DNA of 64,000 nucleotides from Asticcacaulis sp. MM231. GTDB taxonomy: Bacteria > Pseudomonadota > Alphaproteobacteria > Caulobacterales > Caulobacteraceae. This document shows positions 1 to 64,000 of the stretch, piece after piece. Location: contig NZ_OZ075108.1 of the NCBI RefSeq assembly GCF_964186625.1, forward strand, positions 1,178,001 to 1,242,000, given 5' to 3'. Position 1 is the stretch's first letter; each line of letters starts with the position of its first letter. The notes under the pieces are model-generated. The model saw only the letters and a program-made list of their open reading frames with translations, was not told the DNA's origin and searched no databases. The translations under genes and the position numbers were made by a program.

Positions 1-855
1 GCCCATGCGGAAGCGCCCGTCTTCAAGCCACAAACGCTTGTTCTGAAGAACATTCCAAAGGCTGCCGGGCCGGCGGTGTCGATATTCAATGGCAAGGATC
101 TCAACGACTGGAGCGGTTGGCTGGGCTATCCCGATCCGTCACGCACCTATAATGCCGGTGACGCCAAACCGATCGGGGCGGGTGGCGTAGGGTCGATCTT
201 CACGGTGGTGACCGAGGACGGCGCCCCGGCCTTGCGGGTGAGCGGTGAAACCTGGGGCAGCCTTGTCCATAAGGGCGACTTCAGGAACTATCACCTGCGT
301 CTGGAATACAAGTGGAGCGGCAAGCGCCATGCGCCGCGCCTCAATGAACCGGAGAACAACGGCCTCCTGTATCATACCCACGGCAATCCCGGCGCTGTGT
401 GGGGCACATGGTCGCGGTCGGTAGAGTTCGAGATCATGACCGGAAGCGTCGGTATGGTGGTGCCGGTCGGTAACGGTCTGGAGGTTGACTCCAGCGTGGC
501 GATTGATCCCTCGATCATCGATCCGAAGCAGCGTTTCATGGCGGGGGCGCCACTGGGCAGCGCGGTCGGTAACACCGCGCTGTGGAACATCGAAAACAAC
601 AGCAATGCCGATAAGCCGGTCGGCGAATGGAATACGCTCGACCTCTACGTCTTCGCCAACCATGCGGTGCATGTGGTCAACGGTGTGCCGGTGATGGAGG
701 TCTGGGGCCTGTGCGACAAGGCGACCGAAACGTCGGTTTGCGAACCGCTGATCCACGGCGCCATCCAGTTACAGTCGGAAGGCGCGGAGACCTTCTTCCG
801 CAATATCACGCTGGAGCCGATCAATAGCCTGCCGGCGATTGAGGTGGTGAAGTAA
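1..855 (+). CDS. 3-keto-disaccharide hydrolase-like (DUF1080) protein, 5' truncated
   Basis: The reading frame is open from base 1, so the start lies before the window; the GTG at 76 is internal. The visible 284 codons open with a linker and then NGKDLNDWSGW, the usual first strand of the DUF1080/PF06439 jelly-roll, followed by NGLLYHT and a closing strand GAIQLQSEGAETFFRNI, also family hallmarks. Members of the family cleave 3-keto-glycosides or bind glycans, usually in the periplasm. The signal peptide would be upstream and cannot be seen. Nearby GH51 and TIM-barrel isomerase genes fit a carbohydrate-use setting. The family call is secure; the substrate is unknown. Confidence 0.85.
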   Translation, partial: AHAEAPVFKPQTLVLKNIPKAAGPAVSIFNGKDLNDWSGWLGYPDPSRTYNAGDAKPIGAGGVGSIFTVVTEDGAPALRVSGETWGSLVHKGDFRNYHLRLEYKWSGKRHAPRLNEPENNGLLYHTHGNPGAVWGTWSRSVEFEIMTGSVGMVVPVGNGLEVDSSVAIDPSIIDPKQRFMAGAPLGSAVGNTALWNIENNSNADKPVGEWNTLDLYVFANHAVHVVNGVPVMEVWGLCDKATETSVCEPLIHGAIQLQSEGAETFFRNITLEPINSLPAIEVVK

Positions 856-1058
856 GCGCAGTCTTCCGGATGGCGGAGACATGGAAACGCATCGCCATGA
901 TCCGCGATCCGGGATTCGGGCAGGAGGAGGGTTATCCACAGATTGCACAGATTTACACAGATCAGGAAAGTCAGCGATGGGCCTGTGGTTCGTTTGAAGC
1001 CCATGAGGGTTAGGAACTCGCGCCCCTGTGTCGTCCGCGGATATGCCTGTTTTTTTAT

Positions 1059-1646
1059 TCAGGGCTCTGGCGCGAGGATGTCCGGCGCCGGCGTTTCGAC
1101 CTCTATAGTGTTTAATCCCAGGGCCGCGCGCGCTTTCAGAATGCTCTCGGTATAATCGACGTAACTGACGACGGGCGTCGGTTGCCTGCACGCGACCGTC
1201 TGCGAGGCCAGGTCTTCCTGAGGTAAGGTCTCAACCGACGTCTGGGCCTGAGGCTGGGCAGGTTGTGCCAGAATGCGTTCCCGAGTGCGTTCTTCTGCGG
1301 CGTCCCACCATTTTCCGAGATCGCGGCGACGTTTTTCGCCCCATTCCAAAGTATTGGCCAGACTGACGCGCGCCTTGATCGCTTCTTCTTCATGGCTGGC
1401 GCGTTCGGCTTCGAGTTTACGCGGATTGGGCGTCTGATCGCGTATCTGGCGCTCGGCGCGATCGCAACGGCTGTAGACGCGCTCGATCCCGGCGGCCACA
1501 CGCACGGCTTTCTCGACGCCTGGCATATCTTCGGGATCGTCCATAGCGGTGACCTTGAGCAGCATCCGGTCGGCGAAGGCGCGCAAAAGCGTACGCCGCT
1601 CATCCGGGGTCAAGTGTGCCTGTGCTGTGCGGTCATCCTGAGACAT
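1059..1646 (-). CDS. hypothetical protein, charged helical
   Basis: I do not recognise a family. The open frame reaches 1754, but ATG 1646 (MSQDDRTAQAHLTPDERRTL) is the likelier start because the upstream codons look non-coding. The 195-residue product is rich in Arg, Glu and Ala, with a long helical middle (about residues 40-130) and a Pro/Gln-rich linker before the C-terminus. No signal peptide, membrane segment or catalytic motif is visible. It stands alone between convergent neighbours. A regulatory or DNA-associated cytoplasmic role is possible but unsupported. Confidence 0.55.
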   Translation of the reverse strand: MSQDDRTAQAHLTPDERRTLLRAFADRMLLKVTAMDDPEDMPGVEKAVRVAAGIERVYSRCDRAERQIRDQTPNPRKLEAERASHEEEAIKARVSLANTLEWGEKRRRDLGKWWDAAEERTRERILAQPAQPQAQTSVETLPQEDLASQTVACRQPTPVVSYVDYTESILKARAALGLNTIEVETPAPDILAPEP

Positions 1647-1785
1647 CGTTACAGTATGCACCGGGAAAAGGACGGGGGAATAGATTTGGGCTTCGCACCT
1701 TATCTTATTCTTCCGTGTCTTACATGGCGGGGGAGAAGCAAAAATCCGCACCACCGCATCTCAGCCTTCGGCTTCGTGCGGTCCC

Positions 1786-1807
1786 CCTCCCGACAAGTCG
1801 GGGAGGT
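1786..1807. repeat. short intergenic palindrome
   Basis: Arms CCTCCCGAC and GTCGGGGAGG pair around an AA centre with one bulged base. It resembles the short palindromes scattered between genes in many alphaproteobacteria. A second short hairpin (AGCC-TTC-GGCT, near 1762-1772) lies just before it. Whether it recurs in the genome cannot be seen here. Confidence 0.4.
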
Positions 1808-1864
1808 ATAAGGTAATCTCTGGTTGCGGCCATTCGATATTGCTGCTGCTTCCGGGCAAGAAAA

Positions 1865-1892
1865 GACCCCGCCGGACAGGTCCGGCGGGGTC
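1865..1892 (-). terminator. Rho-independent terminator of the GH51 gene
   Basis: A perfect 12-bp stem, GACCCCGCCGGA / TCCGGCGGGGTC, with a 4-base loop lies 24 bp past the GH51 stop codon. On the minus strand it is followed by TTTT, giving the expected U-tract. Strong stem and correct orientation. Confidence 0.85.
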
Positions 1893-1916
1893 GGTTATCA
1901 GGCGTTTTGAGAGGGC

Positions 1917-3497
1917 TTAATCGAGTGATACCACGGTCACCGATTCAGGGGCGACCTTCAGGATAAGCGAGCCGTTCCTGGCCGTGGCCGAGAAGGCCTT
2001 TGTGGTCACCACATTCGGATTGTCAAACGTGTTGATGCTGTCGATCTTCGGCGCGGTCAGTGTTTCGCCGGTGGCGCTTTTCGCCTTGAGGCCGAGCACG
2101 GAGGCGTCGATTTCGAGCGGCTGGGTCGGGTCGATATTGGTGATCGACAGGTAGACCTTGCCGTCCTTGCCGCGGGCGGCGATGATATCGGCGCGTGGCA
2201 GGGTGATGCCGCCGTGCGTATAGGTGCCGGCCTCATAGGTCACGGGAATAACCGTGGCGTCCTGGAAAGGTACGTACAGCTTGAAGACGTGATAGGTCGG
2301 TGTCAGGATCATCTTGTCGCCGTCGGTCAGGATCATGGCCTGCAGGACGTTGATCATCTGGGCGATATTGGCCATGCGCACGCGATCGGCATGGCGCGTG
2401 AAGATGTTGATCGAGACGGCCGCCAGGATGGCGTCACGTTGCGAGTTTTGCTGATAGAGGAAGCCCGGATTGGTGCCGGGTTCGCCCTTGTACCAGGCGC
2501 CCCATTCATCGACCGCCAGAGCGATCTTCTTCTGCGGGTCGTACTTGTCCATGATGGCCGAATGCTTGCTGACAAGCTCTTCCATGCGCAGGGCGGTCTT
2601 GATCACCTCGGCGTATTCGGTCTCATCGAAACCCGACGCCGGCTGGTACGGAGGCCAGGCTTCAAAGCCGGAATAGTAGTGCAGCGACAGAGCATCGACA
2701 TCGCCGGACTTGTTCTTCATGAACACTTCGGTCCATTTGTAGTCATCGACGTTGGCGCCCGAAGCGATCTTCTTCATGCGCTTGTCGCCGGTCTGTGCCG
2801 GATTGTAGTTCTTGGCGTAGGTTGAGAACTGGCGGTACTCGTCGGTGTAGTGCTCAGGCGTCATATTGCCGCCGCAGCCCCAGCTTTCATTGCCTATGCC
2901 GAGGAAGGCGACCGAATAGGGGGCCGGGTGGCCATTTTCGCGGCGCGCCATGGCCAGGCTCGTTTCCTTTTCCGAGGTCATGTATTCCAGCCATTCGGCG
3001 GTTTCCTGCGGGGTGGAGGAGCCGACATTGGCCGAGACATAGGCCTCGGTGCCGACCTGGCGGGTGAATTCCATGAACTCATCGGTGCCGAAGGTGTTGG
3101 GTTCGATCACGCCGCCCCAGTTGGAATTGAGCGTGACCGGGCGCTTGCCCTTGCCGATGCCTTTTTCCCAGTGATATTCGTCGGCGAAGCAACCGCCGGG
3201 CCAGCGCACGTTCGGCACCTTGATCGCCTTGAGTGCGGTCACGACGTCGTTGCGGATGCCGTTGGTATTGGGGATCTTGGAATCCGTGCCGACCCATATG
3301 CCGCCATAGATGCCGGTGCCGAGGTGTTCAGCGAATTGTCCGAAGATATGGCGATCAATCACAGCGCCGGATTTGGTGGTGTCCACGGTCAGCTTTGAGG
3401 TCGGCGTGGCGGCATGGGCCCAGCCAAAAGCCAGTAAACTCATGGCTGACAAGGAAATGACCACGGACTTGGTCCGTGACATGGCGCGGTGGTGCAT
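1917..3497 (-). CDS. secreted alpha-L-arabinofuranosidase, GH51
   Basis: The 526-residue product removes terminal arabinofuranose from arabinoxylan or arabinan. An N-terminal signal peptide (about residues 6-29, ending AHA) points to export. The catalytic acid/base is Glu204 in GIGNESWGCGG and the nucleophile is Glu331 in AVDEWGAWY, both GH51 hallmarks on a TIM barrel, followed by a C-terminal beta domain. Start ATG 3497 has GGGAG about 8 bases upstream; ATG 3482 is an alternative that would give a shorter n-region. It is monocistronic, with a terminator just downstream, and probably works with the other hemicellulose enzymes in the window. Confidence 0.9.
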   Translation of the reverse strand: MHHRAMSRTKSVVISLSAMSLLAFGWAHAATPTSKLTVDTTKSGAVIDRHIFGQFAEHLGTGIYGGIWVGTDSKIPNTNGIRNDVVTALKAIKVPNVRWPGGCFADEYHWEKGIGKGKRPVTLNSNWGGVIEPNTFGTDEFMEFTRQVGTEAYVSANVGSSTPQETAEWLEYMTSEKETSLAMARRENGHPAPYSVAFLGIGNESWGCGGNMTPEHYTDEYRQFSTYAKNYNPAQTGDKRMKKIASGANVDDYKWTEVFMKNKSGDVDALSLHYYSGFEAWPPYQPASGFDETEYAEVIKTALRMEELVSKHSAIMDKYDPQKKIALAVDEWGAWYKGEPGTNPGFLYQQNSQRDAILAAVSINIFTRHADRVRMANIAQMINVLQAMILTDGDKMILTPTYHVFKLYVPFQDATVIPVTYEAGTYTHGGITLPRADIIAARGKDGKVYLSITNIDPTQPLEIDASVLGLKAKSATGETLTAPKIDSINTFDNPNVVTTKAFSATARNGSLILKVAPESVTVVSLD

Positions 3498-3613
3498 AGT
3501 GGATCTCCCTAAGGCCCATTTTGGGGTTTGGAGATTTTGTAGGACAATTGAATGTGGCTGACAAGTGGCCGCTTTCTAAGAGTCCGACTTATTTTTGAGG
3601 TGCGAAGGTACGG

Positions 3614-4057
3614 CTATTTTTCACGCAGGCTTCGACCGACCTCTGTTAACTGGTCGCGCAGGTCGAACAGGCTGTCGAGGTTTAAACCCGAGGCGCACAG
3701 CAGGGCTTCGGGAATGGCACGGGCCTTGTCTTGTAACGATTTTCCGTGTGGTGTCAGGTAGATACGGGTGATGCGCTCATCATGGGCGTCGCGCTGGCGC
3801 GTCACGAAGCCGGCCTTTTCCATGCGCTTGAGCAGGGGGGTGAGGGTGCCCGAATCGAGGTGAAGGGGCTGCCCCAGGGCGTTGACCGAGCGACCATCCT
3901 GATCCCACAGCAGCAGCATGACGAGATATTGCGGATAGGTCAGGCCCATCGGCTCCAGGTGCTGTTTATAGGCCTGCGCAAAGGCGTGCGCCGCCGAATA
4001 GACGGAGAAGCAGAGCTGGTTTTCGAGCTTGAGTTCGGGTGGGGAGGTATCGGGCAT
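3614..4057 (-). CDS. ohrR: OhrR, MarR-family organic-hydroperoxide sensor
   Basis: A 147-residue winged-helix repressor. The peroxide-sensing Cys is Cys16 in LENQLCFSVYSAAH, at the usual OhrR place near the N-terminus. YPQYLVMLLLW, the HTH segment DSGTLTPLLKRMEKAGFV and the wing DERITRIYLT are typical of the family. It is divergent from ohr and shares the control region at 4058-4160. Oxidation of the Cys by organic peroxides normally releases it from DNA. Only the N-terminal Cys is present, so it belongs either to the one-Cys type or to a variant lacking the second Cys. Confidence 0.92.
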   Translation of the reverse strand: MPDTSPPELKLENQLCFSVYSAAHAFAQAYKQHLEPMGLTYPQYLVMLLLWDQDGRSVNALGQPLHLDSGTLTPLLKRMEKAGFVTRQRDAHDERITRIYLTPHGKSLQDKARAIPEALLCASGLNLDSLFDLRDQLTEVGRSLREK

Positions 4058-4090
4058 GGGTGACTCGCAAAATTTTGAGAAAGATAGCGC

Positions 4091-4130
4091 ACAATCTTCT
4101 TGACATCAAATTGTGTACAATATAATTGTG
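4091..4130 (+). promoter_or_regulatory. ohr promoter with overlapping OhrR operators
   Basis: TTGACA at 4101-4106 and TATAAT at 4122-4127 form an ohr promoter with a short 15-bp spacer. Overlapping it are the inverted repeats ATTGT-GT-ACAAT (4111-4122) and ACAAT-ATA-ATTGT (4118-4130), and a CACAAT/ATTGTG pair at 4091-4096 and 4111-4116. Known OhrR boxes are AT-rich with TACAAT/ATTGTA cores, so a repressor bound here would cover the -10 box. Inferred from pattern only. Confidence 0.7.
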
Positions 4131-4160
4131 CATTATTGAAATTTATCAAGGAGACTGATC

Positions 4161-4586
4161 ATGACCATCGAAACCATCACCCCGATGTACACCGCACACG
4201 GCAAGGCCACCGGCGGCCGCGAAGGCACCGCCACATCGGGCAATCAAGATCTGAAGCTTTCGACGCCGCGGGAACTGGGCGGCGCCGGCGGCGAGGGCAC
4301 CAATCCGGAAGAGCTGTTCGCTATGGGCTACGCCGCCTGTTTCATTGGCGCGCTCAAGGCGGTTGGCGCCGGTCAGAAGATCGCTGTGCCGGCCGATACC
4401 AGCATCGAATCGAGCGTTTCGATCGGTAAGATTTCACACGGCTTCAGCATCGCGGTGGAACTGAAGGTGTCGCTGCCGGGCCTGGCGCCTGACGTCGCCG
4501 ACAAGCTGATCGCCGACGCCCATCAGGTCTGCCCGTACTCGAACGCCACGCGCGGCAATATCGACGTCAAGCTGTCGCGTATCTAA
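4161..4586 (+). CDS. ohr: organic hydroperoxide resistance protein Ohr
   Basis: A 141-residue thiol peroxidase of the Ohr/OsmC fold that reduces organic hydroperoxides using a lipoyl-type reductant in the cytoplasm. The reactive Cys60 lies in GYAACF and the resolving Cys124 in HQVCPYSNAT. Glu50, next to TNPEELF, is the conserved active-site acid. AAGGAG sits just upstream of ATG 4161. Its 3' end overlaps the convergent isomerase gene by 4 bp. The divergent ohrR gene supports the name. Confidence 0.95.
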   Translation: MTIETITPMYTAHGKATGGREGTATSGNQDLKLSTPRELGGAGGEGTNPEELFAMGYAACFIGALKAVGAGQKIAVPADTSIESSVSIGKISHGFSIAVELKVSLPGLAPDVADKLIADAHQVCPYSNATRGNIDVKLSRI

Positions 4587-5458
4587 AGATTAGCCGCTAA
4601 CGACAGGGCCACGGCATCGCGGACAGCGCGGCCGTGGTCATTGTCGATGGGGTAATATTCCAGACCCATCGGGCCTTTATAGCCAGCGGCGCGGATGGCC
4701 TTGAGCAGGTTGACGTGATTGACCTCCCCGGTGCCGGGCTGATGACGACCGGGCACATCGCCCAACTGAACATAGCCGACCTGATCGATGCCGGCGGTGA
4801 ACTTTTCGATCAGGTCGCCGTCTTCAAGCTGCATATGATAAAAATCCCATTGCAGCTTGATCATCGGCGAATGGACGGCGCGCAGCATGGCGGTGGCCGG
4901 GCGCGAACCGTTGAGCAGGTGCCCCAGGTGGTTGACCGTATTGAAGGGCTCGACCAGCGCCATCAGGCCGGCCTGTTCCAGCAGCGGCGCAATGCGCATC
5001 AGGCCTGCGGTATAGCCGGCCAGCATGGCCTCGCGGGTCATACCGTCCACGATGTGGTGCCCGACGAGTGTGATCTGCTTATTGCCCATGATGGCGGAAT
5101 CGCTAATGGCCTGCCGGATCATCTCCTGCAGGGCGTCGTGCTGCCCCGGGTCCGAAAAATTGGGGGCGGCCGGTGCGTATTGCGTCAGCGTCAGGCCGTT
5201 GGTATCGAGCAGTGCGCGGGCCTTTCTGGCGTCCAGGCCATCGCGCCGCACGGGCCAGAATTCAACATTGATAAATCCGTCCGCCGCCGCGCGCGCAAAG
5301 CGTTCGTTGAACGGCACGTCATTATACCAGGTGTCGAGATTACAGGCGAAGGGGCGCAGCGCCGCCTTGGTGTCTGTTTTAGCGCTGGCAGGCGCCACAC
5401 TGGCGGCGGCGGTGATACCGGCCGCCAGCAGCGCCATTCTACGTGTCATTTTGGTCAT
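4583..5458 (-). CDS. secreted hydroxypyruvate isomerase-like TIM-barrel protein
   Basis: A 291-residue xylose-isomerase-like TIM barrel (AP endonuclease 2 superfamily) of the hydroxypyruvate isomerase type. Visible metal and substrate residues include LVEPFN (Glu of strand 5), QWDFYHMQ, GYVQLGDVPGRHQPGTGE and GLEYYP. The N-terminus, TRRMALLAAGITAAASVAPASA, is a signal peptide with paired arginines, so it may be a Tat substrate. Such exported copies occur among sugar-catabolism genes of Caulobacterales, often near DUF1080 proteins as here. The true substrate cannot be read from the sequence. Confidence 0.8.
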   Translation of the reverse strand: MTKMTRRMALLAAGITAAASVAPASAKTDTKAALRPFACNLDTWYNDVPFNERFARAAADGFINVEFWPVRRDGLDARKARALLDTNGLTLTQYAPAAPNFSDPGQHDALQEMIRQAISDSAIMGNKQITLVGHHIVDGMTREAMLAGYTAGLMRIAPLLEQAGLMALVEPFNTVNHLGHLLNGSRPATAMLRAVHSPMIKLQWDFYHMQLEDGDLIEKFTAGIDQVGYVQLGDVPGRHQPGTGEVNHVNLLKAIRAAGYKGPMGLEYYPIDNDHGRAVRDAVALSLAANL

Positions 5459-5493
5459 GTGCGTTTCCCTTGTTTGAGGGAAGTCTATGACAA

Positions 5494-6663
5494 TCAGGCG
5501 ATTTGCGCCAGCCCACGATCGAGGGCGGCGATCAGGTCTTCGGAATCTTCCAGGCCAATGCTGAGACGCAGGAGGCCATCGGTGATGCCGGCGGTCGCCA
5601 GGGCGGCCGGCGACATGGCGGCATGGGTCATCGAGGCCGGATGCACGATCAGGCTTTCGATACCGCCGAGCAATTCGGCTAGCGAGAACAGGTCGATGAC
5701 ATCGAACAACTGTTTCACGGCTTCGACACCGCCGGCCAGTTCAAAGCTCATCATGGCGCCGGGGCCGGCCTGCTGCTTTTTGGACAGTTCGTGTTGGGGA
5801 TGCGACGGCAGGCCGGGATAATGGACGGCTTTGACCTTGGCATGACCGGCCAGATATTCGGCGATCGCCTGCGCTGATTGTTGTTGCTGGCGGATGCGGA
5901 CGAACAGGGTCCGGACGCCGCGCAGGGTCATGTAGCTGTCGAACGGTGCGGCCGTAGCACCGACGCAGTTGGCCCACCAGCGATAGGTGGTGACGTCTTC
6001 GGGGGTGGTGCAGACGAGCGCGCCGCCGATGACATCGGAATGGCCGTTGATATATTTGGTTGTCGAATGGACAACGAAATCGGCGCCGAACTTGATCGGG
6101 TTTTGCAGGGCGGGCGACAGGAAGGTGTTATCGACCGCCACTTTCGCCCCAGCCTTGTGGCCCATAGCGATAAGCTTTTCTAGATCGATCAGACGCATCA
6201 AGGGGTTGGACGGCGTTTCAAGGAGGAGCAGGGCGGTTGGCTCGGAAAGGGCGGCTTCGATAGCCGCGTCATCGCCCTGATCGACATAGACCAGATCGAT
6301 CAGGCCTTGTTTGGCGCGGGCATTGAGCAGGCGCTGGGTGCCGCCGTAGCAATCATGCGGCACGACAACGCGCTTATTGCCGGGCAGATCTTGCCACAGC
6401 AGATCGAGCGCTGCCAGACCGGAGGCGACCATGACCGCGCCGACGCCGCCTTCCAACTCGGCGATGACCTCGGCGATGATTTCGCGCGTCGGGTTGCCGG
6501 AGCGGGCATAGTCATATGAACGCTTCTTGCCGAAGCCCTCGAAGGTGTAGTTGGTCGTCAGGTAGATCGGCGGCATGACCGCGCCATGCGCCGGATCGGA
6601 ATCGATGCCGATATTGATGACCTTGGTGCCGAGCTTGGCGTCTTTGAGATAGTCTTTGGACAT
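5494..6663 (-). CDS. metB: cystathionine gamma-synthase/lyase family, MetB-like
   Basis: A 389-residue PLP enzyme of the Cys/Met metabolism family. Lys203 in HSTTKYINGHSDV binds PLP; YARSGNPT, ASGLAALDLL, ETPSNP and VDNTF are family motifs. It starts only 1 base after metX, so the two form an operon behind the SAM-I riboswitch. The context favours joining activated homoserine to cysteine (MetB) or sulfide (MetZ); lyase activity is less likely. I favour MetB, but sequence alone does not separate the activities firmly. Confidence 0.85.
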   Translation of the reverse strand: MSKDYLKDAKLGTKVINIGIDSDPAHGAVMPPIYLTTNYTFEGFGKKRSYDYARSGNPTREIIAEVIAELEGGVGAVMVASGLAALDLLWQDLPGNKRVVVPHDCYGGTQRLLNARAKQGLIDLVYVDQGDDAAIEAALSEPTALLLLETPSNPLMRLIDLEKLIAMGHKAGAKVAVDNTFLSPALQNPIKFGADFVVHSTTKYINGHSDVIGGALVCTTPEDVTTYRWWANCVGATAAPFDSYMTLRGVRTLFVRIRQQQQSAQAIAEYLAGHAKVKAVHYPGLPSHPQHELSKKQQAGPGAMMSFELAGGVEAVKQLFDVIDLFSLAELLGGIESLIVHPASMTHAAMSPAALATAGITDGLLRLSIGLEDSEDLIAALDRGLAQIA

Positions 6664-6664
6664 T

Positions 6665-7648
6665 TTATACTTCTAGTGAGGTGCGAACGATATCAGACAC
6701 GAGTTTGATTTCCTTGAGGAAAGCATCGTGGCCATAAAGTGAGGGAAAGTCGATGAAGACGCTGTCGGCCAGGGTTTCCGCCAGCAGCTTCATGTCGCCA
6801 TAGGGCACCAGTCGGTCGGTCGGCACGGCGGCAAGAAACACCTTGGCCTTGATCTTCGACGGATCGACGCGGTGACGGTCGAGGCTGTCCGACATCGAGA
6901 TCCAGCGGTTGACGTCGGTGGCGGAATAGGCGTCGCCACGGGCGCGCAGGTACTGGCAGACAACATAGTTGTCGCCGGCGATGGCGGGCGGCGGACCGTC
7001 GAAACGCTCGGAAAATTCGGCGTCTGAGCGATAGGTCGTCATGGCCAGTTGGCGGGCCAGCGAAATCCCTTCGGCCGGCTTGCCGTTTTCGGCGCCGAAT
7101 TTCAACAGGCGGCGTTGCAGCCCGCGGAAGGCGGTGGCCATGGGGTGTGCGCGGTGCGCCGCCGAGATAACGCACAGGCGCTCGACCGCATCGGGATAGA
7201 GTTCGGCGAAGGCCAGGCCGATCATGGCGCCATAAGAAGCGCCGATGAAGCTATAGATCTTATCAACATGGATCTGGTCGAGCAGCAGTTTCACCAGCCT
7301 GGCCTGATCATGGGTGGTGATGGTGTAGATATGCGAGGCCGGCAGGCGCGGCGCGAACTCGATGGATAGCACGCGATAACAGTTCAGATCGAGCGCTTCG
7401 CCGGGGCCGGCGACGCCTTCCCACCAGCCGGGCGCGGTATCGGTAGCGTCTTCCTTGGCGAACAGCACGCGACCGGCCGAGATGCCGCCGGCGGCCACAA
7501 CCACGGGCGCATCCTTCGGGCCATAGAGCCGCGCCACCACATCTTCCTGTTCGAGCTTCATGCCGCTTTGCAGGCGAAAATCAGCGGGCAGGGGGGCGGT
7601 GATATCGGTCCCGATCAGATCAGGCGCGTTGAAATTTAGGGCATTCAT
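6665..7648 (-). CDS. metX: homoserine O-acyltransferase, MetX type
   Basis: A 327-residue alpha/beta-hydrolase-fold acyltransferase. The nucleophile is Ser138 in FIGASYGAMIGL; the C-terminal LYGHDAFL supplies the His, and an Asp in PTDRLVPY completes the triad. It is shorter than typical acetyl-transferring MetX (about 370 residues) and resembles the shorter MetX-fold enzymes of gammaproteobacteria reported to use succinyl-CoA, so the acyl donor is uncertain. First gene of the riboswitch-led metXB operon. No strong Shine-Dalgarno is visible before ATG 7648. Confidence 0.85.
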   Translation of the reverse strand: MNALNFNAPDLIGTDITAPLPADFRLQSGMKLEQEDVVARLYGPKDAPVVVAAGGISAGRVLFAKEDATDTAPGWWEGVAGPGEALDLNCYRVLSIEFAPRLPASHIYTITTHDQARLVKLLLDQIHVDKIYSFIGASYGAMIGLAFAELYPDAVERLCVISAAHRAHPMATAFRGLQRRLLKFGAENGKPAEGISLARQLAMTTYRSDAEFSERFDGPPPAIAGDNYVVCQYLRARGDAYSATDVNRWISMSDSLDRHRVDPSKIKAKVFLAAVPTDRLVPYGDMKLLAETLADSVFIDFPSLYGHDAFLKEIKLVSDIVRTSLEV

Positions 7649-7689
7649 GGTGTGTCCGGTCGCTACAAAATCTCACCGGACCAGACGGG

Positions 7690-7709
7690 AAAATACGCCT
7701 CATGGGCGT
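7690..7709 (-). terminator. candidate riboswitch-linked terminator
   Basis: On the minus strand, ACGCC-CATGA-GGCGT is followed by ATTTT, directly downstream of the SAM-I aptamer and 40-60 bases before metX. It could be the OFF-state terminator. The stem is short, and a second hairpin (GTCCGGT/ACCGGAC, about 7653-7682) closer to the start codon might instead act on translation. Confidence 0.45.
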
Positions 7710-7720
7710 TGGGCTTCCGT

Positions 7721-7823
7721 CTCATCTGTCAGGGAAATGAGCCCTGTAGGAGTTGGCACCATACCAGAAATCTGGCGGTTGCCCCAGCGTCGTCGGGCCT
7801 TTCCCTCGGCTGGTCTCGATGAG
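7721..7823 (-). promoter_or_regulatory. SAM-I (S-box) riboswitch
   Basis: On the minus strand the aptamer runs from CTCATC (P1 5' arm, 7818-7823) to GATGAG (P1 3' arm, 7721-7726). Between them, in S-box order, are GAGGGA, GGCCCGACGA, GGGGCAACC, GGTGCCAACTCC and a closing P4 hairpin (CAGGGCTCATTTCCCTG). These are the core SAM-binding and pseudoknot elements. High S-adenosylmethionine should shut off metX-metB. SAM-II is the class better known from alphaproteobacteria, so an S-box here is notable. Confidence 0.92.
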
Positions 7824-7872
7824 TGGTTCGCTTATGCGGAAAAACCCCAGTTTCGTCAAGAGGTCAGTTTCG

Positions 7873-9273
7873 TCAAGAGGTGAGTGAATGGCTTTCGCTC
7901 ATGGCCCGCTCAAGCGTATCATAGACGCGCGCGTCCTGCATCTGGGCGATGTTGAACCGCATAAAGCTGCGCGCGCCCTGCGACAGGCTGAAGGCATTGC
8001 CCGGCGCCAAAACCACCTTTTCAGTCAGTGCCAGCCGCGCCACTTCGGACGCATCGATCTCCTCCGGCAACTGGCACCACAGCAACATGCCGGCCTGCGG
8101 CATATGCCATGGCTGTATACCGATCTTCGCCAGTTTGCCGGCCACGACCGGGCGCAGCACCGCCAGTTTTTCACGTACATCGGCGATATGCTTACGGTAG
8201 TGGCCGCTGCTTAGCAGGTGGTAGATCAGTTCTGCCGCCAGAGGTTCATGGCTGAAGGTGGTGGCGATTTTCAGATCGATCAGTGGCGCGATCCACTCAG
8301 GCTTCGCAGCGATGAAGCCGCAGCGCACGGCGGCGGAGAGGGTTTTGGAAAAACTGCCGATATGAATGACGCGTTCAAGGCCGTCGAAAGCCGCAAGGCG
8401 CGGCGCCGGCGTATGCTCGAAATCGGCGTAGATATCGTCCTCGATAATCAGCAGGTCGTGCGCCTGCGCCAGCCTGAGCAGGCGATGGGCGGTTACAGGC
8501 GAAAGCGTGGCGCCGGTCGGGTTATGCAGGGCGCTGTTGGTGATGTAGAGGCGTGGTTTGTGCGTGATCAGGGCGTCGGCGAAGGCATTGATGTCGGGGC
8601 CGCTCGGCGTTACCGGCACGCCCACGACGGTGACGCGGTGAGCACGCAGAAGGGCGAGAAAGTTAAAATAGCAGGGATCGTCGACCAACACCGTATCGCC
8701 GGGGCTGAGCAGGAAACGGCACACCAGATCGATCGACTGGGTGCCAGAGCCGGTCACCATGATTTGAGCGGGCGCGGCTTCGATGCCGTGTTCGGACAGA
8801 CGGCGGGACAGCAACTGCCGCAAGGAGGCATAGCCCAGCGGCGTGGCGTATTCGGTGAGGTTGGTGGCGCTGCTGCGCGCAAGTGTGCGCAAAGATCGGC
8901 GGATGTCATCCTCGGGCATCCAGGACGCCGGCAGCCAGCCGCATCCAGGCTTGAGGTAATCTGTCTCGGTTTCCAGGGATTGCCGCGAGACCCACAAAGG
9001 ATCGACCTGAAGATCTAGCTTCGGACCTATGTCAGCCAGGGCCAGAGGCGCGTGAGAAGCGGCGACGAAAAAGCCGGAACCGCGCCGCGCGGCGATCACG
9101 CCTTCGGCCAGCAGACGGTCATAGGCTTCGACTACGGTGGATTTCGAGACCTTCTGCGCCTCCGCCATGGCACGGATCGAGGGCAGGCGCGACCCTTGCG
9201 ACAATTGCTGGCGCGTGATGCGGTCACGGATCTGGTCCATGACGTGCGTGGTCAGGGTGGCGGTTGCGCTCAT
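7873..9273 (-). CDS. MocR-type regulator, GntR HTH plus aminotransferase domain
   Basis: The 466-residue protein joins an N-terminal GntR winged helix (about 1-75, with SRLPSIRAMAEAQKVSKSTVVEAYDRL) to a fold-type I aminotransferase-like domain (about 110-466) with the PLP lysine at Lys310 in GSFSKTLSAAVRCGF. MocR proteins sense PLP-linked metabolites and rarely act as enzymes. It is divergent from an EamA exporter at 9383, its likely target. The shared region holds TGGT-N6-ACCA (9282-9295) inside ACTGTACTGGTCTCCGTACC, like sites reported for such regulators. The effector is unknown. Confidence 0.85.
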   Translation of the reverse strand: MSATATLTTHVMDQIRDRITRQQLSQGSRLPSIRAMAEAQKVSKSTVVEAYDRLLAEGVIAARRGSGFFVAASHAPLALADIGPKLDLQVDPLWVSRQSLETETDYLKPGCGWLPASWMPEDDIRRSLRTLARSSATNLTEYATPLGYASLRQLLSRRLSEHGIEAAPAQIMVTGSGTQSIDLVCRFLLSPGDTVLVDDPCYFNFLALLRAHRVTVVGVPVTPSGPDINAFADALITHKPRLYITNSALHNPTGATLSPVTAHRLLRLAQAHDLLIIEDDIYADFEHTPAPRLAAFDGLERVIHIGSFSKTLSAAVRCGFIAAKPEWIAPLIDLKIATTFSHEPLAAELIYHLLSSGHYRKHIADVREKLAVLRPVVAGKLAKIGIQPWHMPQAGMLLWCQLPEEIDASEVARLALTEKVVLAPGNAFSLSQGARSFMRFNIAQMQDARVYDTLERAMSESHSLTS

Positions 9274-9382
9274 AACTGTACTGGTCTCCGTACCATAACG
9301 GTTTGATGAAATTTTACTGGACCTTGCCTGTTAAGGCCAGTCTTTCTTTTGCATAGAGCCGGTTCGTATCAGTGAGGCTGTG

Positions 9383-10246
9383 ATGGATAAGAAGACAATC
9401 GGATGGATCAATGGCGGGCTGGGTATACTGGCTTTTAGCGGCTCATTGCCGGCCACGAAGGTGGCGGTGCAGGTGATGTCGCCTCTGTTCCTGACCAGTG
9501 CGCGGGCGGTGATCGCGGCCATGCTGGCGGCTGTCTGTCTGGTGGTGTTCCGTGCGGCGCGACCGGAAAAGCGCGATCTTGTGTCGCTTATTCTGGTGGC
9601 GCTGGGCGTGGTGGTCGGTTTTCCGCTGCTGTCGGCCATGGCGCTGCAACACATCAATTCGGTCCATTCGATCGTCTTCACCGGTCTGCTGCCGATCTCG
9701 ACGGCGGTGTGCGCCAGTCTGCTGGGCGAAAAGCATCCGCCGCGATTGTTCTGGCTGTTTTCGGGCTTAGGTGGCTCCTGCATCGTGATCTACGCCCTGA
9801 CGCAAGGCTTCGCGGTATCGCCGGTGGGGGATCTGCTGATGCTGGCCGCTATCGCCGTGTGCGGTTTCGGCTATGCCGAGGGCGCGCGGCTATCGCGCCG
9901 GCTGGGCGGCTGGCAGGTCATCTGCTGGGCGCTGCTGGTGGCCTCGCCGGTCATGCTGGTGCTGGGATTGATGACACAGCCGGCCGATTTTTCGGTGATC
10001 GGTTGGCCCGCCTGGTTGAGCCTTGGCTATGTCTCGCTGTTTTCCATGCTGATCGGTTTCATGTTCTGGTATCGCGGACTGGCCATGGGTGGGATCGCGG
10101 CTGTGGGTCAGTTGCAACTGTTGCAGCCGTTTCTGGCGCTGATACTGGCGGCGTGTCTGCTGAAAGAGCCGATCGGAGGGGCTGTGGTTGGGGTGATGAT
10201 CGCCATCGTGGCCTGCGTGGCAGGGGCGAAGCGGTTCGCGTCTTGA
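9383..10246 (+). CDS. EamA/DMT-family transporter
   Basis: The 287-residue product has about ten hydrophobic spans in two EamA repeats, typical of drug/metabolite or amino-acid exporters in the inner membrane. ATG 9383 is preferred; the overlapping GTG 9380 would add one residue. Key segments are GSLPATKVAVQVMSPLFLTSAR in the first repeat (shown in part) and LLQPFLALILAACLLKEPI in the second. The divergent MocR gene probably controls it. The cargo cannot be inferred. Confidence 0.85.
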   Translation: MDKKTIGWINGGLGILAFSGSLPATKVAVQVMSPLFLTSARAVIAAMLAAVCLVVFRAARPEKRDLVSLILVALGVVVGFPLLSAMALQHINSVHSIVFTGLLPISTAVCASLLGEKHPPRLFWLFSGLGGSCIVIYALTQGFAVSPVGDLLMLAAIAVCGFGYAEGARLSRRLGGWQVICWALLVASPVMLVLGLMTQPADFSVIGWPAWLSLGYVSLFSMLIGFMFWYRGLAMGGIAAVGQLQLLQPFLALILAACLLKEPIGGAVVGVMIAIVACVAGAKRFAS

Positions 10247-10250
10247 TCTT

Positions 10251-10571
10251 TCAATCCTTTTTTTCGTCGTTTGGATAGAAGGTGGGTAAGCCAAGTTCGC
10301 CTTCAGGCAGCGCGCCTTTCCAATGAAGCTCTTTATCCGTATTTTTCCGGATGTAGCTAAGGTGCATCTCTATGGCCCTCATGGCCGTAAAAAGAGCGCC
10401 TAACGGGTCCACGCCTGGGACGCGCTGAAGGCTTCCGTCACCCATCTGATACCAGCAGAACATGGGGGCTTGGGTCTTGTTCGGATTCCAAATCCTGACG
10501 ACGAGTTTTCGCCCGTCACCATAGTGGTAGGTTCTTGTGAACAGAGGTTTTCCAAGGCGATCTGCTTGCAT
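10251..10571 (-). CDS. DUF6968-like small protein
   Basis: A 106-residue protein with a beta-rich start (LFTRTYHYGDGRKLVVRIWNP) and then the pattern FCWYQMGDGSLQRVPGVDPLGALFTAMRAI, which matches my memory of the DUF6968 family. No signal peptide or membrane span. It sits between the two EamA genes and 12 bases after the second one's start, transcribed in the same direction as that gene's strand. The function is unknown. Confidence 0.6.
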   Translation of the reverse strand: MQADRLGKPLFTRTYHYGDGRKLVVRIWNPNKTQAPMFCWYQMGDGSLQRVPGVDPLGALFTAMRAIEMHLSYIRKNTDKELHWKGALPEGELGLPTFYPNDEKKD

Positions 10572-10583
10572 ATTTGATCCTCT

Positions 10584-11498
10584 CTATGTTGTGGCCTTGG
10601 CTGGCCGGAGCCGGCTCCATTCCGACAGGATGATGCCGGCGCTCACCAGGCCAAGCGCGATCAGATGATAGGTATGCAGCGGTTCGCGCAGGATAATGAC
10701 CGCCAGAAACACACCGAAGATCGGCAGCAGGTTGATGAACAGTCCGGCGCGGTTGGCGCCGATCCGCTCGATGCCGGCGATATAGGTGGCTGAGGCGATC
10801 AGGGCCACGAAGACAGAGGCGTAGACGACCACGCCCCAGCCGGTGGCGTCGGGGGCGGGGAAGGGGTGCGTCAGGAAGCGCCAGATCAGGACAGGCACAC
10901 ACGTGATGGCCGCGCCAATACAGGGAATGGCCAGCAGGCTCTGCCAGTGCATGACGGGCTTCCATTTCAGGCTGACCGAGTAGCCGCCATAGATCAGCAC
11001 GGCCAGCAGCATCATGATATCGCCAATATTGAACTGGAGGCGCAGCAACTGGGCGATGTCGCCATGGGTTGCAGTCAGGATAACACCGGACAGGGTGAGG
11101 GCAAAGCCGATCAGTTGCGCTACCGTGGCGCGGGTGCGGAGCAGCAGGTAGTTGCCGAGGAAGATAATGAAGGGGATGCCGGCCTGTTCGATCATCACAT
11201 TGATGACGTTGGTTTGGGTCAGGGCCGAATACAGGAAGATGTTGAACAGGGCGAAACCGCTGACGCCATAGGCCATCAGGAGCGGCCAGTGTTTGACGAT
11301 GACCGGCCAGTCAGCTTTCAGGTGTTTGATCGACAAGGCAGTGATGATCAGCGCCGCGATCGACCAGCGTAAGGCCGTCAGCAGAATGGGATCGATATGC
11401 CCGGCGGCGATCTTGCCCGCCACGCTGTTGCCGGCCCAGATCAGGCTGGTCAGGATCAGAAGGCCATATGCTTGCAGAAGGGCGGGACGGTTGTGCAT
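10584..11498 (-). CDS. EamA/DMT-family transporter
   Basis: The 304-residue product has ten predicted membrane helices in two EamA halves (LIWAGNSVAGKIAAGHIDPILLTALRW in the first; NRAGLFINLLPIFGVFLAVIILREPL in the second, each quoted in part of a longer span). It differs clearly from the exporter at 9383 and has no regulator beside it. Substrate unknown. Confidence 0.82.
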   Translation of the reverse strand: MHNRPALLQAYGLLILTSLIWAGNSVAGKIAAGHIDPILLTALRWSIAALIITALSIKHLKADWPVIVKHWPLLMAYGVSGFALFNIFLYSALTQTNVINVMIEQAGIPFIIFLGNYLLLRTRATVAQLIGFALTLSGVILTATHGDIAQLLRLQFNIGDIMMLLAVLIYGGYSVSLKWKPVMHWQSLLAIPCIGAAITCVPVLIWRFLTHPFPAPDATGWGVVVYASVFVALIASATYIAGIERIGANRAGLFINLLPIFGVFLAVIILREPLHTYHLIALGLVSAGIILSEWSRLRPAKATT

Positions 11499-11524
11499 GA
11501 ACCGCTCATAACGGTAAGTGCTTG

Positions 11525-12205
11525 TCAGATAAAGCGGGATTTGCGGGACAGGCGTTTGGGTTCAATGCCCATTTGATCGGCCACGATCTGGGTGATCGCC
11601 TTCCAGACAGTTTGTGGTGTAAGGGCTGCGCCCTCTGTGGCAAGCCGATGCAGGTTTCTGGCCGCCAGACTGGAAGCCAGTTCGCCGACCGTCTTTTGCT
11701 CAGGCAAGCGGGCCGGGAAAAAGCGCGCGGCGATTGCAAGCAGAAAGATGGCGCTCAATAAGCCTGTTAAAAACGCCCAACCACCGAATGCGAAAAACAC
11801 AGGGACATTTATCAACAAGGCAAGGGCCACAGCCATCAGGCAGCCGAAACCGCTTATCGACAATTCTGGTGCCGACCAGTCTCCGAGCCGGTGCGTGACG
11901 GCTCTATAATCAAGGTCGGTCAACGTGCGCAACGGTGTTGATGGTGAAAGTCTGCGAGGTGAACCGGTGCGATGGATGGCGGCCTTAAGTCGATAAAAAC
12001 TCATGCTGGTCGCGCACTTGTTTCCGCCTCTGTTAAGTTTTTTAGCTTCCTGGTAGATCAGATCATGCAACTCACCCAAGGTGTGAATGTGCGCGAAAGC
12101 TTCATCAGGAAATTTAACGCCGAGGGACTCTTCGATTGCTATAACAACGTCGATGAAATCATCGTCCATATCTATGTCGTAAATGATCCTGGCATATTCC
12201 TGCAT
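11525..12205 (-). CDS. membrane protein with acyl-carrier-like ends
   Basis: The 226-residue protein has three parts. The N-terminal 55 residues (DDDFIDVVIAIEESLGVKFPDEAF) and the C-terminus (ITQIVADQMGIEPKRLSRKSRFI, quoted in part) look like acyl-carrier-protein helices. The middle has two membrane helices (about 115-155). I see no DSL phosphopantetheine site in either end. Start at ATG 12205; it is divergent from the aspartokinase gene. Similar proteins occur in alphaproteobacteria, but I know of no assigned role. Confidence 0.6.
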   Translation of the reverse strand: MQEYARIIYDIDMDDDFIDVVIAIEESLGVKFPDEAFAHIHTLGELHDLIYQEAKKLNRGGNKCATSMSFYRLKAAIHRTGSPRRLSPSTPLRTLTDLDYRAVTHRLGDWSAPELSISGFGCLMAVALALLINVPVFFAFGGWAFLTGLLSAIFLLAIAARFFPARLPEQKTVGELASSLAARNLHRLATEGAALTPQTVWKAITQIVADQMGIEPKRLSRKSRFI

Positions 12206-12361
12206 GGAGGCAGGACATCCCCGGCGGGAGCTGTTGTCAAGCCGCCGAAACGGTTGCGCTCGAAACCAACGCCAAGAATCTTAACGCTAAAGACGTTTTT
12301 TCTTGGCTCCGGCGTCAAAGTCTTATAGCGACCGTGCAAATTGGTCTGAAACGGGTGAATT

Positions 12362-14032
12362 ATGTCTGTCCTCGTCATTAAATTTGGTGGTTCGGTTCTC
12401 ACGAGCGAAAGTGCTCTGCAACGCGCTGTGGCGGAAATCTATCGCTATGTGCGTGACGCCCACAAGGTGATCGCCGTGGTCTCGGCCTTCAAAGGCCAGA
12501 CCGATCAGCTTTTGCGCCTGGCCGGCAGCTACACGCAGGCCTCGGTGTCTTCGGCCACACCGCATCTGGTGGCGACCGGCGAAATGCGCGCCGCCACCCT
12601 GCTGGCCATGGCCGCCGAGCGTTCGGGCATCGTGACGCAGTTCCGCTCGGCCAACGAGATCGGGCTGATCGCCGAGGGTGAGCACCTCAACGCCAATCCG
12701 GTGTCGATCCGGGCTGAGGTCCTGACCGGTGATCTGGAAAAGGTCGATCTGGTCGTGGTGCCGGGCTATGTGGCGGAAAATGCTGCCGGCGAGCCGGTGC
12801 TGATGGGCCGCGGCGGTTCCGACCTGACGGCGGTCTATATCGCCCAGGCGCTCGGCATCGATGCCCGCCTGATCAAGGATGTGGACGCGGTTTATGACGG
12901 CGATCCTGCCACAGTAGGCGATTCCGTCCGACCCTACGAATCCTTAAGCTGGGACGAAGCCCTCAAGATCGCCTTCCCGGTGGTGCAGGGCAAGGCCATG
13001 CGCTTCGCCGCCGATAACGGCCTGACGGTACAGGTCGCGGGCCTTGCCAAGGGTTACGAAACCACACTCGGCACCACGACCGCCTATCGCAAGGCGTCGG
13101 TGCTCAAGCGGCCCATCCGCATCGCGGTCATGGGCGCCGGTGGCGTCGGCTCGAAATTCCTCGAGCGCTGCCTGGAATGGCCGGAACTGATCGAGGTCGA
13201 CCGCATTCTTGTGCGCGATGCCTCGAAGCGCCGCGATCATCCGCTGGCCGCCAAGTTCACCTCCGATGCGCGTTCTTTCGTGCGTAACGATGTCGATGTG
13301 TTTGTCGATATCGGCACCGGCGTATCGCCCTCGGCCGAACTGCTCGAAGGCTTCCTGAAGGCCGGCGTGTCGGTCACCAGCGCCAACAAGCAGGCTGTGG
13401 CGGCATCGGCCGACAAGCTGCGTGCCGCCGCCAAGGCCTCGGGCGCTATGCTGACCTATTCGGCCTCGGTCGGTGGCGGGGCACCGATCATCGAGGCGCT
13501 CAAACGCGCCGTGGCCGCCGGTCATAAGGTCAAGTCGCTGGCGGGCGTGCTCAATGGCACGTCGAACTTTGTCATCGATCAGGTCGAAGCCGGCAAGACC
13601 TTCGACGCCGCCATGGATGAAGCGCGTCGTCTGGGCTTCGCCGAGCCGGATTCGACCGCCGATCTCGACGGCACCGATGTCGGCGCCAAGCTGAAACTGC
13701 TGCGCGACATCGCCTTCCCCGGCCAGTCGCCCAAGCATATTGAAGTCGGTCAGATCACCGAGGACTCGCTGGTTATTCCTGCGGGCAAGGGCCTGCGCTA
13801 TGTGGCGCGCGCCTACCCGACGCCGGAAGGCCTGCAAGGCTCGATGAAGCTGGAAGTGCTGGATGCCGATCATTATCTTGTCGGTGCCCGTGGCGAACAG
13901 AACCGCGCCATCATCGAATTGGATAATGATGAGACCTGGTATGTGACGGGCAAGGGCGCCGGCGCCTGGCCAACCTCGGAATCCCTGCTGGCCGATACGC
14001 TGCAAATCGCCCGCGAGATGCCCCTGAAGTAA
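12362..14032 (+). CDS. bifunctional aspartokinase-homoserine dehydrogenase lacking ACT domains
   Basis: Residues 1-245 are an aspartokinase catalytic domain (KFGGSVL, ATGEM, GRGGSDLTA, KDVDAVYDGDP). Residues about 250-556 are a homoserine dehydrogenase (GAGGVGSKFL NAD site, TSANKQAVA, GVLNGTSNFV, EPDSTADLDGTDVGAKLKLL). E. coli ThrA has about 820 residues because two ACT domains sit between the halves; here they are absent, and the dehydrogenase has no C-terminal ACT either. The enzyme should make homoserine for methionine and threonine without direct feedback sensing. GGGTGAA precedes ATG 12362. Domain calls are firm; the missing allostery is inferred. Confidence 0.9.
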   Translation: MSVLVIKFGGSVLTSESALQRAVAEIYRYVRDAHKVIAVVSAFKGQTDQLLRLAGSYTQASVSSATPHLVATGEMRAATLLAMAAERSGIVTQFRSANEIGLIAEGEHLNANPVSIRAEVLTGDLEKVDLVVVPGYVAENAAGEPVLMGRGGSDLTAVYIAQALGIDARLIKDVDAVYDGDPATVGDSVRPYESLSWDEALKIAFPVVQGKAMRFAADNGLTVQVAGLAKGYETTLGTTTAYRKASVLKRPIRIAVMGAGGVGSKFLERCLEWPELIEVDRILVRDASKRRDHPLAAKFTSDARSFVRNDVDVFVDIGTGVSPSAELLEGFLKAGVSVTSANKQAVAASADKLRAAAKASGAMLTYSASVGGGAPIIEALKRAVAAGHKVKSLAGVLNGTSNFVIDQVEAGKTFDAAMDEARRLGFAEPDSTADLDGTDVGAKLKLLRDIAFPGQSPKHIEVGQITEDSLVIPAGKGLRYVARAYPTPEGLQGSMKLEVLDADHYLVGARGEQNRAIIELDNDETWYVTGKGAGAWPTSESLLADTLQIAREMPLK

Positions 14033-14046
14033 TGACATGACATAAG

Positions 14047-14403
14047 ATGGACACCGCCGCCTTCAACGCCTTCTGCGCGACCTTGCCGCACTCGACCCAC
14101 GTGGTGCAGTGGGGCGGGGCGGATGTCTGGAAGGTGGGTGGTAAGGTGTTTGCTATCGCCGGCTGGAATGACGGCGCAGGGTTATCGGTCAGTTTCAAGG
14201 TGACCCCGATCGGGTTCGAAATTCTGAGCGATGCCGAGGGATGCCGCCCTGCGCCCTATCTGGCTTCGCGTGGCATGACGTGGATTCAGGCGACCGATAT
14301 CGCCGATGCGGATCTTATGGACCATGTGCGCGCGTCCTATGACATCATAGCCCGTGCCTTGCCGAAAAAGACGCAAAGAGAGCTGGGTTTGCTTAAGGGC
14401 TGA
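14047..14403 (+). CDS. MmcQ/YjbR family protein
   Basis: A 118-residue protein with the CyaY-like MmcQ/YjbR fold: FCATLPHSTHVVQWGGADVWKVGGKVFA near the start (quoted in part) and YLASRGMTWIQ later, ending in a DIIARALPKKTQRELG helix. Members are small cytoplasmic, possibly DNA-binding proteins of unclear role. It starts 14 bases after the aspartokinase-dehydrogenase stop and may be co-transcribed. Confidence 0.85.
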   Translation: MDTAAFNAFCATLPHSTHVVQWGGADVWKVGGKVFAIAGWNDGAGLSVSFKVTPIGFEILSDAEGCRPAPYLASRGMTWIQATDIADADLMDHVRASYDIIARALPKKTQRELGLLKG

Positions 14404-14432
14404 ATCACCTCACCTTGACCTTGAGGTGATCC

Positions 14433-15326
14433 ATGATTTGTCCGTTATGCGGCTCCGCCGAGGGCGATACGCTTTACAAGCTGGAAGAAGGTTATACGAC
14501 GCGGCGCTGCAAGGCCTGCGCCTTTGTCTTCATGTCGCCACGCCCGACCGAAGACTATCTCAACACCTATTACAATCAGGCCGCCGTCTATAGTTATGAA
14601 TCAGCCGTGGCGGAGGACTATGCCAACGCCATCAACGACAAGGTCGCGCTGATCGGCGGCTTCCTACAGCGTTTTCCACTGGTGTTGCGGTCCGGCAAGG
14701 CGGTCGATTTCGGCGCGGGGCAGGGGGCGACGGTCAAGGCGCTGTCCATGCTCGGATTCGATGCGGTGGGTGTCGAGATCAGCGAAAAGGCGCGCGTGGC
14801 GGCTAAGGCGCTGTTCGATGTGCCGATGCAGGGCGGCGATCTGGAAGCATTTGACGCCAAATCGCTCAGTTTTCTTAGTCTGTTTGATGTGCTGGAGCAT
14901 ATGCTCGATCCGAAAGCTTTTCTGCTAACGGCGAAAACGCGGCTCAAAGTCGGAGCGGGCTGTTTGATGGTGGTGCCGAACTTCAACAGTCTGGACCGGC
15001 TGACCCTGGGCGCCGGCTCTAAAGCGCTGATCTTCCCGGAGCATGTCAATCAGTTCACTGCTGCGACCCTGAAGAAGCTGTTCGAGGATTGCGGTTTCAA
15101 GGTGCTTTATACCGGATCTCCACCGCCTTACGGCGTGGCGATCAGCTTTGGCTGCCGGCGCGCTGTGTTGAAACTCTTTGGGCGTAATGACTTTTCGCAA
15201 GGCCTGAACAAGGCGTTGACCTGGCTGAAACGCTTTGTTGTTTATCCCCTGCCCAATGCTTTTGTCGAAAAAACCGGACTTCTGGGACAATCTCTCTTGA
15301 TCCTGGCGGTGAAAGCGCGCGATTAG
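14433..15326 (+). CDS. class I SAM-dependent methyltransferase with zinc-ribbon N-terminus
   Basis: The 297-residue protein opens with a zinc-binding-like knuckle (CPLCGSAEGDTLYKL...CKACAFVF, residues 3-31) and then a Rossmann methyltransferase domain (AVDFGAGQGATVKAL for SAM; LFDVLEHMLDP). This layout matches methyltransferases that act on sugars or polysaccharide precursors. The substrate is not evident. It lies between MmcQ and rlmJ on the same strand. Confidence 0.8.
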   Translation: MICPLCGSAEGDTLYKLEEGYTTRRCKACAFVFMSPRPTEDYLNTYYNQAAVYSYESAVAEDYANAINDKVALIGGFLQRFPLVLRSGKAVDFGAGQGATVKALSMLGFDAVGVEISEKARVAAKALFDVPMQGGDLEAFDAKSLSFLSLFDVLEHMLDPKAFLLTAKTRLKVGAGCLMVVPNFNSLDRLTLGAGSKALIFPEHVNQFTAATLKKLFEDCGFKVLYTGSPPPYGVAISFGCRRAVLKLFGRNDFSQGLNKALTWLKRFVVYPLPNAFVEKTGLLGQSLLILAVKARD

Positions 15327-15420
15327 GCTGTTATGAACTCTGGACTCAAGATGAAGTCTGGGCTCAAGGCGCGAAGGGTTAGCGCCAACACAATGTGGTT
15401 CAAAGAACAAAGTCCAGTAC

Positions 15421-16269
15421 ATGAATTATCGCCACGGTTTTCACGCCGGAAATTTCGCCGATCTCGCCAAGCACGCCGCGGTCCTGACCCTGCTGCGCCT
15501 GATGCGCAAGGACGACAAGCCGCTGATGGTGGTCGATACCCATGCCGGCGCCGGCTACTATGACCTTTCCAATCCGGACTTTTCGCGCTCGAAAGAGGCC
15601 GAGGCCGGCATCAAGTACCTGATGAGCCGTGATGTGCCGGAAAGCCTTAAGCCATTGGCTGATTATGTCAGGGCGAAGAACCTGAAGGCCGGTTTCAAGG
15701 ACCGCGTCGGTATCTATCCGGGATCGCCGACGCTTGTGCTCGATCACCAGCGCACGGGGGATGAGTATGTCGGCTGCGAACTGCGGCCCGATGACTTTGA
15801 GCTGTTACAGGAGCGCATCGAGCCGCGCGGTCAGGCGGTCAAGGCCGATGGCTATTTTATCGCCGTCGAGGCGGCGCAGGACAACAAGGACTTGTTTTAC
15901 CTGATCGATCCGCCGTTTGAGAAGGCGGACGACTATGACCGCATCACCAAAACGGTCCACGCCGTCCTGACCCTGCGGCCAGAGGCGCGCTTCCTGATCT
16001 GGTTGCCGCTCAAGGATCTGGAGACCTTCAATTCGTGGTTGCGCCATATGGAGCGCGAGGTCAGCGAAGGCGATCTGGAGGGCGCGCCTGAAATTCTGGT
16101 GTCGGAATTGCGCCTGCGCTCGCTGTGGAACCCGATGAAGATGAATGGCTGCGCTCTGGTGGCGATCAATCCGCCGGCCGGTTTCCTGCCCGTGTTCACA
16201 ACCATCTCCGAAGACGTGGTCAGGACTTTTGGTGAGGCTGACGGCAAGGCGGTTGTCAGGATATTGTGA
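15421..16269 (+). CDS. rlmJ: 23S rRNA (adenine2030-N6)-methyltransferase RlmJ
   Basis: A 282-residue enzyme that methylates A2030 of 23S rRNA. The N-terminus MNYRHGFHAGNFADLAKHA is nearly diagnostic, followed by the SAM motif VDTHAGAGYYDL and the DPPF catalytic motif in YLIDPPFEK (about residues 160-168). Length and order fit the family. Start at ATG 15421. Confidence 0.95.
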   Translation: MNYRHGFHAGNFADLAKHAAVLTLLRLMRKDDKPLMVVDTHAGAGYYDLSNPDFSRSKEAEAGIKYLMSRDVPESLKPLADYVRAKNLKAGFKDRVGIYPGSPTLVLDHQRTGDEYVGCELRPDDFELLQERIEPRGQAVKADGYFIAVEAAQDNKDLFYLIDPPFEKADDYDRITKTVHAVLTLRPEARFLIWLPLKDLETFNSWLRHMEREVSEGDLEGAPEILVSELRLRSLWNPMKMNGCALVAINPPAGFLPVFTTISEDVVRTFGEADGKAVVRIL

Positions 16270-16324
16270 TCATACGCCTGATTGGCGAGTTCGGCGCGAT
16301 GTGTTATGTTGCGTTGCAATAAGA

Positions 16325-16368
16325 GCGCTTTCCGAAAAGTGTGACGCACTTTTCGGATCAAAAAGCGC
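16325..16368. repeat. dispersed palindromic repeat
   Basis: Nested inverted repeat: inner arms TCCGAAAAGTG / CACTTTTCGGA (16331-16341, 16347-16357) around TGACG, with outer arms GCGCTT / AAGCGC. It closely resembles palindromes I recall being scattered between genes in alphaproteobacteria. Only one copy is in this window. Confidence 0.65.
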
Positions 16369-16407
16369 GTAAATGCAAACTCTAACCCGCACCAAACAGA
16401 GGCTGAG

Positions 16408-16971
16408 ATGTTGAGCATGACCGATTTTCAAACGCCGAAATTCCCGCCCGTCGCCACGCCCGAAGAGATGAAGGCGGCATCGGAGAAGGTGATGAACTTC
16501 TGGGTGGGCGCGCTGTCGCCGATGTGGGTGCCGTTCTGGGCAGCATCGAGCTTTGGCCTGAGCGCCTGGGCAATGACGCAAAACCTCGCCAAGAGCGAAG
16601 GCCTGCTTAAGGATATGCCGCTGGCCGGTAGGTGGCCCGGTTTTAATGGCGTGTGGGGGGCGGCGGCTAACCTTCAGGACGAGGCGGTCAAGACCGCTGA
16701 AGCCGTGACCGAGCCCGTGGTCGAAGCCGCCAAGGAAGCGGTTGCCGAAGCGGTTCAGGCCGTGCCGGAGCCCGAGGTCGTGCTGGACCGGGTGATTGAG
16801 GCGCCGGTGGCTGTGGCCGATGCGGTCGTGGTGGAAGCGGGCAGTTTGAAGATGGCGGCTGAAGAAGCCGTCAAGGCCAGTGAGAGCGCTGCAAAAGAAA
16901 CGGTGAAGGTTGAGCCCAAGCCGATCGCCAAGGCGGTTTCGGCGGTCAGGAAGCCTGTGAAGAAGGGTTGA
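16408..16971 (+). CDS. alanine-rich phasin-like hypothetical protein
   Basis: The 187-residue product begins with a tryptophan-rich hydrophobic stretch (FWVGALSPMWVPFWAASSFG, about 31-50) and continues as a long Ala/Val/Glu/Lys helix-forming tail (about 95-187) of AEAV-type repeats. This recalls phasins or histone-H1-like tails, but I see no firm family signature. ATG 16417 is an alternative start. It overlaps the convergent phosphatase-family gene by 26 bp. Confidence 0.6.
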   Translation: MLSMTDFQTPKFPPVATPEEMKAASEKVMNFWVGALSPMWVPFWAASSFGLSAWAMTQNLAKSEGLLKDMPLAGRWPGFNGVWGAAANLQDEAVKTAEAVTEPVVEAAKEAVAEAVQAVPEPEVVLDRVIEAPVAVADAVVVEAGSLKMAAEEAVKASESAAKETVKVEPKPIAKAVSAVRKPVKKG

Positions 16972-17890
16972 GTTTCGCCGGGTAGATATCGATGACGATC
17001 GGCCGGTGATCCGAGCCATTGTCCGGCCCGACCTTGCGTCTTTGCAGGCTTAAACCTGAACCGGCGAACGCGTTATCAATGGCGATGCGGAAAACGCCGG
17101 GCAGCAAGGCCGGCCAGGTGCCGGTCGGGGCCGCCAGCGGGCGGAAGTTGTGCTCGCGGGCGAAGTCCTGCAGCAGATAGGCGCTGAGATCGCTGTTGAA
17201 GTCTCCGACGATAACGGTTTTGGCGTTTTGTTCCGGCCTTAAGTCCGTGCGCAGCCGCGCCATTTGTGACACCTGGCAGGTATGATCTAGGGGCTTGGGC
17301 TGGCACAGGTGAACTATGGCGACATGCAGCAAGCCTTGCGGCGTCTGGATATCGACCTGATCGAAACTGTAGCGCGTCTTTCCATGGCGATCACCGGCAA
17401 TGGGATAGCGCGAATACAAGACCGCGTCGCGGTGTCTGTATTGATAAGGGTACTGGCTTTTCATTAGCGGCGTCAGGTTCTCGGCGGCGCCGCGGAAGTT
17501 TTCGACATTGGCGACGATGTCCGGCTTCTCCTTATCGATCCAGATTTTCAAATGCTCCGGCGTCTTGTTCATGATGTAGAGATTGGCGAACATCAGCCTC
17601 ACCGGCGGCACGCTTTTATCGGCGGGTTTTTGCGAGATGAAGGCCTGTGGCGCCAGCGCCCACAGACCGATCAGCACAGCCAGCAACCCGATATGCCCGG
17701 CCCATTTTTCCCTTGCCCAGTAAAAGGCCAAGGTGACGACCAAAGTGGCGGATAGCACGGGCAGGGTGAAGATATCGAGCAGATAGAAAAAGGAATGATG
17801 AGAGTTGGTTACGCAGAGACTGGCCGCCATCAAGGCCGACAGGCTGATACAGATACACAGGAACGAACACAACAGCTTGAGCAGGCGCAT
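16946..17890 (-). CDS. membrane-anchored endonuclease/exonuclease/phosphatase family protein
   Basis: About 314 residues. Three hydrophobic helices at the N-terminus are followed by an EEP catalytic domain: NLYIMNKTPEHL, VANVENF, YPYQYRHRDAVLYSRYP, VGDFNSDLS and, at the end, GSDHRPIVIDI. The terminal SDH motif and the GDFN motif are EEP hallmarks. The active domain probably faces the periplasm. ATG 17890 gives a clean hydrophobic start; GTG 17935, with AAGG upstream, is a real alternative that adds 15 residues. Substrate (lipid, nucleic acid) unknown. Confidence 0.8.
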   Translation of the reverse strand: MRLLKLLCSFLCICISLSALMAASLCVTNSHHSFFYLLDIFTLPVLSATLVVTLAFYWAREKWAGHIGLLAVLIGLWALAPQAFISQKPADKSVPPVRLMFANLYIMNKTPEHLKIWIDKEKPDIVANVENFRGAAENLTPLMKSQYPYQYRHRDAVLYSRYPIAGDRHGKTRYSFDQVDIQTPQGLLHVAIVHLCQPKPLDHTCQVSQMARLRTDLRPEQNAKTVIVGDFNSDLSAYLLQDFAREHNFRPLAAPTGTWPALLPGVFRIAIDNAFAGSGLSLQRRKVGPDNGSDHRPIVIDIYPAKLNPSSQAS

Positions 17891-17983
17891 CGGGCGGCGT
17901 TTTCCAATCGGTATTGACAAGAACGGCGTTCGCACCGCACCTTAAAAATATGGTAAATAGTCTCGTCTCGGGGGGCAAGGGTC

Positions 17984-18493
17984 ATGCTGGCAAAAACACA
18001 CGACGATATCCGTCGTATCTATGACACGGTCGAGACGGTCAAGCGCTTGTCGGACCGAATTATCGGCATTGGGCCGATCAATATCATCGGCCTCGATGGT
18101 ATACTGGCGCTGCTGCCCATCCCCGGTTTGTCGACGGTCTATTCGGTGGGGGCAGGGCTTATCCTCCTCACGCAAGGTCTGCGCGCGCGGGTCACCGCCG
18201 GCACGCTGGCGACCTCGGTGGTTATTCTGCTGATCGACAGCGGCCTGACAACGGTCGAGGATGTGGTGAAAATGATACCCGGCGCCGGCGCCTTGCTCGG
18301 CCTTATACCCGGCGGTATTGACGCCATCTTTCAGGGGCATCTTTACGCCGCGCACCTGATCCAGAAGGACATCAAGCTGACGACCTATGTTGAAGGCAAG
18401 GCTGCGGACGCCATGCGCGACGGCAGCCATCAGGACCATGTCGCTGATATGCGCGTCACCAAGGGCAAGAAGCGCATCGTTTATCTGGGTTAG
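17984..18493 (+). CDS. DUF4112 membrane protein
   Basis: A 169-residue protein with the DUF4112 pattern: LSDRIIGIGPINIIGLDGILALLPIPG, then two glycine-rich hydrophobic hairpins with VVILLIDSGLTTVEDVVKMIPGAG (quoted in part). Two to three membrane segments are likely. The role is unknown. Start at ATG 17984, after a GGGGGCAAGG stretch that can serve as ribosome site. Confidence 0.85.
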   Translation: MLAKTHDDIRRIYDTVETVKRLSDRIIGIGPINIIGLDGILALLPIPGLSTVYSVGAGLILLTQGLRARVTAGTLATSVVILLIDSGLTTVEDVVKMIPGAGALLGLIPGGIDAIFQGHLYAAHLIQKDIKLTTYVEGKAADAMRDGSHQDHVADMRVTKGKKRIVYLG

Positions 18494-19029
18494 CGAGCCC
18501 GCCGCCGCTGTTGCGGCTGGCCTTGCGGCGTTTGAGCAAAAAAAGTTTAAATAATCCCCTTCCGCTTCGGGTGCTTCATGCTTTCGGGGCTAACCCTGAA
18601 AGCGAAGGTGAGCCGTGAGCGAAACGACCCCCAGACTATCCTTGCCGCTGATCGGCGATCACACCCAGAAGCGCATCGTCATGAACGCCGTGCTGATGAA
18701 GCTGGAAGCGCTGGTGCAGGCGCAAGTGATGAGCCGCACCACAGCCGCTCAACCCGCAAGTCCGCTTGATGGCGACAGCTATATCCTGCCGACCAGCCCG
18801 ACGTGCGCCTTCTGGAGCCTTTTCACGGCCGGCAGTTTTCTGCGCGCGGAGGGTGGCACCTGGGAAGTGGTGATCTTTCCGGAGGGTGCCATCGTCCATA
18901 TCCGCGACGAGCACATCTTCCTGATCCGTACCGCTACAGGCTGGGCGCCGTTTGAGGACGTTCTGCGGCAATTGTCGAACCTGACGGGTCTTGGCGTCGG
19001 CACCGCGCCGGACGTGTTTGGACGCCCCC

Positions 19030-19290
19030 TAAAATGCAAGCAAAATCTCTGTTGATCATGAACAATATGGTCGGGTGCTGACGTGTGTCCGGCCTCAAGA
19101 TGCGACCTTCATACGTCGCGGGCCCTTATGGAAGTTCGCAGATCTGGTCCAATACGCTTACCCGCACTCGATGTGCACATCCGGCGCCTGAGTCTCCTGA
19201 CCTGTCTAGTCGACCGCTTGTCCGTAATCTCCTTTGACCCTGCCCACATTATTTAGTCGTTGATCATGTGCCCATGTCACCGACTAAATT
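19030..19290 (-). ncRNA. candidate bridge-RNA region of the IS
   Basis: The non-coding stretch downstream of the transposase stop. In IS1111-type elements this is where the bridge (seeker) RNA that pairs target and donor DNA is made. GTTGATCATG occurs twice as a direct repeat (19051-19060 and 19259-19268). GACGTGT (19080-19086) also occurs at the left insertion junction (19011-19017), a match short enough to be chance. I cannot fold or confirm an RNA. Confidence 0.4.
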
Positions 19291-20328
19291 TCATTTCGTA
19301 CTGACGCCCAATGGACCATTGGCACTGTATATCCCACCGTTCGTCATCAACGCCCAGGCTATACGAGCCGTTCGATTGGCAAGTGCAACCGTAATAAGCA
19401 TGGGATGCTTTTTGCCCAACATACGGCTTAGCCAAGATCCCTCGGGAGCGCCATGGCGGGCAGCCCATCGGACAACGGATGCCGCGCCGATGATCAATAA
19501 TCGGCGCAAATCTCGTTGGCCCATCTTGGATGTTTTACCGAGTTTCGTCTTGCCACCCTTAGAATTCTGCCTGGGCGTCAGTCCCAACCATGCCGAAAAA
19601 TCGCGGCCCTTTGTAAAACTCGCTGAAGGCGGAGCCAACGCCTCATGGGCCGTAGCGATGACTGGTCCTATCCCCGGAATGGTCATCAGGCGCTTCGCGA
19701 TATCATCTTCTTTGGCACGGCGTGCGATCTCCGCATCCAGCTGTTTAATTTTGGTTTTTAACTGCCACAACATCTCAACTAGAGGCGCGCAGGTCGCCCT
19801 TGCCAGCTCTGGCAGGTCGCACGCCGGATCATCGAGCTTGGCGATCAAGCTGCCGACGTGGGCCGGACCAGCAGGAACGTAAATCCCGAATTCAGCCATG
19901 TGCCCTCGAAGAGCATTTATCAACTGAGTTTTCCGGCGGACAAACAAATCCCGGACCTTGAAAACCATGGACGCCGCTTGCTTGATGTCACTCTTGACTG
20001 CAACGAACCTCATGGTCGGCCTCATCGCTGCCTCGCAAATGGCTTCGGCATCGGCCGCGTCGTTCTTCTGTCGCTTTACGAATGGTTTGACGTAAACGGC
20101 TGGAAGCAGGCGGACTTCATGTCCCAGCTTCGCGATCTCCCGTCCCCAATAGTGGGCGCCGGCGCAGGCTTCCATAGCGACAATGCATCGCTCCAAGCCC
20201 GCAAGATAGGGAAGCAACTGGCTGCGGGAAATCTTACGACGAAGCAGAACGGCGCCCTTGAAATCCGCCACATGAACTTGGATCGTATTCTTTGCCAAAT
20301 CGAGACCAACAATGTTAAACTTTTCCAC
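19291..20328 (-). CDS. IS110-family transposase (DEDD recombinase)
   Basis: About 345 residues from GTG 20328, which has AGAGGAAG upstream; the open frame runs further up to 20400. The N-terminal RuvC-like DEDD domain shows GLDLAKN, VAMEACAGAHYWG and KNDAADAEAICEA. The C-terminal Transposase_20 domain has LMTIPGIGPVIATA and AWLGLTPRQNSKGGKTKLG, whose serine is the expected nucleophile. The frame appears intact, so the element may be active. Confidence 0.93.
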   Translation of the reverse strand: MEKFNIVGLDLAKNTIQVHVADFKGAVLLRRKISRSQLLPYLAGLERCIVAMEACAGAHYWGREIAKLGHEVRLLPAVYVKPFVKRQKNDAADAEAICEAAMRPTMRFVAVKSDIKQAASMVFKVRDLFVRRKTQLINALRGHMAEFGIYVPAGPAHVGSLIAKLDDPACDLPELARATCAPLVEMLWQLKTKIKQLDAEIARRAKEDDIAKRLMTIPGIGPVIATAHEALAPPSASFTKGRDFSAWLGLTPRQNSKGGKTKLGKTSKMGQRDLRRLLIIGAASVVRWAARHGAPEGSWLSRMLGKKHPMLITVALANRTARIAWALMTNGGIYSANGPLGVSTK

Positions 20329-21199
20329 GGACGCTTCCTCTCTTGCTTGGTCCCCAATGACCATTCTGGCACTTTGATGCCGTCGAGTGGGGGCGTCCAC
20401 CCCATCGCTTACAATGTGCTGGCCGTCAAAGGGGCGGCGGCCTTGCTAAGCGCCAAACCGGCGTCTGAGGGCGGCAGCGGCGATATCAGCCTTAGCCTCA
20501 ACAAGGAAAGCGATGGCGATACGGCGCAGATCCTGCTCCAGAAGGGCTATAGCTCGCGGGCCATTCTAGGCCTGCTCGGTGATAACACGCTGAGCCTCAA
20601 GGTATCGCCCGATGGTGCGGCGTGGACGACCGCCCTGACCGCCGCCGATAATGGCAGGATTTCAGCGCGCTGGGGCATTCAGCCGCCGGCCTGGCCGATG
20701 AAAAGCACGCTCGGCGCAGGCGGCAAGCGCATCGGGCCTATCGGCATGACGACCACCAGTAATGCCGCGGTGACCGCCAACCGGCTCTATGTTGTGCCGG
20801 TGGCTGTTCCCTATGATCTGACAGTGGCGCTGAATGTGCGGGTGACGACGGGGGCGAGCGGTACTGTTCGCCTGGGTATCTATGCCGATAATCAGGGGCA
20901 GCCGGGGGCCTTGGTCGTCGACGCGGGCACGCTGACTACCACAACGGCAGGCGTGTTGGCGCTGGCCATTTCGCAGCCCTTGGGCGCTGGCATCTATTGG
21001 CTGGCGGCGGTTTTCAATGCAGCACCCTCAGTCAATATGGCCGTGAGCGCCGCCATGGGGCACGATTCGGCGTCCGCGACGTCCGCGACCGTAACCGGCT
21101 ATTATCGCGCCTTCACCTATGCCGCCTTGCCGGCCGATGAAAGCGCGCAGGTCTACACCGCCCTTTCCGGCACGGCGCCGGCGCTTCTGGTGGGCTGAT

Positions 21200-21664
21200 A
21201 TGGAGCGGGGACTTTATCCGAAAGCCTCGGCCTTCAAGCTTGACCGCTGGGTGTGGCCGCATTTCACGCCGCTCGAACTGGCCTGCCGTTGCGGTAAATT
21301 CTGTGGTGGTGAATATTTTCATGACCCGGATTTTCTCGATGCGCTGGAAGCGGTACGTGTCAGGATCGGCTTGCCTTTACGCATCAATTCAGCACGACGC
21401 CGCGCCTTGCATAACGCGGCGGTGGGCGGGGCGCCGTTATCGCAGCATCGCGTCGCTCTGGCGGTCGATATCGACGTGGCCGGCTGGGGCGATAGGGCGC
21501 GCGGCGCCTTGCGCAAAGAAGCTCTGGCGGCGGGATTTACCGGTTTCGGCTACGGCACGAATTTTCTGCACCTGGATCGCCGGCGGCTGACCCCGCCGCG
21601 CACCCGTCCGGCGCAATGGGATTACAACACTGGAGGCATGACAAGATGGATGTCCTATCCTTGA
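21200..21664 (+). CDS. M15-family (peptidase_M15_3) D-Ala-D-Ala carboxypeptidase-like protein
   Basis: A 154-residue protein starting 1 base after the DUF2793 stop, so once co-translated with it. It has HFTPLELACRCGKFCGG, RINSARRRALHN, GGAPLSQHRVALAVDID and FLHLDRRR. The pattern H...D of SQHRVALAVDID plus a C-terminal H fits the zinc triad of M15A peptidases that cut peptidoglycan cross-links. Such genes commonly sit with tail or gene-transfer-agent proteins. Its upstream partner is broken, so expression may now be lost. Confidence 0.8.
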   Translation: MERGLYPKASAFKLDRWVWPHFTPLELACRCGKFCGGEYFHDPDFLDALEAVRVRIGLPLRINSARRRALHNAAVGGAPLSQHRVALAVDIDVAGWGDRARGALRKEALAAGFTGFGYGTNFLHLDRRRLTPPRTRPAQWDYNTGGMTRWMSYP

Positions 21665-21719
21665 CCGACAGCACCTTGTCGATTGAGCCAAAGCTAAAAA
21701 TGTAGGGTTTAAAGTGGTC

Positions 21720-21748
21720 GGGGCCCCTGTCTTTAAAACAGGGGCCCC
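21720..21748 (-). terminator. strong hairpin after the tRNA-Thr gene
   Basis: An 11-bp perfect stem, GGGGCCCCTGT / ACAGGGGCCCC, with a 7-base loop, 3 bp past the tRNA 3' end. There is no long U-run in either direction (GACCACTTT on the minus strand), so it may act as terminator or processing signal, possibly for both strands. Confidence 0.6.
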
Positions 21749-21750
21749 GC

Positions 21751-21826
<76 letters not shown>

Positions 21827-21984
21827 CCGACTACAAAAAGTAACCGAGGGCGGGGCTATAGCCAAAGTTTTGCAGAAGACAAAGCGAAAAGTGACGAACA
21901 AACGCGAAAAATCGCCGTGCTTGCAATTAATCCCCTGATTTCTTAAGTCAGAGCCTGCAAGTCGCAGTGAAATGTCATCCCGTC

Positions 21985-22176
21985 ATGAATGATACCCCGG
22001 AAAAACCCGCCGCCCAACGTATGCAGCGCACGCAAGCCGAGATCAAGGCCGAGCGCTTGCAGGCGGCTTTGCGTGAAAACCTGCGCCGGCGGAAGGCCGC
22101 CAACACACCGGCCAGCGTGTCACCAACCGGGAGCGACGCTGATATTGCCGAAAAACCGGTTCAAAACGACGTGTAA
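21985..22176 (+). CDS. small charged protein upstream of murA
   Basis: A 63-residue product from ATG 21985 (an upstream ATG at 21967 is less likely). It is mostly one basic amphipathic helix, QAEIKAERLQAALRENLRRRKA, with a disordered tail. Similar tiny helical proteins are annotated in Caulobacterales, but I know no function. It precedes murA by 90 bp on the same strand. Confidence 0.6.
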   Translation: MNDTPEKPAAQRMQRTQAEIKAERLQAALRENLRRRKAANTPASVSPTGSDADIAEKPVQNDV

Positions 22177-22266
22177 AGACGGACGGGGTGTTGCGCAGGG
22201 CCTAATGTCATGTAGAACCGCCTATCCGCAGTTTGCGGACATTGGTTTCGAGTTCACGGACACATT

Positions 22267-23559
<1,293 letters not shown>

Positions 23560-24018
23560 ATGGGACTTTTCGGGCTAGGTAAGGCGCCTGCCAAGCCTCT
23601 GCGCCTGATCGCGCATGAGGCAGATGACCTGCCGGCTATCTCCGCCCTTGTGCAGGATGCGGCCCTGCGTGTCGGCGATATTGCCTATGACCCCACGGGC
23701 CGCCATCTGACCCTGCGTATGAATTGCTTTTGCCATGAAGCCGGTGGTGCCATGCCCCTGCGAGCGCCCTCGGTTCTGCGCATCAGCGATGTCACCGCCA
23801 TTAAGCGGCGCGGCATCGATCTGACGCAAACCCAGGGTGCGCTCAGCCTGCTCGATATATCCGCCGAAGCGCTGGAAGCGCCCGCCTTCGCCCTGACGCT
23901 GCGCTTTGCCGGCGGGACGGATAAGGATATCCGCCTTGAGGTCGAGTGTCTCGATGTCCTGCTGCTTGATCTGGCCGCGCCGCGCAGCGCCAAGAGCACG
24001 CCGCTTCACGAACTCTGA
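23560..24018 (+). CDS. DUF2948 family protein
   Basis: A 152-residue alphaproteobacterial family protein (PLRLIAHEADDLPAISALVQDA, quoted in part; LRMNCFCHE; EVECLDVLLLDL). It begins at the base after the murA stop, so translation is probably coupled. The fold and role are unknown to me, but its link to murA and the histidine gene hisD is conserved in many alphaproteobacteria; hisD is not here. Confidence 0.85.
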   Translation: MGLFGLGKAPAKPLRLIAHEADDLPAISALVQDAALRVGDIAYDPTGRHLTLRMNCFCHEAGGAMPLRAPSVLRISDVTAIKRRGIDLTQTQGALSLLDISAEALEAPAFALTLRFAGGTDKDIRLEVECLDVLLLDLAAPRSAKSTPLHEL

Positions 24019-24101
24019 GGTTTAGGGCGCTTGCCAAAACAGAGTGAGTCGCGCATCCTTTGCGTTCTGAGCTGACTGCCCAATTGCCTGAAAGAAATGC
24101 C

Positions 24102-24566
24102 ATGCGCCTTGCCCGTATCGATATCGACGAAGCCTCTCTGAGCGCCCCTTCCGATCAGGTCGAGCACGAGCGCAAGGTGGCGATGTTTGATCTGATTGAG
24201 AAGAACAGGTTCGAGCCTGAAGGCGCCGTCGAAGCCGGTTCGGAAGGCCCCTTCGATCTGCGGCTGGCTCTGGAAGACAACCGGCTGGTCTTCGATATTA
24301 CCGGCCCTGACTTCGCCCGCAAGATCATGCTGTCCCTGGCGCCCTTCAAAACCATGCTGCGCGATTATCGCATGATCTGCGAGAGCTATTACGAAGCCTT
24401 AAAAAATGCCACGCCCGCGCAGATCGAGTCGATCGATATGGGGCGTCGCGGTGTCCATAACGAAGGTGCCGAGCTTTTGACTGAGCGCCTTAAGGGCAAG
24501 GTAGCTATTGACCACGAGACAGGGCGGCGGTTATTCACGCTTGTTAATGCCTTGGTGCGCAGCTAA
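24102..24566 (+). CDS. UPF0262 family protein
   Basis: A 154-residue protein with the UPF0262 pattern: RLARIDIDE, VEHERKVAMFDLIEKNRF, LRLALEDNRLVFDI, MLSLAPFKTMLRDYRMICESYY. Start ATG 24102 is preferred over the upstream in-frame codon at 24060. It keeps the conserved order between DUF2948 and infA. Function unknown. Confidence 0.88.
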   Translation: MRLARIDIDEASLSAPSDQVEHERKVAMFDLIEKNRFEPEGAVEAGSEGPFDLRLALEDNRLVFDITGPDFARKIMLSLAPFKTMLRDYRMICESYYEALKNATPAQIESIDMGRRGVHNEGAELLTERLKGKVAIDHETGRRLFTLVNALVRS

Positions 24567-24866
24567 GATCAGTCCCTGCTGGGCACATTTTACCTAGGAT
24601 TATGTTTTCATTACTTTTTTGTCATTCATGCTGGTTCATCAATAGGGCTGAATTACGTCTGAATACGGACGATTAAAACGCGGTTCGCCTTATACGGGGC
24701 CGGACCGTGTTCATATGGCCTTAATCGGCCGCAAAGACCTCAAAAAGACCCCGTAATCGCCTCACGAAGGCCCGTTCATATCACCATATTAGCTCCAGAC
24801 GACAACATGATCGTCGGCCCGCATCCTCCCCGATGCGTGACCAGTTCAAACTTTGGAGCACATATT
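24567..24866. other. gene-free stretch before the outer-membrane protein
   Basis: No credible ORF. It holds a small palindrome GGCC-TTAAT-CGGCC near 24718-24731 and the leader of the next gene (GGAG before ATG 24867). In relatives a low-molecular-weight phosphatase gene often lies around here; I see no trace of it. Confidence 0.5.
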
Positions 24867-25385
24867 ATGAAGACCCTTCTTATCGCTACCGCTGCTATCG
24901 CTACTCTGGCAATCGGCACTGCTGCTTCCGCTCAGGAGGTCGGCAAGGTGTACGGTTCGGTTGGTTATTCGCAAACCGACAATGACAAGACCGGCGCCAA
25001 TCTCGGCAGCCTCAATGCCCGCGTCGGCACCAAGATCACCCCGCACTTCGGCGTTGAAGGTGAAGCCAGTTTCGGCACCAACGACGACAAGATTGCCGGC
25101 AACAAGTACAAGCTGACCAACAAGGCCGCTGTTTACGGCGTAGGTTATCTGCCGGTTTCGCCGAGCTTTGATCTGATTGGTCGCGTTGGCGTTTCCGACA
25201 CCGACCTGAAGGCTCCGGCCTCGGCAGGTAAGTTCGAGCAGGGTACGGCCCTCGAATACGGTGTCGGTGGCCAGTACCACATCAATCCGGAATATTCCGT
25301 CCGCGCCGACTACACGCGCTCGGATTTCCAAAGCGACAAGGGTAACGCCGATACGGCCACCCTCAGCCTCGTGAAGCAGTTCTAG
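24867..25385 (+). CDS. small outer-membrane beta-barrel protein
   Basis: A 172-residue protein with a signal peptide (MKTLLIATAAIATLAIGTAA, cleaved after ASA) and alternating strands (YGSVGYSQT, LNARVGTKITPHFGVEGEAS, SVRADYTRSDF), ending in ATLSLVKQF with the C-terminal Phe used by the BAM insertion machinery. It resembles the OmpA-like 8-stranded barrel family. Upstream ATG 24807 would spoil the signal peptide. A terminator follows. Porin, adhesion or stress roles cannot be told apart. Confidence 0.85.
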   Translation: MKTLLIATAAIATLAIGTAASAQEVGKVYGSVGYSQTDNDKTGANLGSLNARVGTKITPHFGVEGEASFGTNDDKIAGNKYKLTNKAAVYGVGYLPVSPSFDLIGRVGVSDTDLKAPASAGKFEQGTALEYGVGGQYHINPEYSVRADYTRSDFQSDKGNADTATLSLVKQF

Positions 25386-25414
25386 TTCCCCCTCCCTGGA
25401 ACGCTTCAACGCAT

Positions 25415-25443
25415 GCGCCCCTTGCCCCTGTGGCAAGGGGCGC
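25415..25443 (+). terminator. Rho-independent terminator of the barrel-protein gene
   Basis: A 12-bp perfect stem, GCGCCCCTTGCC / GGCAAGGGGCGC, with a 5-base loop, followed by TTTCGTTTT. Thirty bases past the stop codon at 25385. It separates this gene from the infA operon. Confidence 0.92.
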
Positions 25444-25553
25444 TTTCGTTTTAGGGCTTTCCACATCTGGCCTTTGGGTATAAAGGGCGCAATCGCATAT
25501 TTTGACGCCGTTTGAGTCTTTATGAGACTGCCGCGTCACAACAGAGAGGCCGT

Positions 25554-25775
25554 ATGGCAAAAGAAGAGCTTTTAGAATTTCCGGGTACTGTGATCGAACT
25601 GCTTCCCAACGCGACGTTCCGCGTGAAGCTGGAAGAAAGCGGCCACGAAATTATCGCCCACACTGCGGGCAAGATGCGCAAGAACCGTATCCGCGTGCTG
25701 GCCGGCGACCGCATTCTGGTCGAAATGACGCCTTATGACCTGACCAAGGGTCGTATTACCTACCGCTTCAAGTAA
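25554..25775 (+). CDS. infA: translation initiation factor IF-1
   Basis: A 73-residue S1/OB-fold protein that binds the ribosomal A site during initiation. [39 protein letters not shown] and [13 protein letters not shown] are classic. ATG 25554 follows AGAGAGGC; the earlier in-frame codon at 25512 is not used in the family. Leads the infA-maf-RNase-yacG operon. Confidence 0.97.
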
Positions 25776-25785
25776 ACCTGATATC

Positions 25786-26382
25786 GTGGCTGAGCGCGTT
25801 CCTTTCATATTGGCCAGCGCCAGCCCGCGCCGTCGCGACCTTCTGGCTCTGATCGGGCTTGTGCCTGATCAGATCGTGGGGGCGGATCTTGACGAATCTC
25901 CCCTTAAAGATGAAACACCAGCGCAACTGGCGCTGCGTCTCGCTGTGTCGAAAGCTCAGGCCGTAGCCAGCTCGACTCCTGGCTTTGTGCTGGCCGCCGA
26001 TACGGTGGTCTGCGTCGGCCGCCGTGTGCTCGATAAGGCCGAAACCACCGAGGATGTGGCCGCCTGCCTCAAGCTGCTGTCTGGCCGTGGCCACCGCGTC
26101 TATACCGGCGTGGCGGTGGTGAACCCGGCCGGCAAGCTGTCATCACGGCTGGTCGAGACGCGCATCAGCTTCAAACGCCTCAGCGCCGCCGATACAGCCG
26201 CCTATCTGGCCAGCTGCGAAGGCATCGGTAAGGCGGGCGGTTACGCCATCCAGGGCCTCGCTGGAGCTTTTGTCACCCATCTGGTCGGCAGCTATACCGG
26301 TGTCATGGGACTACCCCTCTATGAGACGCGCTGTCTTCTCGAAGGTTCTGGCCTGCTCGAAGGCGCGGGTCTTAAGGCGTGA
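25786..26382 (+). CDS. maf: Maf family nucleotide pyrophosphatase
   Basis: A 198-residue house-cleaning NTP pyrophosphatase that removes non-standard or excess nucleotides. Motifs: ILASASPRRRDLL (phosphate loop), DESPL, LAADTVVC and KAGGYAIQG. Start is GTG 25786, 10 bases after infA. Its stop overlaps the GTG of the next gene (GTGA), so the two are coupled. Confidence 0.92.
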   Translation: MAERVPFILASASPRRRDLLALIGLVPDQIVGADLDESPLKDETPAQLALRLAVSKAQAVASSTPGFVLAADTVVCVGRRVLDKAETTEDVAACLKLLSGRGHRVYTGVAVVNPAGKLSSRLVETRISFKRLSAADTAAYLASCEGIGKAGGYAIQGLAGAFVTHLVGSYTGVMGLPLYETRCLLEGSGLLEGAGLKA

Positions 26383-27386
26383 TTACGCTCCACCACGAGA
26401 GCCGCTTCGGACTGGCGCGCGGCGCCATCTGCCTTGATGGCCGGCCTCATATCTATCTCGAAGGTTATGACCAGGACGCCGCGCTCAATCTGCTCGGTGT
26501 GCGTTCGGTAGCGCGTCTGAAAAGCAAGTCGGGCGGCGTCGCTTTCCTGACCCTTGCGGATGGCGCCGAAGCGGTGCTGGATGCCCCGCAGGAGGCGCTG
26601 GCGAAGCTCAATGAAGGGGACGCCCTTGAGGTCACCATCATCGCCGAGGCCCGCCAGGACAAACTGGCCCGCGCCAATCTGCTCGCGCCTGCTGAAGGTT
26701 CACCGCGCCGCCTGTCGCCGGTGCTGAGTTTGAGAGAGCGTCTGCTGGCCCGCGCCACGGCCGCTTTCGGTGACCTGCCTGTTGCAGCCGTCGATGATCC
26801 GGATACGCTGGGCGAGGCCGAAGACGCGGCGCTCAATCCATCCGGCCCTTTGTCCGAAGGCGGCTACCTCAGCGTCGAGCGCACCCGCGCCCTGATCGCA
26901 TGTGATATCGATTCGGCCGGTGGGGAGGGGATGGCCACGCCCAAGGCCTTCGCCAAGGCCTGCAATGAACGCGCGGCCAGCGATATCTCACGCCGCCTGC
27001 GCCTGTCCGGTCTGGCAGGTCTGGTGGTGATCGACCTGATCGGCAAGCGCCATGACGCCGATCGTCTGCGCCAGCTTCTGCAATCCGGTTTTGGGCCTGA
27101 GGCCGATCGCCTTATCATTGGCCCCGTTGGCAAGTTCGGCACGCTCGAATTTGTCCGTCCGTGGGGCGCCTGTCCGCTAATGGACGCAAAGCCGGGCTTG
27201 CGCGCCGCGCACAGGTTGCTGCGCGAGGCTGTGAAGCGCGCACAGAGCGAGCCTGGCCGCTTGCTGACCTTGCGCGCGCCGGTCGGCACACTAGATATTA
27301 TCCGTCCGCTGCTGGCGGCTTCCCATGATCCGCTATCGGCGATCCTGCGTCTGGAAGCGGCCGCCAAGTCCGAGGTTATCGTATGA
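26379..27386 (+). CDS. ribonuclease E/G family protein, short form
   Basis: A 335-residue RNase E/G-like protein; E. coli RNase G has about 490. An S1-like start is followed by the catalytic segments ACDIDSAGGEG and VIDLIGKR, which carry the metal-binding Asp residues of the DNase-I-like subdomain (DID and VID). The usual zinc-link region and C-terminal scaffold are missing, so it is a reduced version, common between maf and yacG in alphaproteobacteria. GTG 26379 overlaps maf. Full catalytic competence is uncertain. Confidence 0.82.
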   Translation: MITLHHESRFGLARGAICLDGRPHIYLEGYDQDAALNLLGVRSVARLKSKSGGVAFLTLADGAEAVLDAPQEALAKLNEGDALEVTIIAEARQDKLARANLLAPAEGSPRRLSPVLSLRERLLARATAAFGDLPVAAVDDPDTLGEAEDAALNPSGPLSEGGYLSVERTRALIACDIDSAGGEGMATPKAFAKACNERAASDISRRLRLSGLAGLVVIDLIGKRHDADRLRQLLQSGFGPEADRLIIGPVGKFGTLEFVRPWGACPLMDAKPGLRAAHRLLREAVKRAQSEPGRLLTLRAPVGTLDIIRPLLAASHDPLSAILRLEAAAKSEVIV

Positions 27387-27619
27387 TCCGCAAATGTACC
27401 CGCTGCCAGAAGCCCTATGGTGAGGCCATCGAAGGCGTGGTCAGCGTCGCACCCAGCTATGCCCCCTTCTGCTCAAAGCGTTGCGCCGATGTCGATCTGG
27501 TCCATTGGCTGAAGGGCGACTACGTGATTGATGGCGCCGGCGGCCTTACCGTCAGCGAGGAAGACGAGGGCGCAGCGCCCACTTCGCCGCATCTGCCCTA
27601 CGATGATGGGGATGAATGA
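27383..27619 (+). CDS. yacG: DNA gyrase inhibitor YacG
   Basis: A 78-residue zinc protein that can bind GyrB. The Cys4 site is seen as CTRCQKPY and FCSKRCADVDL, followed by WLKGDYVI. The tail is acidic. The ATG overlaps the RNase gene's TGA, ending the infA operon. Confidence 0.92.
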   Translation: MIRKCTRCQKPYGEAIEGVVSVAPSYAPFCSKRCADVDLVHWLKGDYVIDGAGGLTVSEEDEGAAPTSPHLPYDDGDE

Positions 27620-27727
27620 CTATTTTTCGGAAATCCTTGCCTTTTTCGGCTGGACAAGCCGATTTAGCTCACCTATAGACCTGCCTCCCGACCGAGGTGA
27701 CGCTGATTTAAAGTTACTCGTTTGAAG

Positions 27728-27803
27728 GCCTGGATAGCTCAGTTGGTAGAGCAGCGGATTGAAAATCCGCGTGTCGCTGGTTCGAATCCGGCTCCAGGCA
27801 CCA
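27728..27803 (+). tRNA. tRNA-Phe (anticodon GAA)
   Basis: A complete 76-nt cloverleaf with CCA encoded: acceptor GCCTGGA / TCCAGGC, anticodon loop TTGAAAA, T-loop TTCGAAT. Its 3' end (from 27784) forms the left attachment site of the downstream element, and the tRNA stays intact after integration. Confidence 0.97.
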
Positions 27804-27807
27804 TTCC
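27784..27807 (+). repeat. attL direct repeat in tRNA-Phe 3' end
   Basis: Twenty-four bases starting GAATCCGGCTCCAGGCACCA, identical to 50236-50259. It spans the T-arm end, acceptor stem, CCA and 4 bases beyond. Homology with the right side continues imperfectly downstream into the integrase gene. Confidence 0.92.
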
Positions 27808-27964
27808 CCCTTCCCAAGACATCCCCCAAAATCTAGCAAACCCTTATAAAATATGGTATTGTGGGGCTTAACAGTCCTGTGGCGTCCCACGAGATCCCAG
27901 AAGATCCGACGGTTTTTGGGTACAATTTGTGGGTAGCGCCGAGGACGCCTTGGACGCTACCCAC

Positions 27965-29179
27965 ATGTCTCTCTCCGATCTAACAATCAAAGCAGCTAAG
28001 CCCAATTCAGACAAGGATTACAAACTTGCCGATGGGGGCGCCTTGTTCCTGATAATTTCTAAATCAGGGAGCAAACTGTGGCGGTTTCGCTACCGGTTTA
28101 TGGGTAAAGAAAAAATGCTCAGTCTGGGCAGCTATCCAGACGTCGGTCTGAAGGCTGCAAGGGAGCGCCGCGACGAGGCTAAAAAGGTCCTTGCGACGGG
28201 CGTCGATCCGAGCTTCGAACGCAAGCGGCAATCGATCGCAGCCTCAATCCTAGCGAACAGTACGTTCATGGGTGTCGCCAAAGAATATATCGAAAAACTC
28301 GAAGCTGATGGTATCGCCGAGGCGACCAGAAAGAAAACGAATTGGTTGGCTTCGCTGTTGGAGAAAGACCTCGGGAGCCGTCCGATTGCACAAATTGAAC
28401 CCTATGAAGTGGTCTCGGCCCTGAAGAAAATTGAAAAACGAGGCAATTACGAGAGCGCAAAACGTGCGCGATCTTTCGCAAGTCGCGTTTTCAAATTTGC
28501 CATATGGACGGCACGCGCCAAGGTTGACCCTGCGGCGGACGTCGGCGGTGCGCTAAAATCGCCTAAGGTCGTTCATCGCGCCGCTATCCTCACGCCAGAA
28601 GGACTGGGAGGGCTTTTGAGGGACATCGAAGGTTTTGAGGGGCACATGACGACCCATGCAGCTCTTCGCTTGTCTCCGCATGTCTTTGTGCGCCCTGGTG
28701 AACTCAGACATGCAGAATGGCCCGAATTTGATTTTGACAAGTGCTGCTGGCGGATACCGGCGTCGAAGATGAAGATGGGAATAGAGCACGTTGTCCCGCT
28801 TTCACGACAGTCTACGGCGATTTTGCTGGCGATCCGTGAAATCACGGGCGAGGAAAAATATGTATTCCCGTCAATTCGGACGGGCGATCGCCCCATGTCC
28901 GAAAATACAATAAACGTTGCACTACGCCGTCTTGGTTACACATCGGACGAAATGACCGGCCACGGCTTCAGAAGCACAGCCAGCACCTTGTTGAATGAAT
29001 CGGGGAAGTGGCAGCCCGATGCGATTGAAGCCGCGTTGGCGCATCAGGACAAAAACAAGGTGCGAAGCAGTTACAACCGGGGCCAATATTGGGCTGAGCG
29101 AGTGGCTATGGCGCAATGGTGGTCAGATTATTTAGACAGTTTGCGCGAGGGAAACTCAACTAAAAGGCGGATCGCTTAA
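27965..29179 (+). CDS. tyrosine-type site-specific integrase
   Basis: About 404 residues. An N-terminal arm-type DNA-binding domain (DUF4102: MSLSDLTIKAAKPNSDKDYK, WRFRYRFMGKEKMLSLGSYP) is followed by a SAM-like core-binding domain and the catalytic domain with RPGELRHAEW (first Arg), HGFRSTAST (His and second Arg), AALAHQDKNKVRSSYNR (His and Tyr). It belongs to the P4/CP4-57-like integrases that use tRNA ends. ATG 27965 fits the family start; the frame is open upstream to 27929. It directly follows attL, as usual. Confidence 0.93.
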   Translation: MSLSDLTIKAAKPNSDKDYKLADGGALFLIISKSGSKLWRFRYRFMGKEKMLSLGSYPDVGLKAARERRDEAKKVLATGVDPSFERKRQSIAASILANSTFMGVAKEYIEKLEADGIAEATRKKTNWLASLLEKDLGSRPIAQIEPYEVVSALKKIEKRGNYESAKRARSFASRVFKFAIWTARAKVDPAADVGGALKSPKVVHRAAILTPEGLGGLLRDIEGFEGHMTTHAALRLSPHVFVRPGELRHAEWPEFDFDKCCWRIPASKMKMGIEHVVPLSRQSTAILLAIREITGEEKYVFPSIRTGDRPMSENTINVALRRLGYTSDEMTGHGFRSTASTLLNESGKWQPDAIEAALAHQDKNKVRSSYNRGQYWAERVAMAQWWSDYLDSLREGNSTKRRIA

Positions 29180-29310
29180 ACAAAGGTGGGCGGCGGCACG
29201 TAACGTACCCGCGTATAAAAAAATTTATTTTACAATGAGGTACAAGGAGAACGTCTCGAAAGACAAAGACCCAAGTTGACCGCGTGAAATGAGACCCGCG
29301 CCATCTGCTG

Positions 29311-31173
29311 TCACTTCACGATCGAGTTCAGAGCTTTGTCGTTTTTGCCGAACCATACCTCCATTACAGGAACACCCTTTAGTGCGCCCTTGTAGCCCTT
29401 TATAAGAGTTGCATTGACCGGATGGAGCAAAAGGCCTTCCAGTTCCGTTGACACTTGCCGGGCGCTTGTGGCTTGTGCGGCGTTGAAGTAACGCACGACC
29501 GTCTCATCAGGTGAATTTGCTACCACCTGAATACCGCTGATGACCTTAATCCCTGAAAGTGTTTCGCTGATTTTATCACCAATTTGTGCTGCCGCTATTG
29601 TCTGGTCTTTAACTGCGACTTGGATATAGACTGTGGTCAGAGTGTCTGAGGCCTTGTAACCTTCGCACACGACGATGCTGACATATTCTTTCGTTTGCTT
29701 TGTGGTGATATGACGTCTCAAAGTCGTGTTGACGTCCGACATAACCATTGTTGCCCATTCTTTTTCCGCCGGATTATTGGAATCAACAAAGATTCCGGTG
29801 TCGCTCCGGCGATAGCCTGGTTTGGCATTGACTGCGGCTGGCAGGGAGCGAACACGGACAAGACCAAGTCTATATCCAGATAAGCTGAACGGTGATCGTG
29901 CCCGTTCAACGAGGCCCTGGCCAATCTTTAAGGCCTCATCTTTCCGGGCCGCGGACCTTGGATCGCCGTCACACCAGAAGACGTCAAAGTTCATCGGCCG
30001 CAAACTGATGTCGTTCGGTTCAGTATGGGGCGGTGCCGTTTTATTCACTGGTTGAATTGATGCCGGGGCTGTTTGAAAGTTCAACTTGATCAGGCGCACT
30101 GACCCATCAACTGGTTTTGAGGAGGGATTGCTTACATACATGAGTTTAGGATGAGCGCGTGTAGCCCGCGCCAATGGCGGTGCGCCCGTCGAGCCGAAGC
30201 CTAAAATGATCGTCTCGGCGACATTCTGATCCCATTCTGCGCGAGCACTGGGACACCCCTGAATACAGTAGGTTGGCGGATCAATTATTTGATTAACCCA
30301 ATCTGGATCTTGATGGTACCCTGTTCGCCGCAATACGTTCGATTTTACTTTCGTACCGAACACGATCAAGTTGTTGGTGTCTACCGGTTTGGAGATGGCG
30401 AGCGAATTTCGAATTTGATCCAGGGTAGCGATCAATTCAGCTGTAAAAGGTGACAACTCTTTCCCCACCCCTGTTCGTGAAGGCGTGCCGTCCTGAGTGG
30501 AAAATAGGTAGCTCACCCCTGCATCCTTCTGGACCTTTGTCGGGTAACTCACCTTTATCCCTACTCTGTGAAGCTCTTCCTCGATCGGATTGTCTCGACA
30601 CGCGTCGAGCAGAATGATGACAGATTTTGAGTATGGGCTCTCCAGGTGAGCAAACGGCTCGGCGATATCGACGCTGTTTCGAACGTACTGATGCGTATCC
30701 GGGTCGGTCGTATCAAACCTGATCCGCTTTGTCGCCACGGCTTCGGCAGCTAGCTTGACGGCGTCGATATCGGTATTCGCGCCGAAAATATAATTTTTAT
30801 TGCCGGCCTGGATGCCATGGCCGGTGTAGTAAATCAGAGCGAAAGCGCGCGGTGTCAAATTAACCTTGTCCTTAAACTTCTGGATGGCTTCGTAGATCTG
30901 ATCATTCGTGGCATCGCAAGGTAGTTCAAACACGTCTGTCCAATAGTTCGCTCTTAAGGCTTCCGCTACAGCGTGAGCCTCGCTGCAGGAGTTCTCCAGC
31001 CTTGGGAGGCTTCCCAACTCCGTGTATTTTGGGCCAACTCCGATAATGAGTGCGAACCGGTTTGGCTCCAGCAACTCAGACGCGCCGGCGTCTGGTTCCG
31101 GGTCGGCGCTGGCGCTGTCAGTAAGCATAAAGGCGATGGCGAAAAGAGCACAAAGGCATGCGCGAAAAGTCAT
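29311..31173 (-). CDS. secreted caspase-family (peptidase C14) protein
   Basis: The 620-residue protein has a signal peptide (residues 1-23) and a metacaspase-like domain (about 38-290): FALIIGVGPKYTELGSLP, the catalytic His119 in IYYTGHGIQAG and Cys192 in ILLDACRDNP. The rest (about 330-620) is unlike anything I recognise and contains the pair WCDGDPRS and VSIVVCEGYK. Exported caspase-like proteases are known in alphaproteobacteria, but inside a mobile element a self-killing or defence role is possible. It is divergent from a lysozyme gene 113 bp away, so they may share control. Confidence 0.85.
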   Translation of the reverse strand: MTFRACLCALFAIAFMLTDSASADPEPDAGASELLEPNRFALIIGVGPKYTELGSLPRLENSCSEAHAVAEALRANYWTDVFELPCDATNDQIYEAIQKFKDKVNLTPRAFALIYYTGHGIQAGNKNYIFGANTDIDAVKLAAEAVATKRIRFDTTDPDTHQYVRNSVDIAEPFAHLESPYSKSVIILLDACRDNPIEEELHRVGIKVSYPTKVQKDAGVSYLFSTQDGTPSRTGVGKELSPFTAELIATLDQIRNSLAISKPVDTNNLIVFGTKVKSNVLRRTGYHQDPDWVNQIIDPPTYCIQGCPSARAEWDQNVAETIILGFGSTGAPPLARATRAHPKLMYVSNPSSKPVDGSVRLIKLNFQTAPASIQPVNKTAPPHTEPNDISLRPMNFDVFWCDGDPRSAARKDEALKIGQGLVERARSPFSLSGYRLGLVRVRSLPAAVNAKPGYRRSDTGIFVDSNNPAEKEWATMVMSDVNTTLRRHITTKQTKEYVSIVVCEGYKASDTLTTVYIQVAVKDQTIAAAQIGDKISETLSGIKVISGIQVVANSPDETVVRYFNAAQATSARQVSTELEGLLLHPVNATLIKGYKGALKGVPVMEVWFGKNDKALNSIVK

Positions 31174-31286
31174 GTTCGGATTTGCCCCCGGTTGAGCATT
31201 GACGAAAGGTTAACGCGAGTTTAATACGTTCTTTGGTTGCATATAACAACGTTTTCTTTTCTCGAAATAACTGATTGGGGATTGCT

Positions 31287-32183
31287 ATGAAGGTCAATAT
31301 TTGGGCGAGTGTATGCATAAGTGCTATTTTGTCAGTGACTTATGGCGCCCACGCGCAAACTGTTCAGTATCAGGATTTAATGGACGATCAATCGAGAGAG
31401 CAACTGGCTGAGTACGACCTTGAGGTGCGCGGTTTACAAGCCAATAAACAGGTGAAAAGCACCTTTGTGTTCCCTGCCGATGCGAATGATGCGGTTTATG
31501 GCGTTGACGTGTCACACCACAACGGCACAGTGACTTGGCCAACCCTAGCCAAGTCTGGCGTCAAGTTTGCCTACATAAAAGCTAGCCAAGGTGCTGTATA
31601 TCGCGACCGCACTTTTTCCGCACATTGGTCGGCATCTCGCTCGGCCGGTATCCGGCACGGCGCCTATCATTTTCTAAGTGCCGGGGTAGATGGACAGGCG
31701 CAGGCCGGGAATTTTCTAGGATATTTGAAATCCGTCGGCGGCTTGAAAAAAGACGATCTTGTACCAGTCCTCGATATGGAATGGGATGTGGGTACCTGTG
31801 CAGATGGAAGCAAGACTGCTGATCGCTGGGATTGTCCTGAAAATAAGGGGAAGGCCGGTGATGTTGCAGCGGCCTGGGTTGAGGCTGTCAAACAGTTCAC
31901 AGGCAAGACGCCAGTGATCTATACTGCAAAATCCTGGTGGGATGTGCACGTCGGAAAAGACAAGAGACTACAGGACGTCGGTATTTGGATTGTCGATGTC
32001 AACTTGCAGCAGGACCGGAAGAAAGACCCAGTGTCTGTGGCGAAGCATCCCGTGCGGGCTTGGCAATTTACAAGCATCGCTACTGTCGAAAAGCAGGGAT
32101 TCGATGCAAACAAGCTCTTGGATGCTGATTTCTCAAACATCTCGTTTGAGCAGGATGTACCCGTGTGGCCTGACGCAAATTGA
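31287..32183 (+). CDS. secreted GH25 lysozyme
   Basis: A 298-residue muramidase. The signal peptide runs to about residue 23 (AHA). The GH25 barrel follows: YGVDVSHHNG (Asp74), FAYIKAS, GAYHFL, and LDMEWD with the catalytic Glu165 and Asp163. It should cut the beta-1,4 bond after N-acetylmuramic acid. The residues before the barrel (about 24-68) form a short unassigned linker. ATG 31287 has GGGGA upstream. Possible roles: wall opening for DNA transfer, or an effector. Confidence 0.88.
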   Translation: MKVNIWASVCISAILSVTYGAHAQTVQYQDLMDDQSREQLAEYDLEVRGLQANKQVKSTFVFPADANDAVYGVDVSHHNGTVTWPTLAKSGVKFAYIKASQGAVYRDRTFSAHWSASRSAGIRHGAYHFLSAGVDGQAQAGNFLGYLKSVGGLKKDDLVPVLDMEWDVGTCADGSKTADRWDCPENKGKAGDVAAAWVEAVKQFTGKTPVIYTAKSWWDVHVGKDKRLQDVGIWIVDVNLQQDRKKDPVSVAKHPVRAWQFTSIATVEKQGFDANKLLDADFSNISFEQDVPVWPDAN

Positions 32184-32630
32184 GCTAGCCATTCACCAGC
32201 CGGTTTCGTGCCAACATCATACTTGCAGTCTAAGTGTATTGTGGTTCCACCCGCCGTGACTTATTCGTCCTCGAATAGGGTCTTGACGAGGTCGAGAATT
32301 TTCGGGAGGGCCGTCACCGACGGATGCGATCAACCGGGCATACAATCGCATCAGGTTCGCTTGAAAGATAATCCATATTCCCGGTAACCTGCCTGTTTGG
32401 ACGGTGGGAGAACGGCGACGGATAGAGCAGGTGCAGGTTCGCGTCTGGGTTTGCCGGGAGTCCTGCACATGGGCGCAACGAAGTAGATGTAGGTGGTGCC
32501 AGGCCACGCCTCGAAGTCTGACCAGATGAAGCTCTGAAACGGGAAACTGTTGCTCGGAAAGCCGGGACGAATGGCAACCTATAGACAAGAGCGTAAATTA
32601 AGCTACTTTGGATCGATCACGGGGGCAATA
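32184..32630. other. gene-poor 447-bp stretch, possible decayed ORF
   Basis: No intact gene. The minus strand has open frames (32217-32588, 32314-32577) that look protein-like in alternating frames (for example AWPGTTYIYFVAPMC in one and NPDANLHLLYPSPFSHRPN in another), as a frameshifted old gene would. I cannot name the family. GGGGGCAATA before 32631 is the next gene's ribosome site. Confidence 0.35.
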
Positions 32631-33737
32631 ATGGACCATAAGCTGGTAATGGCATTCGGCGCATTTATCGCGCTTGTAGGTTTGGGGCTGTTTATTTTCC
32701 ATCGGCGAACTGTGACCGACCATGAAATGGAGCTGCCGGGCGTCAAGGTGAAGATCTCGGCGCCGCCAGCGATTGTGGTGTTTATTGCCGGGTGCCTAAT
32801 CTTCGTGTCGCCAGAGATATTTCCGGCGCTTTTCACTAAGTCGGATCCTGAGAAGTCCAATAATGATAATCGCAAGGCTGCGGCTGAGTCAGCGAGCTCG
32901 TCAGAAAGGAAGCCGGACGTTAAACTCGTACAGCCAACCAAAACAACCAGCCGAATTATTCCTGTGGCCGTGCCAATCGAGATGCACGCAGCCGTAGATA
33001 ATGGCAAGGCACATACTCAAGTGGTTCAGTCTTGGGCGACCTCGTACGTAAACTGGAAGTTTAAAGCGCCACCTTCCGCGGTGTGGAATGTTGATCAGGC
33101 TATTTCTATTGTGGAATCCTCGTCATCGAACACAATATCGCTTCACTGGCAATGGGCAGACTTGCCGGAGAACTACTCCTCGCTTTCGTTACGCCACACT
33201 TCTGGCGATCAGTACGCGGCGGTCTTTGCCGTTCCCAATGCATTGGAGTTTAAGGGGGCCACGTGCAGTAAAGGTGGTGACGGGAAGTCGGGGTCTTGCA
33301 CAGCAACGCTATCGCTTCTGCCCGGCAGCGCATTCACGTTCAGACTTTGGAAAAACCATACCGATCAAGATGGTCAGTGGTGGTACGCGTCTGCTTACCA
33401 AAAAGGCGCAGACGGCAAAGATGTTAATACCTATATCGGCCAGATCAAATTGCCCAAAGGGGCGGTAGGCGTAGACCCTGTGTCCTTAAAAAACTCAAAT
33501 ACCTATTACGGAGCGCACGTAGACCAATGCCAGGACGTGCCGATATCTAACGTCCGTTTTTCGCCCCCGACCGTGAATACACTCGTTCCAAAACCTCCAG
33601 AGGCCTATGCCTCGTTTGCCGCGGCGGAAACTCCGGAAGGTAATAAATGTAAGCTAGGGCGGGAAACGGACGGTGCTTTTACGGTCACTTCGCGGGCAGG
33701 TAATGACATTTTTATACGCGTTGGTGGACCAAAATAG
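32631..33737 (+). CDS. hypothetical two-helix membrane protein
   Basis: About 368 residues from ATG 32631. Two membrane helices lie at the N-terminus (LVMAFGAFIALVGLGLFIF and APPAIVVFIAGCLIFVS), then a polar Ser/Lys-rich linker and a large soluble domain (about 115-368), probably periplasmic, with several Trp and a Cys pair near CSKGGDGKSGSC. The frame is open upstream to 32550 but the hydrophobic start favours 32631. No family recognised. It follows the lysozyme on the same strand. Confidence 0.6.
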   Translation: MDHKLVMAFGAFIALVGLGLFIFHRRTVTDHEMELPGVKVKISAPPAIVVFIAGCLIFVSPEIFPALFTKSDPEKSNNDNRKAAAESASSSERKPDVKLVQPTKTTSRIIPVAVPIEMHAAVDNGKAHTQVVQSWATSYVNWKFKAPPSAVWNVDQAISIVESSSSNTISLHWQWADLPENYSSLSLRHTSGDQYAAVFAVPNALEFKGATCSKGGDGKSGSCTATLSLLPGSAFTFRLWKNHTDQDGQWWYASAYQKGADGKDVNTYIGQIKLPKGAVGVDPVSLKNSNTYYGAHVDQCQDVPISNVRFSPPTVNTLVPKPPEAYASFAAAETPEGNKCKLGRETDGAFTVTSRAGNDIFIRVGGPK

Positions 33738-33983
33738 TGCGCAACAAAATGCCAATTTAGCGCCCCCTTATTTATTATCAAGATTTTGCGCCAGTTGTAT
33801 TGCTTTGGACTGGCAGAGAAATAGCGCTTGCCCCCCGTCCATTCATCTAAATCAGTCATTGTTGACTATCACCTACAGTGAAGGGCGGCAAACTCTTCAG
33901 ATTTCGCGCTATGCACTCTATGTGAAATCACCAACCGTTATGATTGGGAGTTGAGGGCGACAATCGGAGCTATTGTCCGATAT

Positions 33984-34481
33984 TTATTTAACTGTGGCAC
34001 TAGAAGAGCCGACATTAGTGGCTGATGGGCTTTGAGCAGGCAAGACGGCCGTCTTTGAATTAGGATCTGTCACCAAGTTCACCCCCAAGGATTTGAATAG
34101 GCTTTGGGCGGTATCTTGAGAAGTTAGGTAAATAGAAATCATAATTATGAGGAATAGAAAATTAGTTATTAAGCCAATAAGAATATTCCAACCAAAACTG
34201 GATAGGGAATTTTTTATTTGATCTGGTTTTACAGCTTTACGAGCGTTATTCAGAAAATTCTTGTCCGCAACAGAGACAAGGCTATTAATAGAAGTCTGAA
34301 CCAGCAGCGTGCGTTCCAATTCTCGTGCGTTGAGAGACGGATCTGAGGAGCGAAGATCGCTATGGTTGGCTTGATATAGCGACAAAGCTTCGCCAAGCAC
34401 ACCCTCGGTCAACCCGCGTCGCTGTATCTCACTCTGAATTGCATTGAACGCAGCATCCGAAATCACCGATCTCCGCCCCAT
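33984..34481 (-). CDS. hypothetical single-pass membrane protein
   Basis: A 165-residue protein with a helical N-terminal half rich in Ser/Arg/Leu, one membrane helix (ILIGLITNFLFLIIMISIYL, about 100-119) and a short Ser/Thr/Ala tail. No family recognised. Its 5' end overlaps the preceding gene by 19 bp, so the two are coupled. Low G+C supports recent acquisition. Confidence 0.6.
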   Translation of the reverse strand: MGRRSVISDAAFNAIQSEIQRRGLTEGVLGEALSLYQANHSDLRSSDPSLNARELERTLLVQTSINSLVSVADKNFLNNARKAVKPDQIKNSLSSFGWNILIGLITNFLFLIIMISIYLTSQDTAQSLFKSLGVNLVTDPNSKTAVLPAQSPSATNVGSSSATVK

Positions 34482-34951
34482 CTTCTTGCAAGTTCTTCAA
34501 ACTCAGAATATAAATCAGAATTATTTGCGTGTTCTCTGGCGGAAAGTATATAAGAGAGCAGTCTGCTAAACGATGATATTGTTGTTGGTCGCATAAATTT
34601 AAAGCATATATCTTCATCTATTGCTTTGCTGTTTATCAAAAGAGCGATAAATTCCATAGAATTTAAATATTCGATGGCTTTTCTTCTATAAATATTTGTT
34701 GATAATTCATTGTGGGAGCTCGAAAACTGTTCGGGCGTTAATTCGGCAAAAACCTCTATTGGAAATATTCGAATATCGCGATACTGAGTAAGGATATCTA
34801 CGGTCTTTGCGAGGCGTTGTTCCTGGCGCCATGCAGAAAAGGTTTGCGTAAATCTCAATGCTACCAACGCAATGATCATGGACGCCAAGGTTCCCCCAAT
34901 GGAAATAGTCGCGCCAAGAAGTTCAAAAATATCCATTAAGTTCGCCCACAT
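34463..34951 (-). CDS. DUF4760-like membrane protein
   Basis: A 162-residue protein with one N-terminal membrane helix (LLGATISIGGTLASMIIALV) and a soluble helical domain with a conserved-looking YLNSMEFIALLINSKAID. This recalls DUF4760-type proteins, but the match is from memory and weak. It overlaps the next gene by 19 bp. Both may form a membrane pair; role unknown. Confidence 0.6.
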   Translation of the reverse strand: MWANLMDIFELLGATISIGGTLASMIIALVALRFTQTFSAWRQEQRLAKTVDILTQYRDIRIFPIEVFAELTPEQFSSSHNELSTNIYRRKAIEYLNSMEFIALLINSKAIDEDICFKFMRPTTISSFSRLLSYILSAREHANNSDLYSEFEELARRWGGDR

Positions 34952-35100
34952 TTATCCCTCAACTTTTGCGATAAAATTGATGATCTGGCAATAGCCAGAT
35001 TTTTAGGCAAATGACGTTAAATGGCTGCACATGGGAGAGTGAAGCTGAGGACCAATTTTGTAAGCGACCGTCTAAAATCGTACAGGAGCTTACTGTGGCC

Positions 35101-35510
35101 TCAATGTCGTTGGATATCAATCTGCTGTTCTATCTGTTGTCGCAGCATCGTATGGACAGCAACTGGGATAGGCGTGTGGATGTTAAAGTCGAGACCATCG
35201 CTTTTTATGGTCACCATCAAGGAATATCGGATACGCAGCGCATAAATTTGAGCGTTTCGACGCTCCCTCCACCATCCGAATACTGGTTTGATGCAAATCA
35301 TGTTGCGAAGGGCCAATTCTGCCCCTACACCCGTCCAGATGTCGGAACGGATTGAGCCGGCCGACACCAGCTTTGAGCCGAGCATCCATCCGGTGTCGCC
35401 TTTACGGGGCGGCGATTGCTGGAGCCACTTCCTCCGCATTTACGCGATGCTTGAACGTTGGTTCACTCTCAAGTGCCCGTTTCATATCAAAGCGAAGGCC
35501 GTAGGACCGA
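35101..35510 (-). pseudogene. 3' remnant of an S8 subtilase gene
   Basis: Two minus-strand frames together read like the C-terminus of the large S8 serine proteases found in defence islands: SYGLRFDMKRALESEPTFKH (about 35510-35402, ending in TAA at 35402-35404), then in another frame DTGWMLGSKLVSAGSIRSDI, FGWWRERR and IRYSLMVTIKSDGLDFNIHT. The family normally has these segments in one frame, so at least one frameshift has occurred, and the catalytic domain is gone. The family is recalled from memory, including the ATPase-subtilase pair called IetAS. Confidence 0.6.
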
Positions 35511-35598
35511 TAATTTTTGGGGATCAGCGGCAGCCGTCCAACCGAGGTTGGGGTCTATGAAGTACGATAAAGTGACCCGAACGGTAAACACTCTACGA

Positions 35599-36285
35599 TC
35601 AATTTTTACTCGCCGATGCCTTCACCGTCACACGGCATCGCTGGTCATGACCTGTACGCTCAGCATTCTTTTGGCAATCAATGATTGACTGATGGTTGTC
35701 GCGTTCCAGGTTGACGGCTTGCTGTATTGCCGCCCACTGCTCAGGATTTGCAGATGCCATCAATTGCTGGCCAGCCTCCCATCGATCTTTACCTAAAAGC
35801 CAAGCCGCGCCATGCTCGGGGAATAGCCTTAAGCATCCAATCGTCAGTATAATGGCAACAAAAGCACCCGCGCCCGCTGCAACGGCGCTGAACCGCAAAA
35901 CCTCTCGATCCTGGTCGTCGGCCTTTCGAGCGCCCGCAATCCACGCCGACAAATCATAAGTCGTGTCCTTCAGGGCTTTAGCCGCATCCGCGATGGTCCG
36001 TTGGTCTTCAGCCCGGGCCTGGTTCCCGGCCTTGCTCATCTCTTGCGCGATTTGCTCAGCGGTCGTGTTCACGATGGGGCGCTGTGTCAGCCAGTCCAAT
36101 GACGTCGACGCCACTGTCAGGCCATCTGCCATTATACCCAAAGTCTCGCTGTAATCAGGCGCGGCGCGCTGGTCGTCGGCCATGCGCTCGATAACTTTGC
36201 GCATCAACGCTACCTCGCGGCGTAAGTCATCGAAGGCCTCTGTCGGCGACTTTGGCTCCGGCTCAAGCTCTGTATTCTCAGTCAT
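35599..36285 (-). CDS. DUF6118-like protein next to the relaxase
   Basis: About 228 residues from ATG 36285, which follows AAAGGA. An acidic start leads to a coiled segment (FDDLRREVALMRKVIERMAD), a polar middle and one membrane helix (AVAAGAGAFVAIILTIGCL, about 140-160), then a charged tail. Genes of this kind commonly sit just downstream of traA in alphaproteobacterial mobile elements and are named DUF6118. It starts 16 bases after the traA stop. Its role in transfer is unknown. Confidence 0.7.
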   Translation of the reverse strand: MTENTELEPEPKSPTEAFDDLRREVALMRKVIERMADDQRAAPDYSETLGIMADGLTVASTSLDWLTQRPIVNTTAEQIAQEMSKAGNQARAEDQRTIADAAKALKDTTYDLSAWIAGARKADDQDREVLRFSAVAAGAGAFVAIILTIGCLRLFPEHGAAWLLGKDRWEAGQQLMASANPEQWAAIQQAVNLERDNHQSIIDCQKNAERTGHDQRCRVTVKASASKN

Positions 36286-36301
36286 GTCTGTTTCCTTTCT
36301 G

Positions 36302-39226
36302 CTACATGCCAATGCTGATGCCGCGTGAAGGCGCAAACCCGATGCTGGCGCCAAGCTCACTCGACAGGCTCCGCTCCATGTCCCATCCGGAGCCGCTACG
36401 ACTGAGGCCCAGGGCCGATCGGCGGTTGCGCAGGTGCGACTCCATCTGTGGATCGCGCTCTATGGTCTTGGCCATGGCGCCCATCTGATCGCGCAGGCGG
36501 TTGGCCGTAGCGGTGTCGCCCGACCGTTCCGCACCGACCCGTTGCGCATCCGTCCGCGTCCAGTCATCGACGAAGCGATCCGCGCGTTTCACCGGATCTG
36601 CCCTAATCTCCGCTTCCAACCGCAGGGTTTGGATGGATCGATTTGTGCGTCCGCTTGCGGCCTCGCTGGCCATGGAGGGATCAGCGCTATAGACCCGCTC
36701 TAAGTCGTGGACGGCGTGCTTGTCGAAGGCGCTCAATCCCTCACGGGCCTTCTTAAGGGCCGTGGTCTGGTGTGGCAGAACTGGCAGGTCTTTGTCGTGC
36801 ATACGGAAGATATCGCGCACCGCCCCGGCATGGCGCTGGATGGCGCTGCGGCGCAAAGCATCGCGGTCTTCCCGGTAATCGGTCGGCTTTGGTTGCGGTG
36901 TGTTGGATCGTTGCCCTAGGTCCAGGCCATCAAACATGCCGCGCACCTTCTCCGGCACCTGGCGGATGATCTCGACCACACGTTCGCGCAAAGTTATGCC
37001 GCGTCGTTCAGCGAAGGCCTTGGCCCCGTCGTGGTCCAGTGCCATATCTTTCGAGCGCTCAAGCGACAGGGTACGGCTAAGCCGGTTCAGATCGTCGAAG
37101 TCGTCGCGGCCATAGTGCAGGTCGACACTGTAACGATGGCGGGAGAGGGCGACATAACTCGAATGGCTATCAAGCCCCGGTGTCGCCAGGACATGCACAC
37201 GGTCGATGGTCACGCCCTGGGACTTGTGGATGGTGACGGCGTAGCCGTGGTCGATGGCGTTGTAGTCCTTCAGATCAAACGCTACCGACCGGCCATCGTC
37301 GAGGCGCACAGACATTCGGTTTACATCAACAACTTCCGCCGTCCCCAAGGTGCCGTTCTTGACGCCACCATGCTCATCAAGCCCGCGTTCGTTCTTGAGG
37401 AACAGAACTCGGTCTCCGGCTGCAAAGGTGCGATCGCCGCGCTCGACCTTCATCTCTACATCATCGCCTAATTCACCTCTGGCTTTCAGCCGATCACGCG
37501 CCAGGGCGTTCAAGACCTGCACCTCGTCATTGGTGTGCGTGAGGATCAGCCGTGAGGCTTCGGGGTTATCAATCCGATCCTTGTCCCAGCGCTCGACCAG
37601 CTCCTGCCTGGCATCCTCGCGCGTTTCCGCCTCATGGACATGGCCGTGATCATAATAGGCATGCAGAGCTTGCGTCGTCCGGCCCGTGGCGAGATGGCGG
37701 GTGGCGTCGCGCTGCCAGTCTTCGTGCTGACGGCGCACCTGCGTGATCTCAACACCGCCGTGGCGCTCATGGATCGCGCGGAAAGCGGCGCCGGCTTCAA
37801 TCGCTTGCAGCTGTTCCGGATCACCGACCAGCACGACCTTAGCACCGGCCTCGGCGGCGGCCGACAGCACGCGTTCCATCTGGCGGCTGCCGACCATGCC
37901 GGCTTCGTCGACCACCAGGACATCGCGCGACGTCAGTAGCTCACGGCCCTTGCCCCATTGATGCTCCAGGCTGGCGATGGTGCGGGATGGAATGCCGGAA
38001 CCTGCCTCAAGGTTCTCGGCGGCAATGCCGGACAAGGCGGCCCCTCTGACCGTGTAGCCGGCGTCCTCCCACGCCTCTCTTGCTATGCCCAACATGGCGC
38101 TCTTGCCGGTGCCGGCATAGCCGACAACGACACTAAGACCGTCGGCCTTTGTGACATGCGCCAATGCGGCATTCTGTTCACCTGATAGGGTGAACCCGCG
38201 CGCCTCGGCCCGCCCCAGCACCATGTCGCGGCTGGCTGTTGAGACGCGATGGTGCTCGCGCGCCTTCATCAGGTCCGCCGCCCGTTGCAGACGCTGTTCG
38301 GTCTCGATCATGTCGCGGCTGGTGAAGCGCTCATCGCCACGCCCGTCGTTGCCCAATTCCACCAGATCAGGTGATTGCCGTACGGCGGTCATGACAGCGT
38401 TGAACTGATCGGCGCCGTCGGAATGACGGTGCACGAACATGGCCAGGTCACGCTTGGTGAAGGTCGCCTGAGTGTGGGTGATGGCGTCCAAGGCAATCTT
38501 CGGGTTGCCGAGTATCCTCTCGCCATTGCGGTAAGCGATATCGGCATGGTCCTCGATGCGCTCGGCCTCAAGCCCTTGGCTTTCCATGCGGCGTGCCGCT
38601 GCGCCGATCTTGCTTTGCGGCTCCAGGTCGATGCCTTGCTCTTCGAGTGTACGGTGATCGATACGGGCGTCGATATCGAGCTCGGCAAGACGCTGATTGA
38701 CATGCTCGGCCCAGGTCTCACGCCAGTGCTCGACCAGCTCAACGCGGTTCCAGTCACGCACCTTGGGTCCAAAGCCGTCTTCGCTGACCTCGCGCATGGT
38801 CAGCATGACGTGGGCGTGCGGTTTGGCCTGGCCATCTGCGCCGATGTCCCAATGCACATTGAGGTCGGCGATCATGCCCTGTTCGACAAACTCACGCTCG
38901 ACAAAGTCGCGGGCCAGGTCGATGCCTTGTGACTGGTTCATCTCACGCGGAATGGCAAACTCGACCTCACGGGAGAGCTGGGCATCCTTGCGTTTCTCGA
39001 AGGCTTCGACGTCATTCCACAACCGCTCACGGTCCGACCATTCCGGCGGCGCGTTGTCGGGGAGCATGACCTCGGAATGAACGACGCCGGTCTTGTTGGT
39101 GAAGTCCTGGGCGCGATCCAGCCGCTCGTCAAACAATCGGCCCGCCGATCGATAGGCGGCGGCCGCCACGGCGCTGGATCCGGCCGCTCGGGAAATCACT
39201 TTGACGGAGAGATGATATATCGCCAT
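36302..39226 (-). CDS. traA: Ti-type conjugative relaxase TraA (MOBQ relaxase plus helicase)
   Basis: The 974-residue protein nicks and unwinds the element for transfer. The N-terminal MobA/MobL relaxase (about 1-220) has candidate Tyr25 (AAAAYRSAGRLFDER) and the metal motif HAHVMLTMRE. A TraI-like SF1 helicase follows, with Walker A GYAGTGKSA at about 368-376 and Walker B VLVVDEAGM near 435, and the late motif GYAVTIHKSQGVTIDRVHV. The C-terminal third is charged and helical. Reading frame is intact. The matching oriT lies just upstream, divergent from it. Confidence 0.95.
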   Translation of the reverse strand: MAIYHLSVKVISRAAGSSAVAAAAYRSAGRLFDERLDRAQDFTNKTGVVHSEVMLPDNAPPEWSDRERLWNDVEAFEKRKDAQLSREVEFAIPREMNQSQGIDLARDFVEREFVEQGMIADLNVHWDIGADGQAKPHAHVMLTMREVSEDGFGPKVRDWNRVELVEHWRETWAEHVNQRLAELDIDARIDHRTLEEQGIDLEPQSKIGAAARRMESQGLEAERIEDHADIAYRNGERILGNPKIALDAITHTQATFTKRDLAMFVHRHSDGADQFNAVMTAVRQSPDLVELGNDGRGDERFTSRDMIETEQRLQRAADLMKAREHHRVSTASRDMVLGRAEARGFTLSGEQNAALAHVTKADGLSVVVGYAGTGKSAMLGIAREAWEDAGYTVRGAALSGIAAENLEAGSGIPSRTIASLEHQWGKGRELLTSRDVLVVDEAGMVGSRQMERVLSAAAEAGAKVVLVGDPEQLQAIEAGAAFRAIHERHGGVEITQVRRQHEDWQRDATRHLATGRTTQALHAYYDHGHVHEAETREDARQELVERWDKDRIDNPEASRLILTHTNDEVQVLNALARDRLKARGELGDDVEMKVERGDRTFAAGDRVLFLKNERGLDEHGGVKNGTLGTAEVVDVNRMSVRLDDGRSVAFDLKDYNAIDHGYAVTIHKSQGVTIDRVHVLATPGLDSHSSYVALSRHRYSVDLHYGRDDFDDLNRLSRTLSLERSKDMALDHDGAKAFAERRGITLRERVVEIIRQVPEKVRGMFDGLDLGQRSNTPQPKPTDYREDRDALRRSAIQRHAGAVRDIFRMHDKDLPVLPHQTTALKKAREGLSAFDKHAVHDLERVYSADPSMASEAASGRTNRSIQTLRLEAEIRADPVKRADRFVDDWTRTDAQRVGAERSGDTATANRLRDQMGAMAKTIERDPQMESHLRNRRSALGLSRSGSGWDMERSLSSELGASIGFAPSRGISIGM

Positions 39227-39255
39227 GGCGACATACCAATTACGCCGAAAAGCCT

Positions 39256-39284
39256 ACGTCGGCACGACGTATAAGCGCGCCCTC
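39256..39284 (+). other. origin of transfer (oriT) with predicted nick site
   Basis: An inverted repeat ACGTC-GGCAC-GACGT (39256-39270) abuts ATAAGCGCGCCCTC (39271-39284). That matches the IncQ/MOBQ pattern, an inverted repeat followed by a TAAxTGCGCCCT-like nic site. By analogy with RSF1010 the nick falls between 39283 and 39284 on the plus strand. It lies between traA and traC, the expected place. Confidence 0.8.
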
Positions 39285-39397
39285 CCAAGATTAAATCTCG
39301 GGATGGACCGGGCTGTCTCACCCGGTCTCGGCAACATTGGAGCATATCCAGGCAGCCTATCCTATAATGGTCTCAAGCTCAAATGCAGGAGATGGCT

Positions 39398-39727
39398 ATG
39401 CGTAAACCAAGGGACTTCGACGCGGAACTGAAGGCACTGAATGATCGCGCCAGAACGTTGAAGGACAGAAAGGTAAAACAACTGGGCGAGCTGGTCATCG
39501 CGACCGGTGCCGACGCGCTCGACATCGACACACTGGCGGGCGGATTGCTGGCCATGGTGAAAGACATCAAGGCTGAACGGAAGGAGGGATTGCGCAAAAC
39601 CGGGGCGGCATTTTTTCGGGGAGGGGGACCGGAAGAATCTGGGAGAGGGACTGAAGCGAACCCTGCGGCGACAGCAGAAGCTGACGGCCTTACGCAACCG
39701 TTTGAACTTAAAGCAGGCGAGAACTGA
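39398..39727 (+). CDS. traC: TraC-like conjugal transfer accessory protein
   Basis: A 109-residue charged helical protein from ATG 39398, preceded by AGGAG. The start KPRDFDAELKALNDRARTLK, and the middle LGELVIATGADALDIDTLAGGL, match TraC of Ti-type systems, a small oriT-binding helper of the relaxase. It is divergent from traA with oriT between, the classical order. Its 3' end overlaps traD in another frame. Confidence 0.8.
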   Translation: MRKPRDFDAELKALNDRARTLKDRKVKQLGELVIATGADALDIDTLAGGLLAMVKDIKAERKEGLRKTGAAFFRGGGPEESGRGTEANPAATAEADGLTQPFELKAGEN

Positions 39728-40007
39728 CACGCGGGATTGGGTGATGAAGCGACGCGAACGGACCCGTCATCTGATCGAGCTCGGTGGCTTGGTCATCAAG
39801 GCGAAGCTCGACGATCTGACCATGGATGATCGCACGGTTCTGTACGGAGCGTTCCTCACCCTGGCCACGAAGCTCAAGAGCGGGGAGGGGGCAGCCAATA
39901 TCGAGGTTTGGCGCAAAACGGGAAAGCGAGCCTTTGACACCGAGGCGGAAGAGATTGCGGCGAGGGCAGGTGACGCGCATCGGCGTTATGAGCGGCGTCG
40001 ACGGTGA
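39702..40007 (+). CDS. traD: TraD-like conjugal transfer protein
   Basis: A 101-residue protein, or 87 if ATG 39744 is the true start; the listed start is TTG. Motifs RDWVMKRRERTRHLIELGGLVIKA and MDDRTVLYGAFLTLA fit the small Ti-type TraD family, which works with TraC at oriT. It overlaps the traC end. There is no TraG gene after it, so the transfer region stops here. Confidence 0.8.
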   Translation: MNLKQARTDTRDWVMKRRERTRHLIELGGLVIKAKLDDLTMDDRTVLYGAFLTLATKLKSGEGAANIEVWRKTGKRAFDTEAEEIAARAGDAHRRYERRRR

Positions 40008-40076
40008 AGGGGCGGCAGGTCAGTCTCTTGGAAACTGCCTGCAAAGTGCCGGGCCGTCTGTCGCGCCTCAAGCCCC

Positions 40077-40189
40077 GGATTTACCGATAGGGTCGGTAAA
40101 TCCGCCTGACGGTAAAGGGCTTGACCCACGCCAGCCAGCCCGACAAGGGGCCACCATGTCCGTAAGCGGGAGACTGCCCGCTTACGGAC
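40077..40189 (+). other. two strong hairpins after traD
   Basis: GGATTTACCGA / TCGGTAAATCC (40077-40103, 11-bp perfect stem, 5-base loop) and GTCCGTAAGCGGG / CCCGCTTACGGAC (40158-40189, 13-bp perfect stem, 6-base loop). Neither has a clear U-run. The whole 40008-40449 gap has no convincing gene. They may end traCD transcription or be a replication or transfer signal. Confidence 0.5.
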
Positions 40190-40449
40190 AATGAATGACA
40201 AGATAGATGGTGATGTCATTGTGCCAGGGCGTCACGGTGACGCGGCGTCAGAATGGATACAGGTGCCTCTAATTGCGGTTAGCCCTTGGACGAAGAAACT
40301 TGTGACACGGTGTGCGCTTGCGCCCTGACGGTTGGGTGTCTATTCGGTGGCGTCGGCTAGCGTTATGCGTCCGCACCACAGGAATGGAATACCACTGCAT
40401 TGATCCATTAGGCGAAGTGGTGCACAAAGAATCCAACACAGAGACAGCC

Positions 40450-41391
40450 ATGAACACCGACAAACTCGATCACCTGCCGGATACCAAACGACGCGAACTC
40501 GAACGCGTGGTGAAGATCCTGTTCGACGAGTTTGAGGATGCGACCAAGACGGCGCTGTCCGCAAAGCGCAAGGCCGGGCGCATCCTCAAGGTCATTCTGT
40601 TCGGTTCCTATGCCCGTGGCGACTGGGTCGAAGATCGCCTCAGCGGCTACCGGTCTGATTACGACCTGTTGGTGGTGGTCAATGGCCAGGACTTCACCGA
40701 CCTGCATACCTACTGGGACAAGGCTGATCAGCACTTCATCCAGGAACTGACCGTCACCCAGCATATCAAGACGCCGGTGAACTTTATAGTCCACAGCCTC
40801 GATGACGTGAATGATCAGTTGGCCAGAGGCCGACCGTTTTTCTCGGATATCGCCCGCGATGGCATCCTGCTTTACGACGCGCCGGGACATCTGTTAGCCA
40901 AGCCTAAGCCACTGACGCCGACGGAAATAAAAGTAGAGGCAAAGGCATACTATGACCAGTGGATACATAAAGCGGGGTACAATTTCCAGCTAGCCAATTA
41001 CAGCTTAGCCGACGATGAATTGAAGCATGCTGCCTTTCTTCTTCACCAAACGGTAGAGGCACTTTACCACTGCCTGCTTCTCACAATGACTTTGTATAGT
41101 CCCAAGAGCCACCGCATCTCTGTCCTTCGCTCTCAAGCGGAAAATCTCGACGACCATCTGAGAGGCATATGGCCGTCCGAAAGCCGCCTCCATCGCCAGG
41201 CGTTCGATCGACTGCGCAGGGCTTACGTTGAGGCCAGGTATTCTTCCGACTACCAGGTCACCGATGAAGAGTTGAACTGGCTGGTGGAGCGTGTGTCGAT
41301 GCTTCAGGAAGCGGTCAAAGTTGCCTGTAAGCGACATTTTGCCGGGCTGGACACTCAGCCTTCACAGCTAAACTCAAGCCATTTGAAGTAA
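40450..41391 (+). CDS. nucleotidyltransferase-HEPN fusion protein
   Basis: A 313-residue protein from ATG 40450. Residues about 45-140 are a polymerase-beta-type nucleotidyltransferase (LFGSYARGDW with Gly52-Ser53, then SDYDLLVVV with Asp70 and Asp72). Residues about 180-300 are HEPN-like (FLLHQTVEALYHCLLLTMTL; RRAYVEARYSSDY near the end). In MNT-HEPN toxin-antitoxin pairs these are two proteins, the NTase AMPylating the HEPN RNase; fused versions also exist. I do not see a clear R-x4-6-H RNase motif, so it may be a regulatory or enzymatic NTase. Confidence 0.8.
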   Translation: MNTDKLDHLPDTKRRELERVVKILFDEFEDATKTALSAKRKAGRILKVILFGSYARGDWVEDRLSGYRSDYDLLVVVNGQDFTDLHTYWDKADQHFIQELTVTQHIKTPVNFIVHSLDDVNDQLARGRPFFSDIARDGILLYDAPGHLLAKPKPLTPTEIKVEAKAYYDQWIHKAGYNFQLANYSLADDELKHAAFLLHQTVEALYHCLLLTMTLYSPKSHRISVLRSQAENLDDHLRGIWPSESRLHRQAFDRLRRAYVEARYSSDYQVTDEELNWLVERVSMLQEAVKVACKRHFAGLDTQPSQLNSSHLK

Positions 41392-41612
41392 GCCGTAGAA
41401 TGTTGGGACGTGGTGGGACAATGCTTCACGACAATGTTAACATTCCTATTATTGTATATTCTTTGCTACAGCATCCTTTTCATTCCCGTTGGAAGACTTT
41501 CGCGGCTTATCACCCTAAGCAGGCTCTCCGCCATCTTGAATTTTCGCAAGATTTCTATCAATTTACTTGTCAGGTATCTGCGCATCTGGTGAGAAATTGG
41601 AGAAGTCCATTG

Positions 41613-41822
41613 ATGTCCCAAGCCGACCGTATAATACGATTGAAAACCGTTCTGGACCGCACGGGTCTCAGTCGTTCGAGCCTCTATCGCAAGATCACAG
41701 AGGGAACATTTCCGCAGCAACTGAAGATTAGCGTCCATGGGGCCGGTTGGCATGAATTGAGCGTCAATCGCTGGATCTTGGACCCGGTTGGCTGGCATGA
41801 TCTCCAGGAGCTCGGAAAATGA
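41613..41822 (+). CDS. AlpA-family transcriptional regulator
   Basis: A 69-residue MerR-like HTH protein: IIRLKTVLDRTGLSRSSLYRK is the DNA-binding helix pair, then EGTFPQQLKIS and WHELSVNRWI. AlpA proteins are phage and island regulators, often activating excision. Only the last half of the longer frame from 41400 is protein-like; ATG 41613 begins the domain. Confidence 0.85.
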   Translation: MSQADRIIRLKTVLDRTGLSRSSLYRKITEGTFPQQLKISVHGAGWHELSVNRWILDPVGWHDLQELGK

Positions 41823-42065
41823 ATACCCGACCCGTTGTTCCCGATGTGGCGCCCGATAACCTAGACTTCACGTGAGTGCGTTTCGAACGTTCGCGTAAAC
41901 TCTCGGGTCGCAACGGACTGAAAAATCACCCAATATCCGACAACGGCGTTACATGATGGCAACGGTATGCAAGTTTTGCGTGCGAGTTCTTGCGTTCGCA
42001 GTCCTAAAGTGGCTTACTTCTGATTGTGTTTTCATAACAATTAATTCTGACGTCTTGGGGGCATT

Positions 42066-43769
42066 ATGCGCGGATTTGGAGTAATTTTAACTGCCTGTGT
42101 TGTCTCATCATTGGCCGGGTGCGCAACCTATGACAGTGGTAAGATTGATTATCGTAAGAGTGAGTTCATGCAGCATCAGGCTGCACTCAACTTTAGAGCA
42201 TCGCATATGGACGAGTGCTGGAAAGAAGAGCCGCTTGCGGAAAATGTCTCCGACGATCCCAATTGCTCTTTCATGCTTCCCTCGCGCTTGACTGATAAGA
42301 ACTTTTCCCTCGGCCAACCGCCTGTGAAACCAGGAGATGTCTACTCCATTAGACTAGATCATGGTCTTATTGCGCAATTTTCCGAAAGCCGGAGCTTTAA
42401 GCGACTAGGCGCTCCAAAAAACGGGGAAATTGTAATTCTTGTGAACGCTTTCGAATTCGCGGACACGGCCGCCAACGTTGCAGATGTCCACTTTATCGAT
42501 GTCTTGAAAGATGACCGGGAGGGGGCTCCTTCGCTGGCTAAGGCGCGGGTCGTCTATTACAGTTCCGATGTCGAAGAGGGGCAGGACCTGAATTTTAGCA
42601 ATATACCCATTAGCGGGCCGGTCAAATATAACGGCCGGCCAGTCGGCATTCAGATCATCGTGCTGGAGTTGGACAGGGTCAGTGCGTCCACAAAGTCCTT
42701 GCTAAAAAGCTTGGCGGAACTGGGAAAGGCCAACGTGGCCCCTTCAGTAGTCAATGATACGCTTGTCACACTGGGAACCAGCTTGCTCGATGGAAATCGC
42801 GACGACGTGCTGTTCGAATACAGGATGTTGCTGGATAACGCAGACGACCTAAAGGATCAAATCACACCAACCTTTACAGAAGGCCGGTACGTTTACAGAC
42901 GCGTCCAGCATCGTGAGAGGCCCATGATCTGGAATAACCTGCGGTTAGATCAAAATACCGGGGCTCTTTTCTATTGGGCGGACGGCAAGAGCTACAAGGG
43001 GCAAGTGCCGCAACAAGGAAGGGAGCTAGTTAAGAATGAAGCCGTAAATCCAGGCATGATCCGGGTGCCATATACGCTCGAATCGTACTTTACCGTGAAT
43101 GTCATCAATCATGGTCAGAACGGTATTGTTGGCGAATATGCCTACGAAACTTGGGCGCAGACTTCGGAAAAAATCGATGCGGCTCTGGAAGATCCGACGC
43201 TTCCCCCAGCCCAACTAAATCAAGTCATCAAGACAGCTACTACGACCCGTGTCTCTGTCAACACGATGAACACTCTGAATGCACTCAGTGACTCGGTTGT
43301 GCAAAAATGGTCAGCGTTCGCCATGATACCAAATGGGACGCCCGGCACGACTGACTATCTGCAGTTTGCCGACTACAAAGCTCAAGGCACGACTGAAGAG
43401 GCTCGCGCGCTTTGTAAGGTCGGATGGCAATCGATGCTAGCGACCATTGCCAAGGCGGATGTCGTTGATCAGCAGGCAAAGTTCGCGACGGTTGGTCTAG
43501 CCAAGGCTTGGAAAGCCGGAGTAACGATGGCTGGCGGGAAGATCGCGTTGCAGCCGGCCGAGCACGGGGTGCTACTGACCCAGTTGGTCGAAAAGGTGCA
43601 GCACCGCTTTGGAGTGTTCTCGGACCCGGCTTACGCAGCCTTTGCGGACAAGGATCTCTTTACGAGCTCATACCTCGCCGATGACGCCAATGCATTAGGG
43701 GCTGTTTTGGAAACGATGGCTGACAAACGCAGGCCCGATGTGCCAACGACTTGCGCCGGTCTTTACTAA
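42066..43769 (+). CDS. large lipoprotein of unknown function
   Basis: A 567-residue protein with a lipoprotein signal (VVSSLAGC, lipid-modified Cys19). It has no domain I know. There is a mixed alpha/beta N-terminal half and a helical C-terminal half (about 390-550). It lies alone after AlpA and about 350 bp before the sensor kinase. Lower G+C than the flanks suggests acquisition. It could be a surface or envelope partner of one of the island systems; this is speculation. Confidence 0.7.
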   Translation: MRGFGVILTACVVSSLAGCATYDSGKIDYRKSEFMQHQAALNFRASHMDECWKEEPLAENVSDDPNCSFMLPSRLTDKNFSLGQPPVKPGDVYSIRLDHGLIAQFSESRSFKRLGAPKNGEIVILVNAFEFADTAANVADVHFIDVLKDDREGAPSLAKARVVYYSSDVEEGQDLNFSNIPISGPVKYNGRPVGIQIIVLELDRVSASTKSLLKSLAELGKANVAPSVVNDTLVTLGTSLLDGNRDDVLFEYRMLLDNADDLKDQITPTFTEGRYVYRRVQHRERPMIWNNLRLDQNTGALFYWADGKSYKGQVPQQGRELVKNEAVNPGMIRVPYTLESYFTVNVINHGQNGIVGEYAYETWAQTSEKIDAALEDPTLPPAQLNQVIKTATTTRVSVNTMNTLNALSDSVVQKWSAFAMIPNGTPGTTDYLQFADYKAQGTTEEARALCKVGWQSMLATIAKADVVDQQAKFATVGLAKAWKAGVTMAGGKIALQPAEHGVLLTQLVEKVQHRFGVFSDPAYAAFADKDLFTSSYLADDANALGAVLETMADKRRPDVPTTCAGLY

Positions 43770-44123
43770 GCCCATGAAAGGACGCGGATCTTTAAAATAG
43801 TCAATTGAATCAATTTTCTATTGAAAAAGCGTGAGGGCGAAAGTACCCCCAAATATTCCCCCAGACAAGCGTGCTAGTGTCTAAGACCTTATTAGGCTAT
43901 ATCGTTTTGACTGTGAATCCATCTGCGTTCATAACAATTCGTCGATTAGGGCACTGCTTGGAAGTAAGGTCTCGGTCAGGAAACGACTGTATTGTCGTTT
44001 GCTTTGCATCAAAATCGGTTCGGGCCGTTGTTTTTTGGCGTCAAACCCACCCGAGCAACCTAGGGTATTAATTTCCTTGACCATTTATGATTCCGCGTGC
44101 GACCATTTTAGTGGGGAATCAAA
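43770..44123. other. 354-bp intergenic region before the kinase gene
   Basis: No credible gene. AT-rich. A small inverted repeat AAACGAC-TGTATT-GTCGTTT sits at 43981-44000. The run GTGGGGAATCAAA before 44124 holds the ribosome site of the kinase. The promoter of the kinase-regulator operon must be here; I cannot fix its -35/-10. Confidence 0.5.
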
Positions 44124-46481
44124 ATGGCGGTAGCGGTGGCATTACCTGAAAAAAAATCGTTCCGGGTTAGCACCGGTCTAAAAGACTTGATCGGACGCGA
44201 CCTGATCACCGATGATTTTGTCGCCGTTTTCGAATTGGTCAAAAACGCATTCGACGCGCACGCCACATCCGTCAGGCTTACTTTTGAGGAAGACAGGATT
44301 ATAATTGGCGACAATGGCAAGGGCATGTCCGATAATGACATCCTCAATAAATGGTTGGTTGTAGCGTACTCTGCAAAAAAAGAAGGCACTGAGGATGACG
44401 ACTATCGGGAGCACATCGGCGAACGGAGTCGTGCATATGCGGGCGCGAAGGGAGTGGGTCGGTTTTCTTGCGATCGTTTAGGCTCTAGCCTAGTTCTGAC
44501 GAGCAAAGCCTCCAGCGCAAGCGCCCAAGTGGTGGAAGTTGATTGGACACTTTTTGAAGTCAACCCGAAGGAAGAGTTCACAAATATACATGTAGAGACA
44601 TCGTCTCTGGCACGTCTACCAGCGACAAAACAGAGCTTGGACGGGGAGACCGGGACCGTTCTGGAGATCAGAAATCTCCGAAGCGAATGGAACAGGCCGA
44701 AACTCCAGTCGTTAAAACGAGAGCTGACCAAACTTATCGATCCATTTTCCGGCGCATCGCGCACGTTTCTGATTGAAATTGTTGCGTTGGCAGAACTTGA
44801 GGCGGATGAAAGGGATGCTGAGTACAATAAGGAAAATGCTGGAAAAAAGCCTGAACGGCTTCTGGTCAACGGCATTATTGGCAATGCCATCATGGACGCC
44901 ATCGGCGAACGTACTACGGCGATACAAATTGCACTGTCAAATGACGGCAAAACTATTACGACCACCTTGGAGGACCGAGGTAAGCTAATATATAAGATCC
45001 GCGAAGAGAATCCCTACGCCGGATTGGCTGAGACTTGCATTCATGTTGATATCTATTACCTCAATAGAAGCGCGAAAGTAGTATTTGCAAACAGGATGGG
45101 CCTTCCGTCGGTTCAATTTGGATCGATATTTCTGTTTCGAAATGGTTTTCGAGTATTCCCTATTGGCGCACCTGACGACGACTTCTTCCTTCTTAATCAA
45201 CGAAAGCAACAGGGCGTTCGTCGTTTCTTGGGCGGCCGAGACTTAATTGGGCGCGTCGAGATCAAGGGCGTGTCAGGTTTTGACGAAGCGACGAGTAGAA
45301 ATCAGGGCTTAATAGAAACCCCACAGGTCCGAGAATTAATAGAATTTATAAAGGAAAAGTGCGTCAAAAGATTAGAACGATATGTCGTCGATATCAGTTG
45401 GATGGATAAATTTGACCAAGAGGTGGACGACACATCTCGGATAATGATGGATGAAAATAGCGCGAAAGTTACAAAGCTAATTTCGCGTCTTGCCGCGACC
45501 AGCGGCGTTGAGTTGGTTGAATATAATCCTGAGATCGTTCGAATCATCGAAGACATCTCTGATGAGTTTGAGGGCTCATTGAAGGCGCTTGAACTTCTAG
45601 CCGAAGAAACAGGCAATTCCACGCTGTTATCACAAGTGGATGCGGCAAAAGCTAGAATTTACGCTCTGCGAATTGCTGAGGCGGAAGCACGTGAAGCGCA
45701 GCGTCGCGCCGAAGAACGAGCCGTTCTGGCAGAAGCGTCCAGAGCTGCCGCTGTTGAGCAACTTACGGACGAAAGAAAGCGCAACGATTTTCTGGTCGCC
45801 GCTTCGTCCCTGGACGAAGACACGATCCTGAACCTACACCATCAAATTATCATTCATGCGGCCGACGTGCAAAACGGTGTCGAGCGTATGATGGTTCGCC
45901 TGCGCGCTGATGGAGAAATCGCAAAGGAAGATTGGGTCGACTTTTTGGAAAGTACGTCATACCGAAACAGTCAGATCCTTACAGCCGCCCGCTTCGCAAC
46001 CAAAGGCGGATACCGAGAGCAGTCCACGCTAATCGAGGCAGATCTTGCTTTGTACATTTCTGATTACATTGAAACAATATCGACGCTTTGGGCACCTCAA
46101 GGCATGAGTGTTCATGTGGCCTCTGACGCCCGAGAATTCACAAAGAAATTTAAGCCAATCGAGGTTGGAATTGTTCTCGACAATTTCATTTCAAATTCGA
46201 AGAAAGCGAACGCGTCTAACGTTGGATTCGAGATTTCTGTCTCAAAGGGGGCCAAGGCCGAACTAATGGTTGCCGTCGCCGATGATGGCTTAGGGTGGCC
46301 TAATATTAGACCTCTAGAGCGATTGTTCGAGAAGGGCGTGACTAGTACAGACGGATCAGGGCTGGGCCTTCACCACATTCGTCGAGTGATCGGCAGTCTA
46401 AAGGGGGTCGTTGAACTCCACGAAGAAGCTTATTCGGCTGAGCTAGATGGTGCTAATATACTTGTAAGGATAGCTCAATGA
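44124..46481 (+). CDS. sensor histidine kinase with two GHKL ATPase domains
   Basis: A 785-residue soluble protein with no signal peptide or membrane helix. The N-terminal GHKL domain resembles the MutL/MORC/Hsp90 group: ELVKNAFDA (Glu37, Asn41), DNGKGM (63-68), GAKGVGRFS (107-115). About residues 500-560 are coiled coil (REAQRRAEERAVLAEAS). A DHp-like helix follows with His572-His573 in LNLHHQIIIHAADV as phosphoacceptor candidates. A second, histidine-kinase-type ATPase then has DNFISNSKKA (686-695), ADDGLGW (719-725) and GSGLGLHHI. Paired with the downstream REC gene by a 4-bp overlap. The ligand is unknown. Confidence 0.88.
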   Translation: MAVAVALPEKKSFRVSTGLKDLIGRDLITDDFVAVFELVKNAFDAHATSVRLTFEEDRIIIGDNGKGMSDNDILNKWLVVAYSAKKEGTEDDDYREHIGERSRAYAGAKGVGRFSCDRLGSSLVLTSKASSASAQVVEVDWTLFEVNPKEEFTNIHVETSSLARLPATKQSLDGETGTVLEIRNLRSEWNRPKLQSLKRELTKLIDPFSGASRTFLIEIVALAELEADERDAEYNKENAGKKPERLLVNGIIGNAIMDAIGERTTAIQIALSNDGKTITTTLEDRGKLIYKIREENPYAGLAETCIHVDIYYLNRSAKVVFANRMGLPSVQFGSIFLFRNGFRVFPIGAPDDDFFLLNQRKQQGVRRFLGGRDLIGRVEIKGVSGFDEATSRNQGLIETPQVRELIEFIKEKCVKRLERYVVDISWMDKFDQEVDDTSRIMMDENSAKVTKLISRLAATSGVELVEYNPEIVRIIEDISDEFEGSLKALELLAEETGNSTLLSQVDAAKARIYALRIAEAEAREAQRRAEERAVLAEASRAAAVEQLTDERKRNDFLVAASSLDEDTILNLHHQIIIHAADVQNGVERMMVRLRADGEIAKEDWVDFLESTSYRNSQILTAARFATKGGYREQSTLIEADLALYISDYIETISTLWAPQGMSVHVASDAREFTKKFKPIEVGIVLDNFISNSKKANASNVGFEISVSKGAKAELMVAVADDGLGWPNIRPLERLFEKGVTSTDGSGLGLHHIRRVIGSLKGVVELHEEAYSAELDGANILVRIAQ

Positions 46482-47440
46482 GGCTAAATTTCAACCTATT
46501 AGTAGTAGATGACGATCCCACTACAATAAATCAGTCAATTATATCTCTTAAGGATCATCTTGCCGGAAAAGGTTTCGTTTTGAATACACAGATCGCAAAT
46601 GACCTGTCACCCTCCGGGCTACGGAAGCTTGCACGGCAAGAAGGACGCAATTTCGATCTTGTGGCTATCGACTATCACCTAAGTCGAGATGACACGAACG
46701 GCGCGAAACAAGCGGCCGCTATGCGGACGCTATTGGGCTTTACAGACATTCTGTTCTATTCATCCAAACCCAATGTAAATCTTTACGACGAACTCGCGCG
46801 TGAAAAAGTCACTAGCGTTTTTATCGGCGAGCGGAATGATCTTGGGCGTTCTCTACGGGGACTAGCTGACACCGTGATTGGTAAGGTTGTCGATGTAAGT
46901 CACATGCGCGGTATTGCAATGGCCGAAGTTGCTGACATGGACGTTATGATGGAGGACATTTTGCTTAAAGTCTTCTCGTCTGGGGATGCAAAGATGGCAA
47001 GCAAGGCCACGCGCACTATGAACAAGTTGATTGCGGGAGCAGAAGAATCTCTGGCTGAATTGAAGAAAATCGTTGAGTCTGGTCTCATACTAGATTTGGT
47101 TTCAAATCCCGCCTATTTCACATCGATGCAGAGATATAAGGGAATCCAGCGTGTACTCGGTTGCTTGGAAAATGTGCCCCTCGCCGCCTCCCCGCTGGCA
47201 GATTTTGTCGACGACGTAATTCATAATAGGAACGCCTTAGCCCATGCAAAAGGTTCAGAGGCACCTGATGGCTCCATCAGTTTACGGTCAATACGGCGCG
47301 GACATGCAGACGTAGTGATAACCGAGCAGTGGATGACGGATTTTAGAACAAAATTGCTAAAACAGAAGCTTGCACTAACGGAGGCTTGTCTCGCTCTTCA
47401 CGCCTATGTTGAAGGGGTTGCGACCCAGCAAGCGAAATAA
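46478..47440 (+). CDS. response regulator fused to a putative HEPN RNase-like domain
   Basis: A 320-residue protein. Residues 1-135 are REC-like: acidic pocket DDD at 11-13, phosphoacceptor Asp65 in LVAIDYHL, and Ser95/Lys97 in FYSSKPN. No DNA-binding domain follows; instead residues about 150-315 are all-helical and hold HNRNALAHAKG, where Arg251-Asn252-x3-His256 fits the HEPN RNase motif R-x4-6-H. The start overlaps the kinase stop (ATGA). I infer that phosphorylation by the kinase switches the HEPN part. The REC call is solid; the RNase call rests on one motif and helical context. Confidence 0.8.
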   Translation: MRLNFNLLVVDDDPTTINQSIISLKDHLAGKGFVLNTQIANDLSPSGLRKLARQEGRNFDLVAIDYHLSRDDTNGAKQAAAMRTLLGFTDILFYSSKPNVNLYDELAREKVTSVFIGERNDLGRSLRGLADTVIGKVVDVSHMRGIAMAEVADMDVMMEDILLKVFSSGDAKMASKATRTMNKLIAGAEESLAELKKIVESGLILDLVSNPAYFTSMQRYKGIQRVLGCLENVPLAASPLADFVDDVIHNRNALAHAKGSEAPDGSISLRSIRRGHADVVITEQWMTDFRTKLLKQKLALTEACLALHAYVEGVATQQAK

Positions 47441-48679
47441 GCCAAGACCAAGTTGCTCGGCCAAGAGCGGGGGTATTGCATTTGCGACCTGAGTGAAGCG
47501 CGGCACTTCACGAGCCCTCATGTGACCTCCGGTCGTATATTTTCCTTTGAATTCAAACCAATCAGGAAAAGATTGAAGACGTGCATTTTCTCGTACCGTC
47601 AACGTCCGGGGTTCGGAATAGTGCAAAAGGTCATCCGGCATGCTGGTAATGGTTGGCGCCGGAGCAAGAGGGTCCAGAACCCTGATCGCAATTTTCTTCA
47701 AATTGTGCGCCGTCCGTATTATCGAGCTTGCAGATAATTTGATCGTGCCGTCATCACGGCAAGCTTTGATTATCGCCTTAAATCGCGCTGCAATCTCCGG
47801 ACGGTGACGAGCAAGTCGCATATCGGAAGGAGCGACCCGAAGGCCATCCCGCATTGCTTGCTGATATGGCGTCCGAGGAGCCTTGTAATCTGATGCTCGG
47901 AACCCTTTGCACTCTGGGCAGGCGATCGTCCCGTTGTACGTCAATTCGAGATCACTAAGCGCGTCCTTCGCAGACGGTGTACGTGAAAGGCCTCTGCTGG
48001 CGAGGAAGCCGCCTGCTTCCTTTTCAAGCTTTTGAAAGAAAACATCGAGGTTGCCCCCCAAATCACATTCCTTTCGTACTCCGATCAGGAAAAATCTCAT
48101 TCGATTTTGGGGAACACCGTATTCGCTAGCTCGGATAATCGAGAAAACCGTATTGTAGTCAGTGCTAAGAGCATCAATCAGTGCCTGGGCAAAGTTCTTG
48201 ATGTTCCCTTCCTTGATATTGTTGAAGTCGGAGGTGAAGCCCAGAACGTTTTCAATAAGAACGATCTTCGGCTTAATGATTCCAACCAAGTCCAAATAGG
48301 CTTCAAAAAGACGATTGCGGGGATCTTCAGGGCGGCGACGCCCGGCATGTGAAAAGCCTTGGCAGGGCGGACCGCCAGCCAATAGGTCTACTCTTTGGGA
48401 CAGCTCATCTAAAGCGTCCTTTTTTTGGGTGAGCAGCTCGTTTATATCCCACGGTTTCCGTTCAATACTCTCAGGCCAATCATATGAGCGCCAGCCAGCA
48501 TTGTCTGGAAAATTGCTGGACATTGTTTGGAACGCAAAGGCATCCTTCTCGATCGCAAATAGGCCTCGCCATCCCGCTCGCTTTAGCCCAAGGCTAAGGC
48601 CGCCACATCCAGCAAAGATGTCGACAAATGTGGGCGCATCACATGCAATATTTCCAGGTCGGTCTAAATTGTCGAACAT
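47375..48679 (-). CDS. DNA (cytosine-5) methyltransferase
   Basis: A 434-residue m5C methyltransferase: DIFAGCGGLSLGLKRAGW (motif I), GGPPCQGFSHAGRR (motif IV, catalytic Cys), LIENVLGF (motif VI), YGVPQNRMRFFLIGV (motif VIII) and VANAIPP (motif X). All order and spacing are normal; the target-recognition domain (about 240-350) carries CPECKGF. It is convergent with the response-regulator gene and overlaps its 3' end by 66 bp, so both C-termini share DNA. No restriction endonuclease is recognisable beside it. Confidence 0.93.
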   Translation of the reverse strand: MFDNLDRPGNIACDAPTFVDIFAGCGGLSLGLKRAGWRGLFAIEKDAFAFQTMSSNFPDNAGWRSYDWPESIERKPWDINELLTQKKDALDELSQRVDLLAGGPPCQGFSHAGRRRPEDPRNRLFEAYLDLVGIIKPKIVLIENVLGFTSDFNNIKEGNIKNFAQALIDALSTDYNTVFSIIRASEYGVPQNRMRFFLIGVRKECDLGGNLDVFFQKLEKEAGGFLASRGLSRTPSAKDALSDLELTYNGTIACPECKGFRASDYKAPRTPYQQAMRDGLRVAPSDMRLARHRPEIAARFKAIIKACRDDGTIKLSASSIIRTAHNLKKIAIRVLDPLAPAPTITSMPDDLLHYSEPRTLTVRENARLQSFPDWFEFKGKYTTGGHMRAREVPRFTQVANAIPPLLAEQLGLGLFRLLGRNPFNIGVKSETSLR

Positions 48680-48886
48680 GCAACGCCCTAATTTAGTGAT
48701 GATCTTGGACGAAGTTGGTTAACAATCCCCCAAGGCTACCATAAGTTGACAATTTCCACCATGCCGCGTTTGAGCAGGCAAAAATAGATCTTTAGCGGTT
48801 TTCGTTCACTATTCGTTCCATAAATAACGAATAATGTCACTAAATGCAAGCCCGCCCACATTTTGCAGCTGTCCCTCTTTTGAGAC

Positions 48887-49150
48887 TCAAGCCTCTTCTG
48901 TCTCTAAATATAAAGTGATGCCTGCGGGTACTGTTTCCTGGGCACGTTTCGCGGAGCCATTTAGATCAACGGCGGCAATTATGCGTTGTTCCAGCAGGCT
49001 TCGCTGTGGCGTCGAATCACTATTCCAAAGATCGATCACAAATTCGTCACCAAGTCCGGTTTCCGCTTGGAAGTCAGCAACCACTTGCGCTGCCTTTTCT
49101 TCATCAGTGTAGTCGTACTGACGGTCCTCGATGTCGACAACAACGGTCAT
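48887..49150 (-). CDS. small acidic protein
   Basis: An 87-residue protein from ATG 49150, with GAGGAC upstream. It begins MTVVVDIEDRQYDYTDEEKA and is rich in Asp and Glu with few basic residues, no Cys, no membrane segment. I know no family. It precedes the methyltransferase on the same strand (gap about 207 bp from 48680 to 48886 lies between them). A DNA-mimic, antitoxin or immunity role would fit its charge, but this is guesswork. Confidence 0.55.
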   Translation of the reverse strand: MTVVVDIEDRQYDYTDEEKAAQVVADFQAETGLGDEFVIDLWNSDSTPQRSLLEQRIIAAVDLNGSAKRAQETVPAGITLYLETEEA

Positions 49151-50235
49151 GGCAATGTCCTCGGTAGGTCGGCGTGTTGGGTAGAAGAATATCACGCAGT
49201 GCGAAATTTTTAAAGTCAGGCTGTTAGTTTGTACGCCGAACATACAAATTGGTAAAGTATTCGCCCTATTTACAGACCCTGGCCTGGGCGCTAGCAGCAG
49301 TCATGAGTACGACCAAATACCCTTTGGTCCATGTTGTTGAGCCGGCGTTGCAGACGCCCGGTCGCCTCACATCGAATTGCAAACAAAGCTGTTTTTGCAG
49401 GATATAAAGGGCGCCGGTCCAGACCAGAATTTCGTTCGGACGTTTGAACACGCCTGAACCCAGACGTTCCAGCCAGTCATTGGCGACGTATTTTGAGCGT
49501 GATGGGACGCTATGCCAGCGCATTTGAGTACTGGGTTGTCTCTATGGTCCGCTGCTGCCACGGGCTTGGCAGTAACCTTAGTTTTTCGCTTCAAGATATA
49601 CTCATGGCATATCCATAGCATAATTTTCGATGTAGTGGAATCTGGTGGGTGTAAGTTACCTTGAAAATTGTCCCGTAGATATACCCTTGGGTATATCTCT
49701 GGCCAAATAAGTGAGGTTAAGTCCAAGTGGCGATGCGATGAGTGGCAAATCGTAAGCCCCGGCCCCTTGCGGACCCTAACCTTAGTGTCCAAGAGTTTCA
49801 TCGCCCTCCACACGAACTGGCATTTTGGTATTGGCGGCCAGCCTCTGTCCTAGCGTCTCCATTAACCGATCGTATCGCTGCGTGGCAGGCGCCTTGGCTG
49901 CGGTCGCGACTTGTTCAGGCAGGGGGGCTCATCTCGCCGCTGCGGTGGCAGTTTGATCTTAGTCGGGGGCGGCAGAATACGCTCTAAGAAACGCTTATCC
50001 TTGAAGTATCTGTCAGTATATTGACGTTGCAATTGTCGGTGGAGGTTGAACCAAATTATGACGAAGCTTTGAGTGCAGATGCTGCTACGGAGCTCATCGA
50101 GGTAAAGTGATTAACCGCAGAATGAGCCAAATTAAATCTGTGGATTAAATTTTGCGGCAAGCGGGCTGAGGTGCGGGTAGGGAGCTAGTTGAAGCGCATT
50201 TTATGCAATAAAAACAAATTCTTGTATATCGCTTT
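49151..50235. other. 1.1-kb stretch without a confident gene
   Basis: Only short open frames are present (minus 49266-49523; plus 49742-49987 encoding VQEFHRPPHELAFWYWRPAS and more). None has a good ribosome site or recognised family. Codon use changes along the stretch, as in decayed DNA at the edge of a mobile element. It holds the palindrome at 49677-49698. Confidence 0.5.
49677..49698. repeat. perfect 22-bp palindrome
   Basis: AGATATACCC-TT-GGGTATATCT: ten-base arms around TT. The shape and AT/GC pattern fit a dimeric regulator operator. No other copy is obvious in this window, and no promoter can be tied to it. Confidence 0.5.
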
Positions 50236-50259
50236 GAATCCGGCTCCAGGCACCATTCC
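50236..50259 (+). repeat. attR direct repeat
   Basis: Identical over 24 bases to attL at 27784-27807, including the tRNA-Phe 3' end and CCA. The rest of the tRNA is not repeated. Beyond it, about 200 bases stay similar to the sequence after attL. Confidence 0.92.
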
Positions 50260-50387
50260 TCCCTCCCAAGACATCAGCCAAAATCTAGCAAACCACTTAT
50301 AGTGGCGTCCCATGAGATACCAGAATATCCGCCGGTTTTTGGGTACAATTTGTGGGTAATGCCGAGGACGCCTTGGACGCTAACCAC

Positions 50388-50548
50388 ATGTCTCTCTTTG
50401 ACCAAACAATCAAAGCAGCTAAGCCCAATTCAGACAAGGATTACAAACTTGCCGATGGGGCGGTGCGATGAGGTTAAAAAGGTCTTTGCAAGGGCGTCGA
50501 TCTGAGTTTCAAGCGACAAGCGATAGCGGCCTCAAACCTTTACGTCCG
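50388..50548 (+). pseudogene. 5' remnant of a second tRNA-Phe integrase
   Basis: Starting at ATG 50388 the DNA matches the first codons of the intact integrase at 27965 (SLxDxTIKAAKPNSDKDYKL), up to GCCGATGGGG near 50460. About 120 bases are then missing, and GCGATGAGGTTAAAAAGGT onwards matches the intact gene near 28170-28260. Frame and reading are lost. The 50260-50387 leader also matches the leader of the intact gene, with one 30-odd-base gap. Confidence 0.85.
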
Positions 50549-50554
50549 TGGATA

Positions 50555-52399
50555 TTAAGGCAGGCTGATCACCTGGCTTAGCGTCGACACACCGCTTTCG
50601 TTGAAGCTTTCAACCGCTACATAATAGCCGACGCCGACATTGAGGGCGCGCAAATCCAGTTGATTGCCATGCTGGCGGCCACCGAATTCGGTGTCGTCAT
50701 CTTCCGCAAAGAGTTGATAGGTCAGGGTAAGGCGGTCCGGTCGGATGCCCCAGCGGACATTATAGCCGACCGCGCCAGGCACCGGTTTCCACACAATATG
50801 GGCATTTCGTTGATCGGTATCGCGCTTCGCCATCACACCGGCGGGTTTGCGAGGTGCCTTGCCATCGGCACTGCCGAACACGCGCAGGTCGGCAATGGCC
50901 AGGTTCGGCGCCCCTATATGACCATGAACATAACGGATATAGCGCGCATTGACGGGCTGGGGCAGCTCGAAATAGGCATTGGGCCGGTCGCGGCGCGGCG
51001 GCTCAGTTTCAGCGACCTTTGTCCAGGTCCGCCCATTGGCTGAGGCTTCCAGCGTGAACTCGGTGTAGATATCGGTGCTATCGGCATAGAGGCCCGACTT
51101 GTAGTCGGCATAATTGACCTGTATGGCCCGCACCGTCTTTTCCGCACCGAGATCGACGGTCAGGGTCTGGCCGGGTTTATTGTCCGCCGCCAGCCAGAAG
51201 CTGCGGGGGTTTTCGTCGGTAGCGTTCTTCGAGTCGAAGTTCTGGCCTTCGACCGTCGTGTGTTGCGAAGACACGCTCACCGGCTTGCGGTAGGACAGCA
51301 GCATCCAGCCGGTGAACAGCTTTTCCGGGTCGTCTATCTTCGCAGTCGGGACATAATGCGGGAAGTCGCCGAAACGCGCCGACACCGCCATCTGGCCATC
51401 AGCATAGAATTTCGCTGGCAGCATGTCGATGCGGCGCTCGAAGGTCCAGTTATAACCCAGCCACGGGGTGCCGGTATTCCAGTAATTGCCGTACTTGTCC
51501 TGGAAGGTGGAGCCATGCCCGGCGCCATTCACAAAGCCGCCCGGCTTGTAGGCGACCGGATTATAGTCGGCATAGGTGAAGGGCCCCAGTGGTTTATCGG
51601 CCACATAGGTGCCATTGCCATAGACATTGTATTCCGTGCCCGGCGCACCGTACTGCAGGTAATATTTGCCATTGACCTTGGTCATCCACGCCCCTTCGGT
51701 GAAAGGGGCAATGGGCGTGCCGTTGGGCAGCTTGCCGGAATGATCCTGGCCAAAACGCTCCCAGCCATGCTTTTCCGGCTGAAGATAAATAAAGCGGTTC
51801 GGCTTGCCTTTGTAGGCAAAGGGCTGCGGTGTCATTTCTATACCGTAGATGGGATAGATATTCGACGAGCCCCAGTACATGTACCACTTGCCATCATCGT
51901 CGATGAACAGGCCCGGATCCCACGGGCTGGGTTGCACCTGATCCGGTCCGAGGTGGCTGTCGTCTTTCCCCTCGCCAACGGCGGTCGGCACCGCCGGGGT
52001 ACGGCGCACCCAGAAATCGAGCTTGCCCGATGCCGGATCGTCACTCTTCAACAGGGCCGTCTGGCGGGTATGCGACTGCATGATGTAGAGCGTCTTGCCA
52101 TCAGACACGAGCGCCGGCGCCACAATGCTCTCGAACGGCCAGCGCGACGGCGTAATGAAATTCCAGTGGATCAGGTCTTCCGAGCGCCAATAGCCATCGG
52201 CCAGGGTCTGGAGCAGATAATAGGCCCCCTGGTGGAGCACCACCGCCGGGTCGGCGCCGGTGCGATAGGAAATTCTCTCGTTCTGCTGCTCGAAATTATA
52301 ACGGTAATCGATATCGACCGGATTGGCATAGGTGGTCTGTTCAGCGTGAGCCGCCGTGGCTAAAGCCATAAGCGAAACGGTGAGGACAAGCGTTTTCAT
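50555..52399 (-). CDS. GH43-type glycosidase with discoidin and FN3-like domains
   Basis: A 614-residue secreted protein (signal peptide to about residue 19, AHA). The five-blade GH43 propeller (about 25-350) shows RTGADPAVVLHQGAYYLL with an early catalytic Asp, WDPGLFIDDDGKWYMYWG and EGAWMTKVNGKYYLQYG with a catalytic Glu. A discoidin/F5-8C-like carbohydrate-binding domain (about 375-510, ATDENPRSFWLA, TLTVDLGAEKTVRAIQVNYA) and an FN3-like end (520-614) follow. Likely acts on xylan or arabinan side chains. It ends the minus-strand locus, close to the element's scar. Confidence 0.85.
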   Translation of the reverse strand: MKTLVLTVSLMALATAAHAEQTTYANPVDIDYRYNFEQQNERISYRTGADPAVVLHQGAYYLLQTLADGYWRSEDLIHWNFITPSRWPFESIVAPALVSDGKTLYIMQSHTRQTALLKSDDPASGKLDFWVRRTPAVPTAVGEGKDDSHLGPDQVQPSPWDPGLFIDDDGKWYMYWGSSNIYPIYGIEMTPQPFAYKGKPNRFIYLQPEKHGWERFGQDHSGKLPNGTPIAPFTEGAWMTKVNGKYYLQYGAPGTEYNVYGNGTYVADKPLGPFTYADYNPVAYKPGGFVNGAGHGSTFQDKYGNYWNTGTPWLGYNWTFERRIDMLPAKFYADGQMAVSARFGDFPHYVPTAKIDDPEKLFTGWMLLSYRKPVSVSSQHTTVEGQNFDSKNATDENPRSFWLAADNKPGQTLTVDLGAEKTVRAIQVNYADYKSGLYADSTDIYTEFTLEASANGRTWTKVAETEPPRRDRPNAYFELPQPVNARYIRYVHGHIGAPNLAIADLRVFGSADGKAPRKPAGVMAKRDTDQRNAHIVWKPVPGAVGYNVRWGIRPDRLTLTYQLFAEDDDTEFGGRQHGNQLDLRALNVGVGYYVAVESFNESGVSTLSQVISLP

Positions 52400-52401
52400 G
52401 G

Positions 52402-54670
52402 TCAGGCCTTGAGTAGTGTCAGTTTTGCCGGCACGCCGGTGGCCGAGGATGGAGCAATCCAGATATCGAACATACCGGGTTCAGCTTCCCATTTTAGCTC
52501 AGGCCCGACAAAGGCGAGATCGCTGCGGGAAAGGTCGAAACTGACGGTGCGGGTTTCGCCGGGTTTCAGATCGAGGTGGCGAATGCCCTTCAGAGAACGC
52601 ACCGGCTGAGTGATCGAGGCCACGCGGTCATGGATATAGAGTTGCGCAACCTCATGCACCGGACGCGCGCCGGTATTGCTCACCTCGGCCGATACCGTCA
52701 CCTTGCCAGACCACGGCAGCGCGTCAGCGCTCAATTGCGTGGCGCTATAACTGACCTTGCCATAGCCCAATCCGTGGCCGAAGGGATAGAGCGGTTCAAA
52801 CGGCGCATCGCGCCAGCGGGCACGGTAGCCGGCATCGTCACCGATCTGCGGGCGCCCGGTGGTGCGGTGATTATAATAGAACGGCTCCTGTCCCGATTTC
52901 AGCGGGAAACTGCATGGCAAGCGGCCCGACGGGCTGTAATCGCCAAACAGAATATCGGCGATGCCGTTTCCAGCCTCTGACCCAAGGAACCAGGTGCAGA
53001 GGATGGCGTCGGCGTCTCTTATGGCGCCTTCCAGGGCAAGGGCACGGCCATGACTTAGCAAGACCACCATTGGCTTGCCCGTTGCCTTTATAGCCTCGGC
53101 GAGCGCAACTTGGGCCCCGGGCACGGTGATCTCGGTGCGTGATTGCGCCTCGCCCGACATCTCCTGCCCTTCGCCGATGCAGAGCACCACCACATCGGCC
53201 GCCCGGGCCGCCTTTATCGCTGCGTCGATGCCGCCGGCGATCGGTGAGTTCGATATCCGAGCCGCGTACCACGGTCAGATGGTTACCGATCACGCCCCGC
53301 ATGGCCATCTCGACCGTGACGCTGTCTTTCGTATCCGAAAAGACCACCCAATAACCGTTGAGCTGGTTCTGATCCGAAGCCAGTGGCCCGATCAAGGCTA
53401 CCTTCTGGCCAGACTTTTTCAACGGCAACACATCGCCCTCATTTTTCAGCAGTACGCAGGCGCGCCGCGCTGCCTCGCGCGCCAGGGCAATGGTTTCGGG
53501 CCGGCGCATAGCGTTATGTTCTCGCGCCGCATCCATTGACTTATAGGGATTATCAAACAGGCCTATGGCCTTCTTGATGTGCAATACCCGGCGCACAGCC
53601 TCATCCAGTACCTTGACGGGCACTTCGCCTGATCGCACCAGATCCGGCAAGTATTTCATGTAGATGCCCGATTGCATCGACATATCGCAGCCGGCCAGGA
53701 TCGCCTTCTTCGCGGCGTCACGACCATCGGTGGCGAAACCGTGGGCGATCAGTTCTTCTTCCGAGGTGAAATCGGAGACCACAAAACCCTTGAAGCCCAT
53801 CTCGCCGCGTAAGATTCCGCTCAGCAGCCTGCGATTGCCGGTGGATGGCACGCCGCCGATATCGTTGAATGCGCTCATCACCGTCAGCGCGCCGGCATCG
53901 ATACCGGCCCGGAAAGGTGGCAGGTGCGTCTGGCGCAGGGTGGGTTCGGTAATCTCGACCGTATTGTAATCCATGCCGGCTTCGACCGCGCCATAGGCGG
54001 CGAAGTGCTTCAGGCAGGCCAGCATCGAATCCTGAGCCTTCAGATCCGGCCCCTGAAAGCCCTGCACACGGGCGGCGGCAAAGCGGCAGGCCAGCCAGGT
54101 GTCTTCTCCCGCCGCCTCGGCCGCTCGCCCCCAACGCTGGTCGCGCACCACATCAACCGCCGGTGAAAAGGTCCAATGAATGGCCGAGGCCGTCGCCTCC
54201 ACCGCCGCTGCCCGATTGGTGCGACGTGACAACTCCGGATCAAAGCTGGCGGCCTCGGCCATCGGGATCGGGAAGATGGTTGTCATGCCGTGGATGATGT
54301 CAGCCGCGAAGATTAGCGGAATGCCATGCGGCGATTTTTCCACCGCCACCTTTTGCAACTCACGGCTTAAGCCCACGCCACGACCGTTGAACAGACCGGT
54401 GATTTTCCCGGCGGCAATATCGGCCAGCGCCTTGTCCTTTGACTCGCTGGCAATGGTTGGATTGAAAAAGGCAGCTTCGGTACGAACGGAGTCGCTGTAA
54501 AGGCTCAGTTGTCCGGCCTTGTCTTCCAGCGACATCCTGGCGATCAGGCTTTCGACAAAAGCATCCTTCGCAGCCGCGATCGCGGGGGCAAACGCTGAGG
54601 CTGCGCCGGCCATGGCTATCGTCGAGGCCACCCCCTTAATGTAGGCGCGTCGGGAAAGAGGCTGGGACAT
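52402..54670 (-). pseudogene. GH3 beta-glucosidase, frameshifted by one base
   Basis: The N-terminal frame (52871-54670) opens with a twin-arginine-like signal (LSRRAYIKG) and has VVSDFTSEEELI (nucleophile Asp), but runs into RRRHRRSDKGGPGG after RGSDIELT. The proper sequence (IAGGIDAAIKAARAADVVVL) continues in the next frame to 52402. Removing one base near 53242 restores a 755-residue protein, the length of the neighbouring paralogue, with the segment aligned without gaps. It is either a recent pseudogene or an assembly error. Confidence 0.88.
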
Positions 54671-54749
54671 CGTTCGGGCTTTCTGAATAGAAAATCATAA
54701 AAACAGCGACTTAATAGCGTCTTGTGTAACGTTATTATTGGGGCATGCC

Positions 54750-57020
54750 TTATGCTTTCAGGTCAAAGCTCGCTGGTGTGCCGCCGACAGCCGATGGTGC
54801 GATCCAGACGTCGAACTTGCCGGCTTCCGCCATGGGTTTCAGGTTCGGATGAACGAAGGCCAGTTCCGCCGGCGTCAGGGTGAATTCGACCGTGGCGCTC
54901 TGGCCCGGTTCGAGATCGAGGTGATGGAAGCCCTTCAGCAGTCGGATGGGCTGGACCAGGCTCGCCACCTTATCGTGGATATAGAGCTGCGCCACCTCAT
55001 GCAGACGACGCGCGCCGGTATTGGTGACCGTGGCGCTGACCTTGATCGTGCCGGTCATGCTCAGCGTCGTGGCCGAAACGGTGGTCACGCCGTAGGCGAC
55101 GCTCGAATAGCTGAGGCCGTGGCCGAAGGGATAGAGCGCGTCATTGGTCACTTCGCGGTAACGCGCCTTGAAGTTCTTGTCTTCGCTGATCTGGGGACGG
55201 CCGGTGATGCGGTGGCTGTAATAGAAGGGCTCCTGGCCTGACGCCTGCGGGAAGCTGACCGGCAGACGGCCCTGCGGCGCATAATCGCCAAAGACGATAT
55301 CGGCGATGGCGTTACCTTCTTCCGAGCCAAGGAACCAGGTGGCGAGGATCGCCGGCGCGTCCTTTACCGCGCCCGTTAGCGCCAGGGCACGGCCATGCTT
55401 GAGCAGGACGACGACCGGCTTGCCGGTGGCTGCAATCGCCTCGGCCAAAGCCAGTTGCGGCGCCGGCACCGAGATATCGACGCGCGATTGCGCCTCGCCC
55501 GACATATTGCCGGCCTCACCGATGGCCAGCACAACGATATCCGCCGCCTTGGCCGCCTTGACCGCCGCTTCAATACCGCCTTCGATCGGCGCCTCGACGT
55601 CCGAACCCTTCACCACGGTCAGGGCGTCACCGATCACCGCGCGGAAACCTGCCTCCCAGGTGACGCACGAGGCGATGTCGGGGAAGACCGCCCACGGACC
55701 GGGGCAGTTCTCTTTATCGTTGCCGAAGGGACCGATCAGGGCGATCTTTTTGCCGGATTTCGGCAGGGGCAGCAGGTTGCCATCGTTCTTCAGCAGCACG
55801 CATGACTTGCGGCCGGCTTCGCGCGCTAGGGCGATGGTGTCCGGCCGGCGGATGTCGCTCTGCTCGCGCTTGAGATCGAGCGAACGGTAGGGATTCTCGA
55901 ACAGCCCCAGCGCCTTCTTGACATAGAGCACGCGGCGCACCGCTTCATTGACCACCGCCTCGCTGACCTTGCCGGCCTTCACCAGTTCGGGCAGGTACTT
56001 GATATAGAGCCCGCTCTGCATCGAGATATCGCAACCGGCCTTGATCGACTTCGCCGTGGCGTCGGCGCCATCGGCGGCAAAGCCGTGCAGGATCAGTTCT
56101 TCTTCCGAGGTGTAGTCGGAAACCACCAGCCCTTTGAAGCCCCACTCACCGCGCAGGATATCGGTCAGCAGATACGGACTGCCGGTCGAGGGCACGCCGG
56201 CGATATCGTTGAACGAGGACATGGTGGTGATGGCGCCGGCGTCAAAGGCGGCCTTGAACGGTGGCAGGTGAATCTCGCGCAAGGTGGTTTCGGGGATATC
56301 GACGGTGTTATATTCCATGCCGCCCTGCACGGCGCCGTAAGCGGCGAAATGCTTCGGGCAGGCCAGAACGGAGGTTTCAGCCTTGAGGTCATCGCCCTGG
56401 AAGCCCTTCACGCGCGCCACGGCCAGTTGGATGCCGAGATAGGTATCCTCGCCAGCGCCTTCGGCGACGCGGCCCCAGCGCTGATCACGCGCCACATCGA
56501 CCATGGGCGCGAAGGTCCAGTGCAGGCCCTTGGCGGTGGCTTCAAGGGCGGCGGCGCGCGCCGTGCGCATGGCCAGGTCGGTATCCCAGCTTGCCGATTC
56601 ACCGAGCGGGATCGGGAAGGCGGTCTTGACGCCGTGGATGATGTCGCCGGCGAAGATCAGCGGAATCTTGGTGCGCGACTGTTCGACAGCGACCTGTTGC
56701 AGTTCGCGGCCGCCGGCCACGCCGATGCCGTTGAACAGGCCGGTCATGCGGCCTGCGGCAATATCGGCCTTGACCTTTTCCTTGCCCTGCGCCTGTGCTG
56801 AGGTCGGGTTGATCGGCGGCCCGTCAAAACGCGTGGTGTCGCCATAGATGCTGAGCTGGCCGGCCTTTTCTTCCAGGGTCATGCCGGCGATCAGCTTTTC
56901 GATAAACGGATCAGCGACCTTTTTCACCCTGGCGAGCGCCGGCGCCACCACGGGCAGGAAGGCGGCGGTAGCGGCCGCGCCACGCAGGAAGAAGCGGCGG
57001 GAGGGGGTAAAAGAGGTCAT
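54750..57020 (-). CDS. GH3 beta-glucosidase/xylosidase, Tat-exported
   Basis: A 756-residue periplasmic glycosidase. The signal has a twin-arginine start (SRRFFLRG). The TIM barrel holds RDQRWGR, KHFAAYG and the nucleophile Asp302 in LVVSDYTSEEEL; the alpha/beta sandwich has AREAGRKSCVLLKNDGNLLPL and a GEAGNMSGEAQSR loop that often brings the acid/base; an FN3 domain closes the protein. It is a close paralogue of the frameshifted gene 80 bp away. It probably splits beta-glucosides or xylosides released by the neighbouring enzymes. Confidence 0.92.
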   Translation of the reverse strand: MTSFTPSRRFFLRGAAATAAFLPVVAPALARVKKVADPFIEKLIAGMTLEEKAGQLSIYGDTTRFDGPPINPTSAQAQGKEKVKADIAAGRMTGLFNGIGVAGGRELQQVAVEQSRTKIPLIFAGDIIHGVKTAFPIPLGESASWDTDLAMRTARAAALEATAKGLHWTFAPMVDVARDQRWGRVAEGAGEDTYLGIQLAVARVKGFQGDDLKAETSVLACPKHFAAYGAVQGGMEYNTVDIPETTLREIHLPPFKAAFDAGAITTMSSFNDIAGVPSTGSPYLLTDILRGEWGFKGLVVSDYTSEEELILHGFAADGADATAKSIKAGCDISMQSGLYIKYLPELVKAGKVSEAVVNEAVRRVLYVKKALGLFENPYRSLDLKREQSDIRRPDTIALAREAGRKSCVLLKNDGNLLPLPKSGKKIALIGPFGNDKENCPGPWAVFPDIASCVTWEAGFRAVIGDALTVVKGSDVEAPIEGGIEAAVKAAKAADIVVLAIGEAGNMSGEAQSRVDISVPAPQLALAEAIAATGKPVVVLLKHGRALALTGAVKDAPAILATWFLGSEEGNAIADIVFGDYAPQGRLPVSFPQASGQEPFYYSHRITGRPQISEDKNFKARYREVTNDALYPFGHGLSYSSVAYGVTTVSATTLSMTGTIKVSATVTNTGARRLHEVAQLYIHDKVASLVQPIRLLKGFHHLDLEPGQSATVEFTLTPAELAFVHPNLKPMAEAGKFDVWIAPSAVGGTPASFDLKA

Positions 57021-57034
57021 GGGCGTACTCCTGT

Positions 57035-57742
57035 TTAATTCTTATGGTCGAGGAACCAGGCGTAGAGCGCCGGATTCGCATAGGTGGCATCCCAGGCATT
57101 GTGGTTGCCATCGGGATAGACAGTGTAGGTAATATCGGCGCCGCAGATCTTGGCGGCATCGACGAGCGGCCGCTCATCGGTGATCGGCACCACATCGTCG
57201 GCTTCGCCGTGGAAGGCCCAGATGTGATTGTTCTTGAGGGCGCAGGGCGTTTTCGCGTTGGAATAGCCAGAGACCGGCGCAATCGCGGCGAAGCGCCTCG
57301 GCTGGTGCATACCCCAGGCCCACGCGCCGCCGCCGCCGAGCGACAGGCCGGTGAGGTAGATGCGGTGTTTATCGGCCGGAAGGCGCGCCTCGGCGATATC
57401 GAGCCACTCTTTCAGGCGCTTCGGCTCCCATTCCTCATCACGCGGTTGCTGCGGCGCCAGGATGATGAACGGGAAGTCCGGATGCGCGGTGGCGTAGGCC
57501 CACGGCCCCGGCCCCATGACGCGCGTGACATCGCTGCCCGCTTCGCCGGAGCCATGCAGGAAGACAATCACCGGCACCTTGCCGCCGTGATAACTGGGCG
57601 GGATATATTCCATGTATTGCACGGTGGAACCGTCGCGCAGCGTGGCCACTTGGGGCGTGGCGCCGCTTTTCAGCATATCGCCCGAGGTGGTGGCGCATCC
57701 CGTGAGCACGAGAGCGGCCAAGGCCAGCAGAAAAAATCTCAT
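57035..57742 (-). CDS. lipoprotein esterase (alpha/beta hydrolase)
   Basis: A 235-residue lipoprotein: ATG 57742 gives MRFFLLALAALVLTGCA with the lipid Cys16; the open frame upstream to 57817 overlaps the next gene and is not needed. The hydrolase has FLHGSGEAGSD (oxyanion), the Ser in LTGLSLGGGGAW, and the C-terminal GNHNAWD supplying His. The likeness is to PHB-depolymerase/feruloyl-esterase types. In this locus, removing acyl or feruloyl groups from a polysaccharide is the natural guess. Confidence 0.85.
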   Translation of the reverse strand: MRFFLLALAALVLTGCATTSGDMLKSGATPQVATLRDGSTVQYMEYIPPSYHGGKVPVIVFLHGSGEAGSDVTRVMGPGPWAYATAHPDFPFIILAPQQPRDEEWEPKRLKEWLDIAEARLPADKHRIYLTGLSLGGGGAWAWGMHQPRRFAAIAPVSGYSNAKTPCALKNNHIWAFHGEADDVVPITDERPLVDAAKICGADITYTVYPDGNHNAWDATYANPALYAWFLDHKN

Positions 57743-57801
57743 CCCTTTACACTGCCCGCAAGCAGCCTCCTTATGTGAATCCGAAGTGCGCCTGTTCGTC
57801 A

Positions 57802-59313
57802 TCATGCGCTTAGCCACTGGCCGTTGGGGGCCACGGCTTCGAAACCGGCGATTCTAAAGGCGCGTTTGGCAATTTCGCCAGTGACCGAACTTCGATTGAA
57901 CAGATCCCACACAAAGCCGGAGCGGTGGTTTTCCAGCATGCACAGGATCGGTCCCTGATCGATGCCAAGATAGTCCTTGGCCACCCATCCGGCGCGCCGC
58001 GTATGCCGGCCGGTGGGCGTTTCATAGCTTGCCGGAAAGGTCGGGTTAAAGGCGTCGGCAAAGCCGTATTTGCCATAAAGATCAGAGCCGTATTTCTTGC
58101 GCAGGCTCTGGATCAGCGGGATACAGATGTCCGGCGCGAAGGCGATTGAGGCTATGCCTGCCGTCGGGGCGATGGTGCCATCGTCGAAGGACTCGTTATC
58201 ACCGGTTTGGGGGCCGCGCGCTCCATATTCATGGAACGATACCTGGCGATTGCCAATCGTTAGTTCGACATCGGCTGGCCCGCGGCACGCCGTCAGCCCC
58301 CAGACATCGGCGCCATAGTCCTTGAAGCCGCCCGGATTTTGGATGGCGTAGTTGCGCTGGGCATAGGTGGCCCGGCGTGAATTGATGAAATAATCAATGC
58401 CCTTACCGCGCATGAAGGTGTCGGCGATGCCACGGAAATCGAACCAGACGTGCGAGTACTGGTGTCCGAACATCGGCGAGAAACCAAGATGCGGCTCACC
58501 GAAATTCGGGCCCCACGTGCCGCCGATCGTTTCCATCCAGGCGTTCCAGTCACCCGCCGGATGCGTGGGTGACCCCAGCGCCAGCAGGGTGACCATCATG
58601 CCTTCGTTATAGCGGCTCCAGTCCCGCTCTATCAGGCCGCGGGCATCATGATCCGGCAGGTTGGGCTCGGGATGCCAGCCCATGCTGATCAAGCCATTGT
58701 CATGGGCCACGAAGTGCCAGTCGACACGTTCGTAAAGCGCGAGACCCAGCTTGCGGATTTCGGCTTCTTCTGCGGCGGGACCATCGAAGAAGGCTGCTGA
58801 TGTGAGCGCGCCAAGGAACAGCATGGCGCTGTCAACAGTAGACAGCTCGCAGCGGTCGTAGCGCAGGCCGCTGTCCATATGCAGGAAGTGATAGAAAAAT
58901 CCCTTGTGGCCGGAGACGCCGGTGGCTTCGGGGCTTTGCGGCAGATTCCACAAGGTGCGCAGAGTTGTGAGCGTGCGCGCCGCCGCGGCCTGACGCGTGA
59001 CATAGCCGCTTTTGACGCCGATGCAGTAGGCGGTCAGGGCGAAGCCGATTGCCGCGATCGAGGCGAAGGCGGGGCCCGGCGTGGCGTCAGGCACCATACC
59101 GTTGGCAGGGTTGGCGGTATCCCAGAACCAGTGGAAGGTGCGCCGGTGCAGATCGGTCAGCACCGGATTAAACCCAAGATCAGTTGCGTGAGCCTGTGCA
59201 TGCTGACGCGGCCGCGCCAGCGGGGTAGACGGCATCCCCGCGCTCAGGCAGGCGCCAAGTGTCGCGCCGCCAAGGAGCAAGGCGCGTCGGGAAAGGTGAG
59301 GGTAAAGGGTCAT
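57802..59313 (-). CDS. glucoamylase-family protein, GH144-like glucanase
   Basis: A 503-residue exported protein with a lipid- or Tat-like signal (LSRRALLLGGATLGACL). The (alpha/alpha)6 barrel shows LHRRTFHWFWDTANPANGM, GKGFFYHF-like GHKGFFYHFLHMDSG, DSAMLFLGAL, WSRYNEGMM and the acidic FHEYGARGP; these match the PF10091 glycoamylase-like family, GH144, whose members cut beta-1,2-glucan. The exact substrate here is inferred. It lies just upstream of the esterase. Confidence 0.83.
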   Translation of the reverse strand: MTLYPHLSRRALLLGGATLGACLSAGMPSTPLARPRQHAQAHATDLGFNPVLTDLHRRTFHWFWDTANPANGMVPDATPGPAFASIAAIGFALTAYCIGVKSGYVTRQAAAARTLTTLRTLWNLPQSPEATGVSGHKGFFYHFLHMDSGLRYDRCELSTVDSAMLFLGALTSAAFFDGPAAEEAEIRKLGLALYERVDWHFVAHDNGLISMGWHPEPNLPDHDARGLIERDWSRYNEGMMVTLLALGSPTHPAGDWNAWMETIGGTWGPNFGEPHLGFSPMFGHQYSHVWFDFRGIADTFMRGKGIDYFINSRRATYAQRNYAIQNPGGFKDYGADVWGLTACRGPADVELTIGNRQVSFHEYGARGPQTGDNESFDDGTIAPTAGIASIAFAPDICIPLIQSLRKKYGSDLYGKYGFADAFNPTFPASYETPTGRHTRRAGWVAKDYLGIDQGPILCMLENHRSGFVWDLFNRSSVTGEIAKRAFRIAGFEAVAPNGQWLSA

Positions 59314-59402
59314 GTGAAACGCTTCCTCGAAAAGGTGACGTCTGCAAGAATGGTCTTGCTTTCCAGATGGGCAGGTGCGCGCATGGGTGTTTTGCCGATG
59401 CG

Positions 59403-60929
59403 CTAGACAGAGCGGGCTGCGCAGTGGCGCGCGATGAAATCTTCGTGTCTTGGCATCAGCGCCACATTTGACGCCACCACCTTTTCCACGTGGTCAATGA
59501 GGGACAGCATGTCGTCGTCCTTGACCCAATCAACCGCAGGGTGATAGCTGCGCGGGCTTAGGCCCTGACCCAACATCACCTGAACCCAACTGGTTAAGCC
59601 AAATAACTCCGTACCTTCCCGGAAGAACTGACCATCGGCGGCAAACAGATCCATGTATGCCTTCAAGGATGATGGAACAGGCATGGTCCGCACGTAATCC
59701 CAGAATTCGGAATCGCTCCGCTCCGTGGCGTGATAATGCAGGATTATAAAGTCTCTGATCCGCTCATACTCAAACTGCATTTGCGCATTGTAGGTCTCCT
59801 GCAGCACCGGTTCGAAATCCGCGTGGGGAAAGAGGCTCATCAATCGCGATATGCCGGACTGAATGAGGAAAATGGCGGTCGATTCCAAAGGCTCGATAAA
59901 GCCCCCGGCCAGCCCAACCGCGACAACATTCTTATCCCACAGTTTTCGCCGCTTGCCGGTTGTAAAGCGTATAGCTTTCGGATCGGCCAGCGGCCGACCA
60001 TCCAGTGACTGAAGCAGCACATCGGCGGCTTCGGAATCGCTCATGAACTGACTGCTGTAGACATAACCGTTGCCGGTACGATGCTGCAATGGAATGCGCC
60101 ATTGCCACCCCGCCTTGCGCGCGGTGGAGCGTGTGTAGGGCGTGGGCGTCTCGACCTTTTCGCACGGCACGGCCAGGGCGCGGTCACAGGGCAGCCAATG
60201 TGTCCAATCCTCGAAGCCCGCCTGCAGAGTGTCTTCGATCAGCAGGGCCCGGAAACCGGTGCAATCGATAAACAGGTCGGCCGCAATCGCCGCGCCGTTC
60301 TCCAGAGTTACACTCTCAACAAAGCCGCTCTCGCTGTTTTGCGTGACGGCTACGACCTTACCTTCCTTACGCGTTACACCCTGGGCTTCCGCCCGTTTGC
60401 GTAAAAAGCGTGCGTAGAGGGTCGCGTCGAAATGATAAGCATAGGCGATCTCGGCCAACGGCGAATGGGGGGGGGCATCGCGCGGCGGTGCCATGAACTT
60501 GCCCAGTGGCGCGGCGACCGTATTGAGGGAATACAGCCCGATGTCCTTGGCCTTGCCGGCGGCACGTGCCTTCAGCCAATATTGATGGAAAGGCATTAAG
60601 CCCAGGTCGCGGCCAATCGTGCCGAAACCGTGGATATAGGAATCGCCTATCTTGCCCCAATCCTTGAATTGGATGCCAAGCTTGAAGGTCCCTTGAGTCT
60701 CGCGGACGAACTCGGCTTCATCAATGTTCAACAATCGGTTGAAGGCTGAAATGTGCGGGACAGTAGCTTCGCCAACGCCAATCAGGCCTATCTCTTCGGA
60801 TTCGACGAGCTGGACCTGGATCTTCCGCCCGAAGGACTTGGAGATGGCCGCAGCGCTCATCCATCCTGCGGTGCCGCCGCCGATAACCGCGATCGTTTTT
60901 ATGGGACGCTTGGGCTGAGGCAGAGGCAT
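59403..60929 (-). CDS. tryptophan-halogenase-family flavoprotein
   Basis: A 508-residue flavin-dependent protein: FAD loop IGGGTAGWMSAAAI at 16-30, KLGIQFKDW (lysine near residue 80 that would hold the chlorinating amine), the signature WQWRIP, and CTGFRALL, NVVAVGLAGGFIEPLESTAI. Such genes often sit beside TonB receptors in Caulobacterales and sphingomonads without a known indole product. Tryptophan is not a safe substrate guess. Start ATG 60929; the receptor gene lies upstream. Confidence 0.87.
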   Translation of the reverse strand: MPLPQPKRPIKTIAVIGGGTAGWMSAAAISKSFGRKIQVQLVESEEIGLIGVGEATVPHISAFNRLLNIDEAEFVRETQGTFKLGIQFKDWGKIGDSYIHGFGTIGRDLGLMPFHQYWLKARAAGKAKDIGLYSLNTVAAPLGKFMAPPRDAPPHSPLAEIAYAYHFDATLYARFLRKRAEAQGVTRKEGKVVAVTQNSESGFVESVTLENGAAIAADLFIDCTGFRALLIEDTLQAGFEDWTHWLPCDRALAVPCEKVETPTPYTRSTARKAGWQWRIPLQHRTGNGYVYSSQFMSDSEAADVLLQSLDGRPLADPKAIRFTTGKRRKLWDKNVVAVGLAGGFIEPLESTAIFLIQSGISRLMSLFPHADFEPVLQETYNAQMQFEYERIRDFIILHYHATERSDSEFWDYVRTMPVPSSLKAYMDLFAADGQFFREGTELFGLTSWVQVMLGQGLSPRSYHPAVDWVKDDDMLSLIDHVEKVVASNVALMPRHEDFIARHCAARSV

Positions 60930-61140
60930 TGGACATCCAACGAAGGCAGTGAGAAAAAATGGTCAGCGCTTAGGCATAAGTGAAAGCGCCATGCGGCGGA
61001 TGATAGTTCGAGACTCTGCGTCTCACCAGCAGAGAGCGTATAAAAGGGCGGACTCGCCCACCTTTTAGGGCGCACAACGAAAAATCGCCGCGCTTGGCCG
61101 CCGTCAAAGAGGGGCGCTCTAGCCGCTAAAAGCCAGGGTG

Positions 61141-61180
61141 TTGGTTCGGGCATCTGCACGAAGGCAGATGCCCGAACCAA
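61141..61180 (-). terminator. long hairpin after the TonB-receptor gene
   Basis: TTGGTTCGGGCATCTGC / GCAGATGCCCGAACCAA, a 17-bp perfect stem with a 6-base loop, 8 bp past the receptor stop. A run of T's (CTTTT) is 8-12 bases further on the minus strand, not directly adjacent. It may be a terminator, or an mRNA-stabilising stem with readthrough to the halogenase gene. Confidence 0.7.
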
Positions 61181-61188
61181 CTGCGGTC

Positions 61189-64000
61189 CTAGAACTTCGC
61201 GCCGGTCGAGAGCTTGACCGTGAAGGGCGAGCCTGTGATCGGGCCGTCCTTGGTGTAAACAGGCGCGGCGCCATAGCTCGGGAAGTAGACCGAGTTCGGA
61301 TCGTAGTTGACCCAGTTGAAGACGTTCAGGACGTCAACCCGCACATACCCGTCAACGCCGCTGGGCAGCTTGAAGTTCTTCGAGATTTGCAGGTCAATGT
61401 CCTTGTACCCCAATGTATCCTTGGGCCGTTCGCTGACGATGGTCTGGACGCTGCCGCCATAGCTGTTACAGACGGATACGCCGGCTGTCTGGCAGCCATA
61501 AATCTGCATGGCCGATGTCGGGGTGGACAGTGAAAGTTTGGCCGCCATCGACATATCCCACGGCAGATCGCGCGTATAGGTCATGACCAGACGATGCTTT
61601 GACACCGCCGTGGAATCCAGCAGCGGGTAATCGCTGACATTCGGATAGTCGAACAGATACTGGTTGTAGCCGACCGAATACGGGTTGATACCAGCGACAT
61701 TGTTCTGTTTGGCATCCGAATAGGTATAGGAGACGGTCATGCTCCAGCCGGATTCCTTGGTATAAGGTTTTTGCGCTGCCAGACCGAGTTGCAGATTTTC
61801 GTCTTCACCGCCGTTATCCCACAGAATCAGCCCGCCAACACCTGGCACGCCCTGGGCGCCCCACTGGCTGCCATTCTGGAAGTAGGAACCATCCGAATAG
61901 CGGTTGCCCAGGCGACCTATAATCGTATCGTAGCTCTTGATATAGGACAGGGTGGCTTGCGTATTCCATTCGCCCAGGGTGTTGCGAATCCCTAAGCTGA
62001 ACTGATCCGAATACGGCGTCTTGATGTTGTTGTTCAGCAAATCCACTTCATGTGAAGACGCATCCGTTTGCAGGGTGGCCAGACCTTCCGGTGTCAGATA
62101 AGCCGGGTCCCAGGCATAGCAGTGGTTGGCGGGATTGACATCGGCGGCCGTGAAGCAGGGACCGAACGCATCCTGATTGATCGCAGAGGGGAAGTAAATC
62201 TGCGGGTTGTTGTTCAGGGCCACCTTGGTGGTTTCCAGGGCTAGGGTACTGAACACGTTGCGGTTATAGGAGCGGGCATACCCACCGAAGAGGATGCGAC
62301 GACCATCACCGGTCAGATCATAGGAGAAGCCCAGACGCGTTGAAAAATTATTCGGCGCCTTACGGTTCGAGCCTGTGCTGATATAGTTGTCGAGATTGAT
62401 GCCGGGAGAGCCGGGCTCGTCCGAGATCTGCAGAGCCAGAACCTGCTTGTAGGTCAAAGACGTCCCTGGGAACAGGCTGTTAATACCGTCGACAACATCT
62501 TCCGGCGTGACATAGTTCAGATAGGCCGGCACTTCTTCGTGATCCCAGCGCAGGCCGATATTGAGTTCCAGGCGATCATTGACCTGCCAGTCGTCCTGAA
62601 TATAGGCGCTGAATTGCTTGTCGGTCGTGCTGACGCTGGTATCGGTATAGCCGGGCACAATGTTCGGATACTGAACGAGATAGGGCGTTGCGGCCACGCC
62701 ATCCGCCGTTACGGCATAGTAATAGGTCGCATTGGACTTATCGGAGCTGCCGTCCTGCGTGAACAGATCGATGGTGCCGTAGCTGACGCCCATCTTAATC
62801 GTATGATTGCCGTAGGCTTCGAAGTTGGCGAAGGTAAGATTGTCGGCAATGGTAAAGCCCTTCTGAGAGCTCACCTTGCCGACCCCTGACCCCGGACCGC
62901 CGACATTGATCAGCCCAACGGCGCCAGCGGCGGGATTGCTCAAGTTCGATGGGTTAGGATAGTAGGTGTAAGCGAATTGCGGTGACCCGGTTGTCGTCGA
63001 GGTAGAGGCATTGGTGTCCTGATAGGAAAGGCGCAGTTCGTTGACCCACAGATCCGTGCTGTGCTGCCAGCGGATATCCGAACGCTTGACATCATTGGTA
63101 TAGGGCGCCTGGGTCGATTTCGCGTTTTGACCGCTCCCACCGGTATACATATCTTCCAGACGATAGTTGAAGCTGGCTTCAATCCGGTCATTCGGCGTGG
63201 GTTCAAAGTCGAGTTTGCCGAAATAGAGATCTTCGGTGAAGGGATTGGTCACAGGGCCGTACTGGCTCGATACATCAGCGGGCAGCAAGGCCTGAGCCGC
63301 TGACAATGAAACTCCCGGGCCTGGATATACGTCTCCCTGGTTCGACAGGTCCTTATGTTCCCAGGTGACAAAAAAGTGCATGCGGTCCTTGATGATGGGG
63401 CCGCTGAAAGCAAGGCCGTACTCCTGACTTGGCGCGCGCCCCTTTTTGCTGGCCGATGCCTTTTCAGAGGGCATCTTGGCGCGTAAATTCTCGTTGGTGT
63501 AGGTGCCGAAAATCTCGCCGTGGAACTTGTTGCCGCCCGACTTGGTCTGGGCAATGATAATCGCACTGGCGGCATCGCCATATTCGGCGCTGTAGTTGGA
63601 GGTGACGACCTTGTATTCGCCAATGGCGAGTTGCGGGAACGGATTGCCCGGATCGCCCGACCCTGTCACGCCGGCGCTGCCTGCAAAACCGGAACCGCCC
63701 TGGACGAAGTCCTTCTGGGAGACGCCATCGATATAGACGTTGACCGCGGAGCTCAACTGGGCGCCGCCTCGCAGCGAGGTCTTGTGGTCGTTTACGGAAA
63801 ATTGCACGCCCGGAACTGTGTCGGCGAATTCCATGAAGTTGCGCGTGGTCTGCGGCAAGGCCTGGATATCGTGCAGACTGACGAGTTGGTTGACCTGGGA
63901 CGAACGCATTTCAACGCTCGGACGGCGGCCAGTGATTGTGACCGTCGTCGTGCCGGCCTCGTCCCCCTTACCATTCCCGAAGTCATAAACGGCCACCGAG
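61189..64000 (-). CDS. TonB-dependent receptor, Oar-like, 5' truncated by the window end
   Basis: At least 937 residues; the frame continues past base 64000 (the GTG at 63996 is internal). The plug domain includes VNQLVSLHDIQALPQTTRNF and YIDGVSQKDF; the barrel follows and ends in TVKLSTGAKF with the terminal Phe of outer-membrane proteins. The likeness is to Oar/carboxypeptidase-regulatory-type receptors that import large substrates. The signal peptide and TonB box lie outside. It heads the locus and probably brings oligosaccharides to the periplasmic enzymes. Confidence 0.9.
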   Translation of the reverse strand, partial: SVAVYDFGNGKGDEAGTTTVTITGRRPSVEMRSSQVNQLVSLHDIQALPQTTRNFMEFADTVPGVQFSVNDHKTSLRGGAQLSSAVNVYIDGVSQKDFVQGGSGFAGSAGVTGSGDPGNPFPQLAIGEYKVVTSNYSAEYGDAASAIIIAQTKSGGNKFHGEIFGTYTNENLRAKMPSEKASASKKGRAPSQEYGLAFSGPIIKDRMHFFVTWEHKDLSNQGDVYPGPGVSLSAAQALLPADVSSQYGPVTNPFTEDLYFGKLDFEPTPNDRIEASFNYRLEDMYTGGSGQNAKSTQAPYTNDVKRSDIRWQHSTDLWVNELRLSYQDTNASTSTTTGSPQFAYTYYPNPSNLSNPAAGAVGLINVGGPGSGVGKVSSQKGFTIADNLTFANFEAYGNHTIKMGVSYGTIDLFTQDGSSDKSNATYYYAVTADGVAATPYLVQYPNIVPGYTDTSVSTTDKQFSAYIQDDWQVNDRLELNIGLRWDHEEVPAYLNYVTPEDVVDGINSLFPGTSLTYKQVLALQISDEPGSPGINLDNYISTGSNRKAPNNFSTRLGFSYDLTGDGRRILFGGYARSYNRNVFSTLALETTKVALNNNPQIYFPSAINQDAFGPCFTAADVNPANHCYAWDPAYLTPEGLATLQTDASSHEVDLLNNNIKTPYSDQFSLGIRNTLGEWNTQATLSYIKSYDTIIGRLGNRYSDGSYFQNGSQWGAQGVPGVGGLILWDNGGEDENLQLGLAAQKPYTKESGWSMTVSYTYSDAKQNNVAGINPYSVGYNQYLFDYPNVSDYPLLDSTAVSKHRLVMTYTRDLPWDMSMAAKLSLSTPTSAMQIYGCQTAGVSVCNSYGGSVQTIVSERPKDTLGYKDIDLQISKNFKLPSGVDGYVRVDVLNVFNWVNYDPNSVYFPSYGAAPVYTKDGPITGSPFTVKLSTGAKF

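Follow-up and report, generated by a model that had tools for sequence, protein, structure and literature searches.

Within a mobilizable element of Asticcacaulis sp. MM231 we identified a triad of adjacent genes, encoding a histidine kinase, a receiver protein with a putative RNase output domain and an m5C DNA methyltransferase (open reading frames at 44124-48679 of the window, the 64,000-nucleotide stretch of DNA that was analysed). In the loci examined the triad is one conserved, co-inherited unit, and it may act as an anti-phage alarm, belonging to a family that has hitherto been seen only in in silico surveys. That it is a mobile anti-phage (or anti-plasmid) phosphorelay, in which the sensing of foreign DNA is coupled through phosphotransfer to release of an RNase and methylation marks self, has in our judgement about an even chance of being correct. 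The reading frames and Pfam matches bear out the layout proposed in an earlier sequence-only reading, namely a double-GHKL kinase, a receiver gene overlapping it by 4 bp and a convergent m5C methyltransferase gene (Table 1). M.HaeIII and M.HhaI were among the PDB matches of the methyltransferase.

Table 1. Features of the triad and of the element that carries it, in window positions.
Feature	Position	Strand	Evidence
tRNA-Phe, integration site	27728..27803	+	tRNA scan
attL, repeat of tRNA 3' end	27784..27807	+	24-bp exact repeat
Tyrosine integrase	27929..29179	+	PF00589 8e-20, PF13356 8.8e-26
Ti-type TraA / MobQ relaxase-helicase	36302..39226	-	profile match
paraMORC-type histidine kinase, double-GHKL, 785 aa	44124..46481	+	frame, Pfam, alignment
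N-terminal GHKL ATPase, MutL/Hsp90/BbrUII-like, residues 33-146	44220..44561	+	PF13589 3.3e-20
His573, best candidate phospho-acceptor; Gln next	45840..45842	+	His aligned in 20/20 kinases compared
C-terminal histidine-kinase ATPase, residues 681-768	46164..46427	+	PF02518 2.4e-14; N, G1 and G2 boxes
4-bp overlap ATGA, kinase stop / receiver start	46478..46481	+	reading frames
Receiver-HEPN protein, 320 aa, HEPN part predicted	46478..47440	+	frame, alignments, predicted structure
Asp65, predicted phosphorylation site	46670..46672	+	85/85 rows with a letter
HEPN-like C-terminal domain, residues 136-320	46883..47437	+	AlphaFold2 model, sequence comparisons
R251-N-A-L-A-H256, predicted RNase active site	47228..47245	+	R and H in 87/87 rows with letters
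Convergent 3'-3' overlap, 66 bp, methylase and receiver genes	47375..47440	none	reading frames
m5C DNA methyltransferase, 434 aa	47375..48679	-	PF00145 2.5e-51; motifs GGPPCQ, IENV, QNRMR
attR, 24-bp exact attL copy	50236..50259	+	repeat search

The proposed search of neighbourhoods for the kinase-receiver pair returned the methylase-containing triad in all 15 non-redundant relatives examined whose receiver gene is complete; receiver identity among them fell as low as 22%, and the methylase was convergent in 14 of them. Thirteen of these loci were found by the receiver protein alone (L001-L009, L011-L013 and L016) and two by the kinase (L072 and L073); L001 belongs to Methylorubrum rhodinum. 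Left out of the count were the window's own place (L010), L015 (identical to L002), the short receiver-only matches L014 and L018-L027, and L017, which retains the kinase but has a receiver frame cut by a stop 153 aa in, some 110 bases short of the end of the contig. This strict co-occurrence was accompanied by co-divergence, with pairwise distances of the three proteins correlating at r = 0.92-0.95 across 15 loci (L073 left out). As gene order and key residues are kept across large sequence distances, a chance origin is rejected.

Further restriction or defence genes were present in six of the nine loci with scanned flanks; among 80 flanking frames, 20 were assigned to restriction or defence by Pfam and 10 by PADLOC, eight of the latter being shared with the Pfam 20. 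Two outcomes had been named beforehand as arguing against a defence module, a known non-HEPN output domain and a housekeeping setting without a methylase, and neither was encountered in the loci seen. Caution is in order here: no defence gene was seen in three of the nine flanks, and the window integrase was matched in only one of the 15 relatives' flanks. A housekeeping role was rejected because relatives are few and scattered: of 299 genomes from the family, four have one, the host's own among them (one false match removed), and of 385 from the class, three have complete genes, again counting the host's own. The receiver protein had no match among plasmids or viral contigs, nor, as a single sequence, among genome contigs. 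The kinase matched 94 plasmid records, but always at less than 60% identity and never over as much as 80% of its length, so the plasmids searched yielded no close copy of the triad.

Both ATPase sites of the kinase look intact on inspection by eye. HtpG and PMS1 were among the PDB matches of the kinase family profile, and the NCBIfam profile NF050001 (BbrUII/HgiDII) matched residues 35-219; membership of that family was rejected, as the match reached 79.1 bits against a curated cut-off of 550 and covered the N-terminal part only. The N-terminal GHKL domain with its conserved motifs and the restriction-modification (R-M) neighbourhood place the protein with the paraMORC ATPases, whose definition also includes an S5 domain. 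Its description as soluble is compatible with a peak 19-residue Kyte-Doolittle mean of 1.18. The residues singled out in advance, E37, H572 and H573, are invariant in 30/30 aligned kinases. Q574 follows H573 in 30/30 close kinases, and the canonical acidic residue after the H-box histidine is absent.

The window receiver protein had no Pfam match at E<=1. Response_reg matched 61 of 88 members of its family at that threshold, and the family profile found response regulators in the PDB (best E 0.00083). Its predicted structure matches receiver domains at residues ~2-137, and each match listed by Foldseek and VIA-align for the full model either is a receiver domain or falls over this region. In the receiver-family alignment the acidic pair is kept (D11 in 83/84 rows, D12 in 82/84), and D65, R251 and H256, also named in advance, proved invariant; the family consensus, judged by eye, shows no conserved Lys after receiver strand 5. 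Two rows were removed from alignment A2, the fusion P0075 and the window's own entry, P0001.

We infer a course of events in which the MutL/MORC-like ATPase of the kinase, presumably as a dimer, would sense foreign DNA or a DNA state caused by infection. Closure driven by ATP would lead the C-terminal kinase to phosphorylate H573, and the phosphate would move on to the receiver protein at Asp65. In response the receiver would free or pair the HEPN domains at the C-terminal end, and their R251/H256 sites would cleave RNA and halt growth of the infected cell. The methylase may mark resident DNA, keeping the sensor silent, or otherwise supply the self half of the system. If true, this would unite recognition of a DNA mark, a His-Asp phosphorelay and a HEPN RNase in a single portable module. 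It would also give a testable function to the paraMORC-associated receiver outputs left without a known domain in a 2021 survey, and an entry point to what bacterial MORC-like ATPases sense.

From sequence and model, the best assignment for the output half is a HEPN domain, a predicted RNase. R-N-x-L-A-H, present in 87/87 relatives and for that reason not ascribed to chance, corresponds to the HEPN motif R-x4-6-H with a polar residue behind the Arg. In the AlphaFold2 model of this half (mean pLDDT 84.7) the motif lies where helix 3 is predicted to end, preceded by a helical insert and followed by a beta-hairpin. HEPN domains are described with the motif ending helix 3 or beginning the helix 3-4 loop, an insert between helices 2 and 3 and, in Csx1, a beta-hairpin after the motif (PMC3710099). 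A further acidic residue, conserved in helix 2 and often part of Ex3[KR], belongs to the same description (PMC3710099); here D155 is nearly invariant (D in 87 and E in one of 88) but is located in the domain's first helix. Pfam HEPN profiles matched three of 88 members at best E 0.016, and unrelated families matched equally well. When HH comparisons were centred on the motif, two HEPN families gave scores of 21.0 and 21.6, at low probability; these two families score 23.2 against each other, and reversed decoys 12.3 and 9.5. No HEPN was among the PDB fold matches listed by Foldseek and VIA-align for the C-terminal model, which does not exclude one, and when the profile of this half was searched against PDB sequences, designed repeat proteins came out best (E 0.18). 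Of the proposed REC-HEPN assignment, then, the invariant motif and its topological place stand, and a significant profile or fold match was not obtained.

The kinase-receiver pair might instead control the methylase and neighbouring R-M genes as an unusual R-M or regulatory system, with the C-terminal half binding protein or nucleic acid, as would suit the C5 methylase in 15/15 relatives, the want of a significant HEPN match, a weak F-93_WHD winged-helix match (4/88 members, best E 0.0079) and the different receiver C-termini beside other kinases of the superfamily. Control of R-M systems by such pairs was speculated on by the authors of PMC8011034. We consider this reading unlikely, as binding alone poorly explains why the RNase-type Arg and His stay invariant in 87/87 while the C-terminal half as a whole diverges to ~20% identity.

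The triad sits within a ~22.5-kb element inserted at tRNA-Phe that also encodes TraD. Together with the tyrosine integrase, the TraA/MobQ relaxase and the 24-bp att repeat, this agrees with its earlier description as mobilizable. Out of 24 further genomes from the genus, seven match the element's right chromosomal flank; the seven flank-matching loci contained no tRNA when scanned, so an empty integration site was not demonstrated. In an eighth genome (G068) the match is restricted to the integrase-like part of the flank.

Carriage on a mobilizable element at tRNA-Phe that brings a relaxase of its own would also suit a toxin-antitoxin-like addiction module. The HEPN protein would then be a toxin kept in check by the methylase or by the kinase, perhaps through phosphatase activity; cells that lose the element would suffer, and phage defence would be secondary or absent. 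With Gln following the H-box His, dephosphorylation might be favoured over kinase action. HEPN domains are common as toxins (PMC3710099). The two ATPase domains, a size and elaboration beyond ordinary toxin-antitoxin modules, and the restriction or defence genes adjoining 6/9 scanned relatives make an addiction module improbable. Receivers without histidine kinases have been proposed in other conflict systems (PMC8195603; Cam2, PMC11229360), and an ATPase- or ligand-driven switch acting straight on HEPN would accord with the unconserved receiver Lys and with the H-Q that replaces H-E in those HEPN-paired kinases that were compared. Such a switch without phosphotransfer is made very improbable by the retention of the N and G boxes, the H-box His, D65, D11 and D12, and by a kinase gene adjacent in all loci counted.

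The phosphorelay reading had been accompanied by the statement that no described system with exactly these parts was known, which is not supported: Bellieny-Rabelo et al. (2021) reported in silico the same double-GHKL plan, in which a paraMORC kinase neighbours a C5 methylase and a receiver-like protein (PMC8011034). The HEF_HK (PF19191)/Response_reg_2 (PF19192) systems described there share with the window triad a kinase of HATPase_c_3, DHp-like and HATPase_c parts in a restriction context, and the adjacent receiver-like protein and C5 methylase. Membership was rejected because the Pfam tests failed and the positive control worked. PF19191 had no match at E<=1 in the window kinase or those of L001, L012, L016 and L017, whereas the same scan found it in the L028, L030 and L031 kinases (6.5e-29 and 4.7e-8; L030 at 3.7e-4, below the cut-off). 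PF19192 had no match at E<=1 in the window receiver protein, matched one of 88 receiver-family members (E 0.038) and gave E 0.0042 in the relative L012, where the score of 17.7 bits fell short of the cut-off, 27. The true PF19192 proteins encountered have frames of 527-649 aa (L028, L030 and L031; the L029 frame is short, 224 aa) and a P-x-C-D motif by eye, and their kinases carry H-E where the window kinase has H-Q. In the part of the survey covered, receiver-like proteins are without other known domains, HEPN has no occurrence and the C5 methylase is frequently upstream (PMC8011034), whereas the window-type methylase is convergent in 14/15 relatives. The general plan is already known, and the window triad differs in its Pfam families, its output domain and H-Q rather than H-E.

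Other systems resemble the triad in part. Detocs has two-component-style signalling onto a receiver-linked effector, as does the window triad, and we know of no methylase component in it. No Detocs name was among the PADLOC and NCBIfam matches listed, from libraries that may lack Dtc models. The Detocs effector, unlike that of the triad, is listed as a purine nucleoside phosphorylase degrading (d)ATP (PMC10952713). Prokaryotic MORC and paraMORC proteins (Iyer et al. 2008, PMC2292703) have a similar N-terminal GHKL domain and R-M neighbourhoods, mostly with cytosine methylases; the window ATPase is fused to a histidine-kinase core beside a receiver, and neither 'receiver' nor 'response regulator' appears in the covered portion of that article. 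paraMORC-Ymh fusions show the same sensor-effector pairing of paraMORC ATPase and HEPN at R-M loci, with the HEPN fused to the ATPase (PMC3710099), whereas the HEPN-like domain of the window lies in a separate receiver-controlled protein. In the anti-phage protein VcSduA of V. cholerae (GHKL-Shedu), a GHKL ATPase is proposed to control a nuclease, a comparable idea; the PD-(D/E)xK nuclease is joined to it in the same chain, in an architecture described without a receiver (PMC12137116).

Related kinases elsewhere adjoin receivers with different C-termini, which suggests a signalling family with swappable effectors. A large, unrecognised immune family, in which a MORC/MutL-like ATPase-histidine kinase drives interchangeable receiver-borne effectors and the methylase provides the self mark, is a possibility that we rate a little below an even chance; it would lead from DNA-state sensing through His-Asp signalling to RNA destruction, as a phosphorelay counterpart of CBASS. 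The other receiver outputs seen were a P-x-C-D domain, a Cys/His-rich domain and a short receiver near an HNH nuclease.

The sequence-only reading had placed a kinase, a receiver protein and an m5C methyltransferase at three adjoining positions, and open frames at each of them (below) confirm this triad. Pfam places a GHKL domain of MutL/Hsp90 type at the N-terminus of the kinase and a histidine-kinase ATPase at its C-terminus, and both ATPase sites look complete from their sequence. BbrUII/HgiDII restriction enzymes resemble its N-terminal part (79 bits), and PDB matches of the kinase family profile include HtpG, PMS1 and several histidine kinases. We sought a membrane helix in the kinase and found every stretch too weakly hydrophobic (top 19-residue mean 1.18). 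The methylase carries GGPPCQ, IENV and QNRMR motifs, with M.HaeIII and M.HhaI among its PDB matches.

Features of the window and, where a locus is named, of related loci
Feature	Position	Strand	Remarks
tRNA-Phe	27728-27803		followed by a tyrosine integrase
Caspase-fold peptidase	29311-31173	-	PF00656, 7.5e-14; EACC1-associated caspase model, 1.4e-10
Nucleotidyltransferase-HEPN fusion	40312-41391	+	PF01909, 1.4e-5; PF05168, 2.2e-11
567-aa protein	42066-43769	+	directly 5' of triad; hydrophobic start, lipoprotein-like by eye
Kinase, 785 aa	44124-46481	+	open frame
Receiver protein, 320 aa	46478-47440	+	open frame; starts within last four bases of kinase gene
m5C methyltransferase, 434 aa	47375-48679	-	open frame; 66 bp of 3' end shared with receiver gene
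24-bp exact repeat of last bases of tRNA-Phe	50236-50259		
Right att repeat, then decayed copy	50236-50533		copy (~90% identical) of sequence just upstream and integrase-gene start
GH3-like gene (by eye)	52402-54670	-	two overlapping frames
L006, 1818-aa protein	13342-18795	-	DndH-like C-terminal part (1.8e-66); adjoins triad
L001, second m5C methylase, then 702-aa and 505-aa proteins	12541-17635	+	directly after triad

The three genes travel together. At E<=0.001 the database gave 89 relatives of the receiver protein, counting the window's copy; for the kinase there were 7536 among 7999 scored candidates. Each of the 15 non-redundant loci whose receiver gene is complete carried all three genes; thirteen were found by the receiver protein alone (L001-L009, L011, L012, L013 and L016) and two via the kinase (L072 and L073). 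For L011-L013 and L016 the stored stretches reach only C-terminal parts of the kinase, and L073 has a 167-aa kinase end at a contig end. The hosts of L001-L009, several of them metagenome bins, are named as Alphaproteobacteria (e.g. Methylorubrum, Phyllobacterium), Gammaproteobacteria, one acidobacterium and one member of the Bacteroidota. The methylase is convergent in 14 of the 15 loci (L072 has it upstream, in tandem), and 12 of these 14 have a 3'-3' overlap of 4-165 bp, the remaining two having gaps of 51 bp (L016) and 33 bp (L073). Identity to the window is lowest in L012, L013, L016 and L072 (kinase 32-34%, receiver 22-24%, methylase 42-44%). The three proteins diverge in step, their pairwise distances correlating at r 0.92-0.95 (permutation p 0.0001, shared ancestry uncorrected; 15 loci, with the window and without L073) and at 0.82-0.89 among the 11 closer loci. 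In the metagenomic protein P0075 a single frame encodes both the C-terminus of a kinase and a receiver protein.

The distribution of receiver-HEPN genes is patchy, like that of a mobile gene. Among 299 genomes of the family, 4 carry them, the window's own counted; a fifth match (L014) was short and was rejected as false. In the class, 3 of 385 genomes, again counting our own, have complete genes and one more has a shortened gene (L017), the other ten matches being short and receiver-only.

The C-terminal half of the receiver protein is likely a HEPN domain, judging from its motif and modelled fold. All 87 rows that have letters there show R-N-x-L-A-H, and distant loci retain R-N-x-L-[AG]-H although their domains are only 20-25% identical to that of the window; the predicted phospho-Asp of the receiver, D65, is unchanged in all 85 rows with a letter at that site. 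The predicted structure (14 sequences, mean pLDDT 84.7) starts with a pair of long helices, followed by a helical insert, a motif-ending helix, a beta-hairpin and a last helix, which is the order described for the HEPN superfamily (and, as regards the hairpin, Csx1) in the consulted part of PMC3710099. Pfam HEPN matches did not rise above noise (HEPN_RiboL-PSP: 3 of 88 members, best 0.016; HEPN_Swt1: 2 of 88, best 0.12), outscored in the same scan by PreP_C, CDPS, AcetDehyd-dimer and a winged-helix family. The L072 and L073 receivers had no Pfam HEPN match, nor was one among the listed matches of PDB fold and sequence searches with the C-terminal half. In a motif-aligned profile comparison, using RiboL-PSP and Swt1 alignments that we made from located loci, the domain scored 21.0 against RiboL-PSP and 21.6 against Swt1, these two scored 23.2 against each other, and reversed decoys, one per pair, scored 12.3 and 9.5, with low probabilities throughout.

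The earlier claim that no described system has these parts is untenable, since the same general plan already appears in the consulted part of PMC8011034: kinases that combine HATPase_c_3, HEF_HK and HATPase_c, neighbouring Response_reg_2 proteins (linkage 91.6% across 644 regions) and C5 methylases, with descent from paraMORCs suggested. The window's proteins match neither PF19191 (HEF_HK) nor PF19192 (Response_reg_2), and that paper makes no mention of HEPN. We found no description of a HEPN-receiver phosphorelay in the open-licence PMC papers listed by our searches, mostly consulted in part. A figure legend of the DefensePredictor paper (PMC13092281) labels systems that are predicted but unvalidated, with HATPase and REC among the labels; this may be a relative.

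Related kinases adjoin receivers with other C-termini, typed by eye. In a sample of the phylum the kinase had matches in 263 of 299 genomes, most via ordinary histidine-kinase parts judging by the listed ranges, and we studied the loci of the best-scoring 12 other genomes. P-x-C-D-containing receivers are found in L076-L079, L034 (Enterobacter plasmid) and, more loosely, L075; a Cys/His-rich receiver in L035 (archaeal plasmid); a short receiver with an adjoining HNH gene in L033 (Deinococcus plasmid); and C-termini of no assigned type in L074, L080 and L081. No receiver frame was found downstream of the kinase in L082 and L083. As the L034, L076 and L077 kinases do not match HEF_HK, nor the L076 and L077 receivers Response_reg_2, the superfamily extends beyond these two Pfam families. 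A frame resembling an m5C methylase is present in nine of the 12 phylum-sample loci (L072, L073, L075, L077-L079, L081-L083).

H573, the candidate phospho-His, aligns with His in 20 of 20 kinases of the wider comparison. In ordinary histidine kinases the residue that follows this His matters for autokinase activity, and here it is changed. It is Gln in all 30 kinases of the closer alignment and, in the wider comparison, in L017 and in all five kinases whose receiver is of the HEPN type; the 14 others have Glu (13) or Thr (1). Kinase type thus tracks output type in this 20-kinase sample, and plain phylogeny could be the cause.

In the best-supported reading, whose chances we put at roughly even, the MORC-like ATPase of the kinase would sense the state of DNA, phosphate would move from His to Asp, a HEPN RNase would be released and the methylase would supply a self mark. 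That the kinase-receiver pair instead regulates restriction-modification genes through a non-RNase output seems unlikely to us, and we give a similarly low chance to the triad being an addiction module. Least probable is a switch without phosphotransfer, which we doubt strongly. The Gln after the H-box His and the lack of a conserved Lys after receiver strand 5 (none seen by eye in the alignments) count against a textbook relay, and for other conflict systems there are proposals of kinase-independent receivers (consulted parts of PMC8195603 and, for Cam2, PMC11229360).

Between the two repeats lie a Ti-type TraA/MobQ relaxase, TraD, AlpA and the triad, whose G+C is 0.48-0.51 (window 0.57, relaxase 0.62). 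The decayed integrase-start copy past the right repeat is perhaps the scar of a former second or tandem element. Seeking an empty integration site, we matched the right chromosomal flank in 7 of 24 other genomes of the genus, but those seven loci contained no tRNA and an empty site was not seen. Eight genes of the element, compared with 15 flanks, matched only an integrase-like frame in L036, from the L011 genome, which has tRNA-Arg; L039 lies on the same contig as L002. With the nucleotidyltransferase-HEPN fusion the element has another HEPN protein close to the triad, the caspase-fold peptidase in the same element is possibly another conflict gene, and family searches with the 567-aa protein gave nothing better than 0.01. 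Beyond the element, the GH3-like gene reads as if frameshifted near 53190, by sequencing error or as a pseudogene.

Around L001-L009, 80 flanking frames were delimited, 20 of them scanned with Pfam and 10 with PADLOC (8 of those 20 plus two more). Among the scanned frames, further restriction or defence genes were seen in six of nine loci (L001, L004-L008) and none in L002, L003 and L009. L004 and L005 hold between them an N6 methylase with a ResIII helicase and HsdM, and L007 and L008 are flanked by N4/N6 methylases. In L006 (Candidatus Phyllobacterium onerii), an nSTAND1 protein lies on the opposite side of the triad from the DndH-like protein. The 702-aa and 505-aa proteins of L001 gave no Pfam or PADLOC match at 1e-5, and this stretch could be a further undescribed system.
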